DNA of 64,000 nt. It comes from a virus. Under the pieces are notes generated by a model. The model was not told where the DNA came from. It ran no database searches and saw only the letters and a list, made by a program, of their open reading frames with translations. Positions 1 through 64,000 of this stretch are shown here, piece after piece (the first letter of the stretch is position 1; each line of letters starts with the position of its first letter). The stretch covers positions 53,470 through 117,469 of IMG/VR virus record IMGVR_UViG_3300030098_006179. The stretch is one strand, 5' to 3'. Made by a program: the position numbers and the translations under genes.

Positions 1-399
1 CCCGCCGTTTTTATAAAAAATAACGGAGGCAGAAATGAACCTTGGGCACTTGGAGGAACAGATGTAACAAAAATTAATGCCAGAGCCATAATTTTATCTG
101 ATTCGGCATTTTCTTTGGATGCAGCCTGCGCAATAATGAAAGAAACTACTAGAAAATACGTACCAGTTATAAGCGATAATAATCTACCCTTTAATGCTCT
201 TGGAGTAGCTAAAGATGGTAGTATAGACTATGATAAACATATGACTCCGGGAATTGTTGATGCCGGAAGTGGTATGTATGTACAAGATGTGTCGGTTTCA
301 AAAATCATAGCAAACAGAGGAGATTTCAACAACTTAAACCCAGATGTGTTTTCGGCTTTTGTTGATTTCGACCTAGAATTACCACGTAATTTTAGGTAA
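1..399 (+). CDS. Virion protein, 5'-truncated
   Basis: The reading frame is open from the first base of the window and ends at TAA, so only the last 132 residues are visible and the true start lies upstream. The TTG near position 115 is not a convincing start because the frame is fully open before it. I do not recognise the family. The visible part is a mixed alpha/beta sequence ending in a charged tail. It sits directly upstream of the tail tube gene on the same strand, so a role in the tail, neck or tail completion is likely by position only. A short gap of about 80 bases, AT-rich and with a small TTTCC/GGAAA hairpin, separates it from the next gene. Confidence 0.7.
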   Translation, partial: PAVFIKNNGGRNEPWALGGTDVTKINARAIILSDSAFSLDAACAIMKETTRKYVPVISDNNLPFNALGVAKDGSIDYDKHMTPGIVDAGSGMYVQDVSVSKIIANRGDFNNLNPDVFSAFVDFDLELPRNFR

Positions 400-478
400 T
401 TTTTTAAAAAAAAGATATAAAAAACATTTCCCTAAAGGAAAAAGATAATGTAATATACAGCAAGAGGATTTTTTAATC

Positions 479-1600
479 ATGGCTAGAAAAAGAGTAATTT
501 ATCAATCAGAGGCACTATTTGTGTCGTCTACTGGCGGCATCGGTGATTATCCCGACGCCACTCCAGAAACTGGAGTACAAATCAGTCGTGTTCAGGAAGC
601 TAATTATAGTTTTGACATGAACCGTACTGACGTAAATCAATTTGGTAACTTGGCTGCTATTGACCGAGTTATCTTAGAACAACCAACAGTAAGTTTAGAT
701 TTTTCGTACTATGTCACCACTGGTGAGAACGAATCAAATCTAGGTTTTGATGTTGGTGGATCTAATTCCGCAATTCAAGGATTCCTTGACGGAACTACCG
801 ATATTAAAAACTATTACATTTACATTCAAGACGAAGGTAATGACGCCGCAGGCGGAACCGTTGGCAATGCTAAATGTATTGGTTTAGGTAACGGAACTTT
901 AACAAACTATACTATGGATGCCGCTGTAGGCGATATGCCTACCGCGAGTTTGACTGCCGAATGTTTCAATATGCGTTTCTATGACGGTGTTGGAGTTGTT
1001 GGCAACGGAGAACAAAAACCGTCTGTTAGCACAGAAGATGGAACCATGTTGGATGGTTACTTCTGGCTACCTCAACCTGCAAGTGGCGACACTTATTCAT
1101 GCTTGAGACATGGCGATATCTCTGCTACTATCTCTGGTACGCTGGGACTTGTAACTGGTGATCTTAAACTGCAAAACTTCAGCTTTGGTTTGGGTCTCGA
1201 TAGAGAGCCGATTCAGAAGCTTGGTTCTAAGTTTAACTTCTCTAGAGAAATCGTGTTCCCGATCACTCCTACCCTTAGCTTTGACGCTATCATGGGTGAT
1301 GTTACAGCTGCGAACTTGGCTGACCGTGTAAACACGAGCGATCCAGAAGTAGACATTATGGTTAGAATGAACAAGCCCGGAGGCGGCACGAGCGCGGTTG
1401 AAGAGGACTTTAGCTCAAACGCCCTTTCCTTATGGTTCAAGGGAGCCAAGCTTGATAACCAATCGTTCACTTCAAACATTGGAGACAACAAGACTGTTTC
1501 CATGAGTTGGAGTACTCAGGTTGGTAGTTCTTCAGACACTGTGCATAACGTGTACCTGTTCACGGGTAATAGCGCGTCCAACACAGCGTTTGGTTCTTAA
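479..1600 (+). CDS. Major tail tube protein (probable)
   Basis: A 373-residue, beta-rich protein with few charges and many Gly, Thr and Asn residues, typical of a tail tube subunit that stacks around the tape measure protein. It begins with a short basic leader and has alternating polar/hydrophobic strands throughout. The start ATG has an upstream AAGAGGA-like ribosome binding site. A perfect terminator follows its stop, as often seen after very highly expressed structural genes. The next four genes are a small protein, two chaperone-position proteins and the tape measure gene, which is the classic order for long-tailed phages. No sheath gene is seen in the window, so a non-contractile tail is favoured. 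The assignment is by context and composition, not by a catalytic motif. Confidence 0.68.
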   Translation: MARKRVIYQSEALFVSSTGGIGDYPDATPETGVQISRVQEANYSFDMNRTDVNQFGNLAAIDRVILEQPTVSLDFSYYVTTGENESNLGFDVGGSNSAIQGFLDGTTDIKNYYIYIQDEGNDAAGGTVGNAKCIGLGNGTLTNYTMDAAVGDMPTASLTAECFNMRFYDGVGVVGNGEQKPSVSTEDGTMLDGYFWLPQPASGDTYSCLRHGDISATISGTLGLVTGDLKLQNFSFGLGLDREPIQKLGSKFNFSREIVFPITPTLSFDAIMGDVTAANLADRVNTSDPEVDIMVRMNKPGGGTSAVEEDFSSNALSLWFKGAKLDNQSFTSNIGDNKTVSMSWSTQVGSSSDTVHNVYLFTGNSASNTAFGS

Positions 1601-1630
1601 GCCTTAGTAAATATAAAAGATTCTCTTTTG

Positions 1631-1660
1631 TCCCCCTCGTTTTTCGAGGGGGATTTTTTT
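1631..1660 (+). terminator. Rho-independent terminator after tail tube gene
   Basis: A perfect 9-bp stem (TCCCCCTCG pairing with CGAGGGGGA) closes a 5-base T loop and is followed directly by seven T residues. It lies about 30 bases after the tail tube stop codon. It would let the tail tube be made in excess over the downstream tape measure and tip proteins. Confidence 0.93.
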
Positions 1661-1715
1661 GTTTTTTTATATAAAATTGTGTACTATATAAAAGGAACAA
1701 GGTTTTTACTGGATA

Positions 1716-2000
1716 ATGGATAATTCTGAAAAAATTAAACAGGTCGTACTTTTTCAAACGAATAGATCAATAGTTAATTTTTATAAAAAACATTTAACTA
1801 TGATTGAAGATTTAAAAAGAGAACATCAATCTATGTTAAAAAAGGTTGAAAAAAAGACATCTAAAGAATTCTCTGAAAGTATTGATACTTTTGATGATGA
1901 TAAATATAATTATCTTAGAAAGAAAACTTTAGACAGTGGGAACGATATAATTAGAGAGTTAGAATCTAACTTAGAAAAATTGGATATAAGGATTAAATAA
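1716..2000 (+). CDS. Small coiled-coil hypothetical protein
   Basis: A 94-residue, highly charged protein, predicted by heptad-like spacing to be mostly helical or coiled-coil. The N-terminal half holds a basic stretch and the middle a short acidic segment. I do not recognise the family. It is the first gene after the tail tube terminator and ends one base before the next start, so it is probably co-translated with the chaperone-position genes. An AAGGAACAAGG sequence about 15 bases upstream may serve as a distant ribosome binding site. A tail-assembly role is inferred from position alone. Confidence 0.72.
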   Translation: MDNSEKIKQVVLFQTNRSIVNFYKKHLTMIEDLKREHQSMLKKVEKKTSKEFSESIDTFDDDKYNYLRKKTLDSGNDIIRELESNLEKLDIRIK

Positions 2001-2001
2001 T

Positions 2002-2991
2002 ATGGCTAAAAAAAATAAAAAACATCTTTTTGAATTTACGGTAAACAAAGAAGAAACCGTGAAGGAGTCTCATAGCGAGAAAAATGACAAGGGCGAAACC
2101 ATCACAACCGAAAAGGAAGTTACTAAACAGGTTCCTGTATATTTCAGTATAAAAAAACCAACACGAAGACTTTATGATGAAGCAGACCTTTTTTATTCTG
2201 TAAAACTTTCCGAAGGAATTAAAGCTGGTTTATTAACCAGAACTCTGCTTGAAAAAAGGTTTGAAAACGATGGAGGAATCTTTTCTGAGGGAGATAAGGA
2301 TAGGTATTTTGAATTATATAGATTGGTTTTTGAAAAAGAAAACGAGTTACAACAAATAGCTCTTAACTTAAAAAATTTAAAAGAGGAAGATAAAAACGAA
2401 AAGATTGCTGAAGTATATACAGAACTAACAATGTTGAGAAGAGATCTTCAGGAATATGAAACGTTATATTCTTCTTTGTTTGAACAAACTGCAGAAAACA
2501 GAGCAAAAAATTCAACTGTAATGTGGTGGGTTTTATTTTTAAGTCAATATAAAATGAGCGAAGGCGAAGATTATAAATCTGTTTTTGACGGAAGTAATTA
2601 TGATGCAAGAATTGAAAGCTATGATTTATATGAAGAAGCTGATGATGATTTCTGGGTGGAAGCAATCAAAAAATTAGTTTATTTTGTTAGTTTTTGGTAT
2701 TCAGGAAATGGTCAAACCGAAGAAGACTTTAAAGAAGCTGAAAAGTTTTACGATCAAGGAGACGAAGAAGGCGAAGAAGGCGAAGAAGGCGAAGAGGGTG
2801 AAGAAGGCGAGGAAGGTGAAGACGCAGAAAACGAGGGTGAAAATAAAGAGAAACAACCTAAAAAACGCGCCCCAAAGAAAAGAAAGCCAAGAAAAAAGAA
2901 AACCGACGAAGAACCTGCTAAAACAGAAGAGCCAGAAGAAAAGCCGGAAGAAAAGCCAGAAGAAACAGAAGAATCAAAGCAAGATGAATAA
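2002..2991 (+). CDS. Tail assembly chaperone-position protein with acidic/basic tail
   Basis: A 329-residue protein between tail tube and tape measure, the place where lambda G-like tail assembly chaperones lie. The N-terminal ~250 residues are helical and charged. From about residue 250 the protein becomes low-complexity: about six Glu-Glu-Gly units, then a Lys/Arg/Pro-rich patch, then a Glu/Lys/Pro-rich end. This acid-base-acid tail is probably disordered and could hold the hydrophobic tape measure protein in solution; that is inference. Its TAA overlaps the next ATG as TAATG, so the two proteins are translationally coupled. I see no recognisable catalytic motif. Confidence 0.75.
   Translation: MAKKNKKHLFEFTVNKEETVKESHSEKNDKGETITTEKEVTKQVPVYFSIKKPTRRLYDEADLFYSVKLSEGIKAGLLTRTLLEKRFENDGGIFSEGDKDRYFELYRLVFEKENELQQIALNLKNLKEEDKNEKIAEVYTELTMLRRDLQEYETLYSSLFEQTAENRAKNSTVMWWVLFLSQYKMSEGEDYKSVFDGSNYDARIESYDLYEEADDDFWVEAIKKLVYFVSFWYSGNGQTEEDFKEAEKFYDQGDEEGEEGEEGEEGEEGEEGEDAENEGENKEKQPKKRAPKKRKPRKKKTDEEPAKTEEPEEKPEEKPEETEESKQDE
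2761..2826 (+). repeat. GAAGAAGGC-type 9-base tandem repeat
   Basis: About seven imperfect copies of a 9-base unit encode Glu-Glu-Gly repeats in the 3' part of the chaperone-position gene. Third-position differences (GGC/GGT, GAA/GAG) show the protein sequence is conserved more than the DNA, so the repeat is probably selected at protein level. Such a tract can vary in length by slippage. Confidence 0.85.
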
Positions 2992-3992
2992 TGTCGGTAC
3001 AAGCCAAACAAGAGTTTTCTTTATGTAGAAAATTATATAAAGATATAATTAATGGATATTCATATATACCATATCACAAGATATATGTAAAACACTTCAA
3101 AGAAATAGATATTGGAGAAATAAACGAATCCAAACAACGAATAATTGAAGAAACAAAAGAAAAGGGACTTCTTGGAGAAAAAGAAAAAATTGAGATGCTA
3201 ATAGAAAGCGGTCACTGGTCGCAGGATAAAGAAAATCAAATACAGAGTTTAGAAGAACAAATAGCAAATCAGAAACAAGCAAAAACTAAACTTTTTGTTA
3301 AATCTCAATTAGATGCGGTTCAACGTCAAATAGATCAAAAACAAGAAAAATTAGAAGAACTCCTTCAAGAAAAATTTTCAATTTTAGGACTAACTGTCGA
3401 ATCTTTTTCAGAAAAAAAATCCTCGGAAGAAGTGATTAGGTTCGCTCTTTTTAAAGATAAAGATTTTGAAATACCTTTATATACAGAAGAAGAATATGAA
3501 GAATTAGAACAAAACGAATTAGAAACTTTAATTTCTATATATTCACAAGTTTTGGGTGAATTTTCTGAACATAGAGTCAAAATGGTTTCTGCGGCAACAT
3601 TTTTTATGAACACTTTAATGTTGTGCAAAAATAACCCTTTTACTTTCTTTGGTAAGCCAGCTTGTCAATTAACTAATCTACAAATGGAAATGTTTTCTCA
3701 TGGATTATCTTATAAAAACGTTTTAGAAAAAGGGAATACTCCATCTCCAGAGATATCTCTAAATTTAGAACAAATGGTAGAGTGGTATGAATCTGCAGGA
3801 AACATACAAAAACTAACAGAAAAAGCAAAAGATAGAGACGGAAGTACAGTAATGGGTGCCACTAAAAAAGAATTAAGAATAATGAATGAAGGAAATGAAG
3901 TTATTGATTTAGCCAAAGAAGCAGAGAAAAAAGGTGGCACATTAGATATGCAAGATTTCGTTAGAATTCATTCGCAGAACAAGCAAGTTTAA
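2991..3992 (+). CDS. Second tail assembly chaperone-position protein
   Basis: A 333-residue protein starting within the stop codon of the previous gene (TAATG). Residues ~35-130 are a long charged helical or coiled-coil segment containing a G-H-W-S motif followed by Glu/Gln/Lys heptads; the C-terminal half is more globular. It lies immediately before the tape measure gene, where a lambda GT-like partner would be expected. Unlike lambda, there is no usable -1 frameshift: the frame has a TGA two codons before this ATG. Separate, coupled translation is therefore more likely. A partnership with the upstream protein is inferred. No enzyme motif is seen. Confidence 0.75.
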   Translation: MSVQAKQEFSLCRKLYKDIINGYSYIPYHKIYVKHFKEIDIGEINESKQRIIEETKEKGLLGEKEKIEMLIESGHWSQDKENQIQSLEEQIANQKQAKTKLFVKSQLDAVQRQIDQKQEKLEELLQEKFSILGLTVESFSEKKSSEEVIRFALFKDKDFEIPLYTEEEYEELEQNELETLISIYSQVLGEFSEHRVKMVSAATFFMNTLMLCKNNPFTFFGKPACQLTNLQMEMFSHGLSYKNVLEKGNTPSPEISLNLEQMVEWYESAGNIQKLTEKAKDRDGSTVMGATKKELRIMNEGNEVIDLAKEAEKKGGTLDMQDFVRIHSQNKQV

Positions 3993-4042
3993 GTGTAATA
4001 TCAGTCGTAAACTCCTGTATTTAAGGAAAAAGGAATAGGTGA

Positions 4043-7000
4043 ATGGCTAGAGATATTTTACTGTCTGCTGAGTTAGATCTCAAGCGGATTAACGCTCAAA
4101 TTAAGAAACTTGAAAACAAGAAAATAAACTTGTTTTCAGGAGACGCTAGAAAATTACAAAAATTTCAGCAACCCTTGGGGAAAATTGTTGGAACCCTTGG
4201 GGAATTCGAAAAATCATTAGAAGCTTCTAATGCTCGTGTTATTGCCTTCGGTGCTTCGGCTGGCGCAATTTACGCAGTGCAACGCGCTGTTGCTCATGCT
4301 TTCAGATCTTTTGTTGACGTAGAAAAAACATTAAAAGATATTAATGTAATTTTAGGAGCAACGTCTGGCAATTTAAAAAAGTTTGGAAACGAGTTATTTG
4401 AAATAAGCAAAAAAACAGGAACAGGATTTAAAGATGTAGCCGAAGCTGCAACCGAACTTTCAAGACAAGGTTTAGGAGTAAGTGAAACTCTTAAAAGAAC
4501 CAGCAATGCTCTTACCCTCGCAAAGCTTTCTGGAATGGACGCTAAGAGTTCGGTAGAAGCTTTAACCGCAGCCATAAACAGTTTTAATAAAGCCGCTTTA
4601 ACATCTACTCAGATAACCAATAAACTTGCCAATGTTGATGCTAAGTTTGCTGTTAGTTCTCAAGATTTAGCTGAAGCTATTAAGCGTGTTGCTAGTAGTG
4701 CTCAAAGTGCTGGAGTATCTTTTGACGAGTTAGTAGCATCAGTTACAGCCGCACAACAAATGACTGCCCGTGGTGGTAACGTTATTGGTAACTCGCTCAA
4801 AACTATTTTTACAAGAGTCCAAAGACCTAGAGTAATAAGAGATTTAGAAAAACTTGGAGTAGCAGTTAAAGACGCTCAGGGAGTTATGCTACCCACCATG
4901 AAAATATTGAAAAATATGGCAGTGGAATTTGATAACTTGGGCAAATCTCAAAAAGCTCAAGCTGCAGAAATGGTTGGTGGAGTATTTCAAGTTAATATTT
5001 TAAAGGCTGTACTATCAGATTTAAATAAAGAATTTTCAGTTTATAACAGTGCCCTCAAAGCATCAACTAATGCAACTGACGAAGCTCAAAGAAGAATTGC
5101 AGAATTAACTAAAACTTTTGCTGGGTTAATGAACGAAACTCAAGCGAACATAACTCAACTTGGCGCATCTGTAGCAAAAATGACTTTAGAGCCAGCGGCA
5201 AGAAAAGTTTTAGAGAGCTTTAATAGCGCTTTTGAAAAAGGTCAAAAATCAGAATCTATAGGTGCTGATATTGGAAAGGGAATGCTTAAAGGCCTTGGAA
5301 CATTTTTGGCTGGCCCGGGATTAGCAATAGGCGCTGTTGCATTTGTTAAATTATTTGGAAAACTAACTTCATTTGCCAAAGACGCATTCCAAAGTATAAT
5401 GGGATTAAATAGAGCGCAACAACAACAAGCAGATACTCAAAAACAAATTTATGAAATTTTAAGAAAAAATCCAGACATATTAAGTAAAATACAACAAGGA
5501 GAAACTAACATAGCTAAAGTTCATGATATAATTTTAGATAAAATACAAGCGGAGAATCTAGCGCTTCAAGCACAGCAAAAACTCATAACTACCCTTGGGT
5601 CATCCGTAGGAATTGGTAATGCAAGTGCAAGAACTCGCACTGCCCAAAGAAAACTGGGAACATCAATTGGAGAAACCTCAAGTCATGGTTTTAATTCTGG
5701 TTCCGCAAAAGAATTTTTTGGAATGATCTCGGGAGGATACAGCAAAAAAGCTTTGCGTGATCCCGGCATAAAACAAACCACTTTGAGTGATGGCAAAAAA
5801 TCAGTAAAATCATTCATAAACAAACATGAAGATCAATATTCATTTACTAATTCAAAAGGTAAAAAAGTTGATATGGTGTTTCCAGAAAAAGGAAGCAAAG
5901 CTTATAAACAATTCATTAAAAATATAAATTCTTCAGGAGGGTTTGTTCCTAACTTTGCTCCAAGAAGAGGAAGATACTATGACTTTGATGAAACTTTAGG
6001 AACCTATGGCCCACAAGTTAGATCAAAAGATTTGTTTGATCCAAGATCGGCAGGATTAGCTAGTCCAACTCCATTAGCCAAACAATTAGGCGGAAAAACT
6101 ATAAAAGTTTTAACGGCAAGAGATGTAAAAGCAACCGAACCAATTGCATCAAAACTTAAAAGCTGGGGTATAGAAGTTGAAAAAATTCTTACTACAGCTA
6201 ATATGTTTAGGGATTTAAAAATATCATCAGATGGTTCTGGCAAGATTGTAAGAAATCCATCTAGAACCGGAAGAATGAAAGGGTACAGAAATCTAAACCC
6301 TGCAGAGAAAAAAGCTTTACTTCTTCAAAGAATGCAAAAGAAATTCGGTGGACAGTTTAGTTTAACCGATGACGCAGCAGCAAATATACAAGCTATTAAA
6401 GCGTTAAAGAATCCAAATATAACTGGAGAACTTTATAAATTTGCCGGTCAACACGCTGGCAGAGGAAGCGGTAACGCTAGAGGATTTGTTCCAAACTTTT
6501 CTAAATTTTCTAGACCCTCAAGAAACAGGTCTGACGATGTTCAAAAACAGATAGCTGATGAATTTGCAGCATTAACTGGAACACCATATACAAGAAAAGG
6601 TGGAAGATACAGCTTCCCAAGAGGAACAAGTGTTGATGGACAAACTTTTTCAACTTGGGCAAGAACAGGTGGCGGCGGCGGCACCGTCGCAGGCAAAGCA
6701 AAAACAAAAGAGATGATTGACCAAGGTAGAATGCTTCAATTTGGTGATCACAAATCTGCAATGCTTGTGCCTCGTGAGGGATATAAAAAAATATCAGATG
6801 GTTTTAGAGGTATGGACCTTGGTAAAAAGGGTCCACAAGATGATATCGTAGTCCATTTCCCTATTGCTGCTTTAAACACGCCCGTTGCAAAAAAGGGAGA
6901 AGAGACAGCTTTCATAAAAGAAATGGAAACCAAAGCTAAGGATTATGCTTTTGCTATTGGGAAAGCTATAGGCAATGCATCAGGAACAAAAGTTACAAAA

Positions 7001-10000
7001 GATTTAATAAGCAAAGAAGTAGGAAATGTTAAAGGTTTTGAAGGTTCAATAGCGGGCGCGGCAGGATCCGCATTAGAAGTAGCTTCAAGAGCAGGATTTG
7101 GATTTGAAGCTGATAAACAGGTTAGACACGGCGCAGATTTTGATGTTACTTCAAATAATATAGGAAAAGTTAAAGATTATTTTCAGGGTCTTCCCGGCGC
7201 AACGAGACTAGCAGATTTAAAAATACAAGATAGCCCGGGTAATAGAGAAAGTATGATGAAAAAAATACTCAAGCTTGAGTATGGAGTTACTAGTAAAGAC
7301 GCGTTAGAAAAGAAATTAGGAATAAAATCAGCAGCTTCTGGATTTAATTCTAAAGAAGCTAAAAGAGCAATGGTTGCTGAAGCAATGGCTGGAGCCGATC
7401 CAGAATTCAGAACATCACCATTCCCACACGTTGCAGATAAAAGAACTCAAAAAACTTTTAAAGATGTTTTAAAAGATCATCCAAATTTAGGCGAGGCGAT
7501 TAAAAATTCCAGAAAACAACAATCATTTGTTCCAAATTTTGCTCCGCCACCCACGCCCGGATCAGCCTATGACCCCAACCTTAGAGCCGGATTAGGAACA
7601 GCTATTTTAGGTGGAGACTTAAAACTTCAAATGAAAGATTGGGGGCAAAGAATAATGGCTTTGGGTAAAAGTGCTCAAACTTTAGAAAAAGAGCAAAGAG
7701 AGCTAACATCAGAAATAGCAAAAGCAGAAAGGTTATACGGTACACATAGTCGAGAAGTTGCAGAGCTTACAGCAAAGCAAGACAAAGTTTCACAACAGCT
7801 AGATAGAAGAGTTAGAATTGATAAAGTTCAAACAAAGAGATCAGAAAAAATGTCTACTTTTATGCAAAGATACGAAAGATCGCAAACCAAAATGTTAACT
7901 GCCTCTTTTGTTCTTCCGCAAGCAATGGGAATTTTGTCAGAAACTCTAGCTAAGGGTAGCCCAAAAGCACAAAAAAGTATAAATGCTATTTCTAGTTCCA
8001 TGTCAACGGGCGCAGCCGTAGTGGGAATGATCCCCGGTCCGGCAGGAATGGTTGCGGGCGCATTGGCTGCTGTTGGCGGATCAGCATATGGACTAATAAA
8101 AGCTCAAACAGATTTGGGAGCAGAATACGATAAGAGGGCAGAAAAATCAAAAGAAGAATCTACATTATTCTCTGACGCGAGTTCTAAATATTTAAGCGCG
8201 CTTGAAGCAGCGCAAGGAGCTTACGATAGAGATGCAGAAGGCAGAACGAAGTCCGAAGAACAAATACGTAAAATTTATGACAAATTAGAACAATCTCTTA
8301 GAGATGTACCTGAAGCTTATCGTTCGGAAATAGCATCTATTTCAAATCTCAATGAAGCCAGAGAATTTGCAGCAAAAACTAATTATGAATTAGCAGAAAA
8401 GGCTAAAAGAGATGAAGAAGCCAAAAACATGAAAGATAAAATCAACGAACTCAAAGGTGCTGGAAAATATGTTTCAGCAACCGACATGTTTTCGGGTCCA
8501 AATGATTTTGTTGAAGCTATATTAAAGCTAGGAGGAAATAAGCTTACTGACGCGTTTTCAGAAAACAGAGGTCTTCTTTCTGATGCAGACTCAATGAAAG
8601 ATATAGTTAAGACTTTAAGAGATATTGACGCAATAAGTGAAGGGCAAGCAGAAGTTCTTTCAAGAATAAACGAAGTAGGCGAGCTTGAAGTAGTAAATGG
8701 AAAAAATGTATTTAAAGTTTTGGACGAAAGATTAGAAGGAAAAAGTGATTATAATAAAAGAAATAAAGTAACAGCGGAGTTACTAAAAAATTCCAATTAC
8801 CAAAGGTCTCTTGCTCTTCAACAAATAGAGCAATCTAGAGAACAATCTAAACTGTTGAGAGAACAACTATTAGCTTTAAGTGCTTTTGGTAAATCGTTTA
8901 GAACAAGCGTGGCGGAAGATAAAAAACAATTAAGTTTAGCAAAAGCCAAAGGTGCCATTGATCTTGGTTCAGATTATTTAACGACTGACTCAAAAAGAGA
9001 ATATCAGTATATGATTGATGCTGCTGAAGTCAATATAGAAGCCTCAAGAAAATCCAATGTTAGTGTTGCCAAAAATTTTGATTCTTTAACAAGAAAAATC
9101 AACGAAACTTTAAGCAAAGCTGCTGCATCTCAGACTGTTGGTGCTCGTGGTATAGAATCTGACGCTTATGCGTCTAGTGAAGCTATACGAGCCGCAAACG
9201 ACCAAGTAATAAAATATACAAGTTCAACAGGGGACGTTACGGGAAACAATATACAACAATTGAATTCTGGATTGTTAAATCTAGTTGATGGTTTTGATGG
9301 ATTAAGTGATTCTCTCAGACAGGAATTAAGAAATCAAATTAAAATATCACAAACTCAAACCACTCAAACTTTAGCGGAAAACGAAAGGTTGAGAAGAAAT
9401 AATTTAGAAGTTCTAAAATTAAATAAAAGTTTTGAGGAACAAAAAGCCATATTCTCAGAATTAAAATCTGCATTTGGTGGAATAGATTCATTTATCAAAG
9501 GTGGAGAAGGTAGCGCATTTGCTCCAAATGAAAGACTGTGGGAATCTTTGCAGTTGATGCAGCCCTATCTATCAAATACGACTTTGGGTAAAGTTGGAGC
9601 ACAGCAAGACTATGCACGAGGAATGCTCGGAGTAACTAAAGAAATATTAAATTTGGTTCCAAATGCAACTTCCCAAAACAAAGACATAAGAAGACAAATG
9701 TCACAGCAACTTCTTCCTGTGATGACCGATGTATATAAAAAGCAAATAGATGATCAAATATACGCCATTCAAAATTTAGGATACAATACTCCAGTTGCAG
9801 GTTTAGCAAATTCCTTAAGAGATTTAAATCCTGAAGCTATGGCAAGAGCGCAAATTGACAGTTTCTTAAAAGGAGATGAAATGCCAAAACATCTGCAAGA
9901 CATGGTTGCAGAACTTCAAGAAAGAAACAATCAATTAGGTTTTTCTGGAATGAAAAACGCATTCAGAGAAGGAATTGATAATTCCATAATGATGGAGAGA

Positions 10001-12751
10001 ATAAGCTCTAGCTACAATGACATAAAAGAATTATTGGGTCAACAAGAAAATAAATTATCAACTTTTGATGAAAGATTTAAACTTATAACTGGTCGAGCCG
10101 AAAAAAGAATGGACGCTGGCGACGACTACGACGTAGTCACAAACGATGCAGTTGGCGAAATTAAAAGGTTAAATAGCAAGAGTCAAAATCAATCAAACGA
10201 GTTGGGCGGAATAAGACAAAATTCTCAAGCTTCTTTGTTGCTTGAAAAAAGATCGACAAACTCATTAGAAAGATTGGTTCATGAAGGAACCACCGGACAT
10301 TCTCTTCATACAGACGATGCGAAAACTCATGGATTATTAAAAGAAATACTTGATAAAGCTTTACAAACACAAGGCTCAGGAACGGTGTCACAATACGGAG
10401 GCTTGAATCCAGATGTTATACGCACCATAAATGATTCAGCAGAAAAACAAACAGAAAAAGCTTCTGCTGAAATGAAAAAAAACTTAGGGAGAATTGCTAT
10501 AGCGGGCAACGTTGTACAAAACATAAGCTCATTGATTCAAAAAGCAGTACCAAAAATTGGGTCTGGATTGGCAAGTGGCGCTAGAAGAACTCCATTTTCC
10601 GCAGCGGTAGATCCAGAAACAGCGAGGGCCATTGCTAGAACGCTTGGTTTTGAAATACCTAGATCTGGTAAAGCCAAAACAACCATAGCGCAGCACGCTG
10701 GAGAAAAGAAGCTTGATGCGGAAGCTAAATTCCGCCATGAAAGGAAACAAGGGGCAGGTATTAGATATTGGAAAAGATCCGGCGGGAAGAGAGCACCTTA
10801 CCAAGCCAAATATGTAGGCCAAGGCAAACAACTAGGCGAACTATTTCCAAAAGACGTTATGATTTCCGGAACGCCAGAAGAAGCCCTAGAACAATTGAAG
10901 CGTGAAGCTGCAATGAATGAATATTATGGTGGAAATGTACGAGGTAACATCAAACAAGACTTGAAAAGAGGAGCATTCTTTGGAGAAATGGGATTGGGAG
11001 AAGGCTACGATAACCTAAGTAGGTCAGGAAAATTAGGATATGCGTACGGAGGAATTATCTCCGGAAGATTTTTGCAACAAGGTTTTTTGGGTGCTCAAAA
11101 TAGATTTCAGGGAGCAACTTCAGCACTTGGAAGAGGCGCAGGACAATTTTGGACAGGACTAAAAACAGGACATTCAGGCCAACACAGCCAAGGTTTTATG
11201 GGAAAGACTTCAAGAGTCACGCCGGGTCCGATACCACAGCAAATCGGTGCTGCACTTCGCAGATTTGGTCCGATGGGTCTTGGAATAGGAGCATCTATAG
11301 CTTTAGCTGGCGCTGACGGTGGCGCATTGGGTATGGCAGGATTTTATGATCCGCGTAGTGGTAAACCAAATGAAGGGAAACCAGTTACTGGTAGAAAACT
11401 AAGAAGATATCTACAAAGCTTAAGTCCACAAAAGAAAAGAATTGCAGAACATCAATTAAGAGCCCAAATAGTTAAAAGACTTAGAACAAGGGGCGTTAAC
11501 ATAAAAGGGGCAAAAATAAGTGAAATGTCTTTAAAAGACCTAATACAATTAGAAGAAAAATTTGAAAGAAGAGGAAGCCTAGGAAGAAAAGGTAAAGCTG
11601 TTCTTAGAGGAGCACAAAGAAAAGGCGGAAGATTTTTAAGAGGAGTCGGAGAAAGAATCATAGGCGCAGGACAAGGAATTGCTCAAAGATTTTCCGACTT
11701 CAGAATGTCGGACAGCATCAGATTGGGAGAAAGTTTACCAACTCAATATTTAAGAGATAGCGCTCACATGTCATCACATCCCGGTAGCGAAAGAACCAAA
11801 CAAATTTTATCAGAGAGACAAGAAAGACAAAGAAAAAGAAGAATAAGACGTGCGGCAGGCGGCGCTAAAGCAAGAAAATTTTTCCAACGCTGGATAGCTC
11901 AAGGAATGGTGGGTGAGTCTTTGCCTACAATTAAATCACAAAAGGGAAGAACCGGCTTTGCAAGAAAAACTCCCAGATATAGCCCTGTTGTAAAAAGTGC
12001 CCGAGATATGAAACATAGAATTGCTAGAATGTCATTTGGAGCAGAAGCATTTTTAAGGCATCCGTTAGAAAGTTTAGGAGGAATGGGAGAAGGAATTTCT
12101 AATGTAGGAAAATATGCAAGAGGTAAATATAATTTTTTCACGAAAAGTAAGTCGGGTGGTTTAGCATTAGGACGAAAAGCCTTTAGATTTCAACAAGCCA
12201 GAACTGCAGGCACTCCATTTACAATGAATTTTAATGTGGGTCGTAAGGGAGCCGCACAGTTTATGGCTCAGTATGGACGGGAAGGATCCATGGATCCGGG
12301 CTCGAGAAACGTTGAAAACATTGAAGCTTATAACGAATATTTAAAAAATGCGTCACTAACAGAAAGAATTGGTTCACGCTTAGGTAAAATGACCGGCACA
12401 ACGCAAAGATTTTTTAAAGGCGGAGTCAAGTTTCCAAAACCAACAGTTCCTGTGGATATGGAACAAATAAGAGAAAGAATTAAAAAAGGAAAAACAAAAG
12501 TCTCAGATGTTACAAAAACTCTAACCGAATCAATAAAAAATCAATTAATAAAATGGAAACCCCAATTTGAATTAAAAGACGTTTTAGGAGATGCACAAAG
12601 ATCTTTCAGTAAATTTTTTGAAAATTTTTGGAAAAATTTGACTAAAAAGACATTACCAAAAATAGAACAAGCTCAGATTTTGTTAGAAGGAAAACAACTA
12701 GCTTATGAAAGAATGTGGAATGATTTTCTCAAAAGACTCGAAGGAGCTTAG
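4043..12751 (+). CDS. Tail tape measure protein with embedded modules
   Basis: A 2902-residue tape measure protein, with a good ribosome binding site (AAGGAATAGGTGA before ATG). Residues ~50-380 resemble the TP901/PhageMin_Tail core: long helices with repeated Ala/Ser/Thr, conserved ARGGNVIGNSLKT-type and EMVGG motifs. Around residues 408-440 and 1310-1350 are Gly/Ala-rich hydrophobic segments able to span a membrane. Three copies of G/S-F-V-P-N-F-A/S lie at residues 633-640, 814-820 and 1161-1168 and bracket two globular modules (annotated separately). The remainder is charged helix, turning Arg/Gly-rich toward the end. The protein sets tail length and probably crosses the host envelope at DNA entry. 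The gene ends at a lone TAG, after which the same frame stays open into the next gene. Confidence 0.92.
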   Translation: MARDILLSAELDLKRINAQIKKLENKKINLFSGDARKLQKFQQPLGKIVGTLGEFEKSLEASNARVIAFGASAGAIYAVQRAVAHAFRSFVDVEKTLKDINVILGATSGNLKKFGNELFEISKKTGTGFKDVAEAATELSRQGLGVSETLKRTSNALTLAKLSGMDAKSSVEALTAAINSFNKAALTSTQITNKLANVDAKFAVSSQDLAEAIKRVASSAQSAGVSFDELVASVTAAQQMTARGGNVIGNSLKTIFTRVQRPRVIRDLEKLGVAVKDAQGVMLPTMKILKNMAVEFDNLGKSQKAQAAEMVGGVFQVNILKAVLSDLNKEFSVYNSALKASTNATDEAQRRIAELTKTFAGLMNETQANITQLGASVAKMTLEPAARKVLESFNSAFEKGQKSESIGADIGKGMLKGLGTFLAGPGLAIGAVAFVKLFGKLTSFAKDAFQSIMGLNRAQQQQADTQKQIYEILRKNPDILSKIQQGETNIAKVHDIILDKIQAENLALQAQQKLITTLGSSVGIGNASARTRTAQRKLGTSIGETSSHGFNSGSAKEFFGMISGGYSKKALRDPGIKQTTLSDGKKSVKSFINKHEDQYSFTNSKGKKVDMVFPEKGSKAYKQFIKNINSSGGFVPNFAPRRGRYYDFDETLGTYGPQVRSKDLFDPRSAGLASPTPLAKQLGGKTIKVLTARDVKATEPIASKLKSWGIEVEKILTTANMFRDLKISSDGSGKIVRNPSRTGRMKGYRNLNPAEKKALLLQRMQKKFGGQFSLTDDAAANIQAIKALKNPNITGELYKFAGQHAGRGSGNARGFVPNFSKFSRPSRNRSDDVQKQIADEFAALTGTPYTRKGGRYSFPRGTSVDGQTFSTWARTGGGGGTVAGKAKTKEMIDQGRMLQFGDHKSAMLVPREGYKKISDGFRGMDLGKKGPQDDIVVHFPIAALNTPVAKKGEETAFIKEMETKAKDYAFAIGKAIGNASGTKVTKDLISKEVGNVKGFEGSIAGAAGSALEVASRAGFGFEADKQVRHGADFDVTSNNIGKVKDYFQGLPGATRLADLKIQDSPGNRESMMKKILKLEYGVTSKDALEKKLGIKSAASGFNSKEAKRAMVAEAMAGADPEFRTSPFPHVADKRTQKTFKDVLKDHPNLGEAIKNSRKQQSFVPNFAPPPTPGSAYDPNLRAGLGTAILGGDLKLQMKDWGQRIMALGKSAQTLEKEQRELTSEIAKAERLYGTHSREVAELTAKQDKVSQQLDRRVRIDKVQTKRSEKMSTFMQRYERSQTKMLTASFVLPQAMGILSETLAKGSPKAQKSINAISSSMSTGAAVVGMIPGPAGMVAGALAAVGGSAYGLIKAQTDLGAEYDKRAEKSKEESTLFSDASSKYLSALEAAQGAYDRDAEGRTKSEEQIRKIYDKLEQSLRDVPEAYRSEIASISNLNEAREFAAKTNYELAEKAKRDEEAKNMKDKINELKGAGKYVSATDMFSGPNDFVEAILKLGGNKLTDAFSENRGLLSDADSMKDIVKTLRDIDAISEGQAEVLSRINEVGELEVVNGKNVFKVLDERLEGKSDYNKRNKVTAELLKNSNYQRSLALQQIEQSREQSKLLREQLLALSAFGKSFRTSVAEDKKQLSLAKAKGAIDLGSDYLTTDSKREYQYMIDAAEVNIEASRKSNVSVAKNFDSLTRKINETLSKAAASQTVGARGIESDAYASSEAIRAANDQVIKYTSSTGDVTGNNIQQLNSGLLNLVDGFDGLSDSLRQELRNQIKISQTQTTQTLAENERLRRNNLEVLKLNKSFEEQKAIFSELKSAFGGIDSFIKGGEGSAFAPNERLWESLQLMQPYLSNTTLGKVGAQQDYARGMLGVTKEILNLVPNATSQNKDIRRQMSQQLLPVMTDVYKKQIDDQIYAIQNLGYNTPVAGLANSLRDLNPEAMARAQIDSFLKGDEMPKHLQDMVAELQERNNQLGFSGMKNAFREGIDNSIMMERISSSYNDIKELLGQQENKLSTFDERFKLITGRAEKRMDAGDDYDVVTNDAVGEIKRLNSKSQNQSNELGGIRQNSQASLLLEKRSTNSLERLVHEGTTGHSLHTDDAKTHGLLKEILDKALQTQGSGTVSQYGGLNPDVIRTINDSAEKQTEKASAEMKKNLGRIAIAGNVVQNISSLIQKAVPKIGSGLASGARRTPFSAAVDPETARAIARTLGFEIPRSGKAKTTIAQHAGEKKLDAEAKFRHERKQGAGIRYWKRSGGKRAPYQAKYVGQGKQLGELFPKDVMISGTPEEALEQLKREAAMNEYYGGNVRGNIKQDLKRGAFFGEMGLGEGYDNLSRSGKLGYAYGGIISGRFLQQGFLGAQNRFQGATSALGRGAGQFWTGLKTGHSGQHSQGFMGKTSRVTPGPIPQQIGAALRRFGPMGLGIGASIALAGADGGALGMAGFYDPRSGKPNEGKPVTGRKLRRYLQSLSPQKKRIAEHQLRAQIVKRLRTRGVNIKGAKISEMSLKDLIQLEEKFERRGSLGRKGKAVLRGAQRKGGRFLRGVGERIIGAGQGIAQRFSDFRMSDSIRLGESLPTQYLRDSAHMSSHPGSERTKQILSERQERQRKRRIRRAAGGAKARKFFQRWIAQGMVGESLPTIKSQKGRTGFARKTPRYSPVVKSARDMKHRIARMSFGAEAFLRHPLESLGGMGEGISNVGKYARGKYNFFTKSKSGGLALGRKAFRFQQARTAGTPFTMNFNVGRKGAAQFMAQYGREGSMDPGSRNVENIEAYNEYLKNASLTERIGSRLGKMTGTTQRFFKGGVKFPKPTVPVDMEQIRERIKKGKTKVSDVTKTLTESIKNQLIKWKPQFELKDVLGDAQRSFSKFFENFWKNLTKKTLPKIEQAQILLEGKQLAYERMWNDFLKRLEGA
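5963..6481 (+). other. Embedded HAD-like phosphatase module in tape measure protein
   Basis: Residues 641-813 of the tape measure protein. The sequence shows HAD-superfamily motifs in order: motif I Y-D-F-D-E-T-L with D647, D649 and T651; motif II V-L-T-A-R with T691; a lysine-rich stretch AEKKALLL as motif III; and motif IV S-L-T-D-D-A with D776 and D777, followed by an N-I-Q-A-I helix. Spacing fits a small HAD phosphatase. The family usually hydrolyses phosphoesters through an aspartyl-phosphate. The module is bounded on both sides by the F-V-P-N-F motif. All catalytic residues appear present. The substrate is unknown; delivery into the host with the tape measure protein is inference. Confidence 0.72.
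6503..7522 (+). other. Embedded second module, possible PD-(D/E)XK-like fold
   Basis: Residues 821-1160 of the tape measure protein, between the second and third F-V-P-N-F motifs. Its C-terminal half contains a helix with E1012 (S-A-L-E-V), a G-A-D-F-D-V strand (D1032, D1034) and an A-D-L-K-I strand (D1058, K1060). The order E...D...D-x-K fits the core of PD-(D/E)XK nucleases, but the match is by eye and these folds are easily over-called. The N-terminal part (residues ~821-960) is not recognised and includes a Gly5 linker near residue 880. It could equally be another alpha/beta enzyme or a structural insert. Confidence 0.4.
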
Positions 12752-12787
12752 CAAAAACGACAATGGGAAAAACAACAAGATAGACCC
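12749..12787 (+). other. In-frame amber codon joining two giant tail ORFs
   Basis: TAG at 12749-12751 ends the 2902-residue ORF. The following 12 codons up to the ATG at 12788 are open in the same frame and encode Q-K-R-Q-W-E-K-Q-Q-D-R-P. This resembles the sequence just after the ATG (K-E-W-E-R-R-Q-N), so it looks like real coding sequence. No clear Shine-Dalgarno motif precedes the ATG. Readthrough would give one protein of 4513 residues. The alternatives are a plain two-gene arrangement or a recent nonsense mutation or sequencing error. Confidence 0.6.
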
Positions 12788-15700
12788 ATGACTCGTAAAG
12801 AGTGGGAACGAAGACAAAATATGAGAAGACAGGGCCCCGTTGTCGATGCTGAAATTATAGAACCGGGTTCTACCCAGAGAACTCCATTATGGGAAAAGCT
12901 ATCATTAAAATTCTTGAAAAAAATAGCAGACGCTTATAGGGGTGGACGAACAAGCCACCTTGATTTTATGAGGGGAATAAGGACTGGCAGAGGAACCAAT
13001 GCGGTTCGACCAATGGGAGCTCCATCGGACGTTAGAATAGAGGTACCGGGTTCAAGAAGTCAAAGATTAGGTGCCGCAATTGGTTCAAGATTCGGACAAC
13101 AAAGAGCTTTGTGGCAAAATCCAAGCCGCATTTACGGAACACCAACAGTACAATCCGAATTTGGATTTATGGAAGGTATTCCAAAAGCACCAACGTCAAC
13201 AGCCTTAACAACAACAAAACCAACAACTTCTATTGGTCCAAAACAGGGAGAACTTTGGTTCGGAACCACGAAACATGGGGCGCCCATCAATGTGGATCAG
13301 CCGGTTAACCAAATTGATCCCGAAGTACAAAAGATTCAAGAAGAGATAGCTCGTAGGAAAGCGGGCGGCTCTTCTCGGGAGCCACTGCGTTTAGCCGAGG
13401 TGTCTGAACAAGCGAAAATAGAGTCCAAAGCAGCTGCAGAAAAGTTGAAATTACAAAAACTTTTAGAAAACGTAAAAAGGCCCGGCACTTTGTCAGAAAC
13501 AGAATTTAAAGCAAGGCAAAAAAGGATGGCTGAGAGGTTTGGTGCTACTGAACCGGTTACTCCCGAACAAGCAATTAAAGAATTAAGAGGTATTAGTAGG
13601 GTCAACACAATAGCGGACTTAGAAGCGCGCCAAAAGGAATACGAAAGACGCGTAAATGCAGAAGAGGCAGCGCGGCATAAACAACAGAAAATTACTCGTT
13701 CACCCAACCGAGTCAACCTTAAAGCAGAAGCAGCAGCAGCAGAAGCAGCAGCAGCAGAAGCAGCAGCAGCGACAGAAGCTTCCGAAGTCGAAGAAAAAAG
13801 CAGAACGCGCAAAGCTATAGAAAAAGTGTCTGGGTACGGCTCGGCAGCAGCAAAACGCATCTCAGGCCTTAAGTCAAGTGAGTTCCTCTTCAAAAGCTCG
13901 CCAACAACCGACTTGGTAAGAAGAGTGATCGGGGTAGAAAAAGTAGGACTCGAATCAAAATCTCAAATGGGAACTCTTGGCATTCCTAAAGTTTTTCAAG
14001 ATATGCTAGATCCCAAAACTGTGCGTGCGTTAGAGGGAAGAGCACGCCCAGCAGGCCTTGGCTGGGAGAGGGGCCCGGCTACTTTTAGTGAAAAAACCGC
14101 TTTACAGGGTGGACGAGCTCTAACAGGCCTTTCTCATTTGGCAATATTGATGGGCGCGCATTACGGAGGCGAACAGTTAGGTGCGTTATTGTCTGGCGGC
14201 TTTGGTGGCTCTGATTATAAGGTAAACGATTTATCATTAGGAGAACATTTACAAGCGATGGTTGGATTACGAGAGGGAGCAGTTACGGGTGGAAGCGATA
14301 CTGCTAGAGCAATAGGTGGATACGGTTTAGTTGCAAGGCTTATGGGCGCACCAGTAGCCCTAGGCTTGGGAGCGGCTTCAAAAACTCATCAATTTGTCGC
14401 AGGAAGTGGAATCGGTGGAGAAAGTGCAGATGCGTTGGGCTTATATTCAAGTCTTTACTCCTTTGGAGCCACTCAACAATTGGCGTCAAATGCGTTTAAT
14501 ATGGCGGCTGCAAGTCGAGGAGTTCAAAGCGCGTCGAATGTATCCCAAACCGGAAGAATGGCTACTTTACTTAAAGGAGTACCAGCCGCCTCAAAAGCCG
14601 CCGGACAGTTTGGCGCGCTTTTAGTCCCACTGACAGCAGGCCTTGAAACCTATGCGGCTGGAATGATGAACGACATGGAAAATGAAATGAACAAAGTGTT
14701 ACAATCATCAACCAAAGAAACTTGGGATACATATTATGACAAAGTGTTAGAGGTTAGCAAAGCTAAAAAAGCTAATATTTTGTCCGAAGAAAGATTGACT
14801 CTTTTAGATTCTGAACTCAAACTGCATAAGCAAATTCATGACATGGCTTCAAGAAGAGAAAAAACTGGAGAACTGTATGGAGAGAAATGGATGTTTGAAG
14901 GGCAGCAAGGCAGACTAACAGATCGAACATTTAGAAAAACTACCGCTTTTCAAAGCAGCATGATGAATGCTTCTTTGAATTTACCGGGTAATATTGCAAA
15001 CTGGGGATCAAAATGGGTTGGAAGTGCCTTTTTGAAGATGTTTAGTGGCATGGATGAAGAAGCTAGAAAACGAGCAAGAGCAGATTTTGACTACGAAGGT
15101 GGATTTAAAGCGTTTAGAGCGATCAGTTCTTTTGACCAAGGAACAGGAACTTTAAGTGTCGGAGAGTTTTATCAAAAATTCTGGGAACAAACCTTAAAAG
15201 ACTTTAGAAAATTCCGTCCAGAAGTGGGCAAAAATATAATACAAGAAGACGATGAAGGACGAGTTAGTTTAAAAATGAATTTAAATAAAAAACAACTTGA
15301 CACTTTCAGAGATTTTATTAATACAGAAGTCAAAGGCAGTAAACAATTAACTGATAGTATTTATGCATATAGAACAGGAAGACTTGCCCGCCAAGGTGAA
15401 ACTGAGGGGTTAGATAGAAGTCTAATAATGGACGAAGCAGTAAAACAGGGTTCATCTCAATTGTTGAAAGACCACCTTCGATTAAGAGAACTTAATTTGA
15501 ATGCTCAAAGAGACACAAGAAGAGATGCTTTTTCTAGCGCTTTAGGAGAAGCCGTAACAAAAGATATACTACGCAGAACCACAGCAGAATCCACAAAGAC
15601 TTATAGACCCGCAACGGAAGAAGAAATTAATAAACTAGTTAAACAATTAAAAGAAAATGCAAAAGTTGAAAACTTATCTTATAAATCTAGAGAAGATTTA

Positions 15701-17584
15701 AATAGAATTCTTCAAAAAGCAAGAAGTGGCGGATTGTATGTTGAAGAACAAATTGGAATGAGCCGCGAAGAATACTTGAAAAATTTTCAACCAAAACCAA
15801 ACGCGGGGGGAAGAGTACTTCCGACAATGAATGCGGCAATAATACCATCTTTAAACGACCCATCGTCAAAACATTTCCAAAATCTTAAAGCTATAAATGA
15901 AGCTAGAATAATAGCAGATCAATTAGCGCGCGAGGCAGCCTTAACTCCCTTGACTCCTGAAGATGTTGTCGCAGGGCCCAATGCTCTAACGGGCTATCGT
16001 TTGCCAAAATTATTAACCGAAAAAATTAAAGAAAACCAATTTGGAGGAACAATTCAAAATTTCGAAAAATTTCTTGGACCATACCAATCGTTTCTTGATA
16101 TGTCACGCAAAATAGGAGGCAGGCAAACTTTTCAGGAAATGTATGCAGAGTCATTTAGTCGCTATAGAAGCAATCTTGGGGGAAAAAACATGCCAAAAAC
16201 ACAAGGACAAATTTTAAGTAATTTTGGAAAAATCGCACAAGGCAGTATAGACGCCACAAAACTACAAGAGGAACAAGCTTTTCAAACACGATTAAACGCA
16301 AATACTAGAATCGCAGGTTATATGCCGTTATCAATAAACCAATCATGGGATCCCCGAATGAGGGCTCTTAAAAATCAGCAAAATGAATTAACAGATTTTG
16401 GAAACCGATTGGAGGGTGGCGCTAGGAGTTCTGCATATTTAGCAAACCACGAGCTTAAACTTGCGATCAAACACGCGATCACCGGAGGGTTTAAAGAAGG
16501 CTTTAAAAGTCTTGAACGTAGTGCAGATCATGCCACCAAGCGAGAGTTTTTTGCAGGCTTGGCTCAAGATAAATTTAAACAAGCACAACAATTAGGTCAA
16601 GGACTTGGAGCAGATAGCTTGTTAGGATTTACAAAATATTTTGGCAAAAGTAACCAAATGACTTATAATCCCGCTACTGGAAAATACCAGAGAGGAATAG
16701 TAAGACATGAAGAATTTATGAAACTTGCCCCCGGTGAAACAAGAGAATCTCCGATCGATCCGGGAGTATTTTTTAGACACAAAGATGGACAGATACAAAC
16801 AGGAAGAGTAGAGGTTCCTGAAGGTACTGAACGTGGTATGACGGATCCGACACGAGTTACAAATTGGACAGACTGGAAAAAGCCTAACGAGGTTGGTAGT
16901 CATGATGAGGGTTCTTTGTATGGCCCGGGAGGAAACAGAAGATTTTTAACTCTTCCTGATTATCAAAAATATTTATCAAGAATGGGCTTGGGACCGAAAA
17001 GCTCCAGACAAGACATTTTTGCTCAAACCGGAATCGATCCTTCAGAAATTGGTATGCCATTTGAAAAGGTAGGTCTTGGTGGTAGTAGCAAATTAAGTAT
17101 GGAAATGCCAAAAGGTAAGAGTAAATTCTTCTCTGACGAGGTTCCTCGCGGACATGCATTATACACTGAGAACGGAATTATTTTTAATAAGGAAGATGTA
17201 GAAGCACACATTCAGTCAAGCACTCATGGAATGAGTCCCGAAGCGAAACAAAAATTTTCTGAAGAATTTAAAGAATTTAAACGCAAAGAAGAAAAAACAG
17301 ATTCAGTAGAATTAAATACAACTAATTTAGATAAACTCGTTGGACAAGGCTCTGCATTGAATCAAAGTTTAAGTGATTTAAATGTTGGAGTCTATACCTT
17401 AAATGAGAGCATACTCAAGTTAAACACAGAAACTCAAACATTAAACACTAATATGAAAGAATTTAGTGGATTAAAAGATGTAATTGCTAAAATAAGAGGT
17501 ATTGCTGCAAATGTGAGACGAATAGAAGAGGCAGCTAACCAAGGAGTCGCTCCTAGAACTCTTCCAATACAAAAAGAAGAGTAA
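12788..17584 (+). CDS. Giant tail protein, tape measure continuation
   Basis: A 1598-residue protein in the same frame as the tape measure gene. The first ~300 residues are Arg/Gly/Pro-rich and charged. Residues ~315-330 are a Glu/Ala repeat, residues ~430-630 are Gly/Ala-rich and hydrophobic with several candidate membrane-inserting helices, and the rest is charged helix ending in a coiled-coil-like Leu/Asn/Thr heptad region (residues ~1510-1590). This composition resembles the distal part of a tape measure or a pore-forming tail protein. I recognise no enzyme motif. The ATG at 12788 is the first in frame after the TAG but has a poor ribosome binding site, so it may be made only by readthrough. 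The gene ends in tandem TAA codons. Confidence 0.75.
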   Translation: MTRKEWERRQNMRRQGPVVDAEIIEPGSTQRTPLWEKLSLKFLKKIADAYRGGRTSHLDFMRGIRTGRGTNAVRPMGAPSDVRIEVPGSRSQRLGAAIGSRFGQQRALWQNPSRIYGTPTVQSEFGFMEGIPKAPTSTALTTTKPTTSIGPKQGELWFGTTKHGAPINVDQPVNQIDPEVQKIQEEIARRKAGGSSREPLRLAEVSEQAKIESKAAAEKLKLQKLLENVKRPGTLSETEFKARQKRMAERFGATEPVTPEQAIKELRGISRVNTIADLEARQKEYERRVNAEEAARHKQQKITRSPNRVNLKAEAAAAEAAAAEAAAATEASEVEEKSRTRKAIEKVSGYGSAAAKRISGLKSSEFLFKSSPTTDLVRRVIGVEKVGLESKSQMGTLGIPKVFQDMLDPKTVRALEGRARPAGLGWERGPATFSEKTALQGGRALTGLSHLAILMGAHYGGEQLGALLSGGFGGSDYKVNDLSLGEHLQAMVGLREGAVTGGSDTARAIGGYGLVARLMGAPVALGLGAASKTHQFVAGSGIGGESADALGLYSSLYSFGATQQLASNAFNMAAASRGVQSASNVSQTGRMATLLKGVPAASKAAGQFGALLVPLTAGLETYAAGMMNDMENEMNKVLQSSTKETWDTYYDKVLEVSKAKKANILSEERLTLLDSELKLHKQIHDMASRREKTGELYGEKWMFEGQQGRLTDRTFRKTTAFQSSMMNASLNLPGNIANWGSKWVGSAFLKMFSGMDEEARKRARADFDYEGGFKAFRAISSFDQGTGTLSVGEFYQKFWEQTLKDFRKFRPEVGKNIIQEDDEGRVSLKMNLNKKQLDTFRDFINTEVKGSKQLTDSIYAYRTGRLARQGETEGLDRSLIMDEAVKQGSSQLLKDHLRLRELNLNAQRDTRRDAFSSALGEAVTKDILRRTTAESTKTYRPATEEEINKLVKQLKENAKVENLSYKSREDLNRILQKARSGGLYVEEQIGMSREEYLKNFQPKPNAGGRVLPTMNAAIIPSLNDPSSKHFQNLKAINEARIIADQLAREAALTPLTPEDVVAGPNALTGYRLPKLLTEKIKENQFGGTIQNFEKFLGPYQSFLDMSRKIGGRQTFQEMYAESFSRYRSNLGGKNMPKTQGQILSNFGKIAQGSIDATKLQEEQAFQTRLNANTRIAGYMPLSINQSWDPRMRALKNQQNELTDFGNRLEGGARSSAYLANHELKLAIKHAITGGFKEGFKSLERSADHATKREFFAGLAQDKFKQAQQLGQGLGADSLLGFTKYFGKSNQMTYNPATGKYQRGIVRHEEFMKLAPGETRESPIDPGVFFRHKDGQIQTGRVEVPEGTERGMTDPTRVTNWTDWKKPNEVGSHDEGSLYGPGGNRRFLTLPDYQKYLSRMGLGPKSSRQDIFAQTGIDPSEIGMPFEKVGLGGSSKLSMEMPKGKSKFFSDEVPRGHALYTENGIIFNKEDVEAHIQSSTHGMSPEAKQKFSEEFKEFKRKEEKTDSVELNTTNLDKLVGQGSALNQSLSDLNVGVYTLNESILKLNTETQTLNTNMKEFSGLKDVIAKIRGIAANVRRIEEAANQGVAPRTLPIQKEE
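13724..13771 (+). repeat. GCAGAAGCAGCA-type alanine repeat
   Basis: Near-perfect GCA/GAA tandem codons encode an Ala-rich, Glu-spaced helix (Ala3-4 then Glu) within the giant tail protein. Use of the single codon GCA throughout suggests recent expansion by slippage. The antisense strand gives a long Ser/Ala-rich open frame that is only a shadow of this repeat. Confidence 0.85.
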
Positions 17585-17614
17585 TAAGATTTAATAAGAA
17601 TAAAAAGGTAAAAG

Positions 17615-19387
17615 GTGAATTTTAACGACGCAGAATTGTTAACATATACAAGTCAGAATAATTTTTTATCTGATGGAGATTTTAGATATGGATCTACAAA
17701 GGTTATATCAATAGATAGTTATATTGATACTAGATATTCCAATACCGACCAATCAGGGGTAAAAGAATTTCAGCAAGAAATTATGACTCTGATTTCTGGT
17801 GCTAATGATTTCGAAAAAATAATCATCAACGGTCACGATTTTGGCTACGGAAGAATTAAATCAATAAATTATAATGGTTCAAATTCATTTGACTCTAATC
17901 AAATTAGACTAGGTAAAAATACTTTTGAAATAGAAATATCCGATTCTGGAGATCAAGATTTGCACAATATGGACGGAGATCATTTCGCTGGTCTTAAAAA
18001 TAAATTTTCCAAACATCACTTATTAGAAGACTTTGGCGAAAGCTTTTCTTTTTCAAATTCAGAAGATGGAACCTATTCATACACACATAATGTTAATGCA
18101 AAATATTTTTCCGGAGCAGAAGTAACAGACCCTATTGAAGAAGCTAAAAGTTTGGCTGAAGGAATATTTGAGTTAGATCCAAGCTTCGGCTTTTTAAACT
18201 CTCAAAGGTCTGGATTTTATAATGCCGATGGTAAAAAACGTTTTTCAGAATCATATAATCTAAGAAACAACAGTTGTTCTTTTACTAAAAATTTTACTTG
18301 TCACCCCAAATACAATAAAGGAGACACCTTTTGTTCTGATATAAGTCACGTATTGACTTCGGACGAAAATGGAATAATTTCAGTAACTGAAAGCGCAACA
18401 GTAATGGGTCTTGATGATGACGGAGGAGAAGAATTATATACTTCCGTATTGAATGGATTAGAAAACGAAATAATAAACTCTTACAGTAGGTGTACAGGAG
18501 TTTTAAGCGGATATTCTGGATTCTATGGAGGAGATAATACTGATGGGGCCATTTTAAATGATTTAAATAAAAATTATATTAGCCTACAAAAAAACTTAAA
18601 TAAAACAACATCTAATTTGTCATACGAGGTTGTTTATAATAATAACAATAACATATCTGGTAATTTGGGCCAACACTCCTTATCGTTATCTTTAGACACA
18701 TCTACAGAGGGAATAACTAGTGTTGTTGAACAGGGCTCAATTACTTCTTTGTCTCAAAAGGGTAATGTAACTCCCATGACTTTATATAATTCATTTTATA
18801 TTGATGAGAATTCTCCACATAAATGTGGAAAATTTTATAGCGGCACAATAGACAATAATAGAAATGAATATAATTTTTTCCAACAAAAAAGATTTAATTT
18901 AATTGATTCTGATATTAGTTATTCCCGAAAAGGAAATAAGGTTTCTTATTCTAAATTATACACAGATGATCCTTCAGTAATAAACACGAGCAACATCTCA
19001 TCGTTAAAAATAGATTGTTCTGACGTATTTGAAATTGAAATTAACAACCAATACTTTATTCCAAATCAACCAGACCAAAAAGTTATACTACAGAAAAAGG
19101 GATTAACTACTTTATCTAGCCGAAACGTTAACGCGTCTTGCATATATCAAAAACCATCAACTAATTTTTGGACAGATTCAACCTATGCACCAATAGCGCC
19201 AGAGAGTAATACTGATTTTTATAACGCTTTAAAATTTATAAAAAATAAAATGCTTGAAAAAGCCTTTGATGATGAATGGGTATCAATAGATGAGATTAAT
19301 TCTATGTATGTAAGTGACTTTTCATACAATGTGTCATCTGATCAAAACCTAAGCGCAACAATGAACATAGTATACGAAAGCAAATAA
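17615..19387 (+). CDS. Distal-tail-like structural protein, paralogue 1
   Basis: A 590-residue, beta-rich, Asn/Ser/Asp-rich protein starting at GTG, preceded by AAAAAGG. It has no catalytic motif. The N-terminal ~130 residues contain G-H-D-F-G-Y-G and strand patterns, and residues ~140-190 carry a thread (Y-T-H-N-V-N-A-K-Y-F then E-E-A-K-S-L-A) that recurs in the next gene as T-H-D-I-S-A-R-G-F and I-E-N-A-K-D-F. The two are probably diverged duplicates. Position just after the tape measure genes is where distal tail (Dit) and tail-tip ring proteins lie, so a tail-tip structural role is inferred. Eight or so Cys residues are scattered in the middle. Confidence 0.72.
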   Translation: MNFNDAELLTYTSQNNFLSDGDFRYGSTKVISIDSYIDTRYSNTDQSGVKEFQQEIMTLISGANDFEKIIINGHDFGYGRIKSINYNGSNSFDSNQIRLGKNTFEIEISDSGDQDLHNMDGDHFAGLKNKFSKHHLLEDFGESFSFSNSEDGTYSYTHNVNAKYFSGAEVTDPIEEAKSLAEGIFELDPSFGFLNSQRSGFYNADGKKRFSESYNLRNNSCSFTKNFTCHPKYNKGDTFCSDISHVLTSDENGIISVTESATVMGLDDDGGEELYTSVLNGLENEIINSYSRCTGVLSGYSGFYGGDNTDGAILNDLNKNYISLQKNLNKTTSNLSYEVVYNNNNNISGNLGQHSLSLSLDTSTEGITSVVEQGSITSLSQKGNVTPMTLYNSFYIDENSPHKCGKFYSGTIDNNRNEYNFFQQKRFNLIDSDISYSRKGNKVSYSKLYTDDPSVINTSNISSLKIDCSDVFEIEINNQYFIPNQPDQKVILQKKGLTTLSSRNVNASCIYQKPSTNFWTDSTYAPIAPESNTDFYNALKFIKNKMLEKAFDDEWVSIDEINSMYVSDFSYNVSSDQNLSATMNIVYESK

Positions 19388-19388
19388 T

Positions 19389-21506
19389 ATGAGTACAACC
19401 GTTACATATGACACGTTTAGCTTTCATAAAGAAGGTTTTAGTACTCCTTATGTTTCTAGAAGCGATCAAATTCTTTCTTATGGAAACAGATGGGGTCAAG
19501 GAACATCGTATAATTTAAATGGGCAAATTACAGGGTATAGTTTTTCTGACATAATAGAAAAACAAGGAATGTTGATTACTGGATTTCAAAGAGATTTTAA
19601 AAGCTTAGATATTACAGAAGACGGTCAATCCGTTGCGGGTTTTCCGATTTCTAATTGTAAAATAAATAATATATCTTTTAATACAAGTAAATATATACCA
19701 GTTATAGATTACGACATTTCTATTGACGCCTATGATGAAGGTTTATTTTCCGGATCGTTTGGAGTTACAGAGCCTTCTGATCAGGTTAATATATCTGAGG
19801 GTGAAGATGGCGCAATAACACTAACACACGATATTTCAGCACGCGGTTTTACAACAGATGGTAAAACGGCAATTGAAAACGCAAAAGATTTTGTTCACTC
19901 AAATACAGGATGGAATGAGCAAGTTTTTCCAAAATTTATAACTTATCAACAGTTTGACAAAACTGTATATGACTCAGATTTTTCTTCTAGTGTTGATAGT
20001 TGGGCCCCAACAAATGGTTCGACATCTTTTTCAACAATATCATCAAAACGATCTTTAAAATTTATAGCGACTGAAGAAATTGGTTCTCATAATGTGTACC
20101 AAACTTTTTCTGAAATAGAAGTAGGAAAAGAATATAAAATAGAGGCTGAAATTTTTATTGGCAATACAGTGCCTTTGGAATATCAAAATGTAACAATTGT
20201 AGAGTTGTCTAACAATTCATCTGACGGAAGCGATGTCATTGTTGAAGGTGGAACACAAGGACAGTGGGTAAAAGTTGAAAAAGTTTTTATTGCAACAACT
20301 CAAAACATATATATTAAAGCAAAAGAATCTTCGGGTGATTATACTTTTCAAGGAGACTCTACATATGATTGGTTCGCAGTTTCTAACATTCGACTAAGAA
20401 GACATTATGGATTTAAGCCACTTTTAACATCACAAAACGAAAACATAGATAGATTGAATGGAGTTTATTCCGTTAATGAAACTTATGTTATGTCCAACAC
20501 GGGAGAACAAAAATTATTTAGCGGATATAATATAGATATAAGTTCTGGCATAGGAGAAGATTTTTTAAATGTAGATTTTTCGGCATCCTACAGAGGAGCA
20601 TTTGGAGAAGATATTTCTGAAACTAGAAATAAAATTCCAGAATTAAATTGTCAATATTATTACAACTTGGTAAAAAATATATCAAATATATCAGACTTAA
20701 ATAGTGGAGCATCAAACTTTTCTGTTTCTGAAAACTCTGGTTCGAGAATGATTGATTTATCAGTTTCGTTTAATAATAATAATTTATATACTGGATCTAA
20801 TGCTTATTTTGATTATGAAATATCGGCTAAGACAAATGAATTAACATCTAATACAACCTTGTCTATAAACGGAACTATAAAAGCAATAGGACACAAAAAA
20901 GACAGGTTTCAAATAGCGCAAAATTTTTTACAAAATACTATTTATGCTGAATCAGTCGATTGCAAAAATGAAAATAAATTTGCGTGCTATTTATACAATT
21001 TAGCCAATTCTGAATATGTTAGCATGTCAAAAGGGTATACCTTAAATAAATATCCATTATCTACAAATATTTCAGAAAACGAATCACAAGGAACAATTAC
21101 ATTGTCTGCGCAATTTAATGACAATTATAATTATTCAAACGATATAAAAATTTCTAACTGGTCTATAAGCGTTAAACCTCCTCTTAGAAAATATTTTTCA
21201 ACAATGGATGTTTTGACGTACCCTAAACATATTTTTTGGAATTCTCAGGTTTTAGATAGATCAAGTATTAAAGTTAATGCCAGCGCTATTAGTTATAGCT
21301 CTATACATAAATCTTACGGATTAACAAGTGTTGATAATTTTATTGAAAATGTTTATAATGTATATGTGAGCCCTAATTCTAGCATAGCAGAAGAATCGAA
21401 CGAATTATCTTTTAGCGAAACCTCTTTATCTTATAATAGAAACAAAAGTTGGAGTTTCCACAACGACACAGAATGGGTAATTCTTCCAGCGCCACCTAAG
21501 CCATGA
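19389..21506 (+). CDS. Distal-tail-like structural protein, paralogue 2, with inserted CBM-like domain
   Basis: A 705-residue beta-rich protein beginning two bases after the previous stop, without a clear ribosome binding site, so probably coupled. It shares the T-H-D-I-S-A-R-G / N-A-K-D-F thread with its upstream neighbour. Residues ~195-340 form a jelly-roll-like insert starting D-S-D-F-S-S and ending before a Gly; it resembles carbohydrate-binding modules of the CBM4/9 kind and recurs in the next gene. The paralogue upstream lacks it, so it was gained by insertion or lost there. The C-terminus is Pro-rich. It probably belongs to the tail tip. The insert may bind host glycan; that is inference. 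Confidence 0.72.
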   Translation: MSTTVTYDTFSFHKEGFSTPYVSRSDQILSYGNRWGQGTSYNLNGQITGYSFSDIIEKQGMLITGFQRDFKSLDITEDGQSVAGFPISNCKINNISFNTSKYIPVIDYDISIDAYDEGLFSGSFGVTEPSDQVNISEGEDGAITLTHDISARGFTTDGKTAIENAKDFVHSNTGWNEQVFPKFITYQQFDKTVYDSDFSSSVDSWAPTNGSTSFSTISSKRSLKFIATEEIGSHNVYQTFSEIEVGKEYKIEAEIFIGNTVPLEYQNVTIVELSNNSSDGSDVIVEGGTQGQWVKVEKVFIATTQNIYIKAKESSGDYTFQGDSTYDWFAVSNIRLRRHYGFKPLLTSQNENIDRLNGVYSVNETYVMSNTGEQKLFSGYNIDISSGIGEDFLNVDFSASYRGAFGEDISETRNKIPELNCQYYYNLVKNISNISDLNSGASNFSVSENSGSRMIDLSVSFNNNNLYTGSNAYFDYEISAKTNELTSNTTLSINGTIKAIGHKKDRFQIAQNFLQNTIYAESVDCKNENKFACYLYNLANSEYVSMSKGYTLNKYPLSTNISENESQGTITLSAQFNDNYNYSNDIKISNWSISVKPPLRKYFSTMDVLTYPKHIFWNSQVLDRSSIKVNASAISYSSIHKSYGLTSVDNFIENVYNVYVSPNSSIAEESNELSFSETSLSYNRNKSWSFHNDTEWVILPAPPKP

Positions 21507-23950
21507 ACAGAGAATTTGTAAATACTTATATGCAAGAAAAAAATATCCCATCGGGGTATTTAAAGGCTTGGTATAATTTTGAAAGTGGTATAGCCACAGG
21601 CTCTGCGGGTTTGATTTACAATCAGGTATATACTACGGGTAATCACTTTTTTGATCCGGCAAATTATGATGGAAATTTAAAATCTGGAGTAATGGCAGGA
21701 ATTTCTATAGGTAATGACACCGAACTGACTTCTACCACAGCATACGCTTCAGATTTTAGCTCTGGAAGAGATAGTTGGGGTAGTGGAGTAAGTGTTACTG
21801 ATCCGGTCACTGGATCAGGCCAAGTTTTAAAAAAGGGGTGTGTGGGATCGGGGTATCACTTTACAAGAAGATATAGTTTGGGCATGACTATTGGCAAAAA
21901 ATACAATATCACAGGGAAGGTTTTCATAGACCCACTAGCTTCTAACATACAAAAAGTTTTAATATATCACATGGACGGTTGGTATGGTCTTTTTGTAGAT
22001 AAACCAAGTACAGCACAATGGGTGGAATTTTCTTTAGATTTTGAAGCAAAGGGAGATTATATGACCCTTTACGCTCATAATGGTTCTGGTATTAGTTTTA
22101 CAGCAGGATCAAATGATGATTTTTACATAAAAGATTTTGTAATCAAAGAAACAACTTCTCCTTTTTCTGGAAATTTTGATCACAATGAAATGGTTCAAAT
22201 TTCAGACGATGTAAATTATAATAATTGGACTGTTTTTTTAGACGTAAATATTACAAACCAACAAAATTTAACTGGACAAAGTAAAATTCTTTTATCTTCT
22301 ATGAAAAATTCAGGTGATACATCTGGATTTTATGTAGGATTAAATGGGTACAATAAACCTTTTGTAAGGTATTGTTCAACGGATGGAGAACAGTATATTC
22401 ACACGTTATCCAAAGAAGCCTCTAATAGAGATTTAATAAGCGTATCTTTTCATAGCGAAGGCAAAAATCTAACAATAAATAAACATTCCCCAAAAGAAGA
22501 TTATTATGAATCTTTCGTTACTAAAGAACTAACACCTTCTTTAACTTGGACTTTGGGAGGATTCAAAGAATATCTTAATGATAGCGCGCCGGGAAATCAT
22601 ATTAGACAATTTGATGGAACAATGAATCACTTTATGTTATTTAGTCCGTCGTTGAAAGGAAGAAAAGAGCAAGAGTTCGCAGACTTTTTATTCATAAGCG
22701 ATTACGAAAAATCACAAGTAAAACAAAGACAAATATCTTCAACCGTTAATTCTACTGGGGCTTCCATAACTCAAGGAGTAGTAGGTCAGGGAGTTGTTGG
22801 TTATGAAAAAACATTGAGTCATACAATTGATGGAGTCGAAGTTTATAAAAATGCAGAAGTAATAGGAGACATTTATGGAGACGTAATAACATATACCACT
22901 ACTCCAGAAACTATTTATTCTTATGAAAGCTATGTTAGTAATGAGATAAAAACTTTTGACAATACAATATCTCAAAACTTTTTTAATAAAAAAATACAAT
23001 TTATAAAAAATAAAGATAATTTTACTTTACCAGCGAGTGGGTCTTTATATGTTGATTCAACAAGACACTTAATTTCAAAAACAAGTTCAAGCAAATATGA
23101 AGTTAGAGCTTCGGTAGATGCTAATAAAAATTTAAACAAAATTGCAAATTGGAATGGTTTATCTGGATCATTTGTATTAAAGTCTGGAATCTCTGGAAAA
23201 TATCTTAATCTCTACAGAAATGGTTTATTACAAAGGTCTGGAACTTTGGAAGAAGTTAATTCTACAAATACAGAAGGCACAGGATTTGCGGATTATACAT
23301 TGCTTGATTTTAAGTATATTTATTCAAACGATAGATATGATAAAAGCGACTTTTTAACTTATGAAGAATGCACGTTACCTAATATAGTTGGCGGATATGA
23401 AGATGGAGAAGATGCATTTTATATGCATAATGGAAATCAAGGAAGTTCTTTTTTAATAAACGCGGCAACGTATCTTGACGGAAGGGATATGTTTATAGGC
23501 GGAACAAAGTTAATTTATGGAATAGACTATGTATACTTTAGTAGTACTATAGCTGCGGTATACACGGCTGGATTAAATAAGGGGGTATTGTCGTGGGTTC
23601 AATCTTTTGATACAAACTCAAACTATAACTCTGTCGGAAATTCAGAAAATGGAGATTTTAAATATCACATAACAACTGATAAAAATTTAATGGATGAAAT
23701 AGTTTGGGTAAGTGGAGTAAGACAACAGAGAGATGTAGATTATATAAAAACTGCAAACTTTAGCGTTCTAAATAATGCTAGAATAAATAAATACGGAGAA
23801 GGCGGAGAAAATTACCAAGGAACATGGGGTGGCAGTCTTGCTGGTAGCGTACCAAATGGAATTAGTGACACAACTTACAATCCTTTTGATAAATATCAAG
23901 AAAATGACAGTATAATATATAATGGAAAAACAGGATTTTTTAATTCATGA
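21503..23950 (+). CDS. Tail tip/fibre protein with CBM-like and LamG-like domains
   Basis: An 815-residue protein whose ATG overlaps the previous TGA (ATGA). After a short N-terminal region (W-Y-N-F-E-S-G motif), residues ~82-215 repeat the CBM-like module of the preceding gene (A-S-D-F-S-S-G-R-D-S-W). Residues ~220-390 look like a concanavalin/LamG sandwich: N-N-W-T-V-F-L-D-V strand, G-F-Y-V-G-L-N-G strand, and a closing F-D-G-T-M-N-H-F-M-L-F strand. Such folds commonly bind sugars. The remaining ~420 residues are beta-rich and unrecognised. A host-recognition role in the tail tip is likely from domains plus position. It overlaps the next gene by four bases. Confidence 0.78.
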   Translation: MNREFVNTYMQEKNIPSGYLKAWYNFESGIATGSAGLIYNQVYTTGNHFFDPANYDGNLKSGVMAGISIGNDTELTSTTAYASDFSSGRDSWGSGVSVTDPVTGSGQVLKKGCVGSGYHFTRRYSLGMTIGKKYNITGKVFIDPLASNIQKVLIYHMDGWYGLFVDKPSTAQWVEFSLDFEAKGDYMTLYAHNGSGISFTAGSNDDFYIKDFVIKETTSPFSGNFDHNEMVQISDDVNYNNWTVFLDVNITNQQNLTGQSKILLSSMKNSGDTSGFYVGLNGYNKPFVRYCSTDGEQYIHTLSKEASNRDLISVSFHSEGKNLTINKHSPKEDYYESFVTKELTPSLTWTLGGFKEYLNDSAPGNHIRQFDGTMNHFMLFSPSLKGRKEQEFADFLFISDYEKSQVKQRQISSTVNSTGASITQGVVGQGVVGYEKTLSHTIDGVEVYKNAEVIGDIYGDVITYTTTPETIYSYESYVSNEIKTFDNTISQNFFNKKIQFIKNKDNFTLPASGSLYVDSTRHLISKTSSSKYEVRASVDANKNLNKIANWNGLSGSFVLKSGISGKYLNLYRNGLLQRSGTLEEVNSTNTEGTGFADYTLLDFKYIYSNDRYDKSDFLTYEECTLPNIVGGYEDGEDAFYMHNGNQGSSFLINAATYLDGRDMFIGGTKLIYGIDYVYFSSTIAAVYTAGLNKGVLSWVQSFDTNSNYNSVGNSENGDFKYHITTDKNLMDEIVWVSGVRQQRDVDYIKTANFSVLNNARINKYGEGGENYQGTWGGSLAGSVPNGISDTTYNPFDKYQENDSIIYNGKTGFFNS

Positions 23951-26403
23951 GCCATAAATTTAACAATATAGAAAAAGTATATTTTGACGACGGAGAAGCC
24001 GGAAAAATAGGCGATGCTTTTATATTTAATATGAGCTTTAGTCAATCATATAGCTCTGGACCTTCATCGCTGTCTATACAAGCCATATCTGAAGACGGTA
24101 ATTATGCGTCTGTTCCTGCTCCTAATTTTGATAATGTTTATGTTGTAAAAATTGGAAATAAAATAGTATTTAGAGGATACATTCTTTCAAAAGAGATATC
24201 AACGAGCGTTCAAGATAAAAGTTTATCCATTACAATGGTTGACAAGTCTTTAATTTTAGATCAATATGGAATAGGGTTGGTTAACAGGCATGGTAATGTA
24301 GCAACTCAAAAAACAAGTATTTCAAATATAAAAGTTCGTAGACAAGACCCTCTTTCTGATGGACAATCAACAGAAACGACGGTGTCTGTTGAAAGAGATA
24401 TCGCCAATACTGAAGTAACGGGAGTTAAATTAATTAATAATGTTTTTATAATAGGAAGAGAAAAATATACTTCTAATAAGTGCGAAATACCAGATGTTGA
24501 ATATTTTGGTTCTCATTTTTCCGCAGCGATAAATGCTTTTTCTTCAATAAGTGGTATATCTTTTTCGAGCCTTCCACCGATTTTATCTGGAAGAAATTAT
24601 ACTGGAACAATTAGAGAGGTATTAAATTCTTTATGTTCAGACGCGGGAATGTCTTTTTATTATGATTCATCAAATGATAAAATAGAAATATTTTCTCTCA
24701 ACTCTAAGAGTATTGATGATTCTATAATAGAAGAATTAAAAAATGACGAAAATATCACAATAAATAGTTTTAATGAATCTGAATCTTTGGAAGGAACTTT
24801 CGCAAACTTTTTTTCAGTAAGAGAAATGAGACCCGGAAGAGGAGGAGTTTCAGAACAAAATTTAGAATGTGCTACATCATTTATTAATTCTCCAGCCTTT
24901 AGGGGGCCATCTGGATTACCAAATATTTTTTATATAGATAGGGCAGCAATACTTGGAAAAGTTTCTCCATCCTTAAGAAGTCGTTATTGTTATGAAGCAG
25001 CACAATATGAAAGAATTGGTTGGACAAATGTATCTCATCTATGGGATCAAAGCTCTACAATAGACCCCGATTTAATCAGCAACACCCCCGGAGGAACAAG
25101 TGTAGATAGATTTTCTAATTTTATTGGTTTAGCACAAGAAGAAGTAAGACAATTTATTAGAAATAATCCACAATTACAAAATGGATTTAACCTTTATGCA
25201 GTAAATTTAAATGACAGATTAAAAGAAGATTACGAAGTTCAAGAATTATCAAGTTTAGGGGCGTGGGGTCCATATTATGAAGCCATATTTGACCCAATGT
25301 CAGTCATGATAAACACTCCAGAAGCTACTTCTTGTAATGTAAAAAACATAACTCAAGAACCTCAACCTCAATGGTACGAAGTGGAGGGATATGGTTTTTG
25401 GGGATTTAAAGGAGAAGAATCTTGGGAATTTAATAACTTAGATATGGATAAGTTTTCGGCTGATACTAGTATAGCGCTAATGGATATAACGGCTCCAGTG
25501 CAGGAAGCAGTCAACGGAGGTTTCTATGGTAACCAGATTAGTTCACAAACGGTTTTAGCTTTTGTTCCAAGAGGTAATTACGTTGGCTCAATCTCAAATG
25601 AAGAGTGGAAACCCTCTAAGTGGTCGCAAGATTTTTTGGGCGATTATTTTAATTCTGGATACGACGACGAAAACTGTGTTCCGTATATGACAGTAAGAAT
25701 AGCAGGAAAAACAAAAACGAGCCCGTGTGGAGCAACACCTTGCACCGACGCCACAATTGAGCGCGCGTTTGACGGTATTACAACATCCCAATGTTCAACT
25801 GAACGATTACCAACTGGAGAAGTTTGCCAAAGAAAAAGATATGGAATTTCAGTTAACTTGCAAGGAATAGGAACTTTAATAGTCGGAGGGCCTTGGATAT
25901 CTAATACTGGATATAGAAGCAATATAATTACGCAATATGTAAGAAATAAATCAACAGAGATTTCTCGATCAATAAACATTATTAATGGAGCACATGGATT
26001 GCACACTAATAATTTTGCAAAATTAAATATAAATGACATTGACGCTACTGCGGAAATTTTCGACCCCAAATCAAGTAACTCAAATTACATTACCCCCCAA
26101 ACAATTAACACAACTTTGGGAAGTACTTTTGATAGTGCTTCGGCAATATTTAGTTCATTTACCGAGGGTTCTTCTGTAAATGGTTTGCCAAGATCTATTA
26201 GCTTGCAAATAGACGGAATACCATCAAATTTAGATAAATCCTTAAATTCTAAAGATATAAAAGATTGGAATATTAATTTTGGACCAGAAGGTATATCTAT
26301 GAATTTAAATTATGCAGATGCACCATCTACACCTCCATCTATGGACTATTTACAATCAAGATTACATAATCAATTTCACTATACAACAATACTTGGACAA
26401 TGA
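23947..26403 (+). CDS. Tail hub-like protein
   Basis: An 818-residue protein. Residues ~1-110 (G-D-A-F-I-F-N-M-S-F..., then I-V-F-R-G-Y-I and S-I-T-M-V-D-K-S) match the general pattern of phage tail hub/Tal N-terminal domains, in which a beta barrel is followed by V-D-x-S. Residues ~215-270 (T-I-R-E-V-L-N-S-L-C-S-D-A-G-M-S-F-Y-Y) resemble the hub segment that precedes a strand reading I-E-I-F. Residues ~520-640 are Cys-rich and may hold disulphides or metal. No lysin motif was found. It would close the tube end below the tape measure. It overlaps neighbours by ATGA on both sides. Confidence 0.68.
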   Translation: MSHKFNNIEKVYFDDGEAGKIGDAFIFNMSFSQSYSSGPSSLSIQAISEDGNYASVPAPNFDNVYVVKIGNKIVFRGYILSKEISTSVQDKSLSITMVDKSLILDQYGIGLVNRHGNVATQKTSISNIKVRRQDPLSDGQSTETTVSVERDIANTEVTGVKLINNVFIIGREKYTSNKCEIPDVEYFGSHFSAAINAFSSISGISFSSLPPILSGRNYTGTIREVLNSLCSDAGMSFYYDSSNDKIEIFSLNSKSIDDSIIEELKNDENITINSFNESESLEGTFANFFSVREMRPGRGGVSEQNLECATSFINSPAFRGPSGLPNIFYIDRAAILGKVSPSLRSRYCYEAAQYERIGWTNVSHLWDQSSTIDPDLISNTPGGTSVDRFSNFIGLAQEEVRQFIRNNPQLQNGFNLYAVNLNDRLKEDYEVQELSSLGAWGPYYEAIFDPMSVMINTPEATSCNVKNITQEPQPQWYEVEGYGFWGFKGEESWEFNNLDMDKFSADTSIALMDITAPVQEAVNGGFYGNQISSQTVLAFVPRGNYVGSISNEEWKPSKWSQDFLGDYFNSGYDDENCVPYMTVRIAGKTKTSPCGATPCTDATIERAFDGITTSQCSTERLPTGEVCQRKRYGISVNLQGIGTLIVGGPWISNTGYRSNIITQYVRNKSTEISRSINIINGAHGLHTNNFAKLNINDIDATAEIFDPKSSNSNYITPQTINTTLGSTFDSASAIFSSFTEGSSVNGLPRSISLQIDGIPSNLDKSLNSKDIKDWNINFGPEGISMNLNYADAPSTPPSMDYLQSRLHNQFHYTTILGQ

Positions 26404-27833
26404 TATTTTCTGGACACAATTTTATTTCTTTGCCTGAAGTTGATACTTTAAGTTTTAACGTTCCAATATCCTTAAACTCTATTTATGGCTCAGGCTCTTT
26501 TGGATTTTCTGGCTCTGGATCAAATGGAGAAGGCCAAATAATCAAATTTGAATTTATCTCAGGAGAAGTAAGAGATTTTAATGGTAATTATGTATACTCT
26601 TATTTTCCCAACAGAGAGGTTGTTGTTTCTGGAGATATATTTTCTAGGGGCCATCACTATTACATAAACCAAGATCCTGTTTCTTTATCTGGAACTCAAG
26701 AATATTTTAGATTTAAAAGATTTTTTTATGAAACTTCTAGTGAAGTAAGTATAGAATCTGAAGCGTCAATTTCTATTAAGAAGCCATCTATAACATTTTC
26801 TTCACCGATGTATATTGATATATCCGGAACATATACGGGATCTTTTGAAAAAAGCGTAGAACATAAAGTTTATTCTTTAGAATTAGATGGTTTAAATCAT
26901 CAAATGTTTGATATTAGTTCTACAGATTTGAATCCCGGAAATAAAACGGGTTCTTACATTTTTGAACCAAGCGCAAACACTACTTTATATGCAACCAAAA
27001 ATTACGAATTAACTTTATTGTTAGAAACAGATTTTGGAGAAGTAGATGAACAGATCAAATTTACTGGATATAATCCTTCTGATGGACAAGTTGTTACAAA
27101 AAATTTAACAACTATTGCAAATCCAATAAACACATATAGATCTTATCCAAAAACTAAAAGGTCAAATACTTATAGTTTATTATACAGTGTGATGGAAAGC
27201 GGTTTAGAACAAGATAAGCCAATTGGAGTAGAGTTAAGTTATTACGATGGAGGAACAGGGCACAGAAGTGGATATAAAGGTGATATAAATATTATTGATA
27301 GCGGTAGTGGGTTTTTTACTGGAGATGCTTGGTTGTACGTTACAGGAGCAGGAGGGTCTGGATTTATTGGAAATATTTTATCCGAATGGACTTATCCATC
27401 TCCGGGGCCAGAAAGGGGAACTGGCAATATAAATGGAATTGAAGTTTCAATGTTTGGCCAAGATTATAAGGGTCCGGAAGAAATGTTGGCATTTATTTCA
27501 GGCAATCAAGGTTCTGGAAACGCTCAAATAAAACCTATTCCTTATGAGTACAATAAGCCATTTTTTGAAACTTGGGATTTGAGTACTGGCATTACTCAAA
27601 GTGATATATATTCATTTAGTGGAAATTCATTGTCTGGTGCACCATTAACAGATACTTCTGTTTATTCTGATTCTAACTTTAGTGGAGGACATGAGTTATT
27701 ACCCTCAACAACTACGAGTTTATATATACAAGTAGATTTTGAACCTCTTTATGATTCAGATCCAGTAATTGCAAAATTAGAAGTAACGGGGCAAGGATTT
27801 TCTTTAGTAGAATATATAACAGGAATAAAATAA
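26400..27833 (+). CDS. Beta-rich tail protein, unknown
   Basis: A 477-residue protein rich in Ser, Gly, Tyr and Phe, with very few Cys and almost no helical character. A Gly/Ser run near residues 31-45 is followed by many short strands. I do not recognise a domain. The ATG overlaps the previous gene's stop (ATGA) and the next gene begins one base after its stop. Position between hub-like and collagen-fibre genes suggests a tail-tip or fibre-anchoring component. An Ig-like or carbohydrate-binding fold is possible but not shown by any motif. Confidence 0.65.
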   Translation: MIFSGHNFISLPEVDTLSFNVPISLNSIYGSGSFGFSGSGSNGEGQIIKFEFISGEVRDFNGNYVYSYFPNREVVVSGDIFSRGHHYYINQDPVSLSGTQEYFRFKRFFYETSSEVSIESEASISIKKPSITFSSPMYIDISGTYTGSFEKSVEHKVYSLELDGLNHQMFDISSTDLNPGNKTGSYIFEPSANTTLYATKNYELTLLLETDFGEVDEQIKFTGYNPSDGQVVTKNLTTIANPINTYRSYPKTKRSNTYSLLYSVMESGLEQDKPIGVELSYYDGGTGHRSGYKGDINIIDSGSGFFTGDAWLYVTGAGGSGFIGNILSEWTYPSPGPERGTGNINGIEVSMFGQDYKGPEEMLAFISGNQGSGNAQIKPIPYEYNKPFFETWDLSTGITQSDIYSFSGNSLSGAPLTDTSVYSDSNFSGGHELLPSTTTSLYIQVDFEPLYDSDPVIAKLEVTGQGFSLVEYITGIK

Positions 27834-27834
27834 T

Positions 27835-28584
27835 ATGGCTTATACAGTAACAGGTTTACCACGTTTTCAATTAACGTTAATTGGAAATACTTTTTTTGAA
27901 GGTTTTCCAGTAAATGCCGGACAAAGAATTGGATCATCAGTTAGAATAAATCTTCCTAGCAATTTACAAATTACAAACAGTGACACTCAAGAATGGTGTC
28001 CATCCACGTTTTCAATTGGCGATTTTGTTTCAGCAATAGGTCCAGATATGAATGGAGAGTATGTTTTAATAGATGGAGCCAAAACTGTAGAGTTAAAAAC
28101 TTTAAGTTGTCAAAAATACAAAACAGAAACACAAAGTAGCACTGGTCCTGCTGGAGAAAAAGGAGAAAAAGGCAATAGCGGAACAGGTTCCGCTGGAGAA
28201 AAAGGAGACGTAGGAGAAAAAGGAGACGTAGGAGAAAAAGGGGCGGTTGGTTCCCAAGGAAGCAAAGGTCAACCCGGAGAAAAAGGAGAAGGGGGAGATG
28301 AAGGTCCAAAAGGCGGAGTCGGATCAACTGGCGGCACTGGACCAAAAGGAGAAATCGGAAGTGATGGATCTCAAGGAGATCAGGGCGATACAGGAGCTAC
28401 CGGAAACACCGGCAGTAAAGGAGAACCCGGAGAAAAAGGATCAAAAGGTGAGGGTCTTGACTGGAACGACACACAGCAAAGTATATTGATTGGCGGAACA
28501 AAATTTGGACCAAGATTAATTGGAGTTTGTCAAAACGGAACTTATAAATATGTTTATGTTTTTGCCTCAGATCCAACATCATAA
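27835..28584 (+). CDS. Collagen-like tail fibre protein, short
   Basis: A 249-residue protein. Residues 1-100 are a globular beta-rich head. Residues ~104-207 are about 34 Gly-x-y triplets rich in Gly-Glu-Lys and Gly-Asp, which form collagen-type triple helices in phage fibres. The last ~42 residues form a small beta cap containing I-G-V-C, N-G-T-Y-K and A-S-D. The cap resembles the end of the next fibre gene and could serve trimerisation or receptor binding. An AGGA motif lies upstream. It probably forms a trimeric fibre on the tail tip. Confidence 0.82.
   Translation: MAYTVTGLPRFQLTLIGNTFFEGFPVNAGQRIGSSVRINLPSNLQITNSDTQEWCPSTFSIGDFVSAIGPDMNGEYVLIDGAKTVELKTLSCQKYKTETQSSTGPAGEKGEKGNSGTGSAGEKGDVGEKGDVGEKGAVGSQGSKGQPGEKGEGGDEGPKGGVGSTGGTGPKGEIGSDGSQGDQGDTGATGNTGSKGEPGEKGSKGEGLDWNDTQQSILIGGTKFGPRLIGVCQNGTYKYVYVFASDPTS
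28144..28455 (+). repeat. Collagen Gly-x-y repeat DNA
   Basis: The region encodes an uninterrupted Gly-x-y tract. Within it, 28195-28212 and 28213-28230 are perfect 18-base copies (GGAGAAAAAGGAGACGTA), with a partial third copy after them. Expansion by slippage or recombination could change fibre length. Confidence 0.9.
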
Positions 28585-28586
28585 AC

Positions 28587-30845
28587 ATGGCTCACACACT
28601 TTCAAATAATAGAATTTACAGAATGAGGATCGAGGAACATTACGATCCTCAAAGGCCAAGTTGGGCAGAAACTTCAACTGTATTTTTTTGGGATCATCCA
28701 CAAACCAAGGCTGGATATTTAACAAGACACTTTTTTTCAAAAAAAATTAATGTTAATGAAACCATTCCAGCTTGGACATACGACACTATACAAAGTTATG
28801 GATATGATTCTTCAGCTTGGTCCATGTCTAATCCTCCACCAATAACCGGACCCGTTCCAAACACTCAAGGAGTTTATTTTGGACAAAGAAATTTATTTGG
28901 TAAGGGTCTTATTGAAGGTTATAACATCGCAGATATTGATGTATTAAGATTTTGGCCTGTCGGAAGACCCGGTGCGCAAGGAGGTTTAGAAGCTTTTGCG
29001 ATAGGGGGCGATGGTGATGATGATACTATTTTTGCAGATGCTGGATCAATAATTACAAACGGACCTTTGTATACAGACTCTTCTAGTTGGACTCTTATAT
29101 ACAAAGAGGCTTGGTTATATAGCAGAAAAAATAGAGCAAAAACACTTCCCTCTTATACTGATTATTACGATTCAAAAAATTACATTTATCCGCCATTACC
29201 AGAAATAGGATACTGGAATCAACCCAGAGATATTGGTATCACATCTTGGACTTGGACTACTTATAGCGCATCTAACATGTATGTAGAATTTACTGATAGT
29301 TGGTATCAAAATAGATCAAGTTCAAATGCGCCCGGTACATTTACAAATCCACTTATATATACAAACACACACACATCTGCACCATACGCTGATGATTGTT
29401 CGTACACTCACGAAATTACTTCAAGACAAAAAGGAAATTCAGAATTAACCTCTGCTCCAGCTACAAATTCAACAGGAATTAATTTAACTAGCGAAACTGG
29501 AATAGTTTGGGATCCATTATTTAATGTTGAAGGAGTAGAAACTTCTATTTATATAAATTATTGCGATGATGGAACCGATTTAGACAATGATCAAAAAATG
29601 CTTTTAGCAGATCAAATTTGGGGAGGGAATTATTACGAAGGAGGATTTTATATTGAAAACAGAGGATTGGCATATCATTTAGCAAACGCTGTAAAATGGA
29701 ACGAGTTATCTTCCATGACTCAGCCCTTTATAGGAAACTTAACAGATCCAACCCTTTATGGTTCTTATGGAAGAGATGAGGATGGAAATTATGGCCCTAT
29801 ACCTCCATTAATGAATTTTAATGGAGGAGGAGAACAAACTTGGCAAAGTGATCCGAGTTGGAAAGATACCGAACCGTATGCTTCGTATCTCGATTGGGAT
29901 ACAGAATATAACAATTTAGAACAATATTATTCAAACACTTCAGAATATATAGTGTGTTCTTTTGTGGATTATCCAAATAATAGCTGGGTTAAAGTTTATA
30001 AACCAGCAGAGTTATTGGTTGATAATGCGCAAAATGAAAGAATTTGCCCTGAATATAATAAGGGAGATATTATCTTAGCCACGCAAAAAGAAAGCCCAGA
30101 TATCTGGGAGTTTATAGATTTAAATTCAGAAGGAAGACAGAAAATAAATTATAGTACACGAGGGACGCTAATACCATATCATGATTATTTTCCAAATCCT
30201 TATATACCTTTTGAAACTAGCTTTTTAATTCCTTCTGGACAACAAATTCCACCTTATAGTTTTAATTGTTCTAAATATACATATAGTAATGAAATACATA
30301 GAGACAGTGAGGGAACACAAGGAGCAAAAGGAGATCAGGGTGATAGCGCTGCAGGTTTCGAAGGTTCTAAAGGAGAGAAAGGTAGTTCTGGAGAAAAAGG
30401 GGGCGAGGGCGAACCTTTAAATGGAGACCCCGGAGACCAAGGAGAGAAAGGAGAGAAAGGTGGAGAAGGGCCAGCGGGAGAAACGGGATTAACTGGAGGT
30501 ACAGGCCCGAAGGGAGAAGTCGGAAACAAGGGTCAACAAGGCTTTGATGGAGCTAAAGGAGAAAAAGGAGGTGTTGGTTCTAAAGGCGAACCTACGCCGG
30601 GAGACGCTGGCGAATCAATAATAACCGGAAGTAGTTGGGGAACTGTAAATGGAGACCCATCTAATTATACAACCAGCACCAATGGAACTATGGAAATTCA
30701 GCTTGGAGACGCGGCACACACGGCAGGAAACGAAAGTACAACAATTCAATTTTCAAGAAAACATTTTGGAGTTTGTGTTGAAAATACTAGCGATCAACCC
30801 ACATACAAGGGAATTTATATTTACGCTTCGGATTTTATAGATTAA
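28587..30845 (+). CDS. Collagen-like tail fibre protein, long
   Basis: A 752-residue protein starting two bases after the previous stop. Residues 1-570 are an aromatic-rich (Trp, Tyr), beta-rich globular region without a recognised motif. Residues ~576-675 are Gly-x-y repeats, interrupted near E-P-L-N-G-D and near P-T-P-G-D. The final ~75 residues form a beta cap with F-G-V-C, T-Y-K-G and I-Y-A-S-D, similar to the cap of the shorter fibre gene upstream. The order head, collagen stalk, cap suggests a receptor-binding fibre. I see no chaperone gene behind it. Receptor specificity cannot be told. Confidence 0.8.
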   Translation: MAHTLSNNRIYRMRIEEHYDPQRPSWAETSTVFFWDHPQTKAGYLTRHFFSKKINVNETIPAWTYDTIQSYGYDSSAWSMSNPPPITGPVPNTQGVYFGQRNLFGKGLIEGYNIADIDVLRFWPVGRPGAQGGLEAFAIGGDGDDDTIFADAGSIITNGPLYTDSSSWTLIYKEAWLYSRKNRAKTLPSYTDYYDSKNYIYPPLPEIGYWNQPRDIGITSWTWTTYSASNMYVEFTDSWYQNRSSSNAPGTFTNPLIYTNTHTSAPYADDCSYTHEITSRQKGNSELTSAPATNSTGINLTSETGIVWDPLFNVEGVETSIYINYCDDGTDLDNDQKMLLADQIWGGNYYEGGFYIENRGLAYHLANAVKWNELSSMTQPFIGNLTDPTLYGSYGRDEDGNYGPIPPLMNFNGGGEQTWQSDPSWKDTEPYASYLDWDTEYNNLEQYYSNTSEYIVCSFVDYPNNSWVKVYKPAELLVDNAQNERICPEYNKGDIILATQKESPDIWEFIDLNSEGRQKINYSTRGTLIPYHDYFPNPYIPFETSFLIPSGQQIPPYSFNCSKYTYSNEIHRDSEGTQGAKGDQGDSAAGFEGSKGEKGSSGEKGGEGEPLNGDPGDQGEKGEKGGEGPAGETGLTGGTGPKGEVGNKGQQGFDGAKGEKGGVGSKGEPTPGDAGESIITGSSWGTVNGDPSNYTTSTNGTMEIQLGDAAHTAGNESTTIQFSRKHFGVCVENTSDQPTYKGIYIYASDFID
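30312..30611 (+). repeat. Collagen Gly-x-y repeat DNA, second fibre gene
   Basis: About 30 Gly-x-y triplets with two short interruptions. GGAGA/AAAGG words dominate as in the shorter fibre gene, so the two tracts can recombine with each other. Confidence 0.85.
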
Positions 30846-30853
30846 TATATATT

Positions 30854-31717
30854 ATGGCCCAACATTCATACATAATATCTGACCCAAGCGAAGGAGGCAC
30901 TTACGACGCTCTTTTAACGAGTTGTACTACATGCATGGCCAATGACACTTGTCCAGATTGTTCGTTGGACGCAACAATAACAATAGATGGCGTAGATCCA
31001 GATAGCGCTCCAACACCGGGATGGGCCTCTCAAGACATAACACAGGCAGCAACAAGAACTGCTAAAACTGATAGGTGGCCATATCAAATAATAACAAAAA
31101 CACAATCTATAAGCTGCAATTCGAATTGTGTATATTTAATAAGAATACAATACGCATTACAAACTTCTAGCGCAAGAAGGTCATTTTTTCAATGCGGACT
31201 TTCTGACATATGGCTAGTAGAAAGATGGAATAATGCAGGAGTAATTCAGGAATTATTTAATCCAGCCTCATCTTTAGTTTTTGATTATGATAACTCTCAA
31301 TTAGCTGACGATTATTCTGATATTAATTCAAAGAAAGCTGCTGGTTTCGGTGGATCTGCGTCAACTTATTTTAATCCTTATGGATTAAGAGAGGCTTATG
31401 ATGATAATTTAAATGACTTTGAAAGACACTGTGGAACACTTATGTTTTTTGCTAGGGGCAACGATACAATTAAATTTAGATTAGCTCAACATACAAATAT
31501 CAATAGTAATATAGATATAAATCCAGATTCATTTAATGATTTCGGTGGAGTCACAGAAGCTCCCACTTCAGACTATTCTGACTCTCATGGAAATTATACT
31601 GCTCAAGGAGTTTTTAAAGTAAAGGCTTATATAAGGCCAATCCCCGGAGATTTAAAATTGTCTAAAAAAACTTCAAACAATTTACAAACAGTAAAATACC
31701 ACCCTAAGCTTTATTAA
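30854..31717 (+). CDS. Cys-rich virion-module protein, unknown
   Basis: A 287-residue protein, last gene of the plus-strand virion block. Residues ~21-36 hold a C-T-T-C...C-P-D-C cluster that could bind zinc or form disulphides; further Cys occur near residues 90, 95 and 112. The rest is beta-rich with no recognised domain. There is no clear ribosome binding site; TATA-rich sequence precedes the ATG. Its last 14 bases overlap the 3' end of the convergent minus-strand gene. A tail tip or fibre accessory role is inferred from position. Confidence 0.66.
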   Translation: MAQHSYIISDPSEGGTYDALLTSCTTCMANDTCPDCSLDATITIDGVDPDSAPTPGWASQDITQAATRTAKTDRWPYQIITKTQSISCNSNCVYLIRIQYALQTSSARRSFFQCGLSDIWLVERWNNAGVIQELFNPASSLVFDYDNSQLADDYSDINSKKAAGFGGSASTYFNPYGLREAYDDNLNDFERHCGTLMFFARGNDTIKFRLAQHTNINSNIDINPDSFNDFGGVTEAPTSDYSDSHGNYTAQGVFKVKAYIRPIPGDLKLSKKTSNNLQTVKYHPKLY

Positions 31718-32402
31718 CCTTTTTCAATCTTTCAACAAGCTCAAACATTTTAAATTTAGGCAAATCAGAAACTGAAGTTAGTTTTTCTGCATCTTCATAT
31801 TTTTCTTTAATGAGTTTCTTTTTGATTTGCTCAAAAGTAACACCCTTGTCTTTCATAACGTTTTCTAAAACATTATAAGGATCTGACTTGTTTTCTGATG
31901 AGGTCTCTGGAACAAATTTTGTATCTCCAAGTTCTTCCGCGCTAACAATGTTAATTTTAAGAAAGTTTCTAACGCAGCGCACAAAAGCTCTATTCTCAGC
32001 AATTGGTCCAAGATATAGTTTTGCAAAGCTTTTTGTGTTTTCGTGAGACGCGTCACCAATAGATGAAAAAGTTACCTCTTCTCCTTCTGTTTCATAATTT
32101 GGTTTCCAAGTAATACTACAAGTAGCTATCACATAATTTGGTGAAGGAGATACCACATCGTACTTAACGTCTGTATACCCTCTAATTTGAGCTAGATCTT
32201 TGATCCCCCCAAGAAGAATAATTAATTGGTTATCTTTAAGTTTGGTTACGTCAGTTTCGCTTGTACGGTCTTTGTTTGGAACAAGGTGTTCTGTTTTAAT
32301 CATCTTGCGCCAATCAATTAGGCCATCTTCGTTGAAAACGTAATCTATACCTTTAATAAGACCATCTGTGTCACGCGTAATTTTATTCTTTTTGGAACTC
32401 AT
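31704..32402 (-). CDS. Possible single-strand annealing protein (Rad52/Erf-like)
   Basis: A 232-residue protein. Residues ~85-160 (I-A-T-C-S-I-T-W, then A-E-N-R-A-F-V-R-C-V-R-N-F-L-K-I) follow the pattern of phage annealing proteins, where an A-x-x-R-A-x-x-R-A-x-R-N helix ends in a V-S-x-E-E-L turn. Such proteins anneal complementary ssDNA during recombination. The C-terminal ~60 residues are charged and helical. It lies at the downstream end of the replication block that also carries RecA-like, SSB-like and nuclease genes, which supports the call. It has its own strong promoter with a palindromic operator. The family assignment is tentative. It ends at TAG inside the convergent gene. Confidence 0.5.
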   Translation of the reverse strand: MSSKKNKITRDTDGLIKGIDYVFNEDGLIDWRKMIKTEHLVPNKDRTSETDVTKLKDNQLIILLGGIKDLAQIRGYTDVKYDVVSPSPNYVIATCSITWKPNYETEGEEVTFSSIGDASHENTKSFAKLYLGPIAENRAFVRCVRNFLKINIVSAEELGDTKFVPETSSENKSDPYNVLENVMKDKGVTFEQIKKKLIKEKYEDAEKLTSVSDLPKFKMFELVERLKKVNKA

Positions 32403-32408
32403 AATTTA

Positions 32409-32437
32409 ATTAAAACACTAATTTGAATTAGTGTCAA
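32409..32437 (-). promoter_or_regulatory. Sigma70-type promoter for annealing-protein gene
   Basis: On the minus strand TTGACA (32432-32437) and TTTAAT (32409-32414) are separated by exactly 17 bases. The -10 box ends 6 bases before the ATG at 32402, so transcription would begin at about the start codon. The promoter overlaps the 3' end of the upstream glycosyltransferase gene. Confidence 0.75.
32415..32434 (-). promoter_or_regulatory. Perfect palindrome between -35 and -10, candidate operator
   Basis: ACACTAATT-CA-AATTAGTGT, a perfect 9+9 inverted repeat with a 2-base centre, fills the promoter spacer exactly. A dimeric repressor bound here would block RNA polymerase. It could also form an RNA hairpin followed by TTTTAATT and act as a weak terminator for the upstream gene, whose TAG lies inside it. 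Confidence 0.65.
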
Positions 32438-33554
32438 GCATTTTTAATATGTGAAAGTTTTGAACTTCTTTCCAGAAATCTTCGTTTTGTTTTATTTGTG
32501 TTGGTTGCTGTGGATTTTCAACATCGTTTCTGTTTTCATAATCACATATACTTTTATAAACTTTAAAATTTGATAAAACTGGACCATTAGAAATGTAATA
32601 TAGAGAATCTATATCTAAATCTTTTAATTCTTCTATGTCTTCTTTTTTGGGAATTTTAATATTATTTATAATATCGTTATCTAAATAATTAATCTTTTTT
32701 AAATTTGTTTCCTCTTCGCTTAAATAAGTCATTATGTTGTATTGAATGCCCATGCTTTGAATTTCATCAATAAAATCTGGATCATCATTCTTCTCTAGAA
32801 AAAACGCCATGTGGTGTACGTTTTGTTTAAACTGATTTAATAAATTTAAATTAATTCTTTTATTAGTTACAATAACGCATTTAAATTTAGACAATTGTTT
32901 TGCTAAATTTTGTTCATTAAAATATTTATCCATTCTTACAAGAATCACGTTTCCGCTATCGGCATCAATATCTGCTTGTTGGTCGGGGACAAACTGTATA
33001 CTTTTATTTTGATAATTGTCTCCAATGAATACTGTTTCAAAATTAATTTTGAATTTTAAATTTAAAAAATTAAATATAGATTTTGAAATTTCTTCTGGTT
33101 TAATTTTGTTTATGTCGCCACTAAAACGGTCATAGCTTGATTCTTTATTCCAATATGGATAATTATTATTGTTTTCTGTGTCTATGTAAACAATATTTTT
33201 ATCATGCATTGAAGCAATTTCTAGATCTATTCCATTCTCAGAAACGTGAAGAAGGGAATTTTTAATTATATAAGACAAAGAACTATGATCTAATGCATTT
33301 TCAAAATTAATACAATTATTAAATTTATGTTTTATATTTGAATTAAGTAAAATTATTTTAATTCCTTCTTTTTCAAGAATAGGAAAACACAAATTAATTA
33401 CATCAGCCCAGTTTCTGTAAAAGGGTAAATCTCTTCCTTCTCCCAAATATACAGTTATAAACTTATCGTAAGACATTGGATAATACTTTTCATATATCTC
33501 TGGTCTATCAATTTTTAAGCTAAGGTTATTAGCGTATGATTCAATTTCGTGCAT
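32418..33554 (-). CDS. GT9-like glycosyltransferase, C-terminal half (split)
   Basis: I place the start at the ATG at 33554 (378 residues) rather than an upstream one, because that would overlap the previous gene by 80 bases; this ATG follows the previous stop by 7 bases. Residues ~20-150 look like the second Rossmann half of a GT-B, heptosyltransferase-like enzyme: a strand K-F-I-T-V-Y-L-G, a helix, then L-S-Y-I-I-K-N-S-L-L-H-V-S and D-K-N-I-V-Y. The matching first half appears at the C-terminus of the upstream protein, in another frame. The last ~200 residues are unrecognised. It is probably a surface-sugar transferase, or one part of a two-protein enzyme. Confidence 0.62.
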   Translation of the reverse strand: MHEIESYANNLSLKIDRPEIYEKYYPMSYDKFITVYLGEGRDLPFYRNWADVINLCFPILEKEGIKIILLNSNIKHKFNNCINFENALDHSSLSYIIKNSLLHVSENGIDLEIASMHDKNIVYIDTENNNNYPYWNKESSYDRFSGDINKIKPEEISKSIFNFLNLKFKINFETVFIGDNYQNKSIQFVPDQQADIDADSGNVILVRMDKYFNEQNLAKQLSKFKCVIVTNKRINLNLLNQFKQNVHHMAFFLEKNDDPDFIDEIQSMGIQYNIMTYLSEEETNLKKINYLDNDIINNIKIPKKEDIEELKDLDIDSLYYISNGPVLSNFKVYKSICDYENRNDVENPQQPTQIKQNEDFWKEVQNFHILKMLDTNSN

Positions 33555-33561
33555 GATAAAT

Positions 33562-35442
33562 TTATTCTTTTGAAATTTTGTAAAAGTTTTTATTGTCAAA
33601 GAAAGAAGAGCTATACACCACCTTGAAATAGTCCGTAGCATTAACTAAATTTTTCAACCAATTCATATCATCCATCTCGTTTGAAAATGGAATAACTTTA
33701 TGAACATTTTCATTACTGTGAAAAAGGTCTTGATTTTCGTTTTGACAGGCTACATAAACATCATGATCTTTATAATCGTCTTTTATAGACTTTAATAAAC
33801 TAGTTGAAATTAATGATCCTCTACCACTCTTGGGGGCAATAAATAAAATTCTATTTTCATTTTCACTCAAAACGTCTTGCATTTTTACCGTTCTGCTCTC
33901 TGAGTTTTCTTTGATCGCAACTTGCCTAAAATAATTTTCAATACTTTTTCTGTCTGAACCTTTGGATAGCTCTGTCATCCAATATCTATGCCCTTCATCA
34001 TCATCCAGAACATTTTCTCTTTTTAGAATTTTTTCATACAAGCAGGTTATCCATTTCGCGTTATCCTCTACTTGTGGTATTTCTGCATTTGGGTCTTTTT
34101 TTATGTTTTCAAAATTAAAATCATAATTAGTATAATCGCAAGAATCTATGAAATCTTCTAAAAATTTTCCAACTGTATTTTTTGAAAAGTTTTTAATTGT
34201 CCATTCTCTAGCCCTTTTGCCAAGCTCTTGCTTCTCTGAATCGCTCATTTCTAAAACTTTTGATAATTGTTTTTGAATTGATTTTGGACACGTGGAAGCT
34301 TTTTTGAATTCTGTATTATGTTCTCTGTATTCAGACCATTCTAGAGGTAGTGAGCAAGCTTCTTCTTCGCACATTTCTTCTCCGCAGGAATAGTTTGTGA
34401 CCAAGGTTATTAGCTCTGCAAGTTTTGCTTCTTGTATTGGAATTTCTTGACCACCGCTTGTGAATGGGTGACAATATACATCCATAACATTATATACCTC
34501 ATTAAGTTCTTTTTCGGAAACGCCTAAATTGATACTAGTTGTATGAACCCCGTCCTTTTTACCACAGTTAGAACAGGGCGCGCCTTGCCCTTTAAAAACT
34601 CTTATTGTGTAGTCTCCACAAGCGTCACATTTATGAGTTGTTAATATATCTGAATGATCAACTCCATATTCGTCTGCAAGCTTATGAATATTCCAACCTT
34701 CAGAAAAATTAGTGTGAAGTAATAATTTTAAATTTTTATTTGTTTGTTGTTTTTTTAATAAAGAAAATCCTTCAAGTAGATTGGGTACAGATTTTCTAAG
34801 TTGGTTTCTAAAAACAAAACCTATAACAAAATCGTTAGGAGTTAAGCCAGCCTTGCTTCTTAAAAGCATTCTTTGATTATGGTCAAGCTTGTAAAAAAAC
34901 TTTTCATCTAATGCTCCATGTAAGGTCTTTACATTTTCTAGACCTTGTTTTTTCATATCTTTTTCTGCAAAATTACTCCATACCCAAAAGTTATCAACTT
35001 TTTTAGCAGCATTAATAGCCGTCGGTAAAATTGGAAGTGAATCAAGTGTTGTCCAAAGGGCTGATTCTATTTTGTTAAACCAAGGTCTAGGTATAGCAAA
35101 ATCTATTCCCCATATATCTTGGACGGCAATATAAACATCAGGCTTAAATTCTTTTACAACCTGATCAAGAAGATGGCTTCCGTATGCTGCCATTCTAGCT
35201 ACCTGTGGGTCTCTAGAAAGCTCTTCCATTTGTCTTTCGTCTGATGGTAAAGTGCCAACAGATTTCCAAGGAGTTCTTTTTAAGGCTGGATTACTTTGAG
35301 GTATTCCACAGCAGTAATGTAGTATTTCGTATTTGTTTGTAGAATACAAATAAGATAGAACCGCTCTGGCATTTCTACCAAAGCCTGTTTTGGCCAAAGA
35401 GAAATCGCTTTGAAACAATAATTTTTTCTTTTTTTCCGCCAT
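33562..35442 (-). CDS. Multidomain glycosyltransferase: GT4, zinc ribbon, DUF4214-like
   Basis: A 626-residue protein; the ATG at 35442 overlaps the upstream TAA (TAATG), preferable to a TTG six bases earlier. Residues ~1-440 are a GT-B, GT4-like glycosyltransferase (F-G-R-N-A-R-A-V near the N-terminus; P-F-T-S-G-G-Q-E-I-P-I-Q-E-A as the donor-binding Glu motif). A four-Cys zinc ribbon (C272, C275, C290, C293) is inserted in the second Rossmann domain. Residues ~450-515 resemble DUF4214 (L-Y-E-K-I-L-K-R then Y-W-M-T-E-L-S-K-G). Residues ~530-626 start a second GT-B domain that seems to continue in the next gene. Substrate unknown. Confidence 0.78.
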   Translation of the reverse strand: MAEKKKKLLFQSDFSLAKTGFGRNARAVLSYLYSTNKYEILHYCCGIPQSNPALKRTPWKSVGTLPSDERQMEELSRDPQVARMAAYGSHLLDQVVKEFKPDVYIAVQDIWGIDFAIPRPWFNKIESALWTTLDSLPILPTAINAAKKVDNFWVWSNFAEKDMKKQGLENVKTLHGALDEKFFYKLDHNQRMLLRSKAGLTPNDFVIGFVFRNQLRKSVPNLLEGFSLLKKQQTNKNLKLLLHTNFSEGWNIHKLADEYGVDHSDILTTHKCDACGDYTIRVFKGQGAPCSNCGKKDGVHTTSINLGVSEKELNEVYNVMDVYCHPFTSGGQEIPIQEAKLAELITLVTNYSCGEEMCEEEACSLPLEWSEYREHNTEFKKASTCPKSIQKQLSKVLEMSDSEKQELGKRAREWTIKNFSKNTVGKFLEDFIDSCDYTNYDFNFENIKKDPNAEIPQVEDNAKWITCLYEKILKRENVLDDDEGHRYWMTELSKGSDRKSIENYFRQVAIKENSESRTVKMQDVLSENENRILFIAPKSGRGSLISTSLLKSIKDDYKDHDVYVACQNENQDLFHSNENVHKVIPFSNEMDDMNWLKNLVNATDYFKVVYSSSFFDNKNFYKISKE

Positions 35443-35954
35443 TACCAACTGTCAAATGATTCAGTTTCTTTGGTTTGTGTTTCTCCATCTTCCTTGGGGG
35501 TATAGAATGAAAATGAAGAATCTAAAGCTTTCATAAGATACTGTTTCAACAGCCTAGCTTCTCCAAAAGTAAATCCAATGATGAAAGAAGTTTTATCAGT
35601 AGAGTCCTCTTTGTTTTCTTTATTTACCGCATAAGAAAAACCCACCTGTTTTCCTTCTCTTTCATATACTCCAAATTTGATTTTAGTAATTTGGTTTTTG
35701 CTTGAGTGGTACGCGCTAAACTCTCGGTTTGATTCAATGGAATCAAGAATTCCTCCTACTTCACCGGCACTTAATTTTACAATAACGTTCTTGTCTGGAA
35801 TTTTTTTATTTTTGACAAATGAACCCTGTCGCTTGGAAGAGTCCCAAGATGCCTGTTTGATCATTGATGAGAAGAAGGCCTTCTCGTTTGTGTTGTACCA
35901 AAAAGAACAGGCTGTTCCGGTTACTTTTGCATTTGGTTTATAAAAATGTATCAT
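35442..35954 (-). CDS. Single-stranded DNA-binding protein candidate
   Basis: A 170-residue protein with strands K-V-T-G-T-A-C-S-F, I-V-K-L-S-A-G-E-V-G-G-I and F-S-A-Y-H-S-S-K-N-Q, a pattern I associate with whirly/PC4-like phage ssDNA-binding proteins. It ends in a Glu/Asp/Thr-rich linker and a F-D-S-W tip, like the acidic, aromatic-ended tail with which SSBs recruit partners. It is next to the polymerase gene and has its own promoter and AAGGA ribosome binding site, fitting an abundant replication protein. The fold is inferred from motif pattern and context. The alternative is a generic nucleic-acid-binding protein. Confidence 0.58.
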   Translation of the reverse strand: MIHFYKPNAKVTGTACSFWYNTNEKAFFSSMIKQASWDSSKRQGSFVKNKKIPDKNVIVKLSAGEVGGILDSIESNREFSAYHSSKNQITKIKFGVYEREGKQVGFSYAVNKENKEDSTDKTSFIIGFTFGEARLLKQYLMKALDSSFSFYTPKEDGETQTKETESFDSW

Positions 35955-35971
35955 ATCTTTTTCCTTGTATT

Positions 35972-36000
35972 ATATTAAGTTTTTTTTGGGTGATTGTCAA
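35972..36000 (-). promoter_or_regulatory. Sigma70-type promoter for SSB-like gene
   Basis: TTGACA (35995-36000) and TAATAT (35972-35977) are 17 bases apart on the minus strand. An A8 tract lies in the spacer. The TGA stop of the upstream polymerase gene is contained in the -35 box. The start codon lies 17 bases downstream of the -10 and is preceded by AAGGA. Confidence 0.68.
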
Positions 36001-38567
36001 GCTTTCTTTAGCTCTGATAATTTGGTATATACTTTATTATCTTGGACTGTAATGATGTCTGCAAATACCGCGTCATCCATTTTTCTCCCTTTTACAAAAA
36101 CAATCTCGTTCTCTTTGGGGAGTCCGTTGTTTGAAAATTTACATTCATCAATTTTATCATTAAAAATTAAAACATTCATTGATCCGTGTTCGTCGGAACA
36201 GTTTACTTTGAAATACTTTGTCTTTTTTGCACTTCTGGAAACTCCAGAAATTGGTTTGCCGTCAATAGTTGAGACAAACGCAACGTAATTTCCCGCTGGT
36301 GTTTCTGAAACTTGTCTTAGATTAATTAGATTATCAACATTTGAGCTAAAAATGTCTTGCAGGGTTTTGCCATAAGTATATCCCAGCAAACTTTTTTCAT
36401 AATACCAGTTAGCAAAACTTTCAGATTTTCTGTTTATCTCATAAATCTCTTTATATTTTTCACACTTTCTTCTGATCGTTTGCATTCTGGAATCTTTAAT
36501 AAAGACTTTACCTTTTTCGTCTTTTGTGGTATTTAATTTTTTAATTAAAGATACAAGATCATAATTATTTTCTTTCCCAACTTTTAGTGCCATTACCTTT
36601 TCTCTTGGAGTCAAAAGGTTCCACAACTGAGCTTCGTAAACCACCTTGGTTCTTGATTGCTTAAAGTCTTCTTCTAATGCTCCCGCTTGAATCAAGGCGC
36701 ACAATATACCAACGTTAAGTCCAGACTCATTGGCAGACTCAAATACCTCAAATTTATTTGAGAACGTATTTCTAAAATTATTTAACTTGTCTATTGATTT
36801 TTCAGATATACCTTTGATTGAAAGTAGTCCAAATCGGATATTGTTACCTTCAATTGAAAAGTCTAAAGAAGACTTTATGAGGTGAGGCGGCAATAATTTA
36901 ATTTTAAAATAATCCAACTCTTTTTGAATCTTAGATATTTCAGCAATAGGATCTGGCTCAAACCTAGTCATTTTCAAAAGAGACAAGAAAAACTCTTTTG
37001 GATGTTTAAATTTAAGATAGGTAGTTGCTGCGGCAAGAGCAGCGTAAGCAATAGAGTGGCTTTTATTAAATGAGTAATTCGCTGAGTCCTCAAGAATTTG
37101 CCAAAGAACATCGCCAATCTTTGGGTCAAGATTGTTTTCTTTTACTTTGTCTTTGATTTTCTTTTTCCATTTTCTAACTTCGCTCACCTTCTTTTTGCCA
37201 ACAATGCGTCTTAAAATTTCCGCTTCATCAAGAGTGAATCCAATTTTATTTGCCATCTTCATTAATTGCTCTTGATACAATGCAACTCCACCCGTTTGCT
37301 TTAAGATGTCGTCAAAGAAAGAGTGGATTGGCTCGTATACCTCATGTCTTGTATACAGGGCGTATTTATTTAAAAAGCTGAGTGCCCCGGGTCTAGCAAT
37401 AGCTAAAACGGCACTGAGTTGCTCTAAATTTTGTGGCCTCACTCTTTGACATACTCTAAAGTTTGTATCAGCCTCAATTTGAAAAAGACCGTGGGGAGTT
37501 TTTAAATTTTGTAATTGTTGATATATAAATGGTTCATTTAAATTTATATCATTAATAGAAATACCAATACTTTTACAAGCGTCTTCAACAACAGAAACAC
37601 TTCTAAGTCCAAGAATGTCAAGTTTTACATTGGACATTGATACCCAATTCATATCAAAAGAAGTTACAGAATTCTTTTGGGAATCTAGTTCTGTCGGACA
37701 GTTTTCATTAAGTTTGCCGTGAGAAATTGCAATAGCTGAAGGGTGAACGCCTTTGTTTTTTGCAAGACCCCTAAGCTTTAAAGCGGTTTTATATATGCTC
37801 GTGTTTTTATCACTCCACTTTCTAAAACTTTCTGACTCTTCATACGCTGATTCAATGTCTTTAATAATGCCATGAACTTTTGGGATGTATGATGTAACCT
37901 CATTCATCTCTGTTTCACTTTTTTCTTTAATAATTTTTCCACACTCTTTAATTAATAATTTAGTATTAAGAGTGTTAAATGTAAGAATCTTTGAAGTCTT
38001 ACCTTTGAATTTTCTTTCAAGATATTCTAGGACTTTCTTTCTGTTGTAATAACAGACATCAATATCAACATCACACATCAATGAACCGTCAAGATATGTT
38101 ATTCCATCAACCTCCTGTTTCTTTGCTCGGATTTTAGATACAAACCTCTCAAAATAAAGATCATGTTTAACTGGATCAATTCCGGTTGCTCCAATTAAAT
38201 ACAATGTAAGGCTTCCAGCGGCAGAGCCGCGTCCAAGTCCAATTGGGATATCGTTTCTTTTACAAAAGTTAATTACATCCCACACAAGTAAAATATAATC
38301 AACAAACCCTAATTCTCTAAGTGTTGTAATTTCGTACTTAGCCCTTTCTCTGTAAAGTTGATGATCCTTGGCTGGTATATTATTTTTAATTTTATTAAAA
38401 CCAGTTCTCATTAAAGCTTTGAGAAAGTCTATGTTGCTAACGTCGGTCTTTACTCCCGCTTCTTTTTTATACTTCTCTTCAATTTTAAAAGAGGGCAATC
38501 TTACCCCATGTAATGGGATATCTAATTTTTTAAAATCTTTTATAAAATTTACAGTTCTATCATGCAT
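35997..38567 (-). CDS. dnaE: DNA polymerase III alpha subunit, polymerase part (split)
   Basis: An 856-residue C-family polymerase lacking the N-terminal PHP domain. The active-site signature G-R-G-S-A-A-G-S-L is followed by a fingers/palm motif L-Y-F-E-R-F and C-D-V-D-I-D-V (D166, D168, D170), equivalent to P-D-x-D-x-D; the third acid is in K-L-D-I-L-G-L-R (D317). The C-terminal part includes an HhH region (~residues 595-620) and an OB-like fold (~residues 740-820). It replicates phage DNA. The missing PHP part is encoded at 39524-40288. Together they make 1110 residues, close to full-length DnaE. It overlaps the exonuclease gene by 19 bases. Confidence 0.93.
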   Translation of the reverse strand: MHDRTVNFIKDFKKLDIPLHGVRLPSFKIEEKYKKEAGVKTDVSNIDFLKALMRTGFNKIKNNIPAKDHQLYRERAKYEITTLRELGFVDYILLVWDVINFCKRNDIPIGLGRGSAAGSLTLYLIGATGIDPVKHDLYFERFVSKIRAKKQEVDGITYLDGSLMCDVDIDVCYYNRKKVLEYLERKFKGKTSKILTFNTLNTKLLIKECGKIIKEKSETEMNEVTSYIPKVHGIIKDIESAYEESESFRKWSDKNTSIYKTALKLRGLAKNKGVHPSAIAISHGKLNENCPTELDSQKNSVTSFDMNWVSMSNVKLDILGLRSVSVVEDACKSIGISINDINLNEPFIYQQLQNLKTPHGLFQIEADTNFRVCQRVRPQNLEQLSAVLAIARPGALSFLNKYALYTRHEVYEPIHSFFDDILKQTGGVALYQEQLMKMANKIGFTLDEAEILRRIVGKKKVSEVRKWKKKIKDKVKENNLDPKIGDVLWQILEDSANYSFNKSHSIAYAALAAATTYLKFKHPKEFFLSLLKMTRFEPDPIAEISKIQKELDYFKIKLLPPHLIKSSLDFSIEGNNIRFGLLSIKGISEKSIDKLNNFRNTFSNKFEVFESANESGLNVGILCALIQAGALEEDFKQSRTKVVYEAQLWNLLTPREKVMALKVGKENNYDLVSLIKKLNTTKDEKGKVFIKDSRMQTIRRKCEKYKEIYEINRKSESFANWYYEKSLLGYTYGKTLQDIFSSNVDNLINLRQVSETPAGNYVAFVSTIDGKPISGVSRSAKKTKYFKVNCSDEHGSMNVLIFNDKIDECKFSNNGLPKENEIVFVKGRKMDDAVFADIITVQDNKVYTKLSELKKA

Positions 38568-39187
38568 TTTAATTTATTCCATACTTTAAGGTTCAATTCA
38601 AGGTCATATAAAGCCTCATGTAGCTTATCTGGGTCAAAATCTATCTCAAATTCCTCTCCCAAGGCCTTCAGATTCGTTCTAACGCCTCTTTTGTGGGTGT
38701 GCAGTACTTTGTACTGATAGAGAAGAAAGTCCTCTCTGGGGCTAAATTTGAAGCCGTATTTGACACCCTTGGCAACACAGTTGGTATCAATGATTTTTGG
38801 CAATAAGTGCTTGTAATCGGCACCCATATAATTGTAATAATCTTTAAGGAGGTAGATGTCAAATCCAAGGATATTATGTCCAATGATATAGTCTGCATTA
38901 TCAAGCCACTCCTGCATTATTGGAAATAGTTTCTTGGCATCTTTTGCTCTTTCTTTGTAGGTGTCGTAATTAAAATGAGTGATTCGCGCCGCATCTTTGC
39001 TAACGTCAATATCTCTATTCCAAGTTAACCAAAGGTCTTGTTCGTCAATTTTGTTTTCTCCTTTGGCTTTTATCATGCCAATCTGCCAAGGCAAGTTATT
39101 CATTGAGTGAAGGCAAAGGTTTTCTGTCTCGCAATCAATAAGAACATAATTGGTGTCTTTTTTAAATCTTAATAAATGGTCATCCAT
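38549..39187 (-). CDS. DnaQ-like 3'-5' exonuclease (proofreading)
   Basis: A 212-residue DEDDh exonuclease. Motif Exo I is D-C-E-T-E-N near residue 19 (D-x-E), Exo II is I-I-G-H-N-I-L-G-F-D near residue 95, and Exo III is H-E-A-L-Y-D-L-E near residue 190 with the His and Asp present. The length fits a stand-alone epsilon subunit. Lying between the two halves of Pol III alpha, it is very probably the proofreader for that polymerase. Its ATG overlaps the upstream TAA (TAATG), and its 3' end overlaps the polymerase start, so translation is coupled. Confidence 0.9.
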   Translation of the reverse strand: MDDHLLRFKKDTNYVLIDCETENLCLHSMNNLPWQIGMIKAKGENKIDEQDLWLTWNRDIDVSKDAARITHFNYDTYKERAKDAKKLFPIMQEWLDNADYIIGHNILGFDIYLLKDYYNYMGADYKHLLPKIIDTNCVAKGVKYGFKFSPREDFLLYQYKVLHTHKRGVRTNLKALGEEFEIDFDPDKLHEALYDLELNLKVWNKLKCMIEL

Positions 39188-39534
39188 TATCGTTTAATCC
39201 TTTTGCTGTCTGAGTCTTTGTGGAACGTGCTTATTTCAATAAATTCTACGTCTCCATCGTATGCAATCAATTGATGCGGTTGCCCTCTATCTATTTCAAA
39301 TGTACATCCTTCTAGTACCATATGGTGGCGCTCTTTACCCTGCTCTGTATCTATTAATATAACTTGTAGTGTTCCGTCTGTAACGTAAAAAGTTTCGTGC
39401 TTCTCCATGTGAAAATGCATGGAAGAAGTATGTCCTTGGTTTATGTGTAGAATTTTACCGCAGTAATTTTCTTTTTCGTTATTAGCTAACCAGATTTCGT
39501 GGCCCCACTCTTTTTCTACAAATTTAGCTTTCAT
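39187..39534 (-). CDS. Cupin, mannose-6-phosphate isomerase type II-like
   Basis: A 115-residue single-domain cupin. I choose the ATG at 39534, which keeps overlap with the upstream gene to 11 bases; the family begins with an E-K-x-W-G-H-E motif that follows closely. Metal-binding motif 1 reads H-T-S-S-M-H-F-H...H-E-T-F-Y-V and motif 2 has R-G-Q-P-H-Q-L, as in the C-terminal domain of phosphomannose isomerase/GDP-mannose pyrophosphorylase. It could supply mannose-6-phosphate toward GDP-mannose, the substrate of gmd elsewhere in the window. Its presence between two polymerase halves is odd. It may have a different sugar substrate. Confidence 0.72.
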   Translation of the reverse strand: MKAKFVEKEWGHEIWLANNEKENYCGKILHINQGHTSSMHFHMEKHETFYVTDGTLQVILIDTEQGKERHHMVLEGCTFEIDRGQPHQLIAYDGDVEFIEISTFHKDSDSKRIKR

Positions 39535-40288
39535 TTTTTTCTTTCCAGTTTTCAAAACAAAATGTATCACTGCACATGTGTTCTAAGTTTGGTTTGTTAA
39601 GAGTTGTTCGCTTGCTAATGCACCTAAATGTTAGGTATGCTTTAAAATCTTCTTTGTTTTTATAAAACACGCTTTGGCTTTCAACTAATGGATAATCGTT
39701 TCCGTCGTTTGTAAATTCTAAGACTGACTTTTTGATCAATTCATCAAATGGCAGATTGTTATCTTCAATAAAAAATGCAACATCATTTACAAATTCAAAT
39801 TCAGGAATGCAACTTTTCCCTTGTAAAATATTTTTAAAAATAAATGAATCATAAAAAGGTACGCACAGTTTAAGATTTTTAGTCCATAAACTTTGAAGAT
39901 GTTTGAAGTCTATTCTTGGTTCATAATAGAAGCCCTCCTTGGCTGCTAAATCATTAATCTTGATAAGGTCTTTATAACCTTGAGAGTTTTTAATAAAAAT
40001 TACATACTTGCAATTTGTAGAAAGAGACTCCTCGTCTTTAGTTAGCATGTCTGCGCAGACCGTAAGACGTAACCCGTACATTAATTTTAAATTATTTTCT
40101 TTTGAGTTTTTATAAGCCTCAAGAAATCCACCCATTGAATCTTCAACTAAAAAGAATTCGTTAAGTTTATTTTTTCTACATATATCAATAATAGAATCTG
40201 GAGCCACTTTATCTCCATTATCTTCATTAGATAATGTTAAAATACTTTTTCCTAAAGAGTAGTGACTTTTAAAAAGTGGAATTATCAT
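39524..40288 (-). CDS. DNA polymerase III alpha subunit, PHP part (split)
   Basis: A 254-residue protein matching the N-terminal PHP region of DnaE: F-K-S-H-Y-S-L-G at the start, a Y-G-L-R-L-T-V strand, Y-K-D-L-I-K-I-N, F-Y-Y-E-P-R-I-D and F-K-A-Y-L-T-F-R-C-I near the end. The usual H-x-H-S-x-Y-S metal motif is degenerate (K-S-H-Y-S), so PHP phosphoesterase activity is probably lost. It stops exactly where the separate polymerase gene picks up. It needs to pair with the 856-residue part to form a working alpha subunit; this pairing is inferred. It has its own promoter. Confidence 0.85.
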   Translation of the reverse strand: MIIPLFKSHYSLGKSILTLSNEDNGDKVAPDSIIDICRKNKLNEFFLVEDSMGGFLEAYKNSKENNLKLMYGLRLTVCADMLTKDEESLSTNCKYVIFIKNSQGYKDLIKINDLAAKEGFYYEPRIDFKHLQSLWTKNLKLCVPFYDSFIFKNILQGKSCIPEFEFVNDVAFFIEDNNLPFDELIKKSVLEFTNDGNDYPLVESQSVFYKNKEDFKAYLTFRCISKRTTLNKPNLEHMCSDTFCFENWKEKNES

Positions 40289-40300
40289 ATCGTTGACTTA

Positions 40301-40329
40301 ACAATAACCGCTTTATGCAAGCGAGTCAA
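40301..40329 (-). promoter_or_regulatory. Sigma70-type promoter for split polymerase operon
   Basis: TTGACT (40324-40329) and TATTGT (40301-40306) are 17 bases apart on the minus strand. The TGA stop of the upstream glycosyltransferase is inside the -35 box. An AGTCAA word just downstream of the -10 is an inverted copy of the TTGACT box, a possible operator half-site. The start codon is 12 bases past the -10. Confidence 0.7.
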
Positions 40330-41063
40330 GAATAAAAATGTTTAAACTGATGCACCATTGGTGCAAAAACTAATCTGTGTTCGTTTTCTGGGTGGTATAT
40401 TTCTACAACTTGATCCCAGTCTTTAATTTCGTACCCATTTATAAAAAATAAAAAACTCATAAAAGCATCTAAAGCTCTTAATTCAAGGAAAGTATTTTTA
40501 GGACAGTTGTCTAAAGCGTATTGTATTTTTTCTTCAATGTCTGTTTTGAGTATTTTTTTTAAAATATCTCTATTGTATATCATCGGCGCGCTAAAAACAT
40601 ATTTATCTTTTAATGGTAATTTTTTTTCTTTTCTGTACTTGTTTATTGTTTGAGTCTCAAAAGGTTCAAATGTATTAAAGTCGTGAATATTGCCTCCAGC
40701 CGCAAAATTTTCTTCGGGTACATTTTCAATATGGTTTCTGATTACAATGTCGGGTTCAAGATAAACCAACCATTTGCTTTCACATAAATCGCAGACCGTA
40801 TTTAATTGATTTAATAAAATTTTAAAATCTTCTAAATCTGACATTAAAACGTATTTGCTTTCAGGGGTTATCTTTTGATAATTAATTGGCTCGTAAAAAT
40901 ATTGACAGTCATATTTGTGGCATATAGATTCAAGCTGATTAGATCCGCTTTCAAAGACAATAATTTTATTGTTATAAAATTTACGCACACTTCTCAAGCA
41001 GAACTCTGTAGCTTTAGGAAGCTTGTGAGCAAGCATAAAGAATGAAATATCACTAGAATTCAA
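40326..41063 (-). CDS. GT-A-type glycosyltransferase
   Basis: A 245-residue protein with a GT-A-like layout: strand I-S-F-F-M-L-A-H-K, helix, strand K-I-I-V-F-E-S, and a W-L-V-Y-L-E-P-D-I-V segment (residues ~97-107) that takes the place of the D-x-D metal site as E-P-D. The end has H-P-E-N-E-H-R, and an H-Q-F-K-H-F tail. It lies among replication genes but overlaps the nuclease gene by 11 bases, so it is part of the same transcript. The sugar and acceptor are unknown. It could also be an inactive relative, because the metal motif is atypical. Confidence 0.62.
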   Translation of the reverse strand: MNSSDISFFMLAHKLPKATEFCLRSVRKFYNNKIIVFESGSNQLESICHKYDCQYFYEPINYQKITPESKYVLMSDLEDFKILLNQLNTVCDLCESKWLVYLEPDIVIRNHIENVPEENFAAGGNIHDFNTFEPFETQTINKYRKEKKLPLKDKYVFSAPMIYNRDILKKILKTDIEEKIQYALDNCPKNTFLELRALDAFMSFLFFINGYEIKDWDQVVEIYHPENEHRLVFAPMVHQFKHFYS

Positions 41064-42069
41064 AATCGTCGGTGCTTTTAGAATTGTGTGCGGGGCAACC
41101 TTCGTAATGTTTCTTTACTATTTTTTGACCCCTTTTCTTTTTTGATTTTAGTTCTTTTTCATCTTTTGATGAAGCTATTTGTTTTCCATTTTTATCTTGA
41201 AGAACATAATAATCATATGCAAACTTATAAGCACAATGCCACATGGGAGAACCGTCTTTTTTAAGTTGTCCCGGATGTTTCGCAAATCCGCATTGTAGAG
41301 GGCCTTTAAATCCAGCGTCTTTGTCTGGGAATGGTTGGTGAGCCGCTAGGTTAGATTCGGAGGCTTCCTTGTCAAAGGACTCCATTTGTTTGTAAATACC
41401 TTCTAAGTAATATTCAAAACCTTTAAGTGCTTCTTCGCTATATTGAAGTTCTTGAATTGGATTTTCTCCAAATTTTAAATGTATGAACCTTACAACTGGT
41501 TTGAGGTCGGGCCATATTTTTTTTGAGGCAAGAGAATAAACCATTGCTTGAATATTTGATTTTAAATCTTCTCCTTCAAATTTCTTTTTGCCACTTTTGT
41601 AGTCAGCAATAAGCATTCTTTTATCTTTTTTATAACTTATAGCTTTATCTATATACCCCATGACGCAATACTTGGGGTCTTCGTTTTCAATTCTGAATTC
41701 ATATTCGGGGCTTTCCAGCTTTCCACCCTTTCCAAAAAAGTCATAGTTTAACCCAACTAGTATCATGTACCTTATGTCTTCGTAGTGTTCTTCTTCATAT
41801 ATCCCCTGTTTCTTAAGGTGCTTGATAACTAGTCGGGTTACTGGTTCTGACGCTTCCATGTCAGAAAGCTTTGTAATGGCTGTGAAATGTTTTTTGTGTT
41901 TGGGATCTAATAGAAGTTCCAAAACTAAGTGGCATATACTGCCTTTTTGTGCTCCAGCATTTGTTGTGTCTGGCAGCTTTAATACGTATTTGCACCAATA
42001 GAGCCAACTACACGCTTCTAAAGTTTTCATTCTGGAAGCGGACAAGTAATTTATATCTTTTTTTGCCAT
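41053..42069 (-). CDS. RecB/Cas4-like PD-(D/E)XK nuclease
   Basis: A 338-residue nuclease. Motifs: S-A-S-R-M-K-T-L-E-A-C near the N-terminus, G-S-I-C-H-L-V-L-E (motif with His, ~residue 46), G-Y-I-D-K-A-I followed by L-I-A-D-Y-K-S-G-K (the D...D-x-K core, ~residues 137-158), and Q-A-M-V-Y-S-L-A. Cys residues near the N-terminus (C20, C26) and in the C-terminal third could coordinate an iron-sulphur cluster as in Cas4/AddB, not proven. It probably processes DNA ends during recombination. It ends with TAGTGA, tandem stops, and overlaps its neighbours. Confidence 0.85.
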   Translation of the reverse strand: MAKKDINYLSASRMKTLEACSWLYWCKYVLKLPDTTNAGAQKGSICHLVLELLLDPKHKKHFTAITKLSDMEASEPVTRLVIKHLKKQGIYEEEHYEDIRYMILVGLNYDFFGKGGKLESPEYEFRIENEDPKYCVMGYIDKAISYKKDKRMLIADYKSGKKKFEGEDLKSNIQAMVYSLASKKIWPDLKPVVRFIHLKFGENPIQELQYSEEALKGFEYYLEGIYKQMESFDKEASESNLAAHQPFPDKDAGFKGPLQCGFAKHPGQLKKDGSPMWHCAYKFAYDYYVLQDKNGKQIASSKDEKELKSKKKRGQKIVKKHYEGCPAHNSKSTDDFEF

Positions 42070-42956
42070 TTTAAAATTTCTTCTTGATTCATTTCTCCAA
42101 AGTCTTTTTTGTCTGGTAGGATTATTTTTATTTGTTTGGAGTCAAAATATTTATTTAATTTATTAAAAGCCTTATTTGCTGCTTTGTTTCCAGCACTATT
42201 ATTGGCTTCATCATTATTGAAAGATAATATAACTTCATTTGGATCAATTTTCAAGAGGAAGTTTAATAACTGGGAACTTATATCTAAACCAAATGAAACA
42301 ATAACATTTTTAATACCTGCATCCCACAATGCTAAAAGGTCTCCAATGCTTTCAACAATAATAATTTTTTTATTTTTTAAAAGTATGTCAGAATTTAAAA
42401 AGGCTGGATATACCCAAGTAGATTTAGAACCAATATGTTTCCATTTGGGTCTATGTGAATTTTTATAATTCATTAAATCTCTACCGGAAAATCCTACAAT
42501 TTTATTTTTAGAATTAAAAATAGGAAAAACATATCTATCTTTCATTTTTCCAGAGCGCACAATTCCGCCGTTAAATTCTTTTAGGGTCTCTACTGAGACT
42601 CCTCTATTTACCCAATAGGATTCATCTTTTTCAATTTTATCTAAAAGGTTTTCATCAAATATTTTTTGTTCTGAAATCTTTACTTCATATTTTGGAGCTT
42701 CTGTATAATGGGTAGTTTTATCAGAGAGCCATTCTTTAGCATCTTCTATCTTGTCTACCCGTAAAGAAAGTCTTACTAATTCTTCAAAAGAACCTTTTAT
42801 GTTTCTTCCAAAGTCAACAAATCTGCCCGTGATTTTATTCACGGACAGAGATGTTTCGTTATCGGAATCTCTATAGATTGGTTTTGTTCTATAGAAATCA
42901 CCAGAGTCTTTTATGTTAGAATAACCCAACTCTAATAATGTTTGTTTTACATCCAT
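42051..42956 (-). CDS. DnaG-like DNA primase
   Basis: A 301-residue primase. The TOPRIM domain holds I-I-I-V-E-S-I-G-D (E202) and I-L-S-F-N-N-D-E (D249), the two metal-binding motifs. N-terminal residues ~20-65 align with the primase zinc-binding domain in layout (T-S-L-S-V, G-R-F-V-D-F-G, G-S-F-E-E-L-V), but the zinc Cys/His set is absent. It lacks a long helicase-binding C-terminus. The start follows immediately after the DnaB gene, so primase and helicase are co-expressed and likely cooperate at the fork. It overlaps the nuclease gene by 19 bases. Confidence 0.86.
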   Translation of the reverse strand: MDVKQTLLELGYSNIKDSGDFYRTKPIYRDSDNETSLSVNKITGRFVDFGRNIKGSFEELVRLSLRVDKIEDAKEWLSDKTTHYTEAPKYEVKISEQKIFDENLLDKIEKDESYWVNRGVSVETLKEFNGGIVRSGKMKDRYVFPIFNSKNKIVGFSGRDLMNYKNSHRPKWKHIGSKSTWVYPAFLNSDILLKNKKIIIVESIGDLLALWDAGIKNVIVSFGLDISSQLLNFLLKIDPNEVILSFNNDEANNSAGNKAANKAFNKLNKYFDSKQIKIILPDKKDFGEMNQEEILKWQKKI

Positions 42957-44513
42957 TTAGATTAAATCACCATCGTTTGAGTTTTCGTCATTTAACGTAG
43001 CTCTACCCTGTTGTCTGCGTATGATGTGTTCTAAAGAACCCTTTTCTTCAACCTTAAAATTATTTATTTCTAAGTTTAAATAATTGTTTTCATATCTAAA
43101 GCTTCCATCTGACAGAGTTCTTCTGTGTAGGTCGTGATGCCCCGGAGCATTTTCTCCTTGAAACCTAGATTTAAACACTGTCAGTTTATGAGTGCCAAAC
43201 CTTAAGTTGTTCATACCTCTTTGCTCGTTAGCGTTCTCCGCCTCTTCTTGTGATAACCCTTCATCTTCAGCAATCTCTTCAATGGTTTTTCTTCTGATTC
43301 CCGCAGTTAAAGAACAGAACCATTGAATTCGGTCAGACACAGCCATTGAAGAACTATCGTCAGATATTTGAGAAGACTTTTTGTTAAAGCTTTCTCCAGT
43401 TCTATTTGCTTGTACTGCTGTTAAAACTGGAATGTTTGCTTCCATTGACAATTGGTGAAACAGGCTAACTTTTTCACCCATCGCTTGATACTCTGCCCAA
43501 TTTTGTCCAACTTTTTCTCCAGTAAGTTTGAGGTAGTCGTATAAAACAATAGCTGGATTTCCTCTACCAACGTCAGATAGAATCCACCTTCTAACCTTTG
43601 ACATTATTTGCTCAACAGATCTGTTTCCAGCTTGGTAATGTTTAACTTTCGTTTTAACTTTTTCTAATTCTTCGGCAGCTTTTCTTACCTTATCGTACAT
43701 ATCTTTGTTTCGTTTATATTGTCCAGTTTCAATGATATGCATTGGAACACCAGATAGAGCGGTTAACATACGGGTTCTAATATCTTTGGTTTGCATTTCT
43801 GTGTCAATAATTAAAACTGGTACGTCGTACTGAGAACCTACTGACATTGCAAGATGGTTAAGTAATGTACTTTTACCTTGTCCGGGTCTTGCGGCAAAAC
43901 AATATACGTTTCCGGGCCTAAAGCCCCCATACAATCTATTAAATTCTGGAAACGGAGTTAAGTATCCAAAATTTTCTACAACATCAGCTTCGTCAACATC
44001 TTTTAATATGTCTTCATACAGGTCTTGAGGTTTATCTTCAACATTTGTATAAGAAAGCATTCTTTCGTGATAAATTGCATCTGCCTCTGATATAAAATCT
44101 CCTAGATTATCTACATTTCCTGAAGCTGCAAGCTTTTTAATTTCTTCGGCGCTTTGAGAAACCTCTCTTCTTACTCTCATATATACAAGCTCTTGGGCTG
44201 CTTTTATAACACCGTTATTTGTGATTTGTATGTAGCTTAAATTATCTAAATAATCAAATATTGAAATATCATTACCAAAGCATTCCCTAAAAGAATTCTC
44301 TGCTCCACAGCTTTTAATTTTCTGTGAAACAATTACGCTATCTACATTATCTCCTTTTAAAATTGAGTTTTTTAAAATTTTGTAGATTGTTGCATGAGCT
44401 TTTACATAAAAGTCTTTTTCTGAAATGAATGGTTCTATGTCCGCTAATACAGAAGGGTTTCGTAGTAAACCCCCCAATACATGTTTTTCTAATTGAATTG
44501 ATACGTTTGTCAT
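42957..44513 (-). CDS. dnaB: Replicative DNA helicase, DnaB family
   Basis: A 518-residue DnaB-type helicase. The N-terminal helical domain begins L-E-K-H-V-L-G-G-L-L; the linker spans ~residues 130-175; the RecA-like core has Walker A A-R-P-G-Q-G-K-S-T (residues 208-216), L-I-I-D-T-E-M (catalytic Glu), Walker B I-V-L-Y-D-Y-L-K-L and a V-L-T-A-V-Q-A-N-R sensor. It unwinds DNA ahead of the phage polymerase. Its promoter is only 6 bases from the start codon. The primase gene follows with no gap. No intein was seen. Confidence 0.94.
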   Translation of the reverse strand: MTNVSIQLEKHVLGGLLRNPSVLADIEPFISEKDFYVKAHATIYKILKNSILKGDNVDSVIVSQKIKSCGAENSFRECFGNDISIFDYLDNLSYIQITNNGVIKAAQELVYMRVRREVSQSAEEIKKLAASGNVDNLGDFISEADAIYHERMLSYTNVEDKPQDLYEDILKDVDEADVVENFGYLTPFPEFNRLYGGFRPGNVYCFAARPGQGKSTLLNHLAMSVGSQYDVPVLIIDTEMQTKDIRTRMLTALSGVPMHIIETGQYKRNKDMYDKVRKAAEELEKVKTKVKHYQAGNRSVEQIMSKVRRWILSDVGRGNPAIVLYDYLKLTGEKVGQNWAEYQAMGEKVSLFHQLSMEANIPVLTAVQANRTGESFNKKSSQISDDSSSMAVSDRIQWFCSLTAGIRRKTIEEIAEDEGLSQEEAENANEQRGMNNLRFGTHKLTVFKSRFQGENAPGHHDLHRRTLSDGSFRYENNYLNLEINNFKVEEKGSLEHIIRRQQGRATLNDENSNDGDLI

Positions 44514-44519
44514 GCTTTA

Positions 44520-44548
44520 TTTATAGCACGAATCACTTTTTTGGTAAA
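44520..44548 (-). promoter_or_regulatory. Promoter for helicase gene
   Basis: TTTACC (44543-44548) and TATAAA (44520-44525) are 17 bases apart on the minus strand; the -10 extends to TATAAATA, which also fits a T4-type late promoter. Six bases separate the -10 box from the ATG at 44513, so the mRNA would be leaderless. Confidence 0.58.
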
Positions 44549-44554
44549 GACTTT

Positions 44555-44848
44555 TTATTCTATTTCTTCGTCGTCCTCATCTGGCCAATCTGGTTCTTCG
44601 GGCTCTTCTTGAATTTCAAAATCGTCAGAGAAAAATTCAACAGAAGTTTCTAAATTCATGACTTCTAAAGTTTTTATATAATGATTTATATAATATTCTA
44701 AAGCCATGGCGTTCATGGGCGTATCAAAGTTAGAGTGAACAACTGGTTGTCCTGCAGAATTGAATGTAAACAACACGTATCCCCCGTTTGAGCATTCATT
44801 TATTTGTGCCAATAAGGAAGGAGGTATTTTAAATGGCTCCTGATCCAT
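44555..44848 (-). CDS. Small acidic hypothetical protein
   Basis: I use the ATG at 44848 (97 residues) instead of one 36 bases upstream, because the longer start overlaps the previous gene. The first 60 residues appear globular (G-G-Y-V-L-F-T-F, then P-M-N-A-M-A-L-E-Y-Y). The last 20 are almost all Glu, Asp, Pro and Trp. Such a tail can mimic DNA or bind a basic partner. I do not recognise the family. It lies between the helicase and a nuclease gene and is probably a replication accessory factor by position. Confidence 0.62.
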   Translation of the reverse strand: MDQEPFKIPPSLLAQINECSNGGYVLFTFNSAGQPVVHSNFDTPMNAMALEYYINHYIKTLEVMNLETSVEFFSDDFEIQEEPEEPDWPDEDDEEIE

Positions 44849-44867
44849 AACAATTATTACACCATAA

Positions 44868-45284
44868 TTATAAAATAATATCAAACTCTTTTTTAAACCA
44901 TTCTTTGCTTAGTTTATCTACTTCATTTTGTTCTATTTCTACTATTAAAAAATTATTTAATTCTAGCCATTCTCTTTTTTTAACGTCTCGTTTTATTGAT
45001 TCAAGATAGTTGGCTCTTGAGTTATTGTGGAAAAATTTATTAAATTTATTATGTTGAGTGCCATTGACTTCTATGGCTATTCTTTTGGTAGCGTTAATGA
45101 AGTCTACCTTTAGTTTTGTGCCATATACGGGGAATTCTTCATAAACAATATGGTTTTGCCAATAAGATTTAAGAAACTGTTTGGTTTTGAACTGTATTTT
45201 AGATTTGGATTTATCATCCCAATCTATAAGGTATTTGCTAACCTTTCTACTTTGGAGCTTTCCATATACATTGTATAACCTCAT
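44868..45284 (-). CDS. Small PD-(D/E)XK-type endonuclease
   Basis: A 138-residue protein. A K-V-D-F-I-N strand is followed by I-A-I-E-V-N-G-T-Q-H, the D...E-x-N/K plus Q-H pattern of VSR/DUF559-like endonucleases; R-D-V-K-K-R-E-W and F-L-I-V-E-I follow, as in that group. It could be a resolvase or repair nuclease. Its ATG overlaps the stop of the RecA-like gene (ATGA), so the two are co-translated, which suggests a recombination role. The catalytic Lys is replaced by Asn (E-V-N), which occurs in some members. Confidence 0.7.
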   Translation of the reverse strand: MRLYNVYGKLQSRKVSKYLIDWDDKSKSKIQFKTKQFLKSYWQNHIVYEEFPVYGTKLKVDFINATKRIAIEVNGTQHNKFNKFFHNNSRANYLESIKRDVKKREWLELNNFLIVEIEQNEVDKLSKEWFKKEFDIIL

Positions 45285-46372
45285 GCTTTTTTGAGGGCTT
45301 CTCTGAATTTATTAAAGATATACTTGCCAATTTCTTTATTTTCTTCAAAGTATTTTCGTAAATTATCCATGCCTTGATGTTGTTTTTTGAGTTCTACCTT
45401 TAATTCTTTTTGAACTTCTTCTACCAACTCATCTGAAATTGTAACCCAAGCTCCCTTGGCTACAGCCATGTCCCAAGCCAGCATCATATCTACAATTTCA
45501 TATTCAACCCAAATGCTTTTGCCTCCTGTCCTGCCGTATCTAATTGGATACCTGACTTCTAGTCCTGTTTTTTCATTAGAGGTTTTTCTAAAGATTATCT
45601 TACACCAGTGTCCAAGCATATCGCCTTTACCGGCGGCTTGAGTTGTGATTAAATCTTTAACATATCTAGGCTGAAACTCTAAAATCCAATCGCTGTAGTG
45701 AAGTATTGCATTGCCCCCAGAAGCATTGGTAACTTTTGGGTCTGATTTTGCATAAGGATTAATTTGAACAGAACTCCTTACCTGAGAAATCATATAACAT
45801 ATATGCCCTCTGGTTGCTAAACCTAGAGCCATCTTTCTTAGGAAATCTGAACTTAGTAATGATCCACCAGCAACTTTTAATGCTTCGTCTGAGCTTTTTT
45901 CCAAATCTCCCCTAGGTACAAGCGCATCCATTGAATCAATAACAAACATATATCTTGTATCTGTCGGGTTATTAGCCACTAATTCCCTCATGAAGTCAAT
46001 TACTGATTCATAAACGTTAGATTTATACACAAACCATTTTTCTTCACTTGTGTCTATACCAGACCTTTCAATCATATCTTTTGAAAGTCTACCTTCTGAT
46101 TTGATATAAATGACCATTGAGTTATCCATCTTTTGAAAGTTTCTAGCAAAAGATAAAGCGCATGAAGTTTTGCCACCCTCAGTTACTCCTGAAGCTCGCA
46201 CAATCCCCGGTTTGATTCCGCCACCCATTTCAATATCTAAAAGCAAACTACCGCTAGATACCGTATAGGTTCTTTCTTCTTCAAAATTATAATGATCTCC
46301 GCTATGTTGTTTGAGGTATGCGCCTATTTGATCTAGTGGAGATGTTCCTTCAGTTTTCGTTTTCTTCTTCAT
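45281..46372 (-). CDS. RecA/UvsX-like recombinase
   Basis: A 363-residue recombinase. Walker A is G-V-T-E-G-G-K-T-S (residues 62-70), followed by M-V-I-Y-I-K-S-E-G with catalytic Glu, Walker B M-F-V-I-D-S-M-D (near residue 145) and an I-S-Q-V-R-S-S-V loop with N-A-S-G-G-N-A (L2 region). The C-terminal 60 residues are charged and helical. It forms filaments on ssDNA and promotes strand exchange, likely with the SSB-like, annealing and nuclease proteins of this block. It overlaps the upstream gene by 23 bases. Confidence 0.9.
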   Translation of the reverse strand: MKKKTKTEGTSPLDQIGAYLKQHSGDHYNFEEERTYTVSSGSLLLDIEMGGGIKPGIVRASGVTEGGKTSCALSFARNFQKMDNSMVIYIKSEGRLSKDMIERSGIDTSEEKWFVYKSNVYESVIDFMRELVANNPTDTRYMFVIDSMDALVPRGDLEKSSDEALKVAGGSLLSSDFLRKMALGLATRGHICYMISQVRSSVQINPYAKSDPKVTNASGGNAILHYSDWILEFQPRYVKDLITTQAAGKGDMLGHWCKIIFRKTSNEKTGLEVRYPIRYGRTGGKSIWVEYEIVDMMLAWDMAVAKGAWVTISDELVEEVQKELKVELKKQHQGMDNLRKYFEENKEIGKYIFNKFREALKKA

Positions 46373-46715
46373 TATTATCTATAAAATCTATTATTGTTTT
46401 TGGTTTTCTGGACGTTTTGCCTTTGGGGCCAAGAACCTTATCCCCTAAAGTATACTTCTTTTTTTCTGGTAAAGCAAGCCTAAAAAGGCTTTGTTGTTTA
46501 TATAGAAACTTTAAGCCGTCTTTGGTTAAAAACCAAGCTAGTGAATTTAATTTAAAATCTAATTTTAAAGAAGTAAAAAAATTATCATCTTGAAATTTAT
46601 CAAAAAGCTTTTTGGCTATAGCAACCTCTCTTCTCCATCCGGGAACCTTTAAGGATTTTGGATCTTTTAAAAACCTTTCAACAAATATTTGATACTTATT
46701 CTTCTTTCTGGGCAT
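46350..46715 (-). CDS. Basic hypothetical protein
   Basis: A 121-residue Lys-rich protein with a short acidic end. The N-terminal half has a V-P-G-W-R-R-E-V-A motif in a helical region. I do not recognise it. It overlaps gmd by 20 bases upstream and the RecA-like gene by 23 bases downstream, so it is real by packing and links the sugar block to the recombination block on one transcript. Nucleic-acid binding is possible from its charge. Confidence 0.62.
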   Translation of the reverse strand: MPRKKNKYQIFVERFLKDPKSLKVPGWRREVAIAKKLFDKFQDDNFFTSLKLDFKLNSLAWFLTKDGLKFLYKQQSLFRLALPEKKKYTLGDKVLGPKGKTSRKPKTIIDFIDNNEEENEN

Positions 46716-47751
46716 CTAGGTCAAATTCTACCATTCTTTTTACAAGTTTGTCAAATGTAATTTTTGGTTTCCAACCAAGATTTTCTTTTGCTGCGGTGGG
46801 ATCGCCAAGAAGCAGGTCTACTTCTGCGGGTCTATAAAATTTTTCATTTATTACAACCAAACTATGTTTATGACTGCTACCTTTATAAACGTACCTTTCG
46901 TCTAGTCCTTCTCCTTCCCAGTAGCCATCTATTTTAGCAGCTTTAAATGCTAGTTCAACAAATTCTTTTATTGTGTGGGTTTCGCCGCTTGCCAAAAGGT
47001 AATCTTTAGGTTCTTCTTGGTTGACCATTAACCAAACACCTTCAACAAAATCTTCACTGTCGCTCCAATCTCGCTTTGAATGAATGTTTCCTAATTCAAT
47101 TGGAGTTGGGGCTTCTATGTCAATACCTGTACCTAGTTCTTTTTTAATTCTAGCAACGCCTTTGGTAATTTTTCTTGTAACAAATTCTTCCCCACGCTTT
47201 GTTCCTTCGTGATTAAAAAGTGTTCCATGTACGGCGTACATATTATAAGATTCCCTGTATACTTTCACAAGATGCCTAGCAGCGCACTTAGAGGCTCCAT
47301 ATGGACTGCGAGGTTTGAGTGGGTGCTTCATGTCTTGTGGAGCATAATCAACGTCTCCAAACTCCTCACTGCTTCCCGCACTATAAAATCTACAATTCGG
47401 CTGATATGCCCTAACCGCTTCTAAACAACGCATGACACCCACTGCGTTAGCGTCAAATACTTGCATGGGCATGTCCCAGCTACAACCAACAAAAGAGTTG
47501 GCGGCAAAGTTGATAAAATAATCTGGTTGAATATCCTGAACTAATTTAGCTATACTGTATTCGTCTACTAAATCACCATATACTAATTGAAAATTTGGGT
47601 GATCTAAAAAGTTTTCACAATTTGAAAAGTTTGGATTTGATACTCTGCGAATCATACCAAAGACTTTATTCTCTGGGTTTTTTAAAAGGTATTCGCACAT
47701 ATTGGCCCCATCTTGACCAAGTACTCCAGTTACAAGAATTTTTTTACTCAT
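46696..47751 (-). CDS. gmd: GDP-mannose 4,6-dehydratase
   Basis: A 351-residue extended SDR enzyme converting GDP-mannose to GDP-4-keto-6-deoxymannose. Rossmann motif is V-T-G-V-L-G-Q-D-G-A-N; catalytic motifs are S-S-E-E-F-G and Y-G-A-S-K; signature stretches F-N-H-E-G-T-K-R-G and R-P-A-E-V-D-L-L-L-G-D match the Gmd family closely. Length is normal. Its ATG overlaps the stop of fcl (TAATG), pairing the two consecutive steps of GDP-fucose synthesis. GDP-mannose must come from the host, possibly helped by the phage cupin. Confidence 0.95.
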   Translation of the reverse strand: MSKKILVTGVLGQDGANMCEYLLKNPENKVFGMIRRVSNPNFSNCENFLDHPNFQLVYGDLVDEYSIAKLVQDIQPDYFINFAANSFVGCSWDMPMQVFDANAVGVMRCLEAVRAYQPNCRFYSAGSSEEFGDVDYAPQDMKHPLKPRSPYGASKCAARHLVKVYRESYNMYAVHGTLFNHEGTKRGEEFVTRKITKGVARIKKELGTGIDIEAPTPIELGNIHSKRDWSDSEDFVEGVWLMVNQEEPKDYLLASGETHTIKEFVELAFKAAKIDGYWEGEGLDERYVYKGSSHKHSLVVINEKFYRPAEVDLLLGDPTAAKENLGWKPKITFDKLVKRMVEFDLDAQKEE

Positions 47752-48716
47752 TAAAATGACCTTAAATTATCTTCGTTAGCTCTATACCAATTATATGTAC
47801 TTTTCAAGCCTTCTTCTAAAGAAATCGTAGGCTTCCACCCAAAGCTTTTTATTCTTGAATTGTCCATTAATTTTCTTAATGTTCCATCCGGCTTATTTAA
47901 TTCAAATTGAATTTCACCTTCGTACATGACTGTGTTAGATATTGTTTTTGCTAAATCTGCAATAGAAATATCTTCACCACTACCAACGTTTAAATGTGAA
48001 ATATTTTTACTATAAATATCTTCTGCATCAACATTTTCTAAAACAAAAACAGCAGCTTTAGCCAAATCGTCTACGTGTAAAAATTCTCTTTTTGCTTTTC
48101 CTGTACCCCAAACATTAACCACGGAACAGATAGCCTGTTTGGCTTCATGGAATTTTCTTAATAATGCTGGTAACACGTGAGAATTATCGGGGTGAAAATT
48201 ATCATTTGGGCCATATAGATTAGTTGGCATTATTGAAATAAAATTACATCCATGTTGTTTATAATAGCTTTCGCACATTTTAATGCCTGCAATTTTTGCT
48301 ATAGCATATGGTTCATTTGTATACTCTAATGGAGAAGTTAAGAGGTATTCTTCTTTAATTGGCTGATCTGCAAATTTTGGATATATACAAGAACTCCCCA
48401 AGAATAATAGTTTCTTTACTCCATGTTTGTGGGATGAATTAATTAAGTTGTTTTGTATTTGTAAGTTTTCATAAATGAAATCTGCTCTATAGGTGTTATT
48501 TGAATGAATGCCCCCGACTTTCGCCGCGGCATCTATAACAACGTCAACGTCATTTTCTTTAAACCATTTATCTACCGACTGTTGATTTAATAAATCAAGA
48601 TGTTGCCTATCTGCAAAATAGATAGTCTTATATCCATTGCTTGATAAATTTCTCATTATTGCTGAACCTACCATTCCATTATGTCCAGCTATAAAAATCT
48701 TGGCATTTTTATTCAC
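47751..48716 (-). CDS. fcl: GDP-L-fucose synthase
   Basis: A 321-residue SDR epimerase/reductase that turns GDP-4-keto-6-deoxymannose into GDP-L-fucose. Motifs: A-G-H-N-G-M-V-G-S-A (NADP site), A-A-K-V-G-G-I, G-S-S-C-I-Y-P-K, the Y-x-x-x-K pair in Y-A-I-A-K, and N-L-Y-G-P-N-D-N-F. It starts at GTG, with a strong promoter whose -10 lies 5 bases upstream, so the message is probably leaderless. It is coupled to gmd downstream and divergent from a plus-strand glycosyltransferase. Confidence 0.95.
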   Translation of the reverse strand: MNKNAKIFIAGHNGMVGSAIMRNLSSNGYKTIYFADRQHLDLLNQQSVDKWFKENDVDVVIDAAAKVGGIHSNNTYRADFIYENLQIQNNLINSSHKHGVKKLLFLGSSCIYPKFADQPIKEEYLLTSPLEYTNEPYAIAKIAGIKMCESYYKQHGCNFISIMPTNLYGPNDNFHPDNSHVLPALLRKFHEAKQAICSVVNVWGTGKAKREFLHVDDLAKAAVFVLENVDAEDIYSKNISHLNVGSGEDISIADLAKTISNTVMYEGEIQFELNKPDGTLRKLMDNSRIKSFGWKPTISLEEGLKSTYNWYRANEDNLRSF

Positions 48717-48750
48717 GGTAAAGTATAATATATATAATTAGGTATGTCAA
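48700..48750. promoter_or_regulatory. Overlapping divergent promoters for fcl and a glycosyltransferase
   Basis: Minus strand: TTGACA (48745-48750), 17-base spacer, TATACT (48722-48727), then 5 bases to the fcl GTG. The -35 overlaps the start of the plus-strand gene. Plus strand: TTGGCA (48700-48705), 18-base spacer, TATAAT (48724-48729); a second TATAAT (48733-48738) lies 5 bases before the ATG at 48744. Polymerases cannot occupy both sides at once, so the two directions should interfere. Confidence 0.62.
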
Positions 48751-49472
48751 ATTTAAATGAAATCTGTGTTGGTTTAATAACTTCTTGCTCTAAAAATTAC
48801 GCAGAACGTTCAAAAAACATTTTAAATACTTGGGGTAAGGACATTGAACACATTTACTTTTTTACAGATTGCGAAAATAAAGATTACAGATATTTAAATC
48901 TAACCAAAAATAATTTTCTATCTTCAAACAAAGAAAAGATGATAAAAGGAATTTTAAATTTATATGAAATGAATCTTGATTGTAAATATTATCTTTTGGG
49001 AGACGACGACAATTATTTTTTTATTAAAAATATTTTAAATTTTTGTAAAAAAAACATTACAGAAAACGAATTAACTTTTTATGGTAGAGATATTTTTAAT
49101 TGGAAAATAGGATACTATGACAATGCTAGAGCTATGAATCACGGCGCACACTCTGCTGGAGATACATTAGATTATTGCGGAGGTGGGGGTATTTTGTTTA
49201 ACTGTAAATCTTTTAAAAAGATGGGGGAATATATTAAAAATAATTATAATAAAATTATGGAAAAATTTCCTAGGTATGCTGATGTATGCATGGGTTATAT
49301 ATGTAAATATTCTAGTATTAAATTTATTCCAGAAGATAGATTTCACACTCATTGCTATGTATCTTTTTATGAAGAAGACTATAAAGAAGAAAAAATAAAG
49401 TCATATTTAGAAGATCAATTTAGTTTTCATAGAATTACTCACGAAGACCACTATAAATTTTTAAATATTTAA
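48744..49472 (+). CDS. Fringe-like (GT31-type) glycosyltransferase
   Basis: A 242-residue protein with the order of a Fringe/GT31 enzyme: an N-terminal strand V-G-L-I-T-S-C, a D-D-D-N-Y-F metal motif (residues ~88-93), C-G-G-G-G-I-L-F, and A-D-V-C-M-G-Y where the family has a catalytic-loop Asp. It transfers a sugar to an acceptor; donor unknown. It is one of only two plus-strand genes in a 32 kb minus-strand region and is transcribed divergently from fcl. Very AT-rich. Confidence 0.75.
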   Translation: MSNLNEICVGLITSCSKNYAERSKNILNTWGKDIEHIYFFTDCENKDYRYLNLTKNNFLSSNKEKMIKGILNLYEMNLDCKYYLLGDDDNYFFIKNILNFCKKNITENELTFYGRDIFNWKIGYYDNARAMNHGAHSAGDTLDYCGGGGILFNCKSFKKMGEYIKNNYNKIMEKFPRYADVCMGYICKYSSIKFIPEDRFHTHCYVSFYEEDYKEEKIKSYLEDQFSFHRITHEDHYKFLNI

Positions 49473-49473
49473 C

Positions 49474-50409
49474 ATGAAAATAAATTTAATTATTACAAAA
49501 AGTCAATTAGTTAAAGATTTAGATTCTGAGAAAGAAAAAACAAATCTTAGAGGCCCTAGATCAGCAGTAACTAATTTAATTAAAGGCCTAAATGATCATG
49601 GTGCAAATTATGGAATAACTTTTGACGAAGAGAAGGCAAGTGGAAAAATTGGAGAAGTAAATATTCCTTTAAATATAAATTCGTTAAATATTCTATATAA
49701 ACAATCCGAAGAAATTTTAAAAACTTCTGTGATCGGACCCATGGGGGTTGGTAATGCGTCTGATCGTTTGCCTATATTTCAAAAAATAAAAAAATGTTTA
49801 ATTCATAGCAATTGGGTTAAAACATTATATTTAAAACAGCTTGGAGATGCAAAAATTTTTGATGTTGATTTTTACTTATGGGCTGCGGGTATAGATACAG
49901 ATTTTTTCAAACCAGAAAATATAAAAAAAGATTTAGATTGTTTTATTTACCATAAAAGTGGACCTATTGAATTATCGTGGCTAAAGGAAAGTTTGGATAA
50001 ATATAAAATAAAATATGAAATATTACAATATGGAAAATATACCCAAAAAGAATTAAAAAATATTTCTAATAGATCTAATTTTTGTATACATTCATCTTTA
50101 GATGAAACTCAAAACATGGCTGCAATGGAAATTTTAAGTTGTAATGTACCAATGATTATTTTTGATTCTAATTATCGACACCATGTAGATTTTTGTACGT
50201 CTTTGGAATACTTCGATGAAACTTGCGGAATAAAAGTAAACCAAAATGACTTTTATGATCATCGCCCCGACGCTATTGACAAGCCCTTAAATGAAATGAT
50301 AGAAAATTATTCTAAATATACTCCTAGAGATTATATTTTAAAAAATCATACAATAGAAAAATCAACCAAACAGTTTTTAAAAGCTGCAGATTGGGTGGCT
50401 AATGATTAA
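49474..50409 (+). CDS. GT-B glycosyltransferase
   Basis: A 311-residue protein one base after its upstream neighbour. It has a GT-B-like layout with a C-terminal donor domain: C-I-H-S-S-L-D-E-T-Q-N-M-A-A-M-E-I-L-S (E-x7-E-type motif, residues ~210-228), followed by N-V-P-M-I-I-F. The N-terminal half has G-P-R-S-A-V-T-N-L-I. It is probably GT4-like; the sugar is unknown. Its end overlaps the convergent oxidoreductase gene by four bases. There is no terminator between them. Confidence 0.75.
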   Translation: MKINLIITKSQLVKDLDSEKEKTNLRGPRSAVTNLIKGLNDHGANYGITFDEEKASGKIGEVNIPLNINSLNILYKQSEEILKTSVIGPMGVGNASDRLPIFQKIKKCLIHSNWVKTLYLKQLGDAKIFDVDFYLWAAGIDTDFFKPENIKKDLDCFIYHKSGPIELSWLKESLDKYKIKYEILQYGKYTQKELKNISNRSNFCIHSSLDETQNMAAMEILSCNVPMIIFDSNYRHHVDFCTSLEYFDETCGIKVNQNDFYDHRPDAIDKPLNEMIENYSKYTPRDYILKNHTIEKSTKQFLKAADWVAND

Positions 50410-51251
50410 AATGGACTCTCGTGTTCTAGAATTTGAGAGATTTGTTTTGTCATTTTTTCTTGTTTTTTAAAGTTAAAATCTTTAGACAGAAAGGATTCTA
50501 TTGAATTTATTAGCGGGGATTTGAATTTTATGTCTATTCTTTGATTATTAAATTTTAAAACCTGAGTTACGTCATCCCAATATAGGAAACCCTTTTCAAA
50601 CTCAAAAATACAATCCCTATCTTTCTTTCCATAGTACCAGCTTGAATTTATTTGAACTAACGTGCCCCCAAAATCCAATAGCCCTATTGCGCTATCGCTT
50701 TTTACAGAATTTTTGTTTCTTTTATAGTTTATCCATAAAGTTTTAGATGGCATTTTTTCCAAAACGTGAAGCATAATACTAACGTCGTGAGACGATAAGT
50801 CATATCTAGCGTTAACGTCTTTTCTTTCTGGCCCCATGTTTAACCTGTTCATTGTAACGCTTAATAGCTTTCCGTATTGTTTTGATTTACATATAGACTT
50901 TATAAATTTAACATGATCGTTAAAAGTAAAAATCCAATCTACGAATAATTTTTTCTTGTTATTTTTTGCAATTTTATATAAATGTTCTGTTTCTGTGTAG
51001 GATGCAGTTAATGGTTTTTCGCAAAAAACATTTGAACCAGAATTTAAAAAATGATAACAAATTTCATAATGCCTGCTTGTGGGAACGCATACGAATACAT
51101 TTTTGCATTCAATATCTTGATAGTTTTTAACTATGTTTTTTTCTTTACAAAAGGGGTCGCAAATTATTACATCATCTACATTTAAACTTTTTAGATTATT
51201 GTGTACAACTTTACCCCAATATCCATATCCAATAATGGCCATTTCATTCAT
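50406..51251 (-). CDS. Gfo/Idh/MocA-family sugar oxidoreductase
   Basis: A 281-residue NAD(P)-dependent enzyme. The Rossmann motif is I-I-G-Y-G-Y-W-G-K; the family motif F-C-E-K-P-L-T contains the conserved Lys of E-K-P; a D-x-x-x-H-D segment appears as L-S-S-H-D-V-S. It resembles nucleotide-sugar dehydrogenases of the WlbA/WbpB kind but shorter. It probably oxidises or reduces a sugar nucleotide. Its start overlaps the acyltransferase stop by ATGA, consistent with joint amino-sugar synthesis. The exact substrate is unknown. Confidence 0.8.
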
Positions 51252-51697
51252 TTTGCGGGAACTCCTTTGACTAGCGTATTGTCAGGAACGTCTTTTGTAA
51301 CGACTGAACCTGCTCCTATTATACAATTATCTCCAATATTTACTGGAAGTATGGTGGCGTTAGATCCTATTCTTACGTTATTTCCTATTTTTGTTTTTTT
51401 CATTTTCCATTCTTTGAATTCCTTTGAGTCGGTAAATAAATCATTAACAAACATTACTCCATGAGCAATGAAACAATTTTCTCCAATCTCCACTCCAGAA
51501 CATATAAAAGAATGACTGCTTATTCTGGAATTTTTTCCTACGCTTGACCCGCTTTGAATTTCTACAAATGGACCTACAAATACTCCATCTTTTAATTCGC
51601 ATTCATATAAATTGCACGGCTCTATGAGAGAAATATTTTTTCCAAATTTACATTTTAAAAAAAATAATCTAAATAATTTTCTGACCATTTTTATCAT
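51248..51697 (-). CDS. Left-handed beta-helix acyltransferase
   Basis: A 149-residue hexapeptide-repeat protein. Repeats I-x-x-x-x-x follow from residue ~20 ([49 protein letters not shown]) and the end is V-K-G-V-P-A-K, as in WbbJ/WlbB N- or O-acetyltransferases. The likely active His is in the A-H-G motif. With the adjacent oxidoreductase and the DegT aminotransferase it would fit N-acetylation of an amino sugar. A second ATG lies 9 bases inside. Confidence 0.85.
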
Positions 51698-54104
51698 ACG
51701 GCAATATAAGAGTATAATTTTCTTTTATCAAGGTATGTCTACCCAAATCTATAGAAATTTCTTTACAAAGAATTTTAAAATCGGGATTGTTTGTGTTTTC
51801 TACAACAATTAAGTTCTTATAATCTTTTAATTTTTTACAAATTTCTTTTGAAGTTTTGTATTCGTTAATAATAATGCAATCTATAGAGTTATCTATTTTT
51901 TTAATTGATTTATATTTTTTAATGCTTGGATTTAATGGTAGCCAAACTGCCAAGGTTTTTATTAATGAAGAGGAGTTTTTGTGTCGTATTTTATTAATCC
52001 AATATTTAATATGAAGTTTATATTTTGTCGTTTTGAATTTGTTAAAAATTTTTTCATATTTTTTACTTAATAAATCTTCTGAAATTTCATTCCAATCTTC
52101 GATAATTAAGATCGGAAGATCTTTATAGAAAGATACATTGTGGCAGTTTTTAACAATAGGAATAGTTTCCAAATATAAGCATTCCCAAATTCTATGGCAA
52201 TCTGTACCCATCCCCTCTGGAGATACAGCGTATTTACATTTAGAAAGATCCTCTAAATATTCTTTAAATGGTTTTCTTTCTGAAAAATGTACATAGTTTA
52301 GATCTTTTAAATCTTCTAATATCTTTCTTCTACTAGAATTTGTTTTAGTGTCAAAATTTAAATATAATAATTCTTTTTTGTAATTTTTTTGATCGATTAT
52401 TTCATTTAATAATTTAATGTCTCCGTGAGGCCACCTTGCATTTGCAATTCCAAGGGGAATAGATTCTAATTTTTCATGTTCTACATTAGCATTTTGTGCG
52501 TACCAATTTATAATTTTGTCATTATCTAAATATTTTTTGTAATTGTCTGATATTTTATGAGCGCTATTGTGAGTAATTATATTTATTTTGTATTTTATAT
52601 TTGGTAAAACTTTTTCAAAAAAATTAGAAATATAATCAGTTTTAATAAAAATTATTTTGCCGTCTTCTTCTATCAAATTAGAAAAATCACTCTTTTCAAA
52701 ATCATCATATACAAAATCTGAATATTTTCTGAATCCCATTCCAGTTATAATTGGATATGAATCAAGAATTATTTTGGGATCAACTTTAACTTTTTTCTTT
52801 ATTAAAGCGCACCCCTTTCCGTTTTTGTTCCATTTATCGCATGTTATTGAATTCTCTAAACAGAAATCATCTACAGCATTATTTACTTCTGGTATAGAGC
52901 ATCCATCTGGAGGACCGGAATAGTAATCATCTATTATCATTAATGCTCCGTCGTTCATTTGAGAATAAATTCTTTCTATATCTTCTTTTGCGCCTTCATA
53001 AGTGTGATCTCCGTCTACAAAAGCATAATCTATTCCATTTTTAAAATTTTTATTAAAAAACTCTTTATTTAAAATCTTTTTACTGTCACCTTCTATTACT
53101 AAATAATTTTCAAAATCATTTTGTAATTTATCAGCTATTTTCCAGCCCTCTTTCCCTGCATAATTTAAATTTATATCAATCGATATAAATTTTTCTGGCT
53201 TAATTGTGCATAAGGTTGTTGCTGCACTTCTCCCCGTGGCAAATCCTGTTTCTAAGCAATATTTGGGTTTTAATTTTTTTAATTGTTCAATTAAAAAGTC
53301 TCTTTCGTTTTCATTCAAATGTCCCCAAGGATGCCAGTAATTTTCAATAGTTTTTTCATTAAGTGCGGCTTTGCATATAGAATCAATATCTTTTTTGTAT
53401 TTTTCATAAGGTCTAGCGCTATGGCAGTCATAATAATACTCAGATTTTACTTTTTCTAAATCAAACTTCCAGTTACTTCTATCTATTCTTCTTCCATTTT
53501 GACCGCCAGTTCTTGGCATGTATAAAATATCTAATGGGTTAGATTCTTTATATTTCGGAATAACTAAACTTGGATAATCCTCATCCAAAAACCAATATGT
53601 TTGAGTTAATTTTTCTTTTGGATTTTTAAAATCTTGATGAAGCATAGATAAGGAGTCTTCCCATCTTTCTGGCAAGTTCAAAACTTTTTTAAAAGTTCTA
53701 CCTAAAGCTATATGATAACAAGATGGAATTCTTCCGTAAGATTCTATACATGGATTTATATGTACGTATTTATTTTCTGAAACATTTTTAATTTGATCTA
53801 TAAAGTAATGTTTTGAAAGTGGAAGCATGTCTATATCAGATATAATAGAAACTTTATTGGGAAACAGGGTTGGAAACCAATATCTTATCCATAAAACTTG
53901 AATAGAAATTGGTATATTTTTTATATATTTCCACCTAAAGACTTTACCGTATTCTTCTGATAATTCAACGTCTTGTTTTTCGTCTATATAAATTAAAATG
54001 GGTTCTACTCCAATTTTTTCTTTCCAAAGTTTGGATACTATTGGCCAAAAATCTAAATAGGAAGAATCAGAATTAGAACTTAGTATTGCTTGGTCTATTT
54101 TCAT
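51669..54104 (-). CDS. Three-domain fusion: GT-A transferase, methyltransferase, exostosin-like GT
   Basis: An 811-residue protein. Residues ~1-255 are a GT-A-type domain with S-D-I-D-M (D90-x-D92) metal site. Residues ~258-437 are a class I SAM methyltransferase: L-E-T-G-F-A-T-G-R (285-292), I-S-I-D-I and F-V-D-G-D-H-T-Y-E. Residues ~480-720 match exostosin/GT47: S-E-R-K-P-F-K-E-Y then [15 protein letters not shown]. The last ~70 residues are unrecognised. One polypeptide could add, methylate and extend a glycan. Its ATG overlaps the upstream stop (TAATG). Confidence 0.82.
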
Positions 54105-54832
54105 TAGAACTCTCTTTGTATTTTAGCTAATTGGTCGTACCACAAAACATTTATTTTTTCTAACATACAATATTCTCTTTTTTTTATGAGAGATAAATCT
54201 AAAGGTGGAGCCCAATTTCCTTTTGGTTTATATCTATCGTCTAAACCATTAAAAAAGTCATATAAATCAGCTTCTATTGTAATATTATTTTCAGACATAC
54301 TCTCGGCATTTCTATATGTTATGTATTCTTTTAATGTTTTAATTTCCATAAACCAAGAACCAGTATTAAATTGTCTCGGAACATATTTACCAAATGTATT
54401 TGTTGGGTTTTGTAAAAAATTTTTATATAAATTAAAATTTAACATTTTTTGTCTAGGTTCATGAAAAAATACATATTTATAATTTCGAAATACAGGCCAA
54501 TTAGCTTCCCACGATTCTATTAGTCCTGCGCCCTTGTTATTTTGGCCATGTTTATTTTTTGTTTTTTTGTACGAAAAAATTATATTTGCCTCGCTAGGTA
54601 TAGCGTTCAAAATTCGCTTATCTACTTCAGACTTATCGTTGACTGTATTATCTATAACATAAACGTTTTCATAAAAACCAACATGTTTATTAAAATGGTA
54701 AAAAAACGATTTAAAACCTTCAACAAATTGAAGAACTCTTTCTTCTCCGTCGTTAACATAAGACTTGTGTTTAAATTCTTTTGAATTGAAAGCGCATCTA
54801 AGTTCAAAAATTATATCTTTTTTAGGTTCCAT
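54104..54832 (-). CDS. Putative GT-A-like glycosyltransferase
   Basis: A 242-residue protein. It shows strand V-Y-V-I-D-N-T, a G-Q-N-N-K-G-A-G-L-I-E-S-W segment, Y-V-F-F-H-E-P-R in the place of the metal motif, and G-S-W-F-M-E-I-K-T-L. The topology resembles GT-A glycosyltransferases but there is no D-x-D, so activity is uncertain. It is coupled to the three-domain fusion downstream and lies 3 bases from the aminotransferase gene. A glycan-related function is inferred from neighbours. Confidence 0.55.
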   Translation of the reverse strand: MEPKKDIIFELRCAFNSKEFKHKSYVNDGEERVLQFVEGFKSFFYHFNKHVGFYENVYVIDNTVNDKSEVDKRILNAIPSEANIIFSYKKTKNKHGQNNKGAGLIESWEANWPVFRNYKYVFFHEPRQKMLNFNLYKNFLQNPTNTFGKYVPRQFNTGSWFMEIKTLKEYITYRNAESMSENNITIEADLYDFFNGLDDRYKPKGNWAPPLDLSLIKKREYCMLEKINVLWYDQLAKIQREF

Positions 54833-54835
54833 GTC

Positions 54836-55927
54836 TTAAATTGTACTGAGTATTTTACATGTATATCCAATTTCTTTTTTTGTCATTTCGGCATTAATAG
54901 GCAGGCTTATTTCTGAAAAAGCTTGTTGTTCAGAAAATGGAAAGTCTCCTTTTTTGTGGTTCAAATACTTATAAGCTCTTTGTAAATGTATTGGTTTGGG
55001 GTAGTGAAATCCGGTTTGAATACCTTTGTCGTTTAATGTTTTTTGTAGTTTATTTTTATCTTTTGTAAAAATTGGGAATAAGTGATAAACACATTTATTA
55101 CCCCTTTCTACTTTTAGAGTTTTGACATTTTTATTTTCCGATAGAGCTTCCATGTATTTATTTGCTATGAAAATTCTTTTATTATTCCATTCGTCTAGAT
55201 AGGGAAGTTTTAAATTTAACATTACAGCTTCTATTTCGCTCATTCTATAATTAAAGCCCACTATATCGTGATGATATTTTTTACTTTGCCCGTGATTTAT
55301 GAGCTTTTTCATTTTATCGTAAAGTTTTTTAGAGTTCGTTACTACCGCTCCTCCCTCCCCACAGGTTCCTAAATTCTTGCCGGGATAAAAACTAAAACAT
55401 GTTAGATCAGAAAATGAAGCTATGGGTTTGTCGTTAAACAAACTTCCGTGCGCTTGCGCTGCATCATTTATTAAAATAGATTTAGAGCTTTTGCTTAAGC
55501 ATTTTAATCCAACTAAATCACAAGGATTTCCATACATGCTGGTGGGTAAAATAATTTTTGTATTGCGAGTAGTTAATTTTATAGCTTGATCAACGTTCAT
55601 ATTACAGGTTTCGTCAACGTCAACAAATTTATGCTTAAGATGACGACAATGAGATACAGCTTCGCTAGTTGCAATATAGCTATTGGGACAAGTTAAAACT
55701 TCTCCTTCTGAATCAAAAAGATGTAGTGCTGTATGCAGTGCTGTAGTACCACTACTTGTGGCAACACAGTATTTAACGCCACAATATTTTGCAAAATCTT
55801 GTTCAAATTTTTCTACGTTTTCTCCAGATATAAAATTAGAAGAATTTACAATGGATGAAACCTTGGATAAAAAACGCCTTTTAATTTTTTTATTTTGTTT
55901 TGAAATATTAGAAAAATGAATTTTCAT
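54836..55927 (-). CDS. DegT/DnrJ/EryC1 aminotransferase
   Basis: A 363-residue PLP-dependent sugar aminotransferase. I start at the ATG at 55927, which overlaps the previous stop as TAATG; an earlier ATG 33 bases upstream is in the neighbour gene. Motifs: S-S-G-T-T-A-L-H, N-D-A-A-Q-A-H-G, F-S-F-Y-P-G-K-N-L-G-T-C-G-E-G-G with the PLP-binding Lys, and G-F-N-Y-R-M-S-E-I-E-A. It would aminate a keto-sugar nucleotide, most simply the 4-keto product of RmlB, making a dTDP-amino sugar. Confidence 0.9.
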   Translation of the reverse strand: MKIHFSNISKQNKKIKRRFLSKVSSIVNSSNFISGENVEKFEQDFAKYCGVKYCVATSSGTTALHTALHLFDSEGEVLTCPNSYIATSEAVSHCRHLKHKFVDVDETCNMNVDQAIKLTTRNTKIILPTSMYGNPCDLVGLKCLSKSSKSILINDAAQAHGSLFNDKPIASFSDLTCFSFYPGKNLGTCGEGGAVVTNSKKLYDKMKKLINHGQSKKYHHDIVGFNYRMSEIEAVMLNLKLPYLDEWNNKRIFIANKYMEALSENKNVKTLKVERGNKCVYHLFPIFTKDKNKLQKTLNDKGIQTGFHYPKPIHLQRAYKYLNHKKGDFPFSEQQAFSEISLPINAEMTKKEIGYTCKILSTI

Positions 55928-56754
55928 TAAAATTCTCCTACTCCTGATATTTTTGGACATATTTGTTTGCCGTTAGAAAACTTTTCAGCATTAAAGAAAG
56001 CTATTTTATATCCTTCTTTTAAATAAACATTAGAAAATTTTACTTCTCCCTCTCGCTCAAAACATATATAATTTATTTTGGAACCATCTTGACTTGCGGG
56101 TTCTTTGCAGTATGGTAGGTGTCCATATTTTTCAACTATCATATTTAAAAATTTTTTATGAGTAAATCCTGCTCCTCCATGGCAATGTAGGCCAACTTGA
56201 AAATCTTTTGACATTCTTTCTTCGCAATTTTCATCTCCTTTAATGGAAATAATTCGATCATTTATTCCGCTTACATGGCATCCACCAAAATAAAGTGATC
56301 CATGTTTACCCACGCAAAGATACGCTACATTTTCTTTAATTAATTCTTTTAAATTTGTTTTGCCATATAAAAAATAATTTGGTATATTAATTTTTACGTC
56401 ATCTTCAACAAAAAACCAATAGTCGTATTCATTTTTAAATTTTTTAAACGCATAATCAAAAGATTTGAAACTTCCCCCAACTCCATTTTCCCAAGGCCTA
56501 TTTATAACTTTTATTATTCCATTTTTAGTTTTTGAATTATTAAATTTAGAAATAAATTTTAAAGATTCAGATTCTGGATCAGAAGATTTCTCACAACAAT
56601 GATTAACTAAAATAATATCAGAAGATAAACCGGAGTCTAATTTTTGCAGATATGGTATATATTTGTTAAGATAGTTTATTGTTTCTTCTGTGTTCTTAGG
56701 ATATGTTCTCCTTTTTCCAAAAAAAGTTGATATAACTGTGCAATTTTTAGACAT
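55927..56754 (-). CDS. GT-A-like glycosyltransferase, paralogue A
   Basis: A 275-residue protein closely related to the gene at 63119-63898. Both start M-S-K-N-C, have L-D-S-G, G-S-F-K-S-F, N-E-Y-D-Y-W-F-F then E-D-D-V-K (metal-binding acids), and H-C-H-G-G. They are GT-A-type by layout. Duplicates flank the dTDP-sugar block, and the difference between them may give different acceptor or donor choice. TAATG overlap couples it to the aminotransferase. Confidence 0.75.
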   Translation of the reverse strand: MSKNCTVISTFFGKRRTYPKNTEETINYLNKYIPYLQKLDSGLSSDIILVNHCCEKSSDPESESLKFISKFNNSKTKNGIIKVINRPWENGVGGSFKSFDYAFKKFKNEYDYWFFVEDDVKINIPNYFLYGKTNLKELIKENVAYLCVGKHGSLYFGGCHVSGINDRIISIKGDENCEERMSKDFQVGLHCHGGAGFTHKKFLNMIVEKYGHLPYCKEPASQDGSKINYICFEREGEVKFSNVYLKEGYKIAFFNAEKFSNGKQICPKISGVGEF

Positions 56755-56755
56755 T

Positions 56756-57289
56756 TTATTTTTTTATTATTGTTAAAGAGGGAAACTGTTCTAAGACTAA
56801 TGTTTTGTATTTCGTTTTATTTATAACTGGTTGTATTTTTGGAAAATTAAATTTATTCATCCATTCTACGCTGTCTCTTTCTTTTGATCCGCCTTCGAGT
56901 AAAACAATTCCTCCTTGTGATATTTTAGGCATATATTTATCCAAACAATATTCGTATGTATCTCCATTATTACTTATGTCAATATGTAAAATGTCTATAG
57001 AATCATCGGCGTGAAATTTGTATATATTTTTATAATTTGCTTTTTTAATATATATATTTTTTCGTTTTAAAAATTTTAATTCTATATCATCGTATCTAGA
57101 GCCAGAGTATTCATAGTCTTCAAATAAATCATATGCATAAATTTGACATTCCTCGTTGACTGTGGAAGATAGAGCTTCTAAAGAAAAGCCGTCTAGGATT
57201 CCTATTTCAACTATTTTTCTTGGAGAATTTAAAAATGCTACAGTTTTAAAAACTAAGTCGTAATTATTTTGCATGTATGAAGAGTTCAT
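56756..57289 (-). CDS. SAM-dependent methyltransferase-like protein
   Basis: A 177-residue protein with a class I SAM fold start: R-K-I-V-E-I-G-I-L-D-G-F-S (glycine loop partly altered), I-Y-A-Y-D-L-F-E-D as the acidic strand, and I-D-I-L-H-I-D-I-S plus G-G-I-V-L-L-E-G. It lacks a long acceptor domain. It probably methylates a sugar or small substrate; the altered loop leaves some doubt. Its ATG overlaps the stop of rmlA (TAATG). Confidence 0.68.
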   Translation of the reverse strand: MNSSYMQNNYDLVFKTVAFLNSPRKIVEIGILDGFSLEALSSTVNEECQIYAYDLFEDYEYSGSRYDDIELKFLKRKNIYIKKANYKNIYKFHADDSIDILHIDISNNGDTYEYCLDKYMPKISQGGIVLLEGGSKERDSVEWMNKFNFPKIQPVINKTKYKTLVLEQFPSLTIIKK

Positions 57290-58197
57290 TATATTTTAAA
57301 ATTTTTTTTATCAGAAAACCAATCGCTTCTATTCTCTAAAATTTCTTGTAAATATTCTTTGTATTCACTGTCGGGAATATTTTTTATTTGTCTGGATAGT
57401 TGTCTGTATGTCATGAACCCCTGCTTAATGCATACCTCCTCTACACATCCAATCTTGTATCTTTGTTGTTGTTCGATTGTTCTTATAAATTCGCTAGCTT
57501 TTTGTAAATCTGAACAGTTACCCGTATCAAACCAAACTACCCCTCTTCCTAAATCTTCAATGGTTATATTTTTTTGTTGTAAATATAGTTTATTTAAATC
57601 TGTTATTTCCAACTCTCCTCTTTTGGAAGGTTTTAATGATTTCGTGTTTTCAATAACGGAGTTGTCGTAGATATATAAACCGGGGATCATATGATTTGAA
57701 GTAGGTTTTTTTGGTTTTTCTTTTATGTCTACAACTTTGTTTCTGTTAATTTCTAAAACTCCGAAATTTTGTGGGTCAGAAACAAAATATGTAAATATGT
57801 GGGCTCCAGTTGAGAAGTTGTTTATAATTTTATCTAATCCAATATAACCATAAAATACATTGTCTCCAAGAATCAAGCACACGTTATCTTGACCAATAAA
57901 TTCTTCGCAAATTAAAAAAGCTTCTGAAATACCTTTTGGTTCTGCTTGTTCGAAATATTCTATATTTATTCCCCACTGAGATCCATCCTTTAATAATGTC
58001 TTATATTTATCCAAATACTCTGGAGAACTAATTATAGCTATATCTTTTATTCCTCCAAGCAACAAAGTGCTTAGTGGATAATATATCATAGGTTTATCAT
58101 GAACGGGTTGAAGCTGCTTGTTAGAAACTACGGTTAGGGGATAAAGTCTAGAACCAGATCCTCCAGCTAAAATAATTCCTTTGGTTTTTTTTGACAT
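57289..58197 (-). CDS. rmlA: Glucose-1-phosphate thymidylyltransferase
   Basis: A 302-residue nucleotidyltransferase making dTDP-glucose from dTTP and glucose-1-phosphate. Signature G-I-I-L-A-G-G-S-G-S-R-L-Y-P-L-T is at the N-terminus, Q-L-Q-P-V-H-D-K-P-M-I-Y follows, and I-L-G-D-N-V-F-Y-G carries the metal Asp; W-F-D-T-G lies later. Length is typical. It is the first step of the dTDP-sugar pathway and is followed without a gap by rmlB. Confidence 0.95.
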   Translation of the reverse strand: MSKKTKGIILAGGSGSRLYPLTVVSNKQLQPVHDKPMIYYPLSTLLLGGIKDIAIISSPEYLDKYKTLLKDGSQWGINIEYFEQAEPKGISEAFLICEEFIGQDNVCLILGDNVFYGYIGLDKIINNFSTGAHIFTYFVSDPQNFGVLEINRNKVVDIKEKPKKPTSNHMIPGLYIYDNSVIENTKSLKPSKRGELEITDLNKLYLQQKNITIEDLGRGVVWFDTGNCSDLQKASEFIRTIEQQQRYKIGCVEEVCIKQGFMTYRQLSRQIKNIPDSEYKEYLQEILENRSDWFSDKKNFKI

Positions 58198-59141
58198 TAA
58201 AAATTTTCAACATACCAATTTACAGTCTTCTTCATTCCTTGACTTATAGAATACATAGGTTTCCATCCTAATTTTGTAATTTTTGTATTGTCTATTGCAT
58301 ATCTAAAATCGTGAGCAAGTCTATCATTTACGTACTCAATGTGATCTTTAGATCTCACCTTCATTAGTCTGCAAATTTGTTGGACAATTTGAATATTTGT
58401 TTTTTCAGTATTTGCTCCAATGTTGTATACTTCCCCAACATTTCCATCAATAGCAACTTTCCAAAGTGCTCTACAGTGATCCATTACATATATCCAATCC
58501 CTTACGTTTAACCCTTTTCCATATACTGGAATTTTTTCATCTTGATAAATAGAGTTTATAACTGTTGGAATAAATTTTTCTAAATGCTGTCTAGGGCCAT
58601 AGTTATTAGAACATCTAGTTACAACTACTGGGAAATTATATGTCTTAAAATAAGAGAAGCATATTAAATCTGAAGCCGCTTTTGTAGAAGAATATGGAGA
58701 GGTTGGGTCAATAATGGTTTCCTCTGTAAATTTACCTTCTTCGCCCAGCGCTCCATAGACTTCATCTGTTGATACATGAACAAACCTTTTGATTCCGCAT
58801 CGTCTACAAGCTTCTAACATGCTCATTGTTCCAACAACATTAGCTTGAACAAATGGAAATGGATTATTTATAGAATTATCAACGTGAGATTCTGCAGCCA
58901 AGTGAAAAACTATATCTATATTAAATCTTGCAAAGATATCTATAATTTCTCCAGTACTTCTGACATCTACTTGTTCAAAGAAGTAATTTGGATTATCTAA
59001 GTATTCTTTATTATTGCCCCCTGAACCCGCATAAGATAAGCAGTCTACATTAATAACCTTATCTACATTTTTCTTACTTAATAAAAATTCTATTAAATTA
59101 GAACCAATGAAACCTGATCCACCTGTAACTAAAATATTCAT
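58197..59141 (-). CDS. rmlB: dTDP-glucose 4,6-dehydratase
   Basis: A 314-residue SDR enzyme converting dTDP-glucose to dTDP-4-keto-6-deoxyglucose. Motifs: V-T-G-G-S-G-F-I-G-S-N, A-A-E-S-H-V-D-N-S-I, V-S-T-D-E-V-Y-G (with catalytic Asp/Glu), Y-S-S-T-K, and G-P-R-Q-H-L-E-K-F-I-P. It overlaps rmlA by one base and the RmlC-like gene by four (ATGA), so the three steps are coupled. Confidence 0.95.
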   Translation of the reverse strand: MNILVTGGSGFIGSNLIEFLLSKKNVDKVINVDCLSYAGSGGNNKEYLDNPNYFFEQVDVRSTGEIIDIFARFNIDIVFHLAAESHVDNSINNPFPFVQANVVGTMSMLEACRRCGIKRFVHVSTDEVYGALGEEGKFTEETIIDPTSPYSSTKAASDLICFSYFKTYNFPVVVTRCSNNYGPRQHLEKFIPTVINSIYQDEKIPVYGKGLNVRDWIYVMDHCRALWKVAIDGNVGEVYNIGANTEKTNIQIVQQICRLMKVRSKDHIEYVNDRLAHDFRYAIDNTKITKLGWKPMYSISQGMKKTVNWYVENF

Positions 59142-59521
59142 TTATTTTCTGTGCTCCATTTTTCTCCAAAATGACCTATTTCTGCCCTTATTTCGTCATT
59201 GGGGTCATACTTCCTATTAACATAATACAACAAAATTGATCCCGGTTCCAAACATTTATATCCATGATAAACTCCGGGGATAATTTTTAATACTCTTGGG
59301 TTTTTGTCTGACAAATATTCAAATCTACATCCATTTTCCTCTGTTGCTAAACCCACTTTAAATGATCCTTTGATGCATGTCCAATAATCTGTTTGAAGAT
59401 CGTGCTTATGCCAAGCTACAATATGTTCGGTTGAATTAACAACCGATACGTTAATTTGTCCATCTAAAATGTCAAAAACATCAATTAGCCTTTGGGCTCT
59501 GTCATCTTCGTGAAATTTCAT
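59138..59521 (-). CDS. RmlC-like cupin (dTDP-4-keto-sugar epimerase or isomerase)
   Basis: A 127-residue cupin. Motifs: H-I-V-A-W-H-K-H-D-L-Q, Y-W-T-C-I-K-G-S-F-K-V-G-L and P-G-V-Y-H-G-Y-K-C-L. It follows rmlB directly, so the likely substrate is dTDP-4-keto-6-deoxyglucose. It is shorter than a classic RmlC (about 180 residues). It may therefore be a 3,5-epimerase, a 3,4-ketoisomerase (FdtA-like) or a related enzyme. No RmlD reductase is found in the window, so rhamnose is not certain. Confidence 0.72.
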   Translation of the reverse strand: MKFHEDDRAQRLIDVFDILDGQINVSVVNSTEHIVAWHKHDLQTDYWTCIKGSFKVGLATEENGCRFEYLSDKNPRVLKIIPGVYHGYKCLEPGSILLYYVNRKYDPNDEIRAEIGHFGEKWSTENK

Positions 59522-59924
59522 TTTTTATTTTGGTTGTAGATATTGCTTCTGTATATGGAAAAAATATAATTTTGGCACCATAACTTTTTAATTCGTTTTC
59601 ATAGTCAGACCATTTCTGATCGTCGTACCAGTCGTCCCCAACGAAAAGAATATCATACTTTAATTTCCTATGTGCTTTGATTTTGTCAAGATCATTTTGT
59701 GGAATGACAGTGTCAACATATTTAATATTTCTAACTATTTCTATTCTATGTTCAAAGGAAATGATGGGGTTTGTGTTTTTTTTAGATTTTATTAGCTTAT
59801 CTGTGCTTACGGACACTATGAGGTGGTCACACATTGATTTTGCATTTCTCAATATGTTTAAGTGGCCAACATGGAACATGTCGAAAGCGCCACAGGTATA
59901 GCCTACTACTGTTTTTTTATTCAT
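59502..59924 (-). CDS. Cytidylyltransferase (TagD/GCT-like)
   Basis: A 140-residue nucleotidyltransferase. It has G-A-F-D-M-F-H-V-G-H (H-x-G-H), R-I-E-I-V-R-N (the conserved R-x-x-x-V), and I-S-T-T-K-I at the end, typical of glycerol-3-phosphate or related cytidylyltransferases. It would make CDP-glycerol or a CDP-alditol, a donor for phospho-alditol decoration, possibly with the LicD gene downstream in the island. It overlaps the RmlC-like gene by 20 bases. Confidence 0.85.
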   Translation of the reverse strand: MNKKTVVGYTCGAFDMFHVGHLNILRNAKSMCDHLIVSVSTDKLIKSKKNTNPIISFEHRIEIVRNIKYVDTVIPQNDLDKIKAHRKLKYDILFVGDDWYDDQKWSDYENELKSYGAKIIFFPYTEAISTTKIKNEISRR

Positions 59925-60726
59925 TGGTAATAAGATTGATTAGTTTATCTCTATCTTTTCTAAAATCTAAAACTTCGGAAACAACATGATTGTCTCCGGG
60001 TCCATACGCATTAGCGTAAGCGGGAGTAGAAAGTTTCTTTTCAAAAACTATTATACCATTATGGATAGATATATTATATAAGTAATCCAATAAGTAAACA
60101 ATTTCTTCTTTATTGAAATTCTCTTTTATTATTGAGGCGTCCCATGGCGAAGCGTCAGATACCCAATGATCGGTGGATGTTTTGGGAGAAAAAAAGGAAT
60201 CTAAATGCATCAAATCTATTAACATTTTTGTAAAATCAATAAATGAAGGTTGGGAAAAAGTGCCCGAGGGCTGATTGGGCCAATAGCTAGTATGGATGTC
60301 CTCACATATATATACTCCGTTATCAGCTACATGTGGAAATAATTTTAGAAAAGTTTTAATCTGGTCATGACACGCGTGAGAGCCATCGTCAAGTATCACA
60401 TCTAATTTTGGGGTTTCTTCTATAATTTTTTGAAGAATTTTTTGGTCAGCTTGTGATCCCACAAACATTTTAAGATTGTTAAAATCGTTTTCGTATGACC
60501 TCAGATCATCTATATCTAAACCATAAATTTCACATTCTTCAAAAACGTAATTAAGCATTGCGAGTCCGCCCCCGCCTAGGTTGCCTATTTCTAGTATTTT
60601 GGGGTGTGTGCCTTTGAATTTTTGTAAATGTCTATCGTAAACCTCTGGGTAATTTGACCATTTGCCTACCCTGTGGGTTTTAACTATTTTTTTATCTGTA
60701 ATGTATTGTTGGAATGTTTTATCCAT
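59917..60726 (-). CDS. Class I SAM methyltransferase (sugar O-methyltransferase-like)
   Basis: A 269-residue protein. SAM motif I-L-E-I-G-N-L-G-G-G-G (residues ~42-53), acidic strand I-Y-G-L-D-I-D-D, and D-V-I-L-D-D-G-S-H resemble macrolide/sugar O-methyltransferases of the MycE type, where the D-D-G-S-H segment binds metal and base. The motif H-W-V-S-D-A-S-P-W follows. It would methylate a sugar or glycan. It overlaps its neighbours by about 8 bases each side. Confidence 0.8.
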   Translation of the reverse strand: MDKTFQQYITDKKIVKTHRVGKWSNYPEVYDRHLQKFKGTHPKILEIGNLGGGGLAMLNYVFEECEIYGLDIDDLRSYENDFNNLKMFVGSQADQKILQKIIEETPKLDVILDDGSHACHDQIKTFLKLFPHVADNGVYICEDIHTSYWPNQPSGTFSQPSFIDFTKMLIDLMHLDSFFSPKTSTDHWVSDASPWDASIIKENFNKEEIVYLLDYLYNISIHNGIIVFEKKLSTPAYANAYGPGDNHVVSEVLDFRKDRDKLINLITNE

Positions 60727-61639
60727 TACTTTTCCTTATTTCTTTTAAAATCATTTCACAATTAGAATCATAAGTAAAGTCTTTTTTTGATTTTTCGTGT
60801 CCTTTACCCGCAATTTCTTTTGCTTCCTCTTGATTCTCTAAATAATAAGCAAGCATTTCATGTAATTCATTTAAATTTTTATAATAAATTAAATGCTCTT
60901 TGTGTTTTAGCCCCTTATCTTTTGTTACCATCATGTCGTCCACAAAAACTAAAGCTTTTCCAGCTAGAGCTTCAAACAGTCTAAAATCTCCCTCCCAACC
61001 ATCGGGATTACAGGAAACAAGTATTTTACTATTCTTTATTTGATCAAAATAATGTTTTGAGGAGTTATAGCTGTACCCTCCTCCAATTCTGCCTACATGA
61101 ATTTCATATTTTGTGTTTTGCTCTTTAAACCTTTGCATAAATTGCGCTACCGCACTTCTGTTTCCCCCGTTGTCATGATGATTAAAAAGGCAGCTTGCAT
61201 CTATATTCCTATTTTCGTTTTCTGAAATATTATTTAGGTAAGACTCTTTTATACCATAAGTGATTGGGGTATATGGAGAATTATATTTTCTATATTCATA
61301 TGGATTTTTCGTTTTATCTACGCAGCTTCTTTTAAAATACAGTAAGGGATTGCGACTCATTATGCAATTAGTGTCACAGCCCAAAACATTAGACATTTGA
61401 TTATCTGAATCAAAATAGTCAATAATAATTTCTCTTTCTGGGTTAAGTGGTTCGTTTTGTATTCCAATATCTGGATGTCTGATTATATAATCAGCTTCAT
61501 CTATGTTTAAAACCATTTCTACGTTTTCATTCTTTGAAAAAGCGTATGCCATGTGATCGGTACTGTTTTCAAATTCTTCTGGTTTTTGTTTGCCTAAAGC
61601 ATTTTCGGCATTTTGAAAATATATTTTTATTTTTTTCAT
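60719..61639 (-). CDS. Glycosyltransferase (GT-B-like)
   Basis: A 306-residue protein with a C-terminal signature I-L-V-S-C-N-P-D-G-W-E-G-D-F-R-L-F-E (residues ~206-223), A-G-K-A-L-V-F-V-D-D-M and a following I-Y-Y-K-N-L-N-E-L, as in glycosyltransferases whose donor domain carries a CxPDxWEGD-type loop. The N-terminal ~100 residues hold Y-I-I-R-H-P-D-I-G. It is one of several transferases in this island. Donor and acceptor are unknown. The stop of the LicD gene is two bases upstream. Confidence 0.72.
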   Translation of the reverse strand: MKKIKIYFQNAENALGKQKPEEFENSTDHMAYAFSKNENVEMVLNIDEADYIIRHPDIGIQNEPLNPEREIIIDYFDSDNQMSNVLGCDTNCIMSRNPLLYFKRSCVDKTKNPYEYRKYNSPYTPITYGIKESYLNNISENENRNIDASCLFNHHDNGGNRSAVAQFMQRFKEQNTKYEIHVGRIGGGYSYNSSKHYFDQIKNSKILVSCNPDGWEGDFRLFEALAGKALVFVDDMMVTKDKGLKHKEHLIYYKNLNELHEMLAYYLENQEEAKEIAGKGHEKSKKDFTYDSNCEMILKEIRKSNG

Positions 61640-61641
61640 AT

Positions 61642-63132
61642 TTATATAAAATCATCTCTTAGAACGTCACCCCCGGGCTTTCCGTTTCTTATTGGGTTTC
61701 CGTTAATACAATCTTTTCCATATCTGGATTTTTGCGTCACGTATTCGTGGGGATTGGTTGGACATTTGAATGTATAACCTTCTAGCTTTATTTCTTCCAA
61801 CTCTTTGTCAAAAAATTTTTCGTCAACGGCTCTTTTATTTACTAGGTCTGGTACTCCGTGAGCATCACTCACCAAATTATCTTTTGCTGAAATATATTTA
61901 TTGTCTTTTTTTGTATATTCTCTAAACTCTGTGGCTGTTAACTGCTTTGAAGCAAACATGTAATTTATTTCTTCTATTTCTTTTACATGTCTGTGTAAAT
62001 TACCAGCATAAAAATCCATTGGATTAAAATTAGTCAAAAAGTTAATGCTGTGATTATTGGTTGATTTAGCATTGCCCTGAAAAATTCCTATGTCTGCATC
62101 ATCGTCAAATAAAGGTATTCTACCGTTCCTAACTGCTCCTAATAAGGTTCCGCAATCTATCCACCATTTTATTCCCTGTTTTGAAAGCTCGTCTGTTACT
62201 TCTTTTAGATGTTTGGCTAATTCTTTTCTAAAAAATCTAGACGTATATGCTGACCAAGAATTATAATAACAATCATATAATCTTTTGGGTGACTTTATTG
62301 GTTGTGAAAGTTGGCTTGAAACTAATTCTTTGAAAACATTTTTTCCAAAAACTCTTATAAGATAAGGTATTGGATTTTCTAAGCTGTAAGCTTTTACGGG
62401 TCCATAACTATAAATTTTTCTATCTCCCAACTCTTCATCTGTAACATCTGGATCAAATGATATTTTTATATATACTTCTTCTGTTAGATGTATTTTATCA
62501 TCTTTAAAATTAAAATATTGACTGTTGTTGATTAGCTCCCTGATTGCTTGCTTATCTTTTAAAGGACAACCAATATGAATATAGTCAGAATATACAATAT
62601 GATTTCTATTTCTGACTGCCCCCAAGCACGAACTCTTTATAAGAAAATAGTTTATATTAGCGTTGTCTAAAATGTCATGGACTCCCGCCATTAATTCATA
62701 AAAGTGATAAATATTTTTATGATCATTATTTTCATACTCTTCTGGGCTGTATTCTAATATATAACATTCTTCTTCTTCTGTTATTTTCCATTCTGCTAAT
62801 TCTGGAATGGTCAGTCCATCAATTTTATTTACAAAAATTACATCTATATTATTATCTAATGATTCTTGTAGTTTCTTTTCTGTAAAATCTAAATTGTTAT
62901 TATCTATAACTAATAAATCATAATTAAAATCATGAGGATTAACTTCAACGTGAGGGTTAATTCCTAGCTGTTGTAGGTGGGGGTAAATTTTTTTATTTAA
63001 TAAATTGTCAAACGTATTTGTTCCATCTAATACTGCTTGAAGTATTGGGGAAAAGTCTTCCGAAAAAATACCCACGTTTACGGAGTCTACTGAGTAATAT
63101 TTTATTAAATTTAAAGTTTTATTCGAAGTCAT
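61642..63132 (-). CDS. LicD-family protein with tandem nucleotidyltransferase-like domains
   Basis: A 496-residue protein. The second half is LicD-like: W-W-I-D-C-G-T-L-L-G-A-V-R-N-G (residues ~325-340) then F-D-D-D-A-D-I-G, the polymerase-beta-like metal site; R-Y-G-K-D-C-I-N follows. LicD proteins transfer phosphocholine or phospho-alditol. The first half has a matching S-S-C-L-G-A-V-R-N-R (residues ~168-177) with S-D-Y-I-H-I-G in place of the metal acids, so it looks like a degenerate copy. Its start overlaps the GT gene by 14 bases. Confidence 0.8.
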   Translation of the reverse strand: MTSNKTLNLIKYYSVDSVNVGIFSEDFSPILQAVLDGTNTFDNLLNKKIYPHLQQLGINPHVEVNPHDFNYDLLVIDNNNLDFTEKKLQESLDNNIDVIFVNKIDGLTIPELAEWKITEEEECYILEYSPEEYENNDHKNIYHFYELMAGVHDILDNANINYFLIKSSCLGAVRNRNHIVYSDYIHIGCPLKDKQAIRELINNSQYFNFKDDKIHLTEEVYIKISFDPDVTDEELGDRKIYSYGPVKAYSLENPIPYLIRVFGKNVFKELVSSQLSQPIKSPKRLYDCYYNSWSAYTSRFFRKELAKHLKEVTDELSKQGIKWWIDCGTLLGAVRNGRIPLFDDDADIGIFQGNAKSTNNHSINFLTNFNPMDFYAGNLHRHVKEIEEINYMFASKQLTATEFREYTKKDNKYISAKDNLVSDAHGVPDLVNKRAVDEKFFDKELEEIKLEGYTFKCPTNPHEYVTQKSRYGKDCINGNPIRNGKPGGDVLRDDFI

Positions 63133-63898
63133 GACAAGAAGTTACTCCTCCCCTTTTTAAATTATTGTTTGGATAATATTTATCAACATCTAGGGTTTCT
63201 ATTTCATAACCCAATTCCAAATAAACATTAGTAAAAGCTACTTCGCCTTCTAATTCAAAAGAGTTATAAAAAGATTTGTTTTCTGCTCCAGATTGTTCGT
63301 GTTTGCTGTGTGGTAGTTCTTTATTTGTTTCAAACACTTCGTTTAAATATTTTACATGAGTACAACCTATGCCTCCATGACAATGTTTTGGGGCGGGTGG
63401 ATCAGATAATACCCCACCAATATCTTTTCCCAAACAACATATATATGCAACATTTTTATTTTCTTCTAATTGTTCAATTGCATGCTTAAAATACATAGGA
63501 ACATTTAATTTCACATCGTCTTCTAAAAAAAACCAATAATCATATTCATTTTTAAAGTTTTCAAAAGCAAAAGAAAAAGATTTGAAACTGCCTCCGGAAC
63601 CGTTTCCATGATCCCTATTTAAAACTTTAACTGAACCATTAACACCCTCTGAATTATGAATTGAAGATAAGAATTTTAAAGATTTTTTATCAGCGTCATA
63701 ATCGGGTCGGCAATCGTGATTTGCTATGATTATGTCCATTGGAACTCCGCTGTCTAATTTTTTTATATGACTAAGAGTTTGACCCATCCATTCTATGCAA
63801 TCATCTAAAGTTTCAGAAAAGCGATGCGCTTCCGGATAATCAGAACGAAATCTTCTAGCTCCAAAATATGTTGATACAACTAAACAATTCTTACTCAT
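63119..63898 (-). CDS. GT-A-like glycosyltransferase, paralogue B
   Basis: A 259-residue protein closely related to the gene at 55927-56754. It begins M-S-K-N-C-L-V-V-S-T-Y-F-G, has G-S-F-K-S-F, N-E-Y-D-Y-W-F-F then E-D-D-V-K-L (acidic metal motif) and H-C-H-G-G-I-G. It is GT-A-like and probably transfers a sugar made by this island. Its ATG overlaps the stop of the truncated gene upstream by 8 bases. Confidence 0.75.
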   Translation of the reverse strand: MSKNCLVVSTYFGARRFRSDYPEAHRFSETLDDCIEWMGQTLSHIKKLDSGVPMDIIIANHDCRPDYDADKKSLKFLSSIHNSEGVNGSVKVLNRDHGNGSGGSFKSFSFAFENFKNEYDYWFFLEDDVKLNVPMYFKHAIEQLEENKNVAYICCLGKDIGGVLSDPPAPKHCHGGIGCTHVKYLNEVFETNKELPHSKHEQSGAENKSFYNSFELEGEVAFTNVYLELGYEIETLDVDKYYPNNNLKRGGVTSCHDFE

Positions 63899-64000
63899 AA
63901 TATTGTTTTGATTTTATTTTAAGGTTTTGTTTCGTATATTTATACTGACCAAATAGGGATTTTATTTCATTAAAATTATATATATCTCCGGGTGTTATGT
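63891..64000 (-). CDS. 3' end of an unidentified minus-strand gene, truncated by window
   Basis: The minus strand is open in one frame from the last bases of the window to a TAA at 63891-63893. It gives about 35 residues, basic and hydrophilic, ending Q-Y-Y-E. The stop lies 8 bases inside the next gene, which matches the overlap style of this operon and supports a real gene. The other two frames have stops. Too short to identify. Confidence 0.42.
   Translation of the reverse strand, partial: ITPGDIYNFNEIKSLFGQYKYTKQNLKIKSKQYYE

What the first reader, a model, noticed from the sequence alone, without database searches (positions are those of the whole stretch)
5939..7546. HAD-phosphatase and a second module inside a tape measure protein, bracketed by a repeated F-V-P-N-F motif
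Three copies of a G/S-F-V-P-N-F-A/S motif at residues 633-640, 814-820 and 1161-1168 cut the tape measure protein into modules. The 173-residue piece between copies 1 and 2 has all four HAD motifs in order (D647/D649/T651, T691, lysines near 755, D776/D777). The 340-residue piece between copies 2 and 3 has a possible E...D...D-x-K nuclease pattern. Enzymes placed inside the protein that enters the host with DNA would be a cargo system: effectors shipped in the tail, perhaps cut free at the repeated motif. I know of tape measure proteins with lytic domains, but not this arrangement by name.
Basis: partly seen in the sequence, partly recalled or inferred. Interest (0 to 1): 0.88.

Follow-up and report, generated by a model that had tools for sequence, protein, structure and literature searches.

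The report
Swappable enzyme cassettes in phage tape-measure
This virus's tail "ruler" protein carries two enzyme-like modules (one a likely nucleic-acid phosphatase, one nuclease-like) between copies of a short repeated peptide, and a large group of uncultured phages uses the same peptide to bound exchangeable enzyme cassettes, which points to a little-known way of carrying enzymes in the tail and perhaps into the bacterium.

Summary
Three FVPNF copies lie in the 2902-aa tape measure protein (TMP; 0.0003 expected by chance). The same motif, [A/S]-x-G-[F/Y]-[I/V]-P-N-F-[A/S], recurs across uncultured-phage TMPs (487 copies in 177 distinct ORFs). Multi-copy ORFs: 85/119 and 72/98 motif loci versus 0/54 reversed-peptide control loci.

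The motif bounds cassettes. Homology between TMPs stops within 10 aa of a motif in 56% of cases (null 7%). Two near-identical phages differ by two modules removed exactly motif to motif; a third shares only the HAD cassette.

The first window module is a HAD fold (AlphaFold pLDDT 86), closest to Pnkp1 and T4 Pnkp 3'-phosphatases; DxDxT is kept in 11 of 13 aligned sequences (the other two are near-identical), median dN/dS 0.11. The second has a conserved PD-(D/E)XK-like pattern; its fold is unconfirmed.

Other TMPs carry GNAT, SNase, P-loop and ADP-ribosyltransferase-like cassettes. The array lies between two hydrophobic segments, suggesting a cargo loop delivered at infection. Delivery, enzyme activity and cleavage at the motif are untested. 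I found no description of this in open papers.

The parts
4043..12751 (+). Tape measure protein ORF, 2902 aa
   Evidence: Pfam PhageMin_Tail 1.8e-29; phrog_4211 3.8e-50
4043..5938 (+). N-terminal core, residues 1-632, shared with the other motif-bearing TMPs
   Evidence: 38-50% identity to the best-matching motif TMPs, with the alignment usually ending just after their first motif; core-only comparison 36-56% for 74 of 75 TMPs
5288..5350 (+). Hydrophobic, transmembrane-like segment 1 (about residues 416-436)
   Evidence: Kyte-Doolittle peak 1.73 at residue 426; N-core segment in 57/61 relatives
5687..5698 (+). GFNS, probable decayed motif at the start of the N-terminal cap (residue 549)
   Evidence: position matches the first motif in relatives; GFNS is not a general variant (8 seen, 5.9 expected)
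5939..5959 (+). Motif copy 1, GFVPNFA, residues 633-639
5960..6481 (+). HAD-superfamily phosphatase-like cassette, residues 640-813; D647, D649, T651, T691, K756/757, D776/777
   Evidence: AF2 pLDDT 85.6, pTM 0.81; Foldseek Pnkp1 (4xru) and T4 Pnkp phosphatase (5uj0) prob 1.00; homologues between motifs
6482..6502 (+). Motif copy 2, GFVPNFS, residues 814-820
6503..7339 (+). PD-(D/E)XK-like nuclease cassette, residues 821-1099; E1012, D1034, D1058-x-K1060
   Evidence: 27-sequence alignment: E and D invariant, K at least 90%; AF2 model poor, no PDB match
7340..7351 (+). GFNS, probable decayed motif before the C-terminal cap (residue 1100)
   Evidence: 38/41 caps of this type are preceded by the motif in relatives
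7355..7522 (+). C-terminal cap module (residues 1105-1160)
   Evidence: cap1 HMM i-E 2.1e-12; this cap is the last module before the last motif in 26/27 cases
7523..7543 (+). Motif copy 3, SFVPNFA, residues 1161-1167
7544..12748 (+). C-terminal part of the tape measure (about 1735 aa)
   Evidence: length in relatives median 1280 aa
8015..8077 (+). Hydrophobic, transmembrane-like segment 2 (about residues 1325-1345)
   Evidence: Kyte-Doolittle peak 1.74; similar segment within 500 aa of the last motif in 45/65 relatives
2002..3992 (+). Two genes directly upstream, conserved next to these TMPs; position of tail assembly chaperones (inference)
   Evidence: clusters found upstream in 60 and 51 of 66 loci

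Best explanation
The region is a cassette array built into the tape measure protein. A conserved N-terminal core and a C-terminal part hold between them a variable run of modules, each bounded by the peptide [A/S]-x-G-[F/Y]-[I/V]-P-N-F-[A/S]. The array lies between two hydrophobic segments. The most likely working is that when the tape measure leaves the tail at infection and meets the host membrane, the loop with the modules reaches the cytoplasm, where the enzymes act early in infection. In this phage the cargo is a Pnkp-like HAD phosphatase (likely removing 3' phosphates from cut RNA or DNA, for example undoing a nuclease-based defence) and a PD-(D/E)XK-like nuclease. Phages trade cassettes motif to motif. 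Shown: motif, boundary role, cassette exchange, HAD fold (predicted), purifying selection, flanking hydrophobic segments. Inferred: delivery to the cytoplasm, substrates, and whether the motif is a cleavage site (about 45%) or an uncleaved docking or linker element.
For: Motif enriched and multi-copy in TMPs. 75/86 motif ORFs with an N-terminus match the TMP core model. Homology breakpoints at motifs, 56% versus 7% null. L413 and L414 (90-96% DNA identity) differ by an ART-like and a 121-aa module missing motif to motif; L415 shares the HAD cassette at 95-98% with a different left neighbour. HAD fold near Pnkp; the 57%-identical L068 cassette matches phrog_415 polynucleotide kinase, 5.5e-6. 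dN/dS 0.02-0.19, median 0.11. P-loop and HAD cassettes co-occur: 8 of 15 P-loop carriers, 6 of the other 163 (relatedness not corrected). GNAT, SNase and cytidyltransferase-like modules. Cargo has 2 hydrophobic segments in 57,828 aa. Motif codons only weakly shared within a protein, 0.57 versus 0.51, so selection is mainly on the peptide.
Against: No experiment: neither delivery nor activity nor cleavage is tested, and no isolate with the cap modules was found. The nuclease model is poor and has no PDB match. Folded domains in several copies may not fit inside a tail tube (general knowledge). One HAD lineage (L064/L116, near-identical) has lost the D-x-D-x-T motif. The phosphatase substrate is by analogy; TM-scores to Pnkp are modest. 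No hydrophobic segment was found after the array in 20 of 65 relatives.
Confidence: 0.62

Rival explanations
1. The motif is an uncleaved docking or linker peptide: it binds a tail chaperone, the tube wall or the TMP core so that modules are held in order, and the enzymes act while tethered.
For: No protease recognised beside the TMP and no Peptidase_S78 in the record; motif hydrophobic and sharply conserved in a variable context; NFA is often lost at the N-cap copy while G-[Y/F/H]-[I/V]-P stays.
Against: Spacing is very irregular, 56 to 1242 aa, which does not suit a periodic tube-wall contact; it is unclear why every module would need its own copy.
Confidence: 0.45
2. The cassettes are host-takeover weapons (degrading host DNA, modifying host proteins) rather than counter-defence enzymes.
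For: Nuclease-like, SNase, GNAT and ART-like cassettes resemble takeover effectors.
Against: The HAD module is closest to an end-healing phosphatase, not a destructive enzyme, and co-occurs with P-loop cassettes.
Confidence: 0.35
3. The modules have no enzymatic role: they are structural or tail-length filler with decayed enzyme folds.
For: Catalytic residues lost in L064/L116; cargo length varies widely.
Against: dN/dS median 0.11 and DxDxT kept in 17/17 close HAD loci; E and D invariant, K at least 90%, in 27 nuclease-like modules; SNase DGD kept.
Confidence: 0.07
4. The repeat exists only as a DNA recombination site; the peptide is a by-product.
For: Cassette exchange breaks at motif DNA.
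Against: Codons within a protein only slightly more alike than codon usage predicts (0.57 versus 0.51), while the peptide is sharply conserved across divergent TMPs.
Confidence: 0.04

Closest known systems
Phage and plasmid polyvalent proteins (Iyer et al. 2017, PMC5512222)
   Same: Large multi-domain proteins thought to be injected with DNA, with varied enzymatic domains including ADP-ribosyltransferases and nucleic-acid-targeting domains, and virion structural domains.
   Different: The paper's main text does not mention tape measure proteins; here the carrier is the TMP, with a dedicated boundary peptide and cap modules.
MARTX toxins (effector arrays; PMC6315884 was seen only as a search hit, details from general knowledge)
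   Same: Conserved arms with a variable run of effector modules between them.
   Different: MARTX release uses a built-in cysteine protease; none was recognised here, and the carrier is a phage tail protein. An analogy of working, not kinship.
Tape measure proteins with lytic domains (general knowledge)
   Same: Enzyme domain within a TMP.
   Different: Those are cell-wall hydrolases; here several nucleic-acid and protein-modifying cassettes in an exchangeable array.
Contractile injection system effectors related to tape measure proteins (PMC11126660, PMC13277306; abstracts seen)
   Same: Tape-measure-related proteins used as effectors.
   Different: Not phage virions, and the parts of the abstracts seen do not describe motif-bounded cassette arrays.
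T4 polynucleotide kinase/phosphatase and bacterial Pnkp1
   Same: Best PDB matches to the HAD model (5uj0, 4xru); the L068 relative matches phrog_415.
   Different: Those are not tail proteins; here the phosphatase-like domain sits inside a tape measure, and a separate generic P-loop cassette is found in some relatives.

Membership tests
HAD superfamily | D-x-D-x-T/V first motif | tested here: met
   D647-F-D649-E-T651; kept in 11 of 13 aligned sequences, lost in the near-identical L064/L116
HAD superfamily | Rossmann-like HAD fold | tested here: met
   AF2 pLDDT 85.6, pTM 0.81; HAD phosphatases are the best Foldseek matches
HAD superfamily | Motif II Thr, motif III Lys, motif IV acidic pair | tested here: met
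   T691, K756/757, D776/777; T and R invariant in A2
Pnkp 3'-phosphatase | Closest structural neighbours are Pnkp phosphatases | tested here: met
   4xru E 7e-4 and 5uj0 E 1e-3, prob 1.00, but TM-scores only 0.50-0.53 by query length
Pnkp 3'-phosphatase | 3'-phosphatase activity on nucleic acid | not testable with these tools
   no assay
PD-(D/E)XK nuclease | E...D...(D/E)-x-K pattern conserved in a family | tested here: met
   E1012, D1034, D1058-x-K1060; E and D invariant, K at least 90%, in 27 sequences; the residue two before K varies in some members
PD-(D/E)XK nuclease | Restriction-endonuclease-like fold | tested here: inconclusive
   AF2 pLDDT 69, pTM 0.52, no PDB match
Tape measure protein | TMP core domain | tested here: met
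   PhageMin_Tail 1.8e-29; many TMP PHROGs
Polyvalent protein | Multi-domain effector protein delivered with phage DNA | not tested
   multi-domain nature shown; delivery not tested
MARTX-like processing | Protease that cuts between modules | tested here: inconclusive
   no protease recognised next to the TMP; Peptidase_S78 not found; no peptidase in the Pfam list of modules

The most novel reading that the evidence does not exclude
A general phage effector-delivery system in which the tape measure protein is a swappable cargo rack: enzymes travel in the tail, reach the cytoplasm on a loop between two membrane segments, and are cut free at a dedicated peptide, with an end-healing module countering RNA-cleaving defences.
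Probability: 0.3. Interest if true: 0.93.

Novelty: new variant of a known kind. Interest (0 to 1): 0.85.

Why it matters
Injected phage effectors are known, but a tape measure that carries a run of interchangeable enzymes bounded by one short peptide would give a simple sequence rule for finding early-infection effectors in uncultured phages, bear on the unresolved mosaic signal of tape measure proteins noted in PMC10684548, and make testable the question of where the tape measure goes during infection.

Tried and rejected
Searches for close relatives of the two window modules by single protein found none, and phmmer against PDB found nothing useful. Pfam gave no HAD or nuclease hit for the window modules. 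An early single-linkage clustering of modules merged 235 of 331 and was replaced by a stricter one. I first read the P-loop cassettes as a polynucleotide kinase; phrog_415 in fact hit the HAD cassette of L068, and the P-loop cassettes match only generic P-loop families, so that claim was dropped. The ART-like label rests on the LYRG and ExE pattern only: the modules tested had no informative PDB or PHROG match. GFNS as a functional motif variant was rejected (8 seen, 5.9 expected). The genome contigs motif hits are mostly single and probably chance; only two ORFs had more than one copy. TMPs of three related isolates lack the motif. The host of this phage was not determined.

Full report
What was checked. 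The ORF at 4043-12751 (+) is a 2902-aa tape measure protein. The three FVPNF copies are at residues 633-639, 814-820 and 1161-1167; the expected number in a protein of this composition is 0.0003.

The motif is general. In motif loci 85/119 and 72/98 have two or more copies in one ORF, in control loci 0/54, and reversed-motif ORFs are short (median 107 aa, none above 800). Of 177 distinct ORFs, 86 include an N-terminus and 75 of these match a model grown from the window TMP core; the other 11 look mostly like chance hits. The 487 copies give the consensus [A/S]-x-G-[F/Y]-[I/V]-P-N-F-[A/S]; the counting pattern itself fixed G, P and N and limited the other core positions, so the small residues before it and the F and A frequencies are the informative part.

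The motif bounds cassettes. Among TMP pairs below 70% identity, 56% of internal alignment ends and 41% of starts lie within 10 aa of a motif, against 7% and 6% for random positions (pairs are not independent). The N-terminal 640 aa of the window TMP align at 38-50% identity to the best-matching others and usually stop just after the first motif; in L199 the nuclease-like and HAD modules are in reverse order. The clearest case is: L413 and L414 are 90-96% identical in DNA, and L414 lacks an ART-like and a 121-aa module, with the joint exactly from motif to motif; in L415 the HAD cassette (positions 3984-4452, 95-98%) has another left neighbour. Motif codons within a protein are only slightly more alike than codon usage predicts (0.57 versus 0.51), so the peptide, not the DNA, is what is mainly kept.

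The HAD cassette. An alignment with 11 relatives gave an AlphaFold model with pLDDT 85.6 and pTM 0.81. Best PDB matches are Pnkp1 (4xru, E 7e-4) and the T4 Pnkp 3'-phosphatase (5uj0, E 1e-3), both probability 1.00 with modest TM-scores. The L068 relative, 57% identical, matches phrog_415 polynucleotide kinase at 5.5e-6. In 17 loci from two further scans the motif lies on both sides in 15 (the left one reads FVPSYA in two); DxDxT is kept in all 17, and dN/dS among 14 of them is 0.02-0.19 with a median of 0.11 (some of these contigs overlap those of the first scans). One lineage (L064/L116) has lost DxDxT.

The second piece. Residues 821-1099 belong to a family with a conserved E...D...x-x-K pattern, mostly D-x-K, the signature of PD-(D/E)XK nucleases, but the model is poor and finds no PDB match, so this is a pattern-level claim. 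Residues 1105-1166 are a separate cap module. Caps of this kind are the last module before the last motif in 26/27 cases, and another cap type in 44/46. Two places where relatives often have a motif read GFNS in the window.

Other cargo. Pfam and PHROGs find GNAT acetyltransferases, a staphylococcal nuclease, P-loop and cytidyltransferase-like modules in 128 module representatives; SNase modules keep DGD. ART-like modules are seen by pattern only. P-loop and HAD cassettes co-occur in 8 TMPs (8 of 15 P-loop carriers; 6 of the other 163 TMPs carry HAD; relatedness not corrected).

Place in the protein. Hydrophobic segments lie before the array in 57/61 TMPs and within 500 aa after it in 45/65, with only 2 in 57,828 aa of cargo; the window has them at residues 426 and 1335. 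The core before the array is 530-570 or 620-640 aa in most complete ORFs and the part after it is about 1300 aa, while the array varies from 164 to 989 aa in complete ORFs with two or more copies. This fits a cargo loop between two membrane segments; that step is inference.

Cleavage. Nothing here tests it. No protease was recognised beside the TMP, and Peptidase_S78 was not found in the record. I give cleavage about 45%.

Known relatives. The polyvalent protein paper does not mention tape measure proteins; a study of protein mosaicism notes an unresolved mosaic signal in them. Literature searches for the motif itself returned nothing, within open-licence papers only. No isolate carries the caps, and the three isolate TMPs examined lack the motif. 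I therefore call it a new variant of a known kind, injected multi-domain effectors, with a case for more.

Noticed in passing
window 35997-38567 (-): DNA polymerase III alpha-like gene (Pfam 4e-56) in this phage.
   Followed up: no
window 33562-35448, 51669-54104, 61642-63132 (-): Glycosyltransferase-like, methyltransferase and LicD-like genes, suggesting decoration of a surface or of DNA.
   Followed up: no
L396:3271-5424: Upstream gene with a PLOD-type glycosyltransferase domain (1e-65) and a family 25 glycosyltransferase domain.
   Followed up: no
L396:9326-9994: A sigma-70 region 2 gene upstream of the terminase-like gene.
   Followed up: no
window 27835-30845: Two genes with tail-fibre matches.
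   Followed up: no
L398 (Lactococcus phage AM9) 5086-6078; L394 (Bacillus phage 2S-4) 9131-10117: In both isolates an annotated integrase or recombinase gene lies directly upstream of the TMP.
   Followed up: no
L225:428-1939 and other GNAT modules: Acetyltransferase-like cassettes are the commonest Pfam match among the module representatives.
   Followed up: partly
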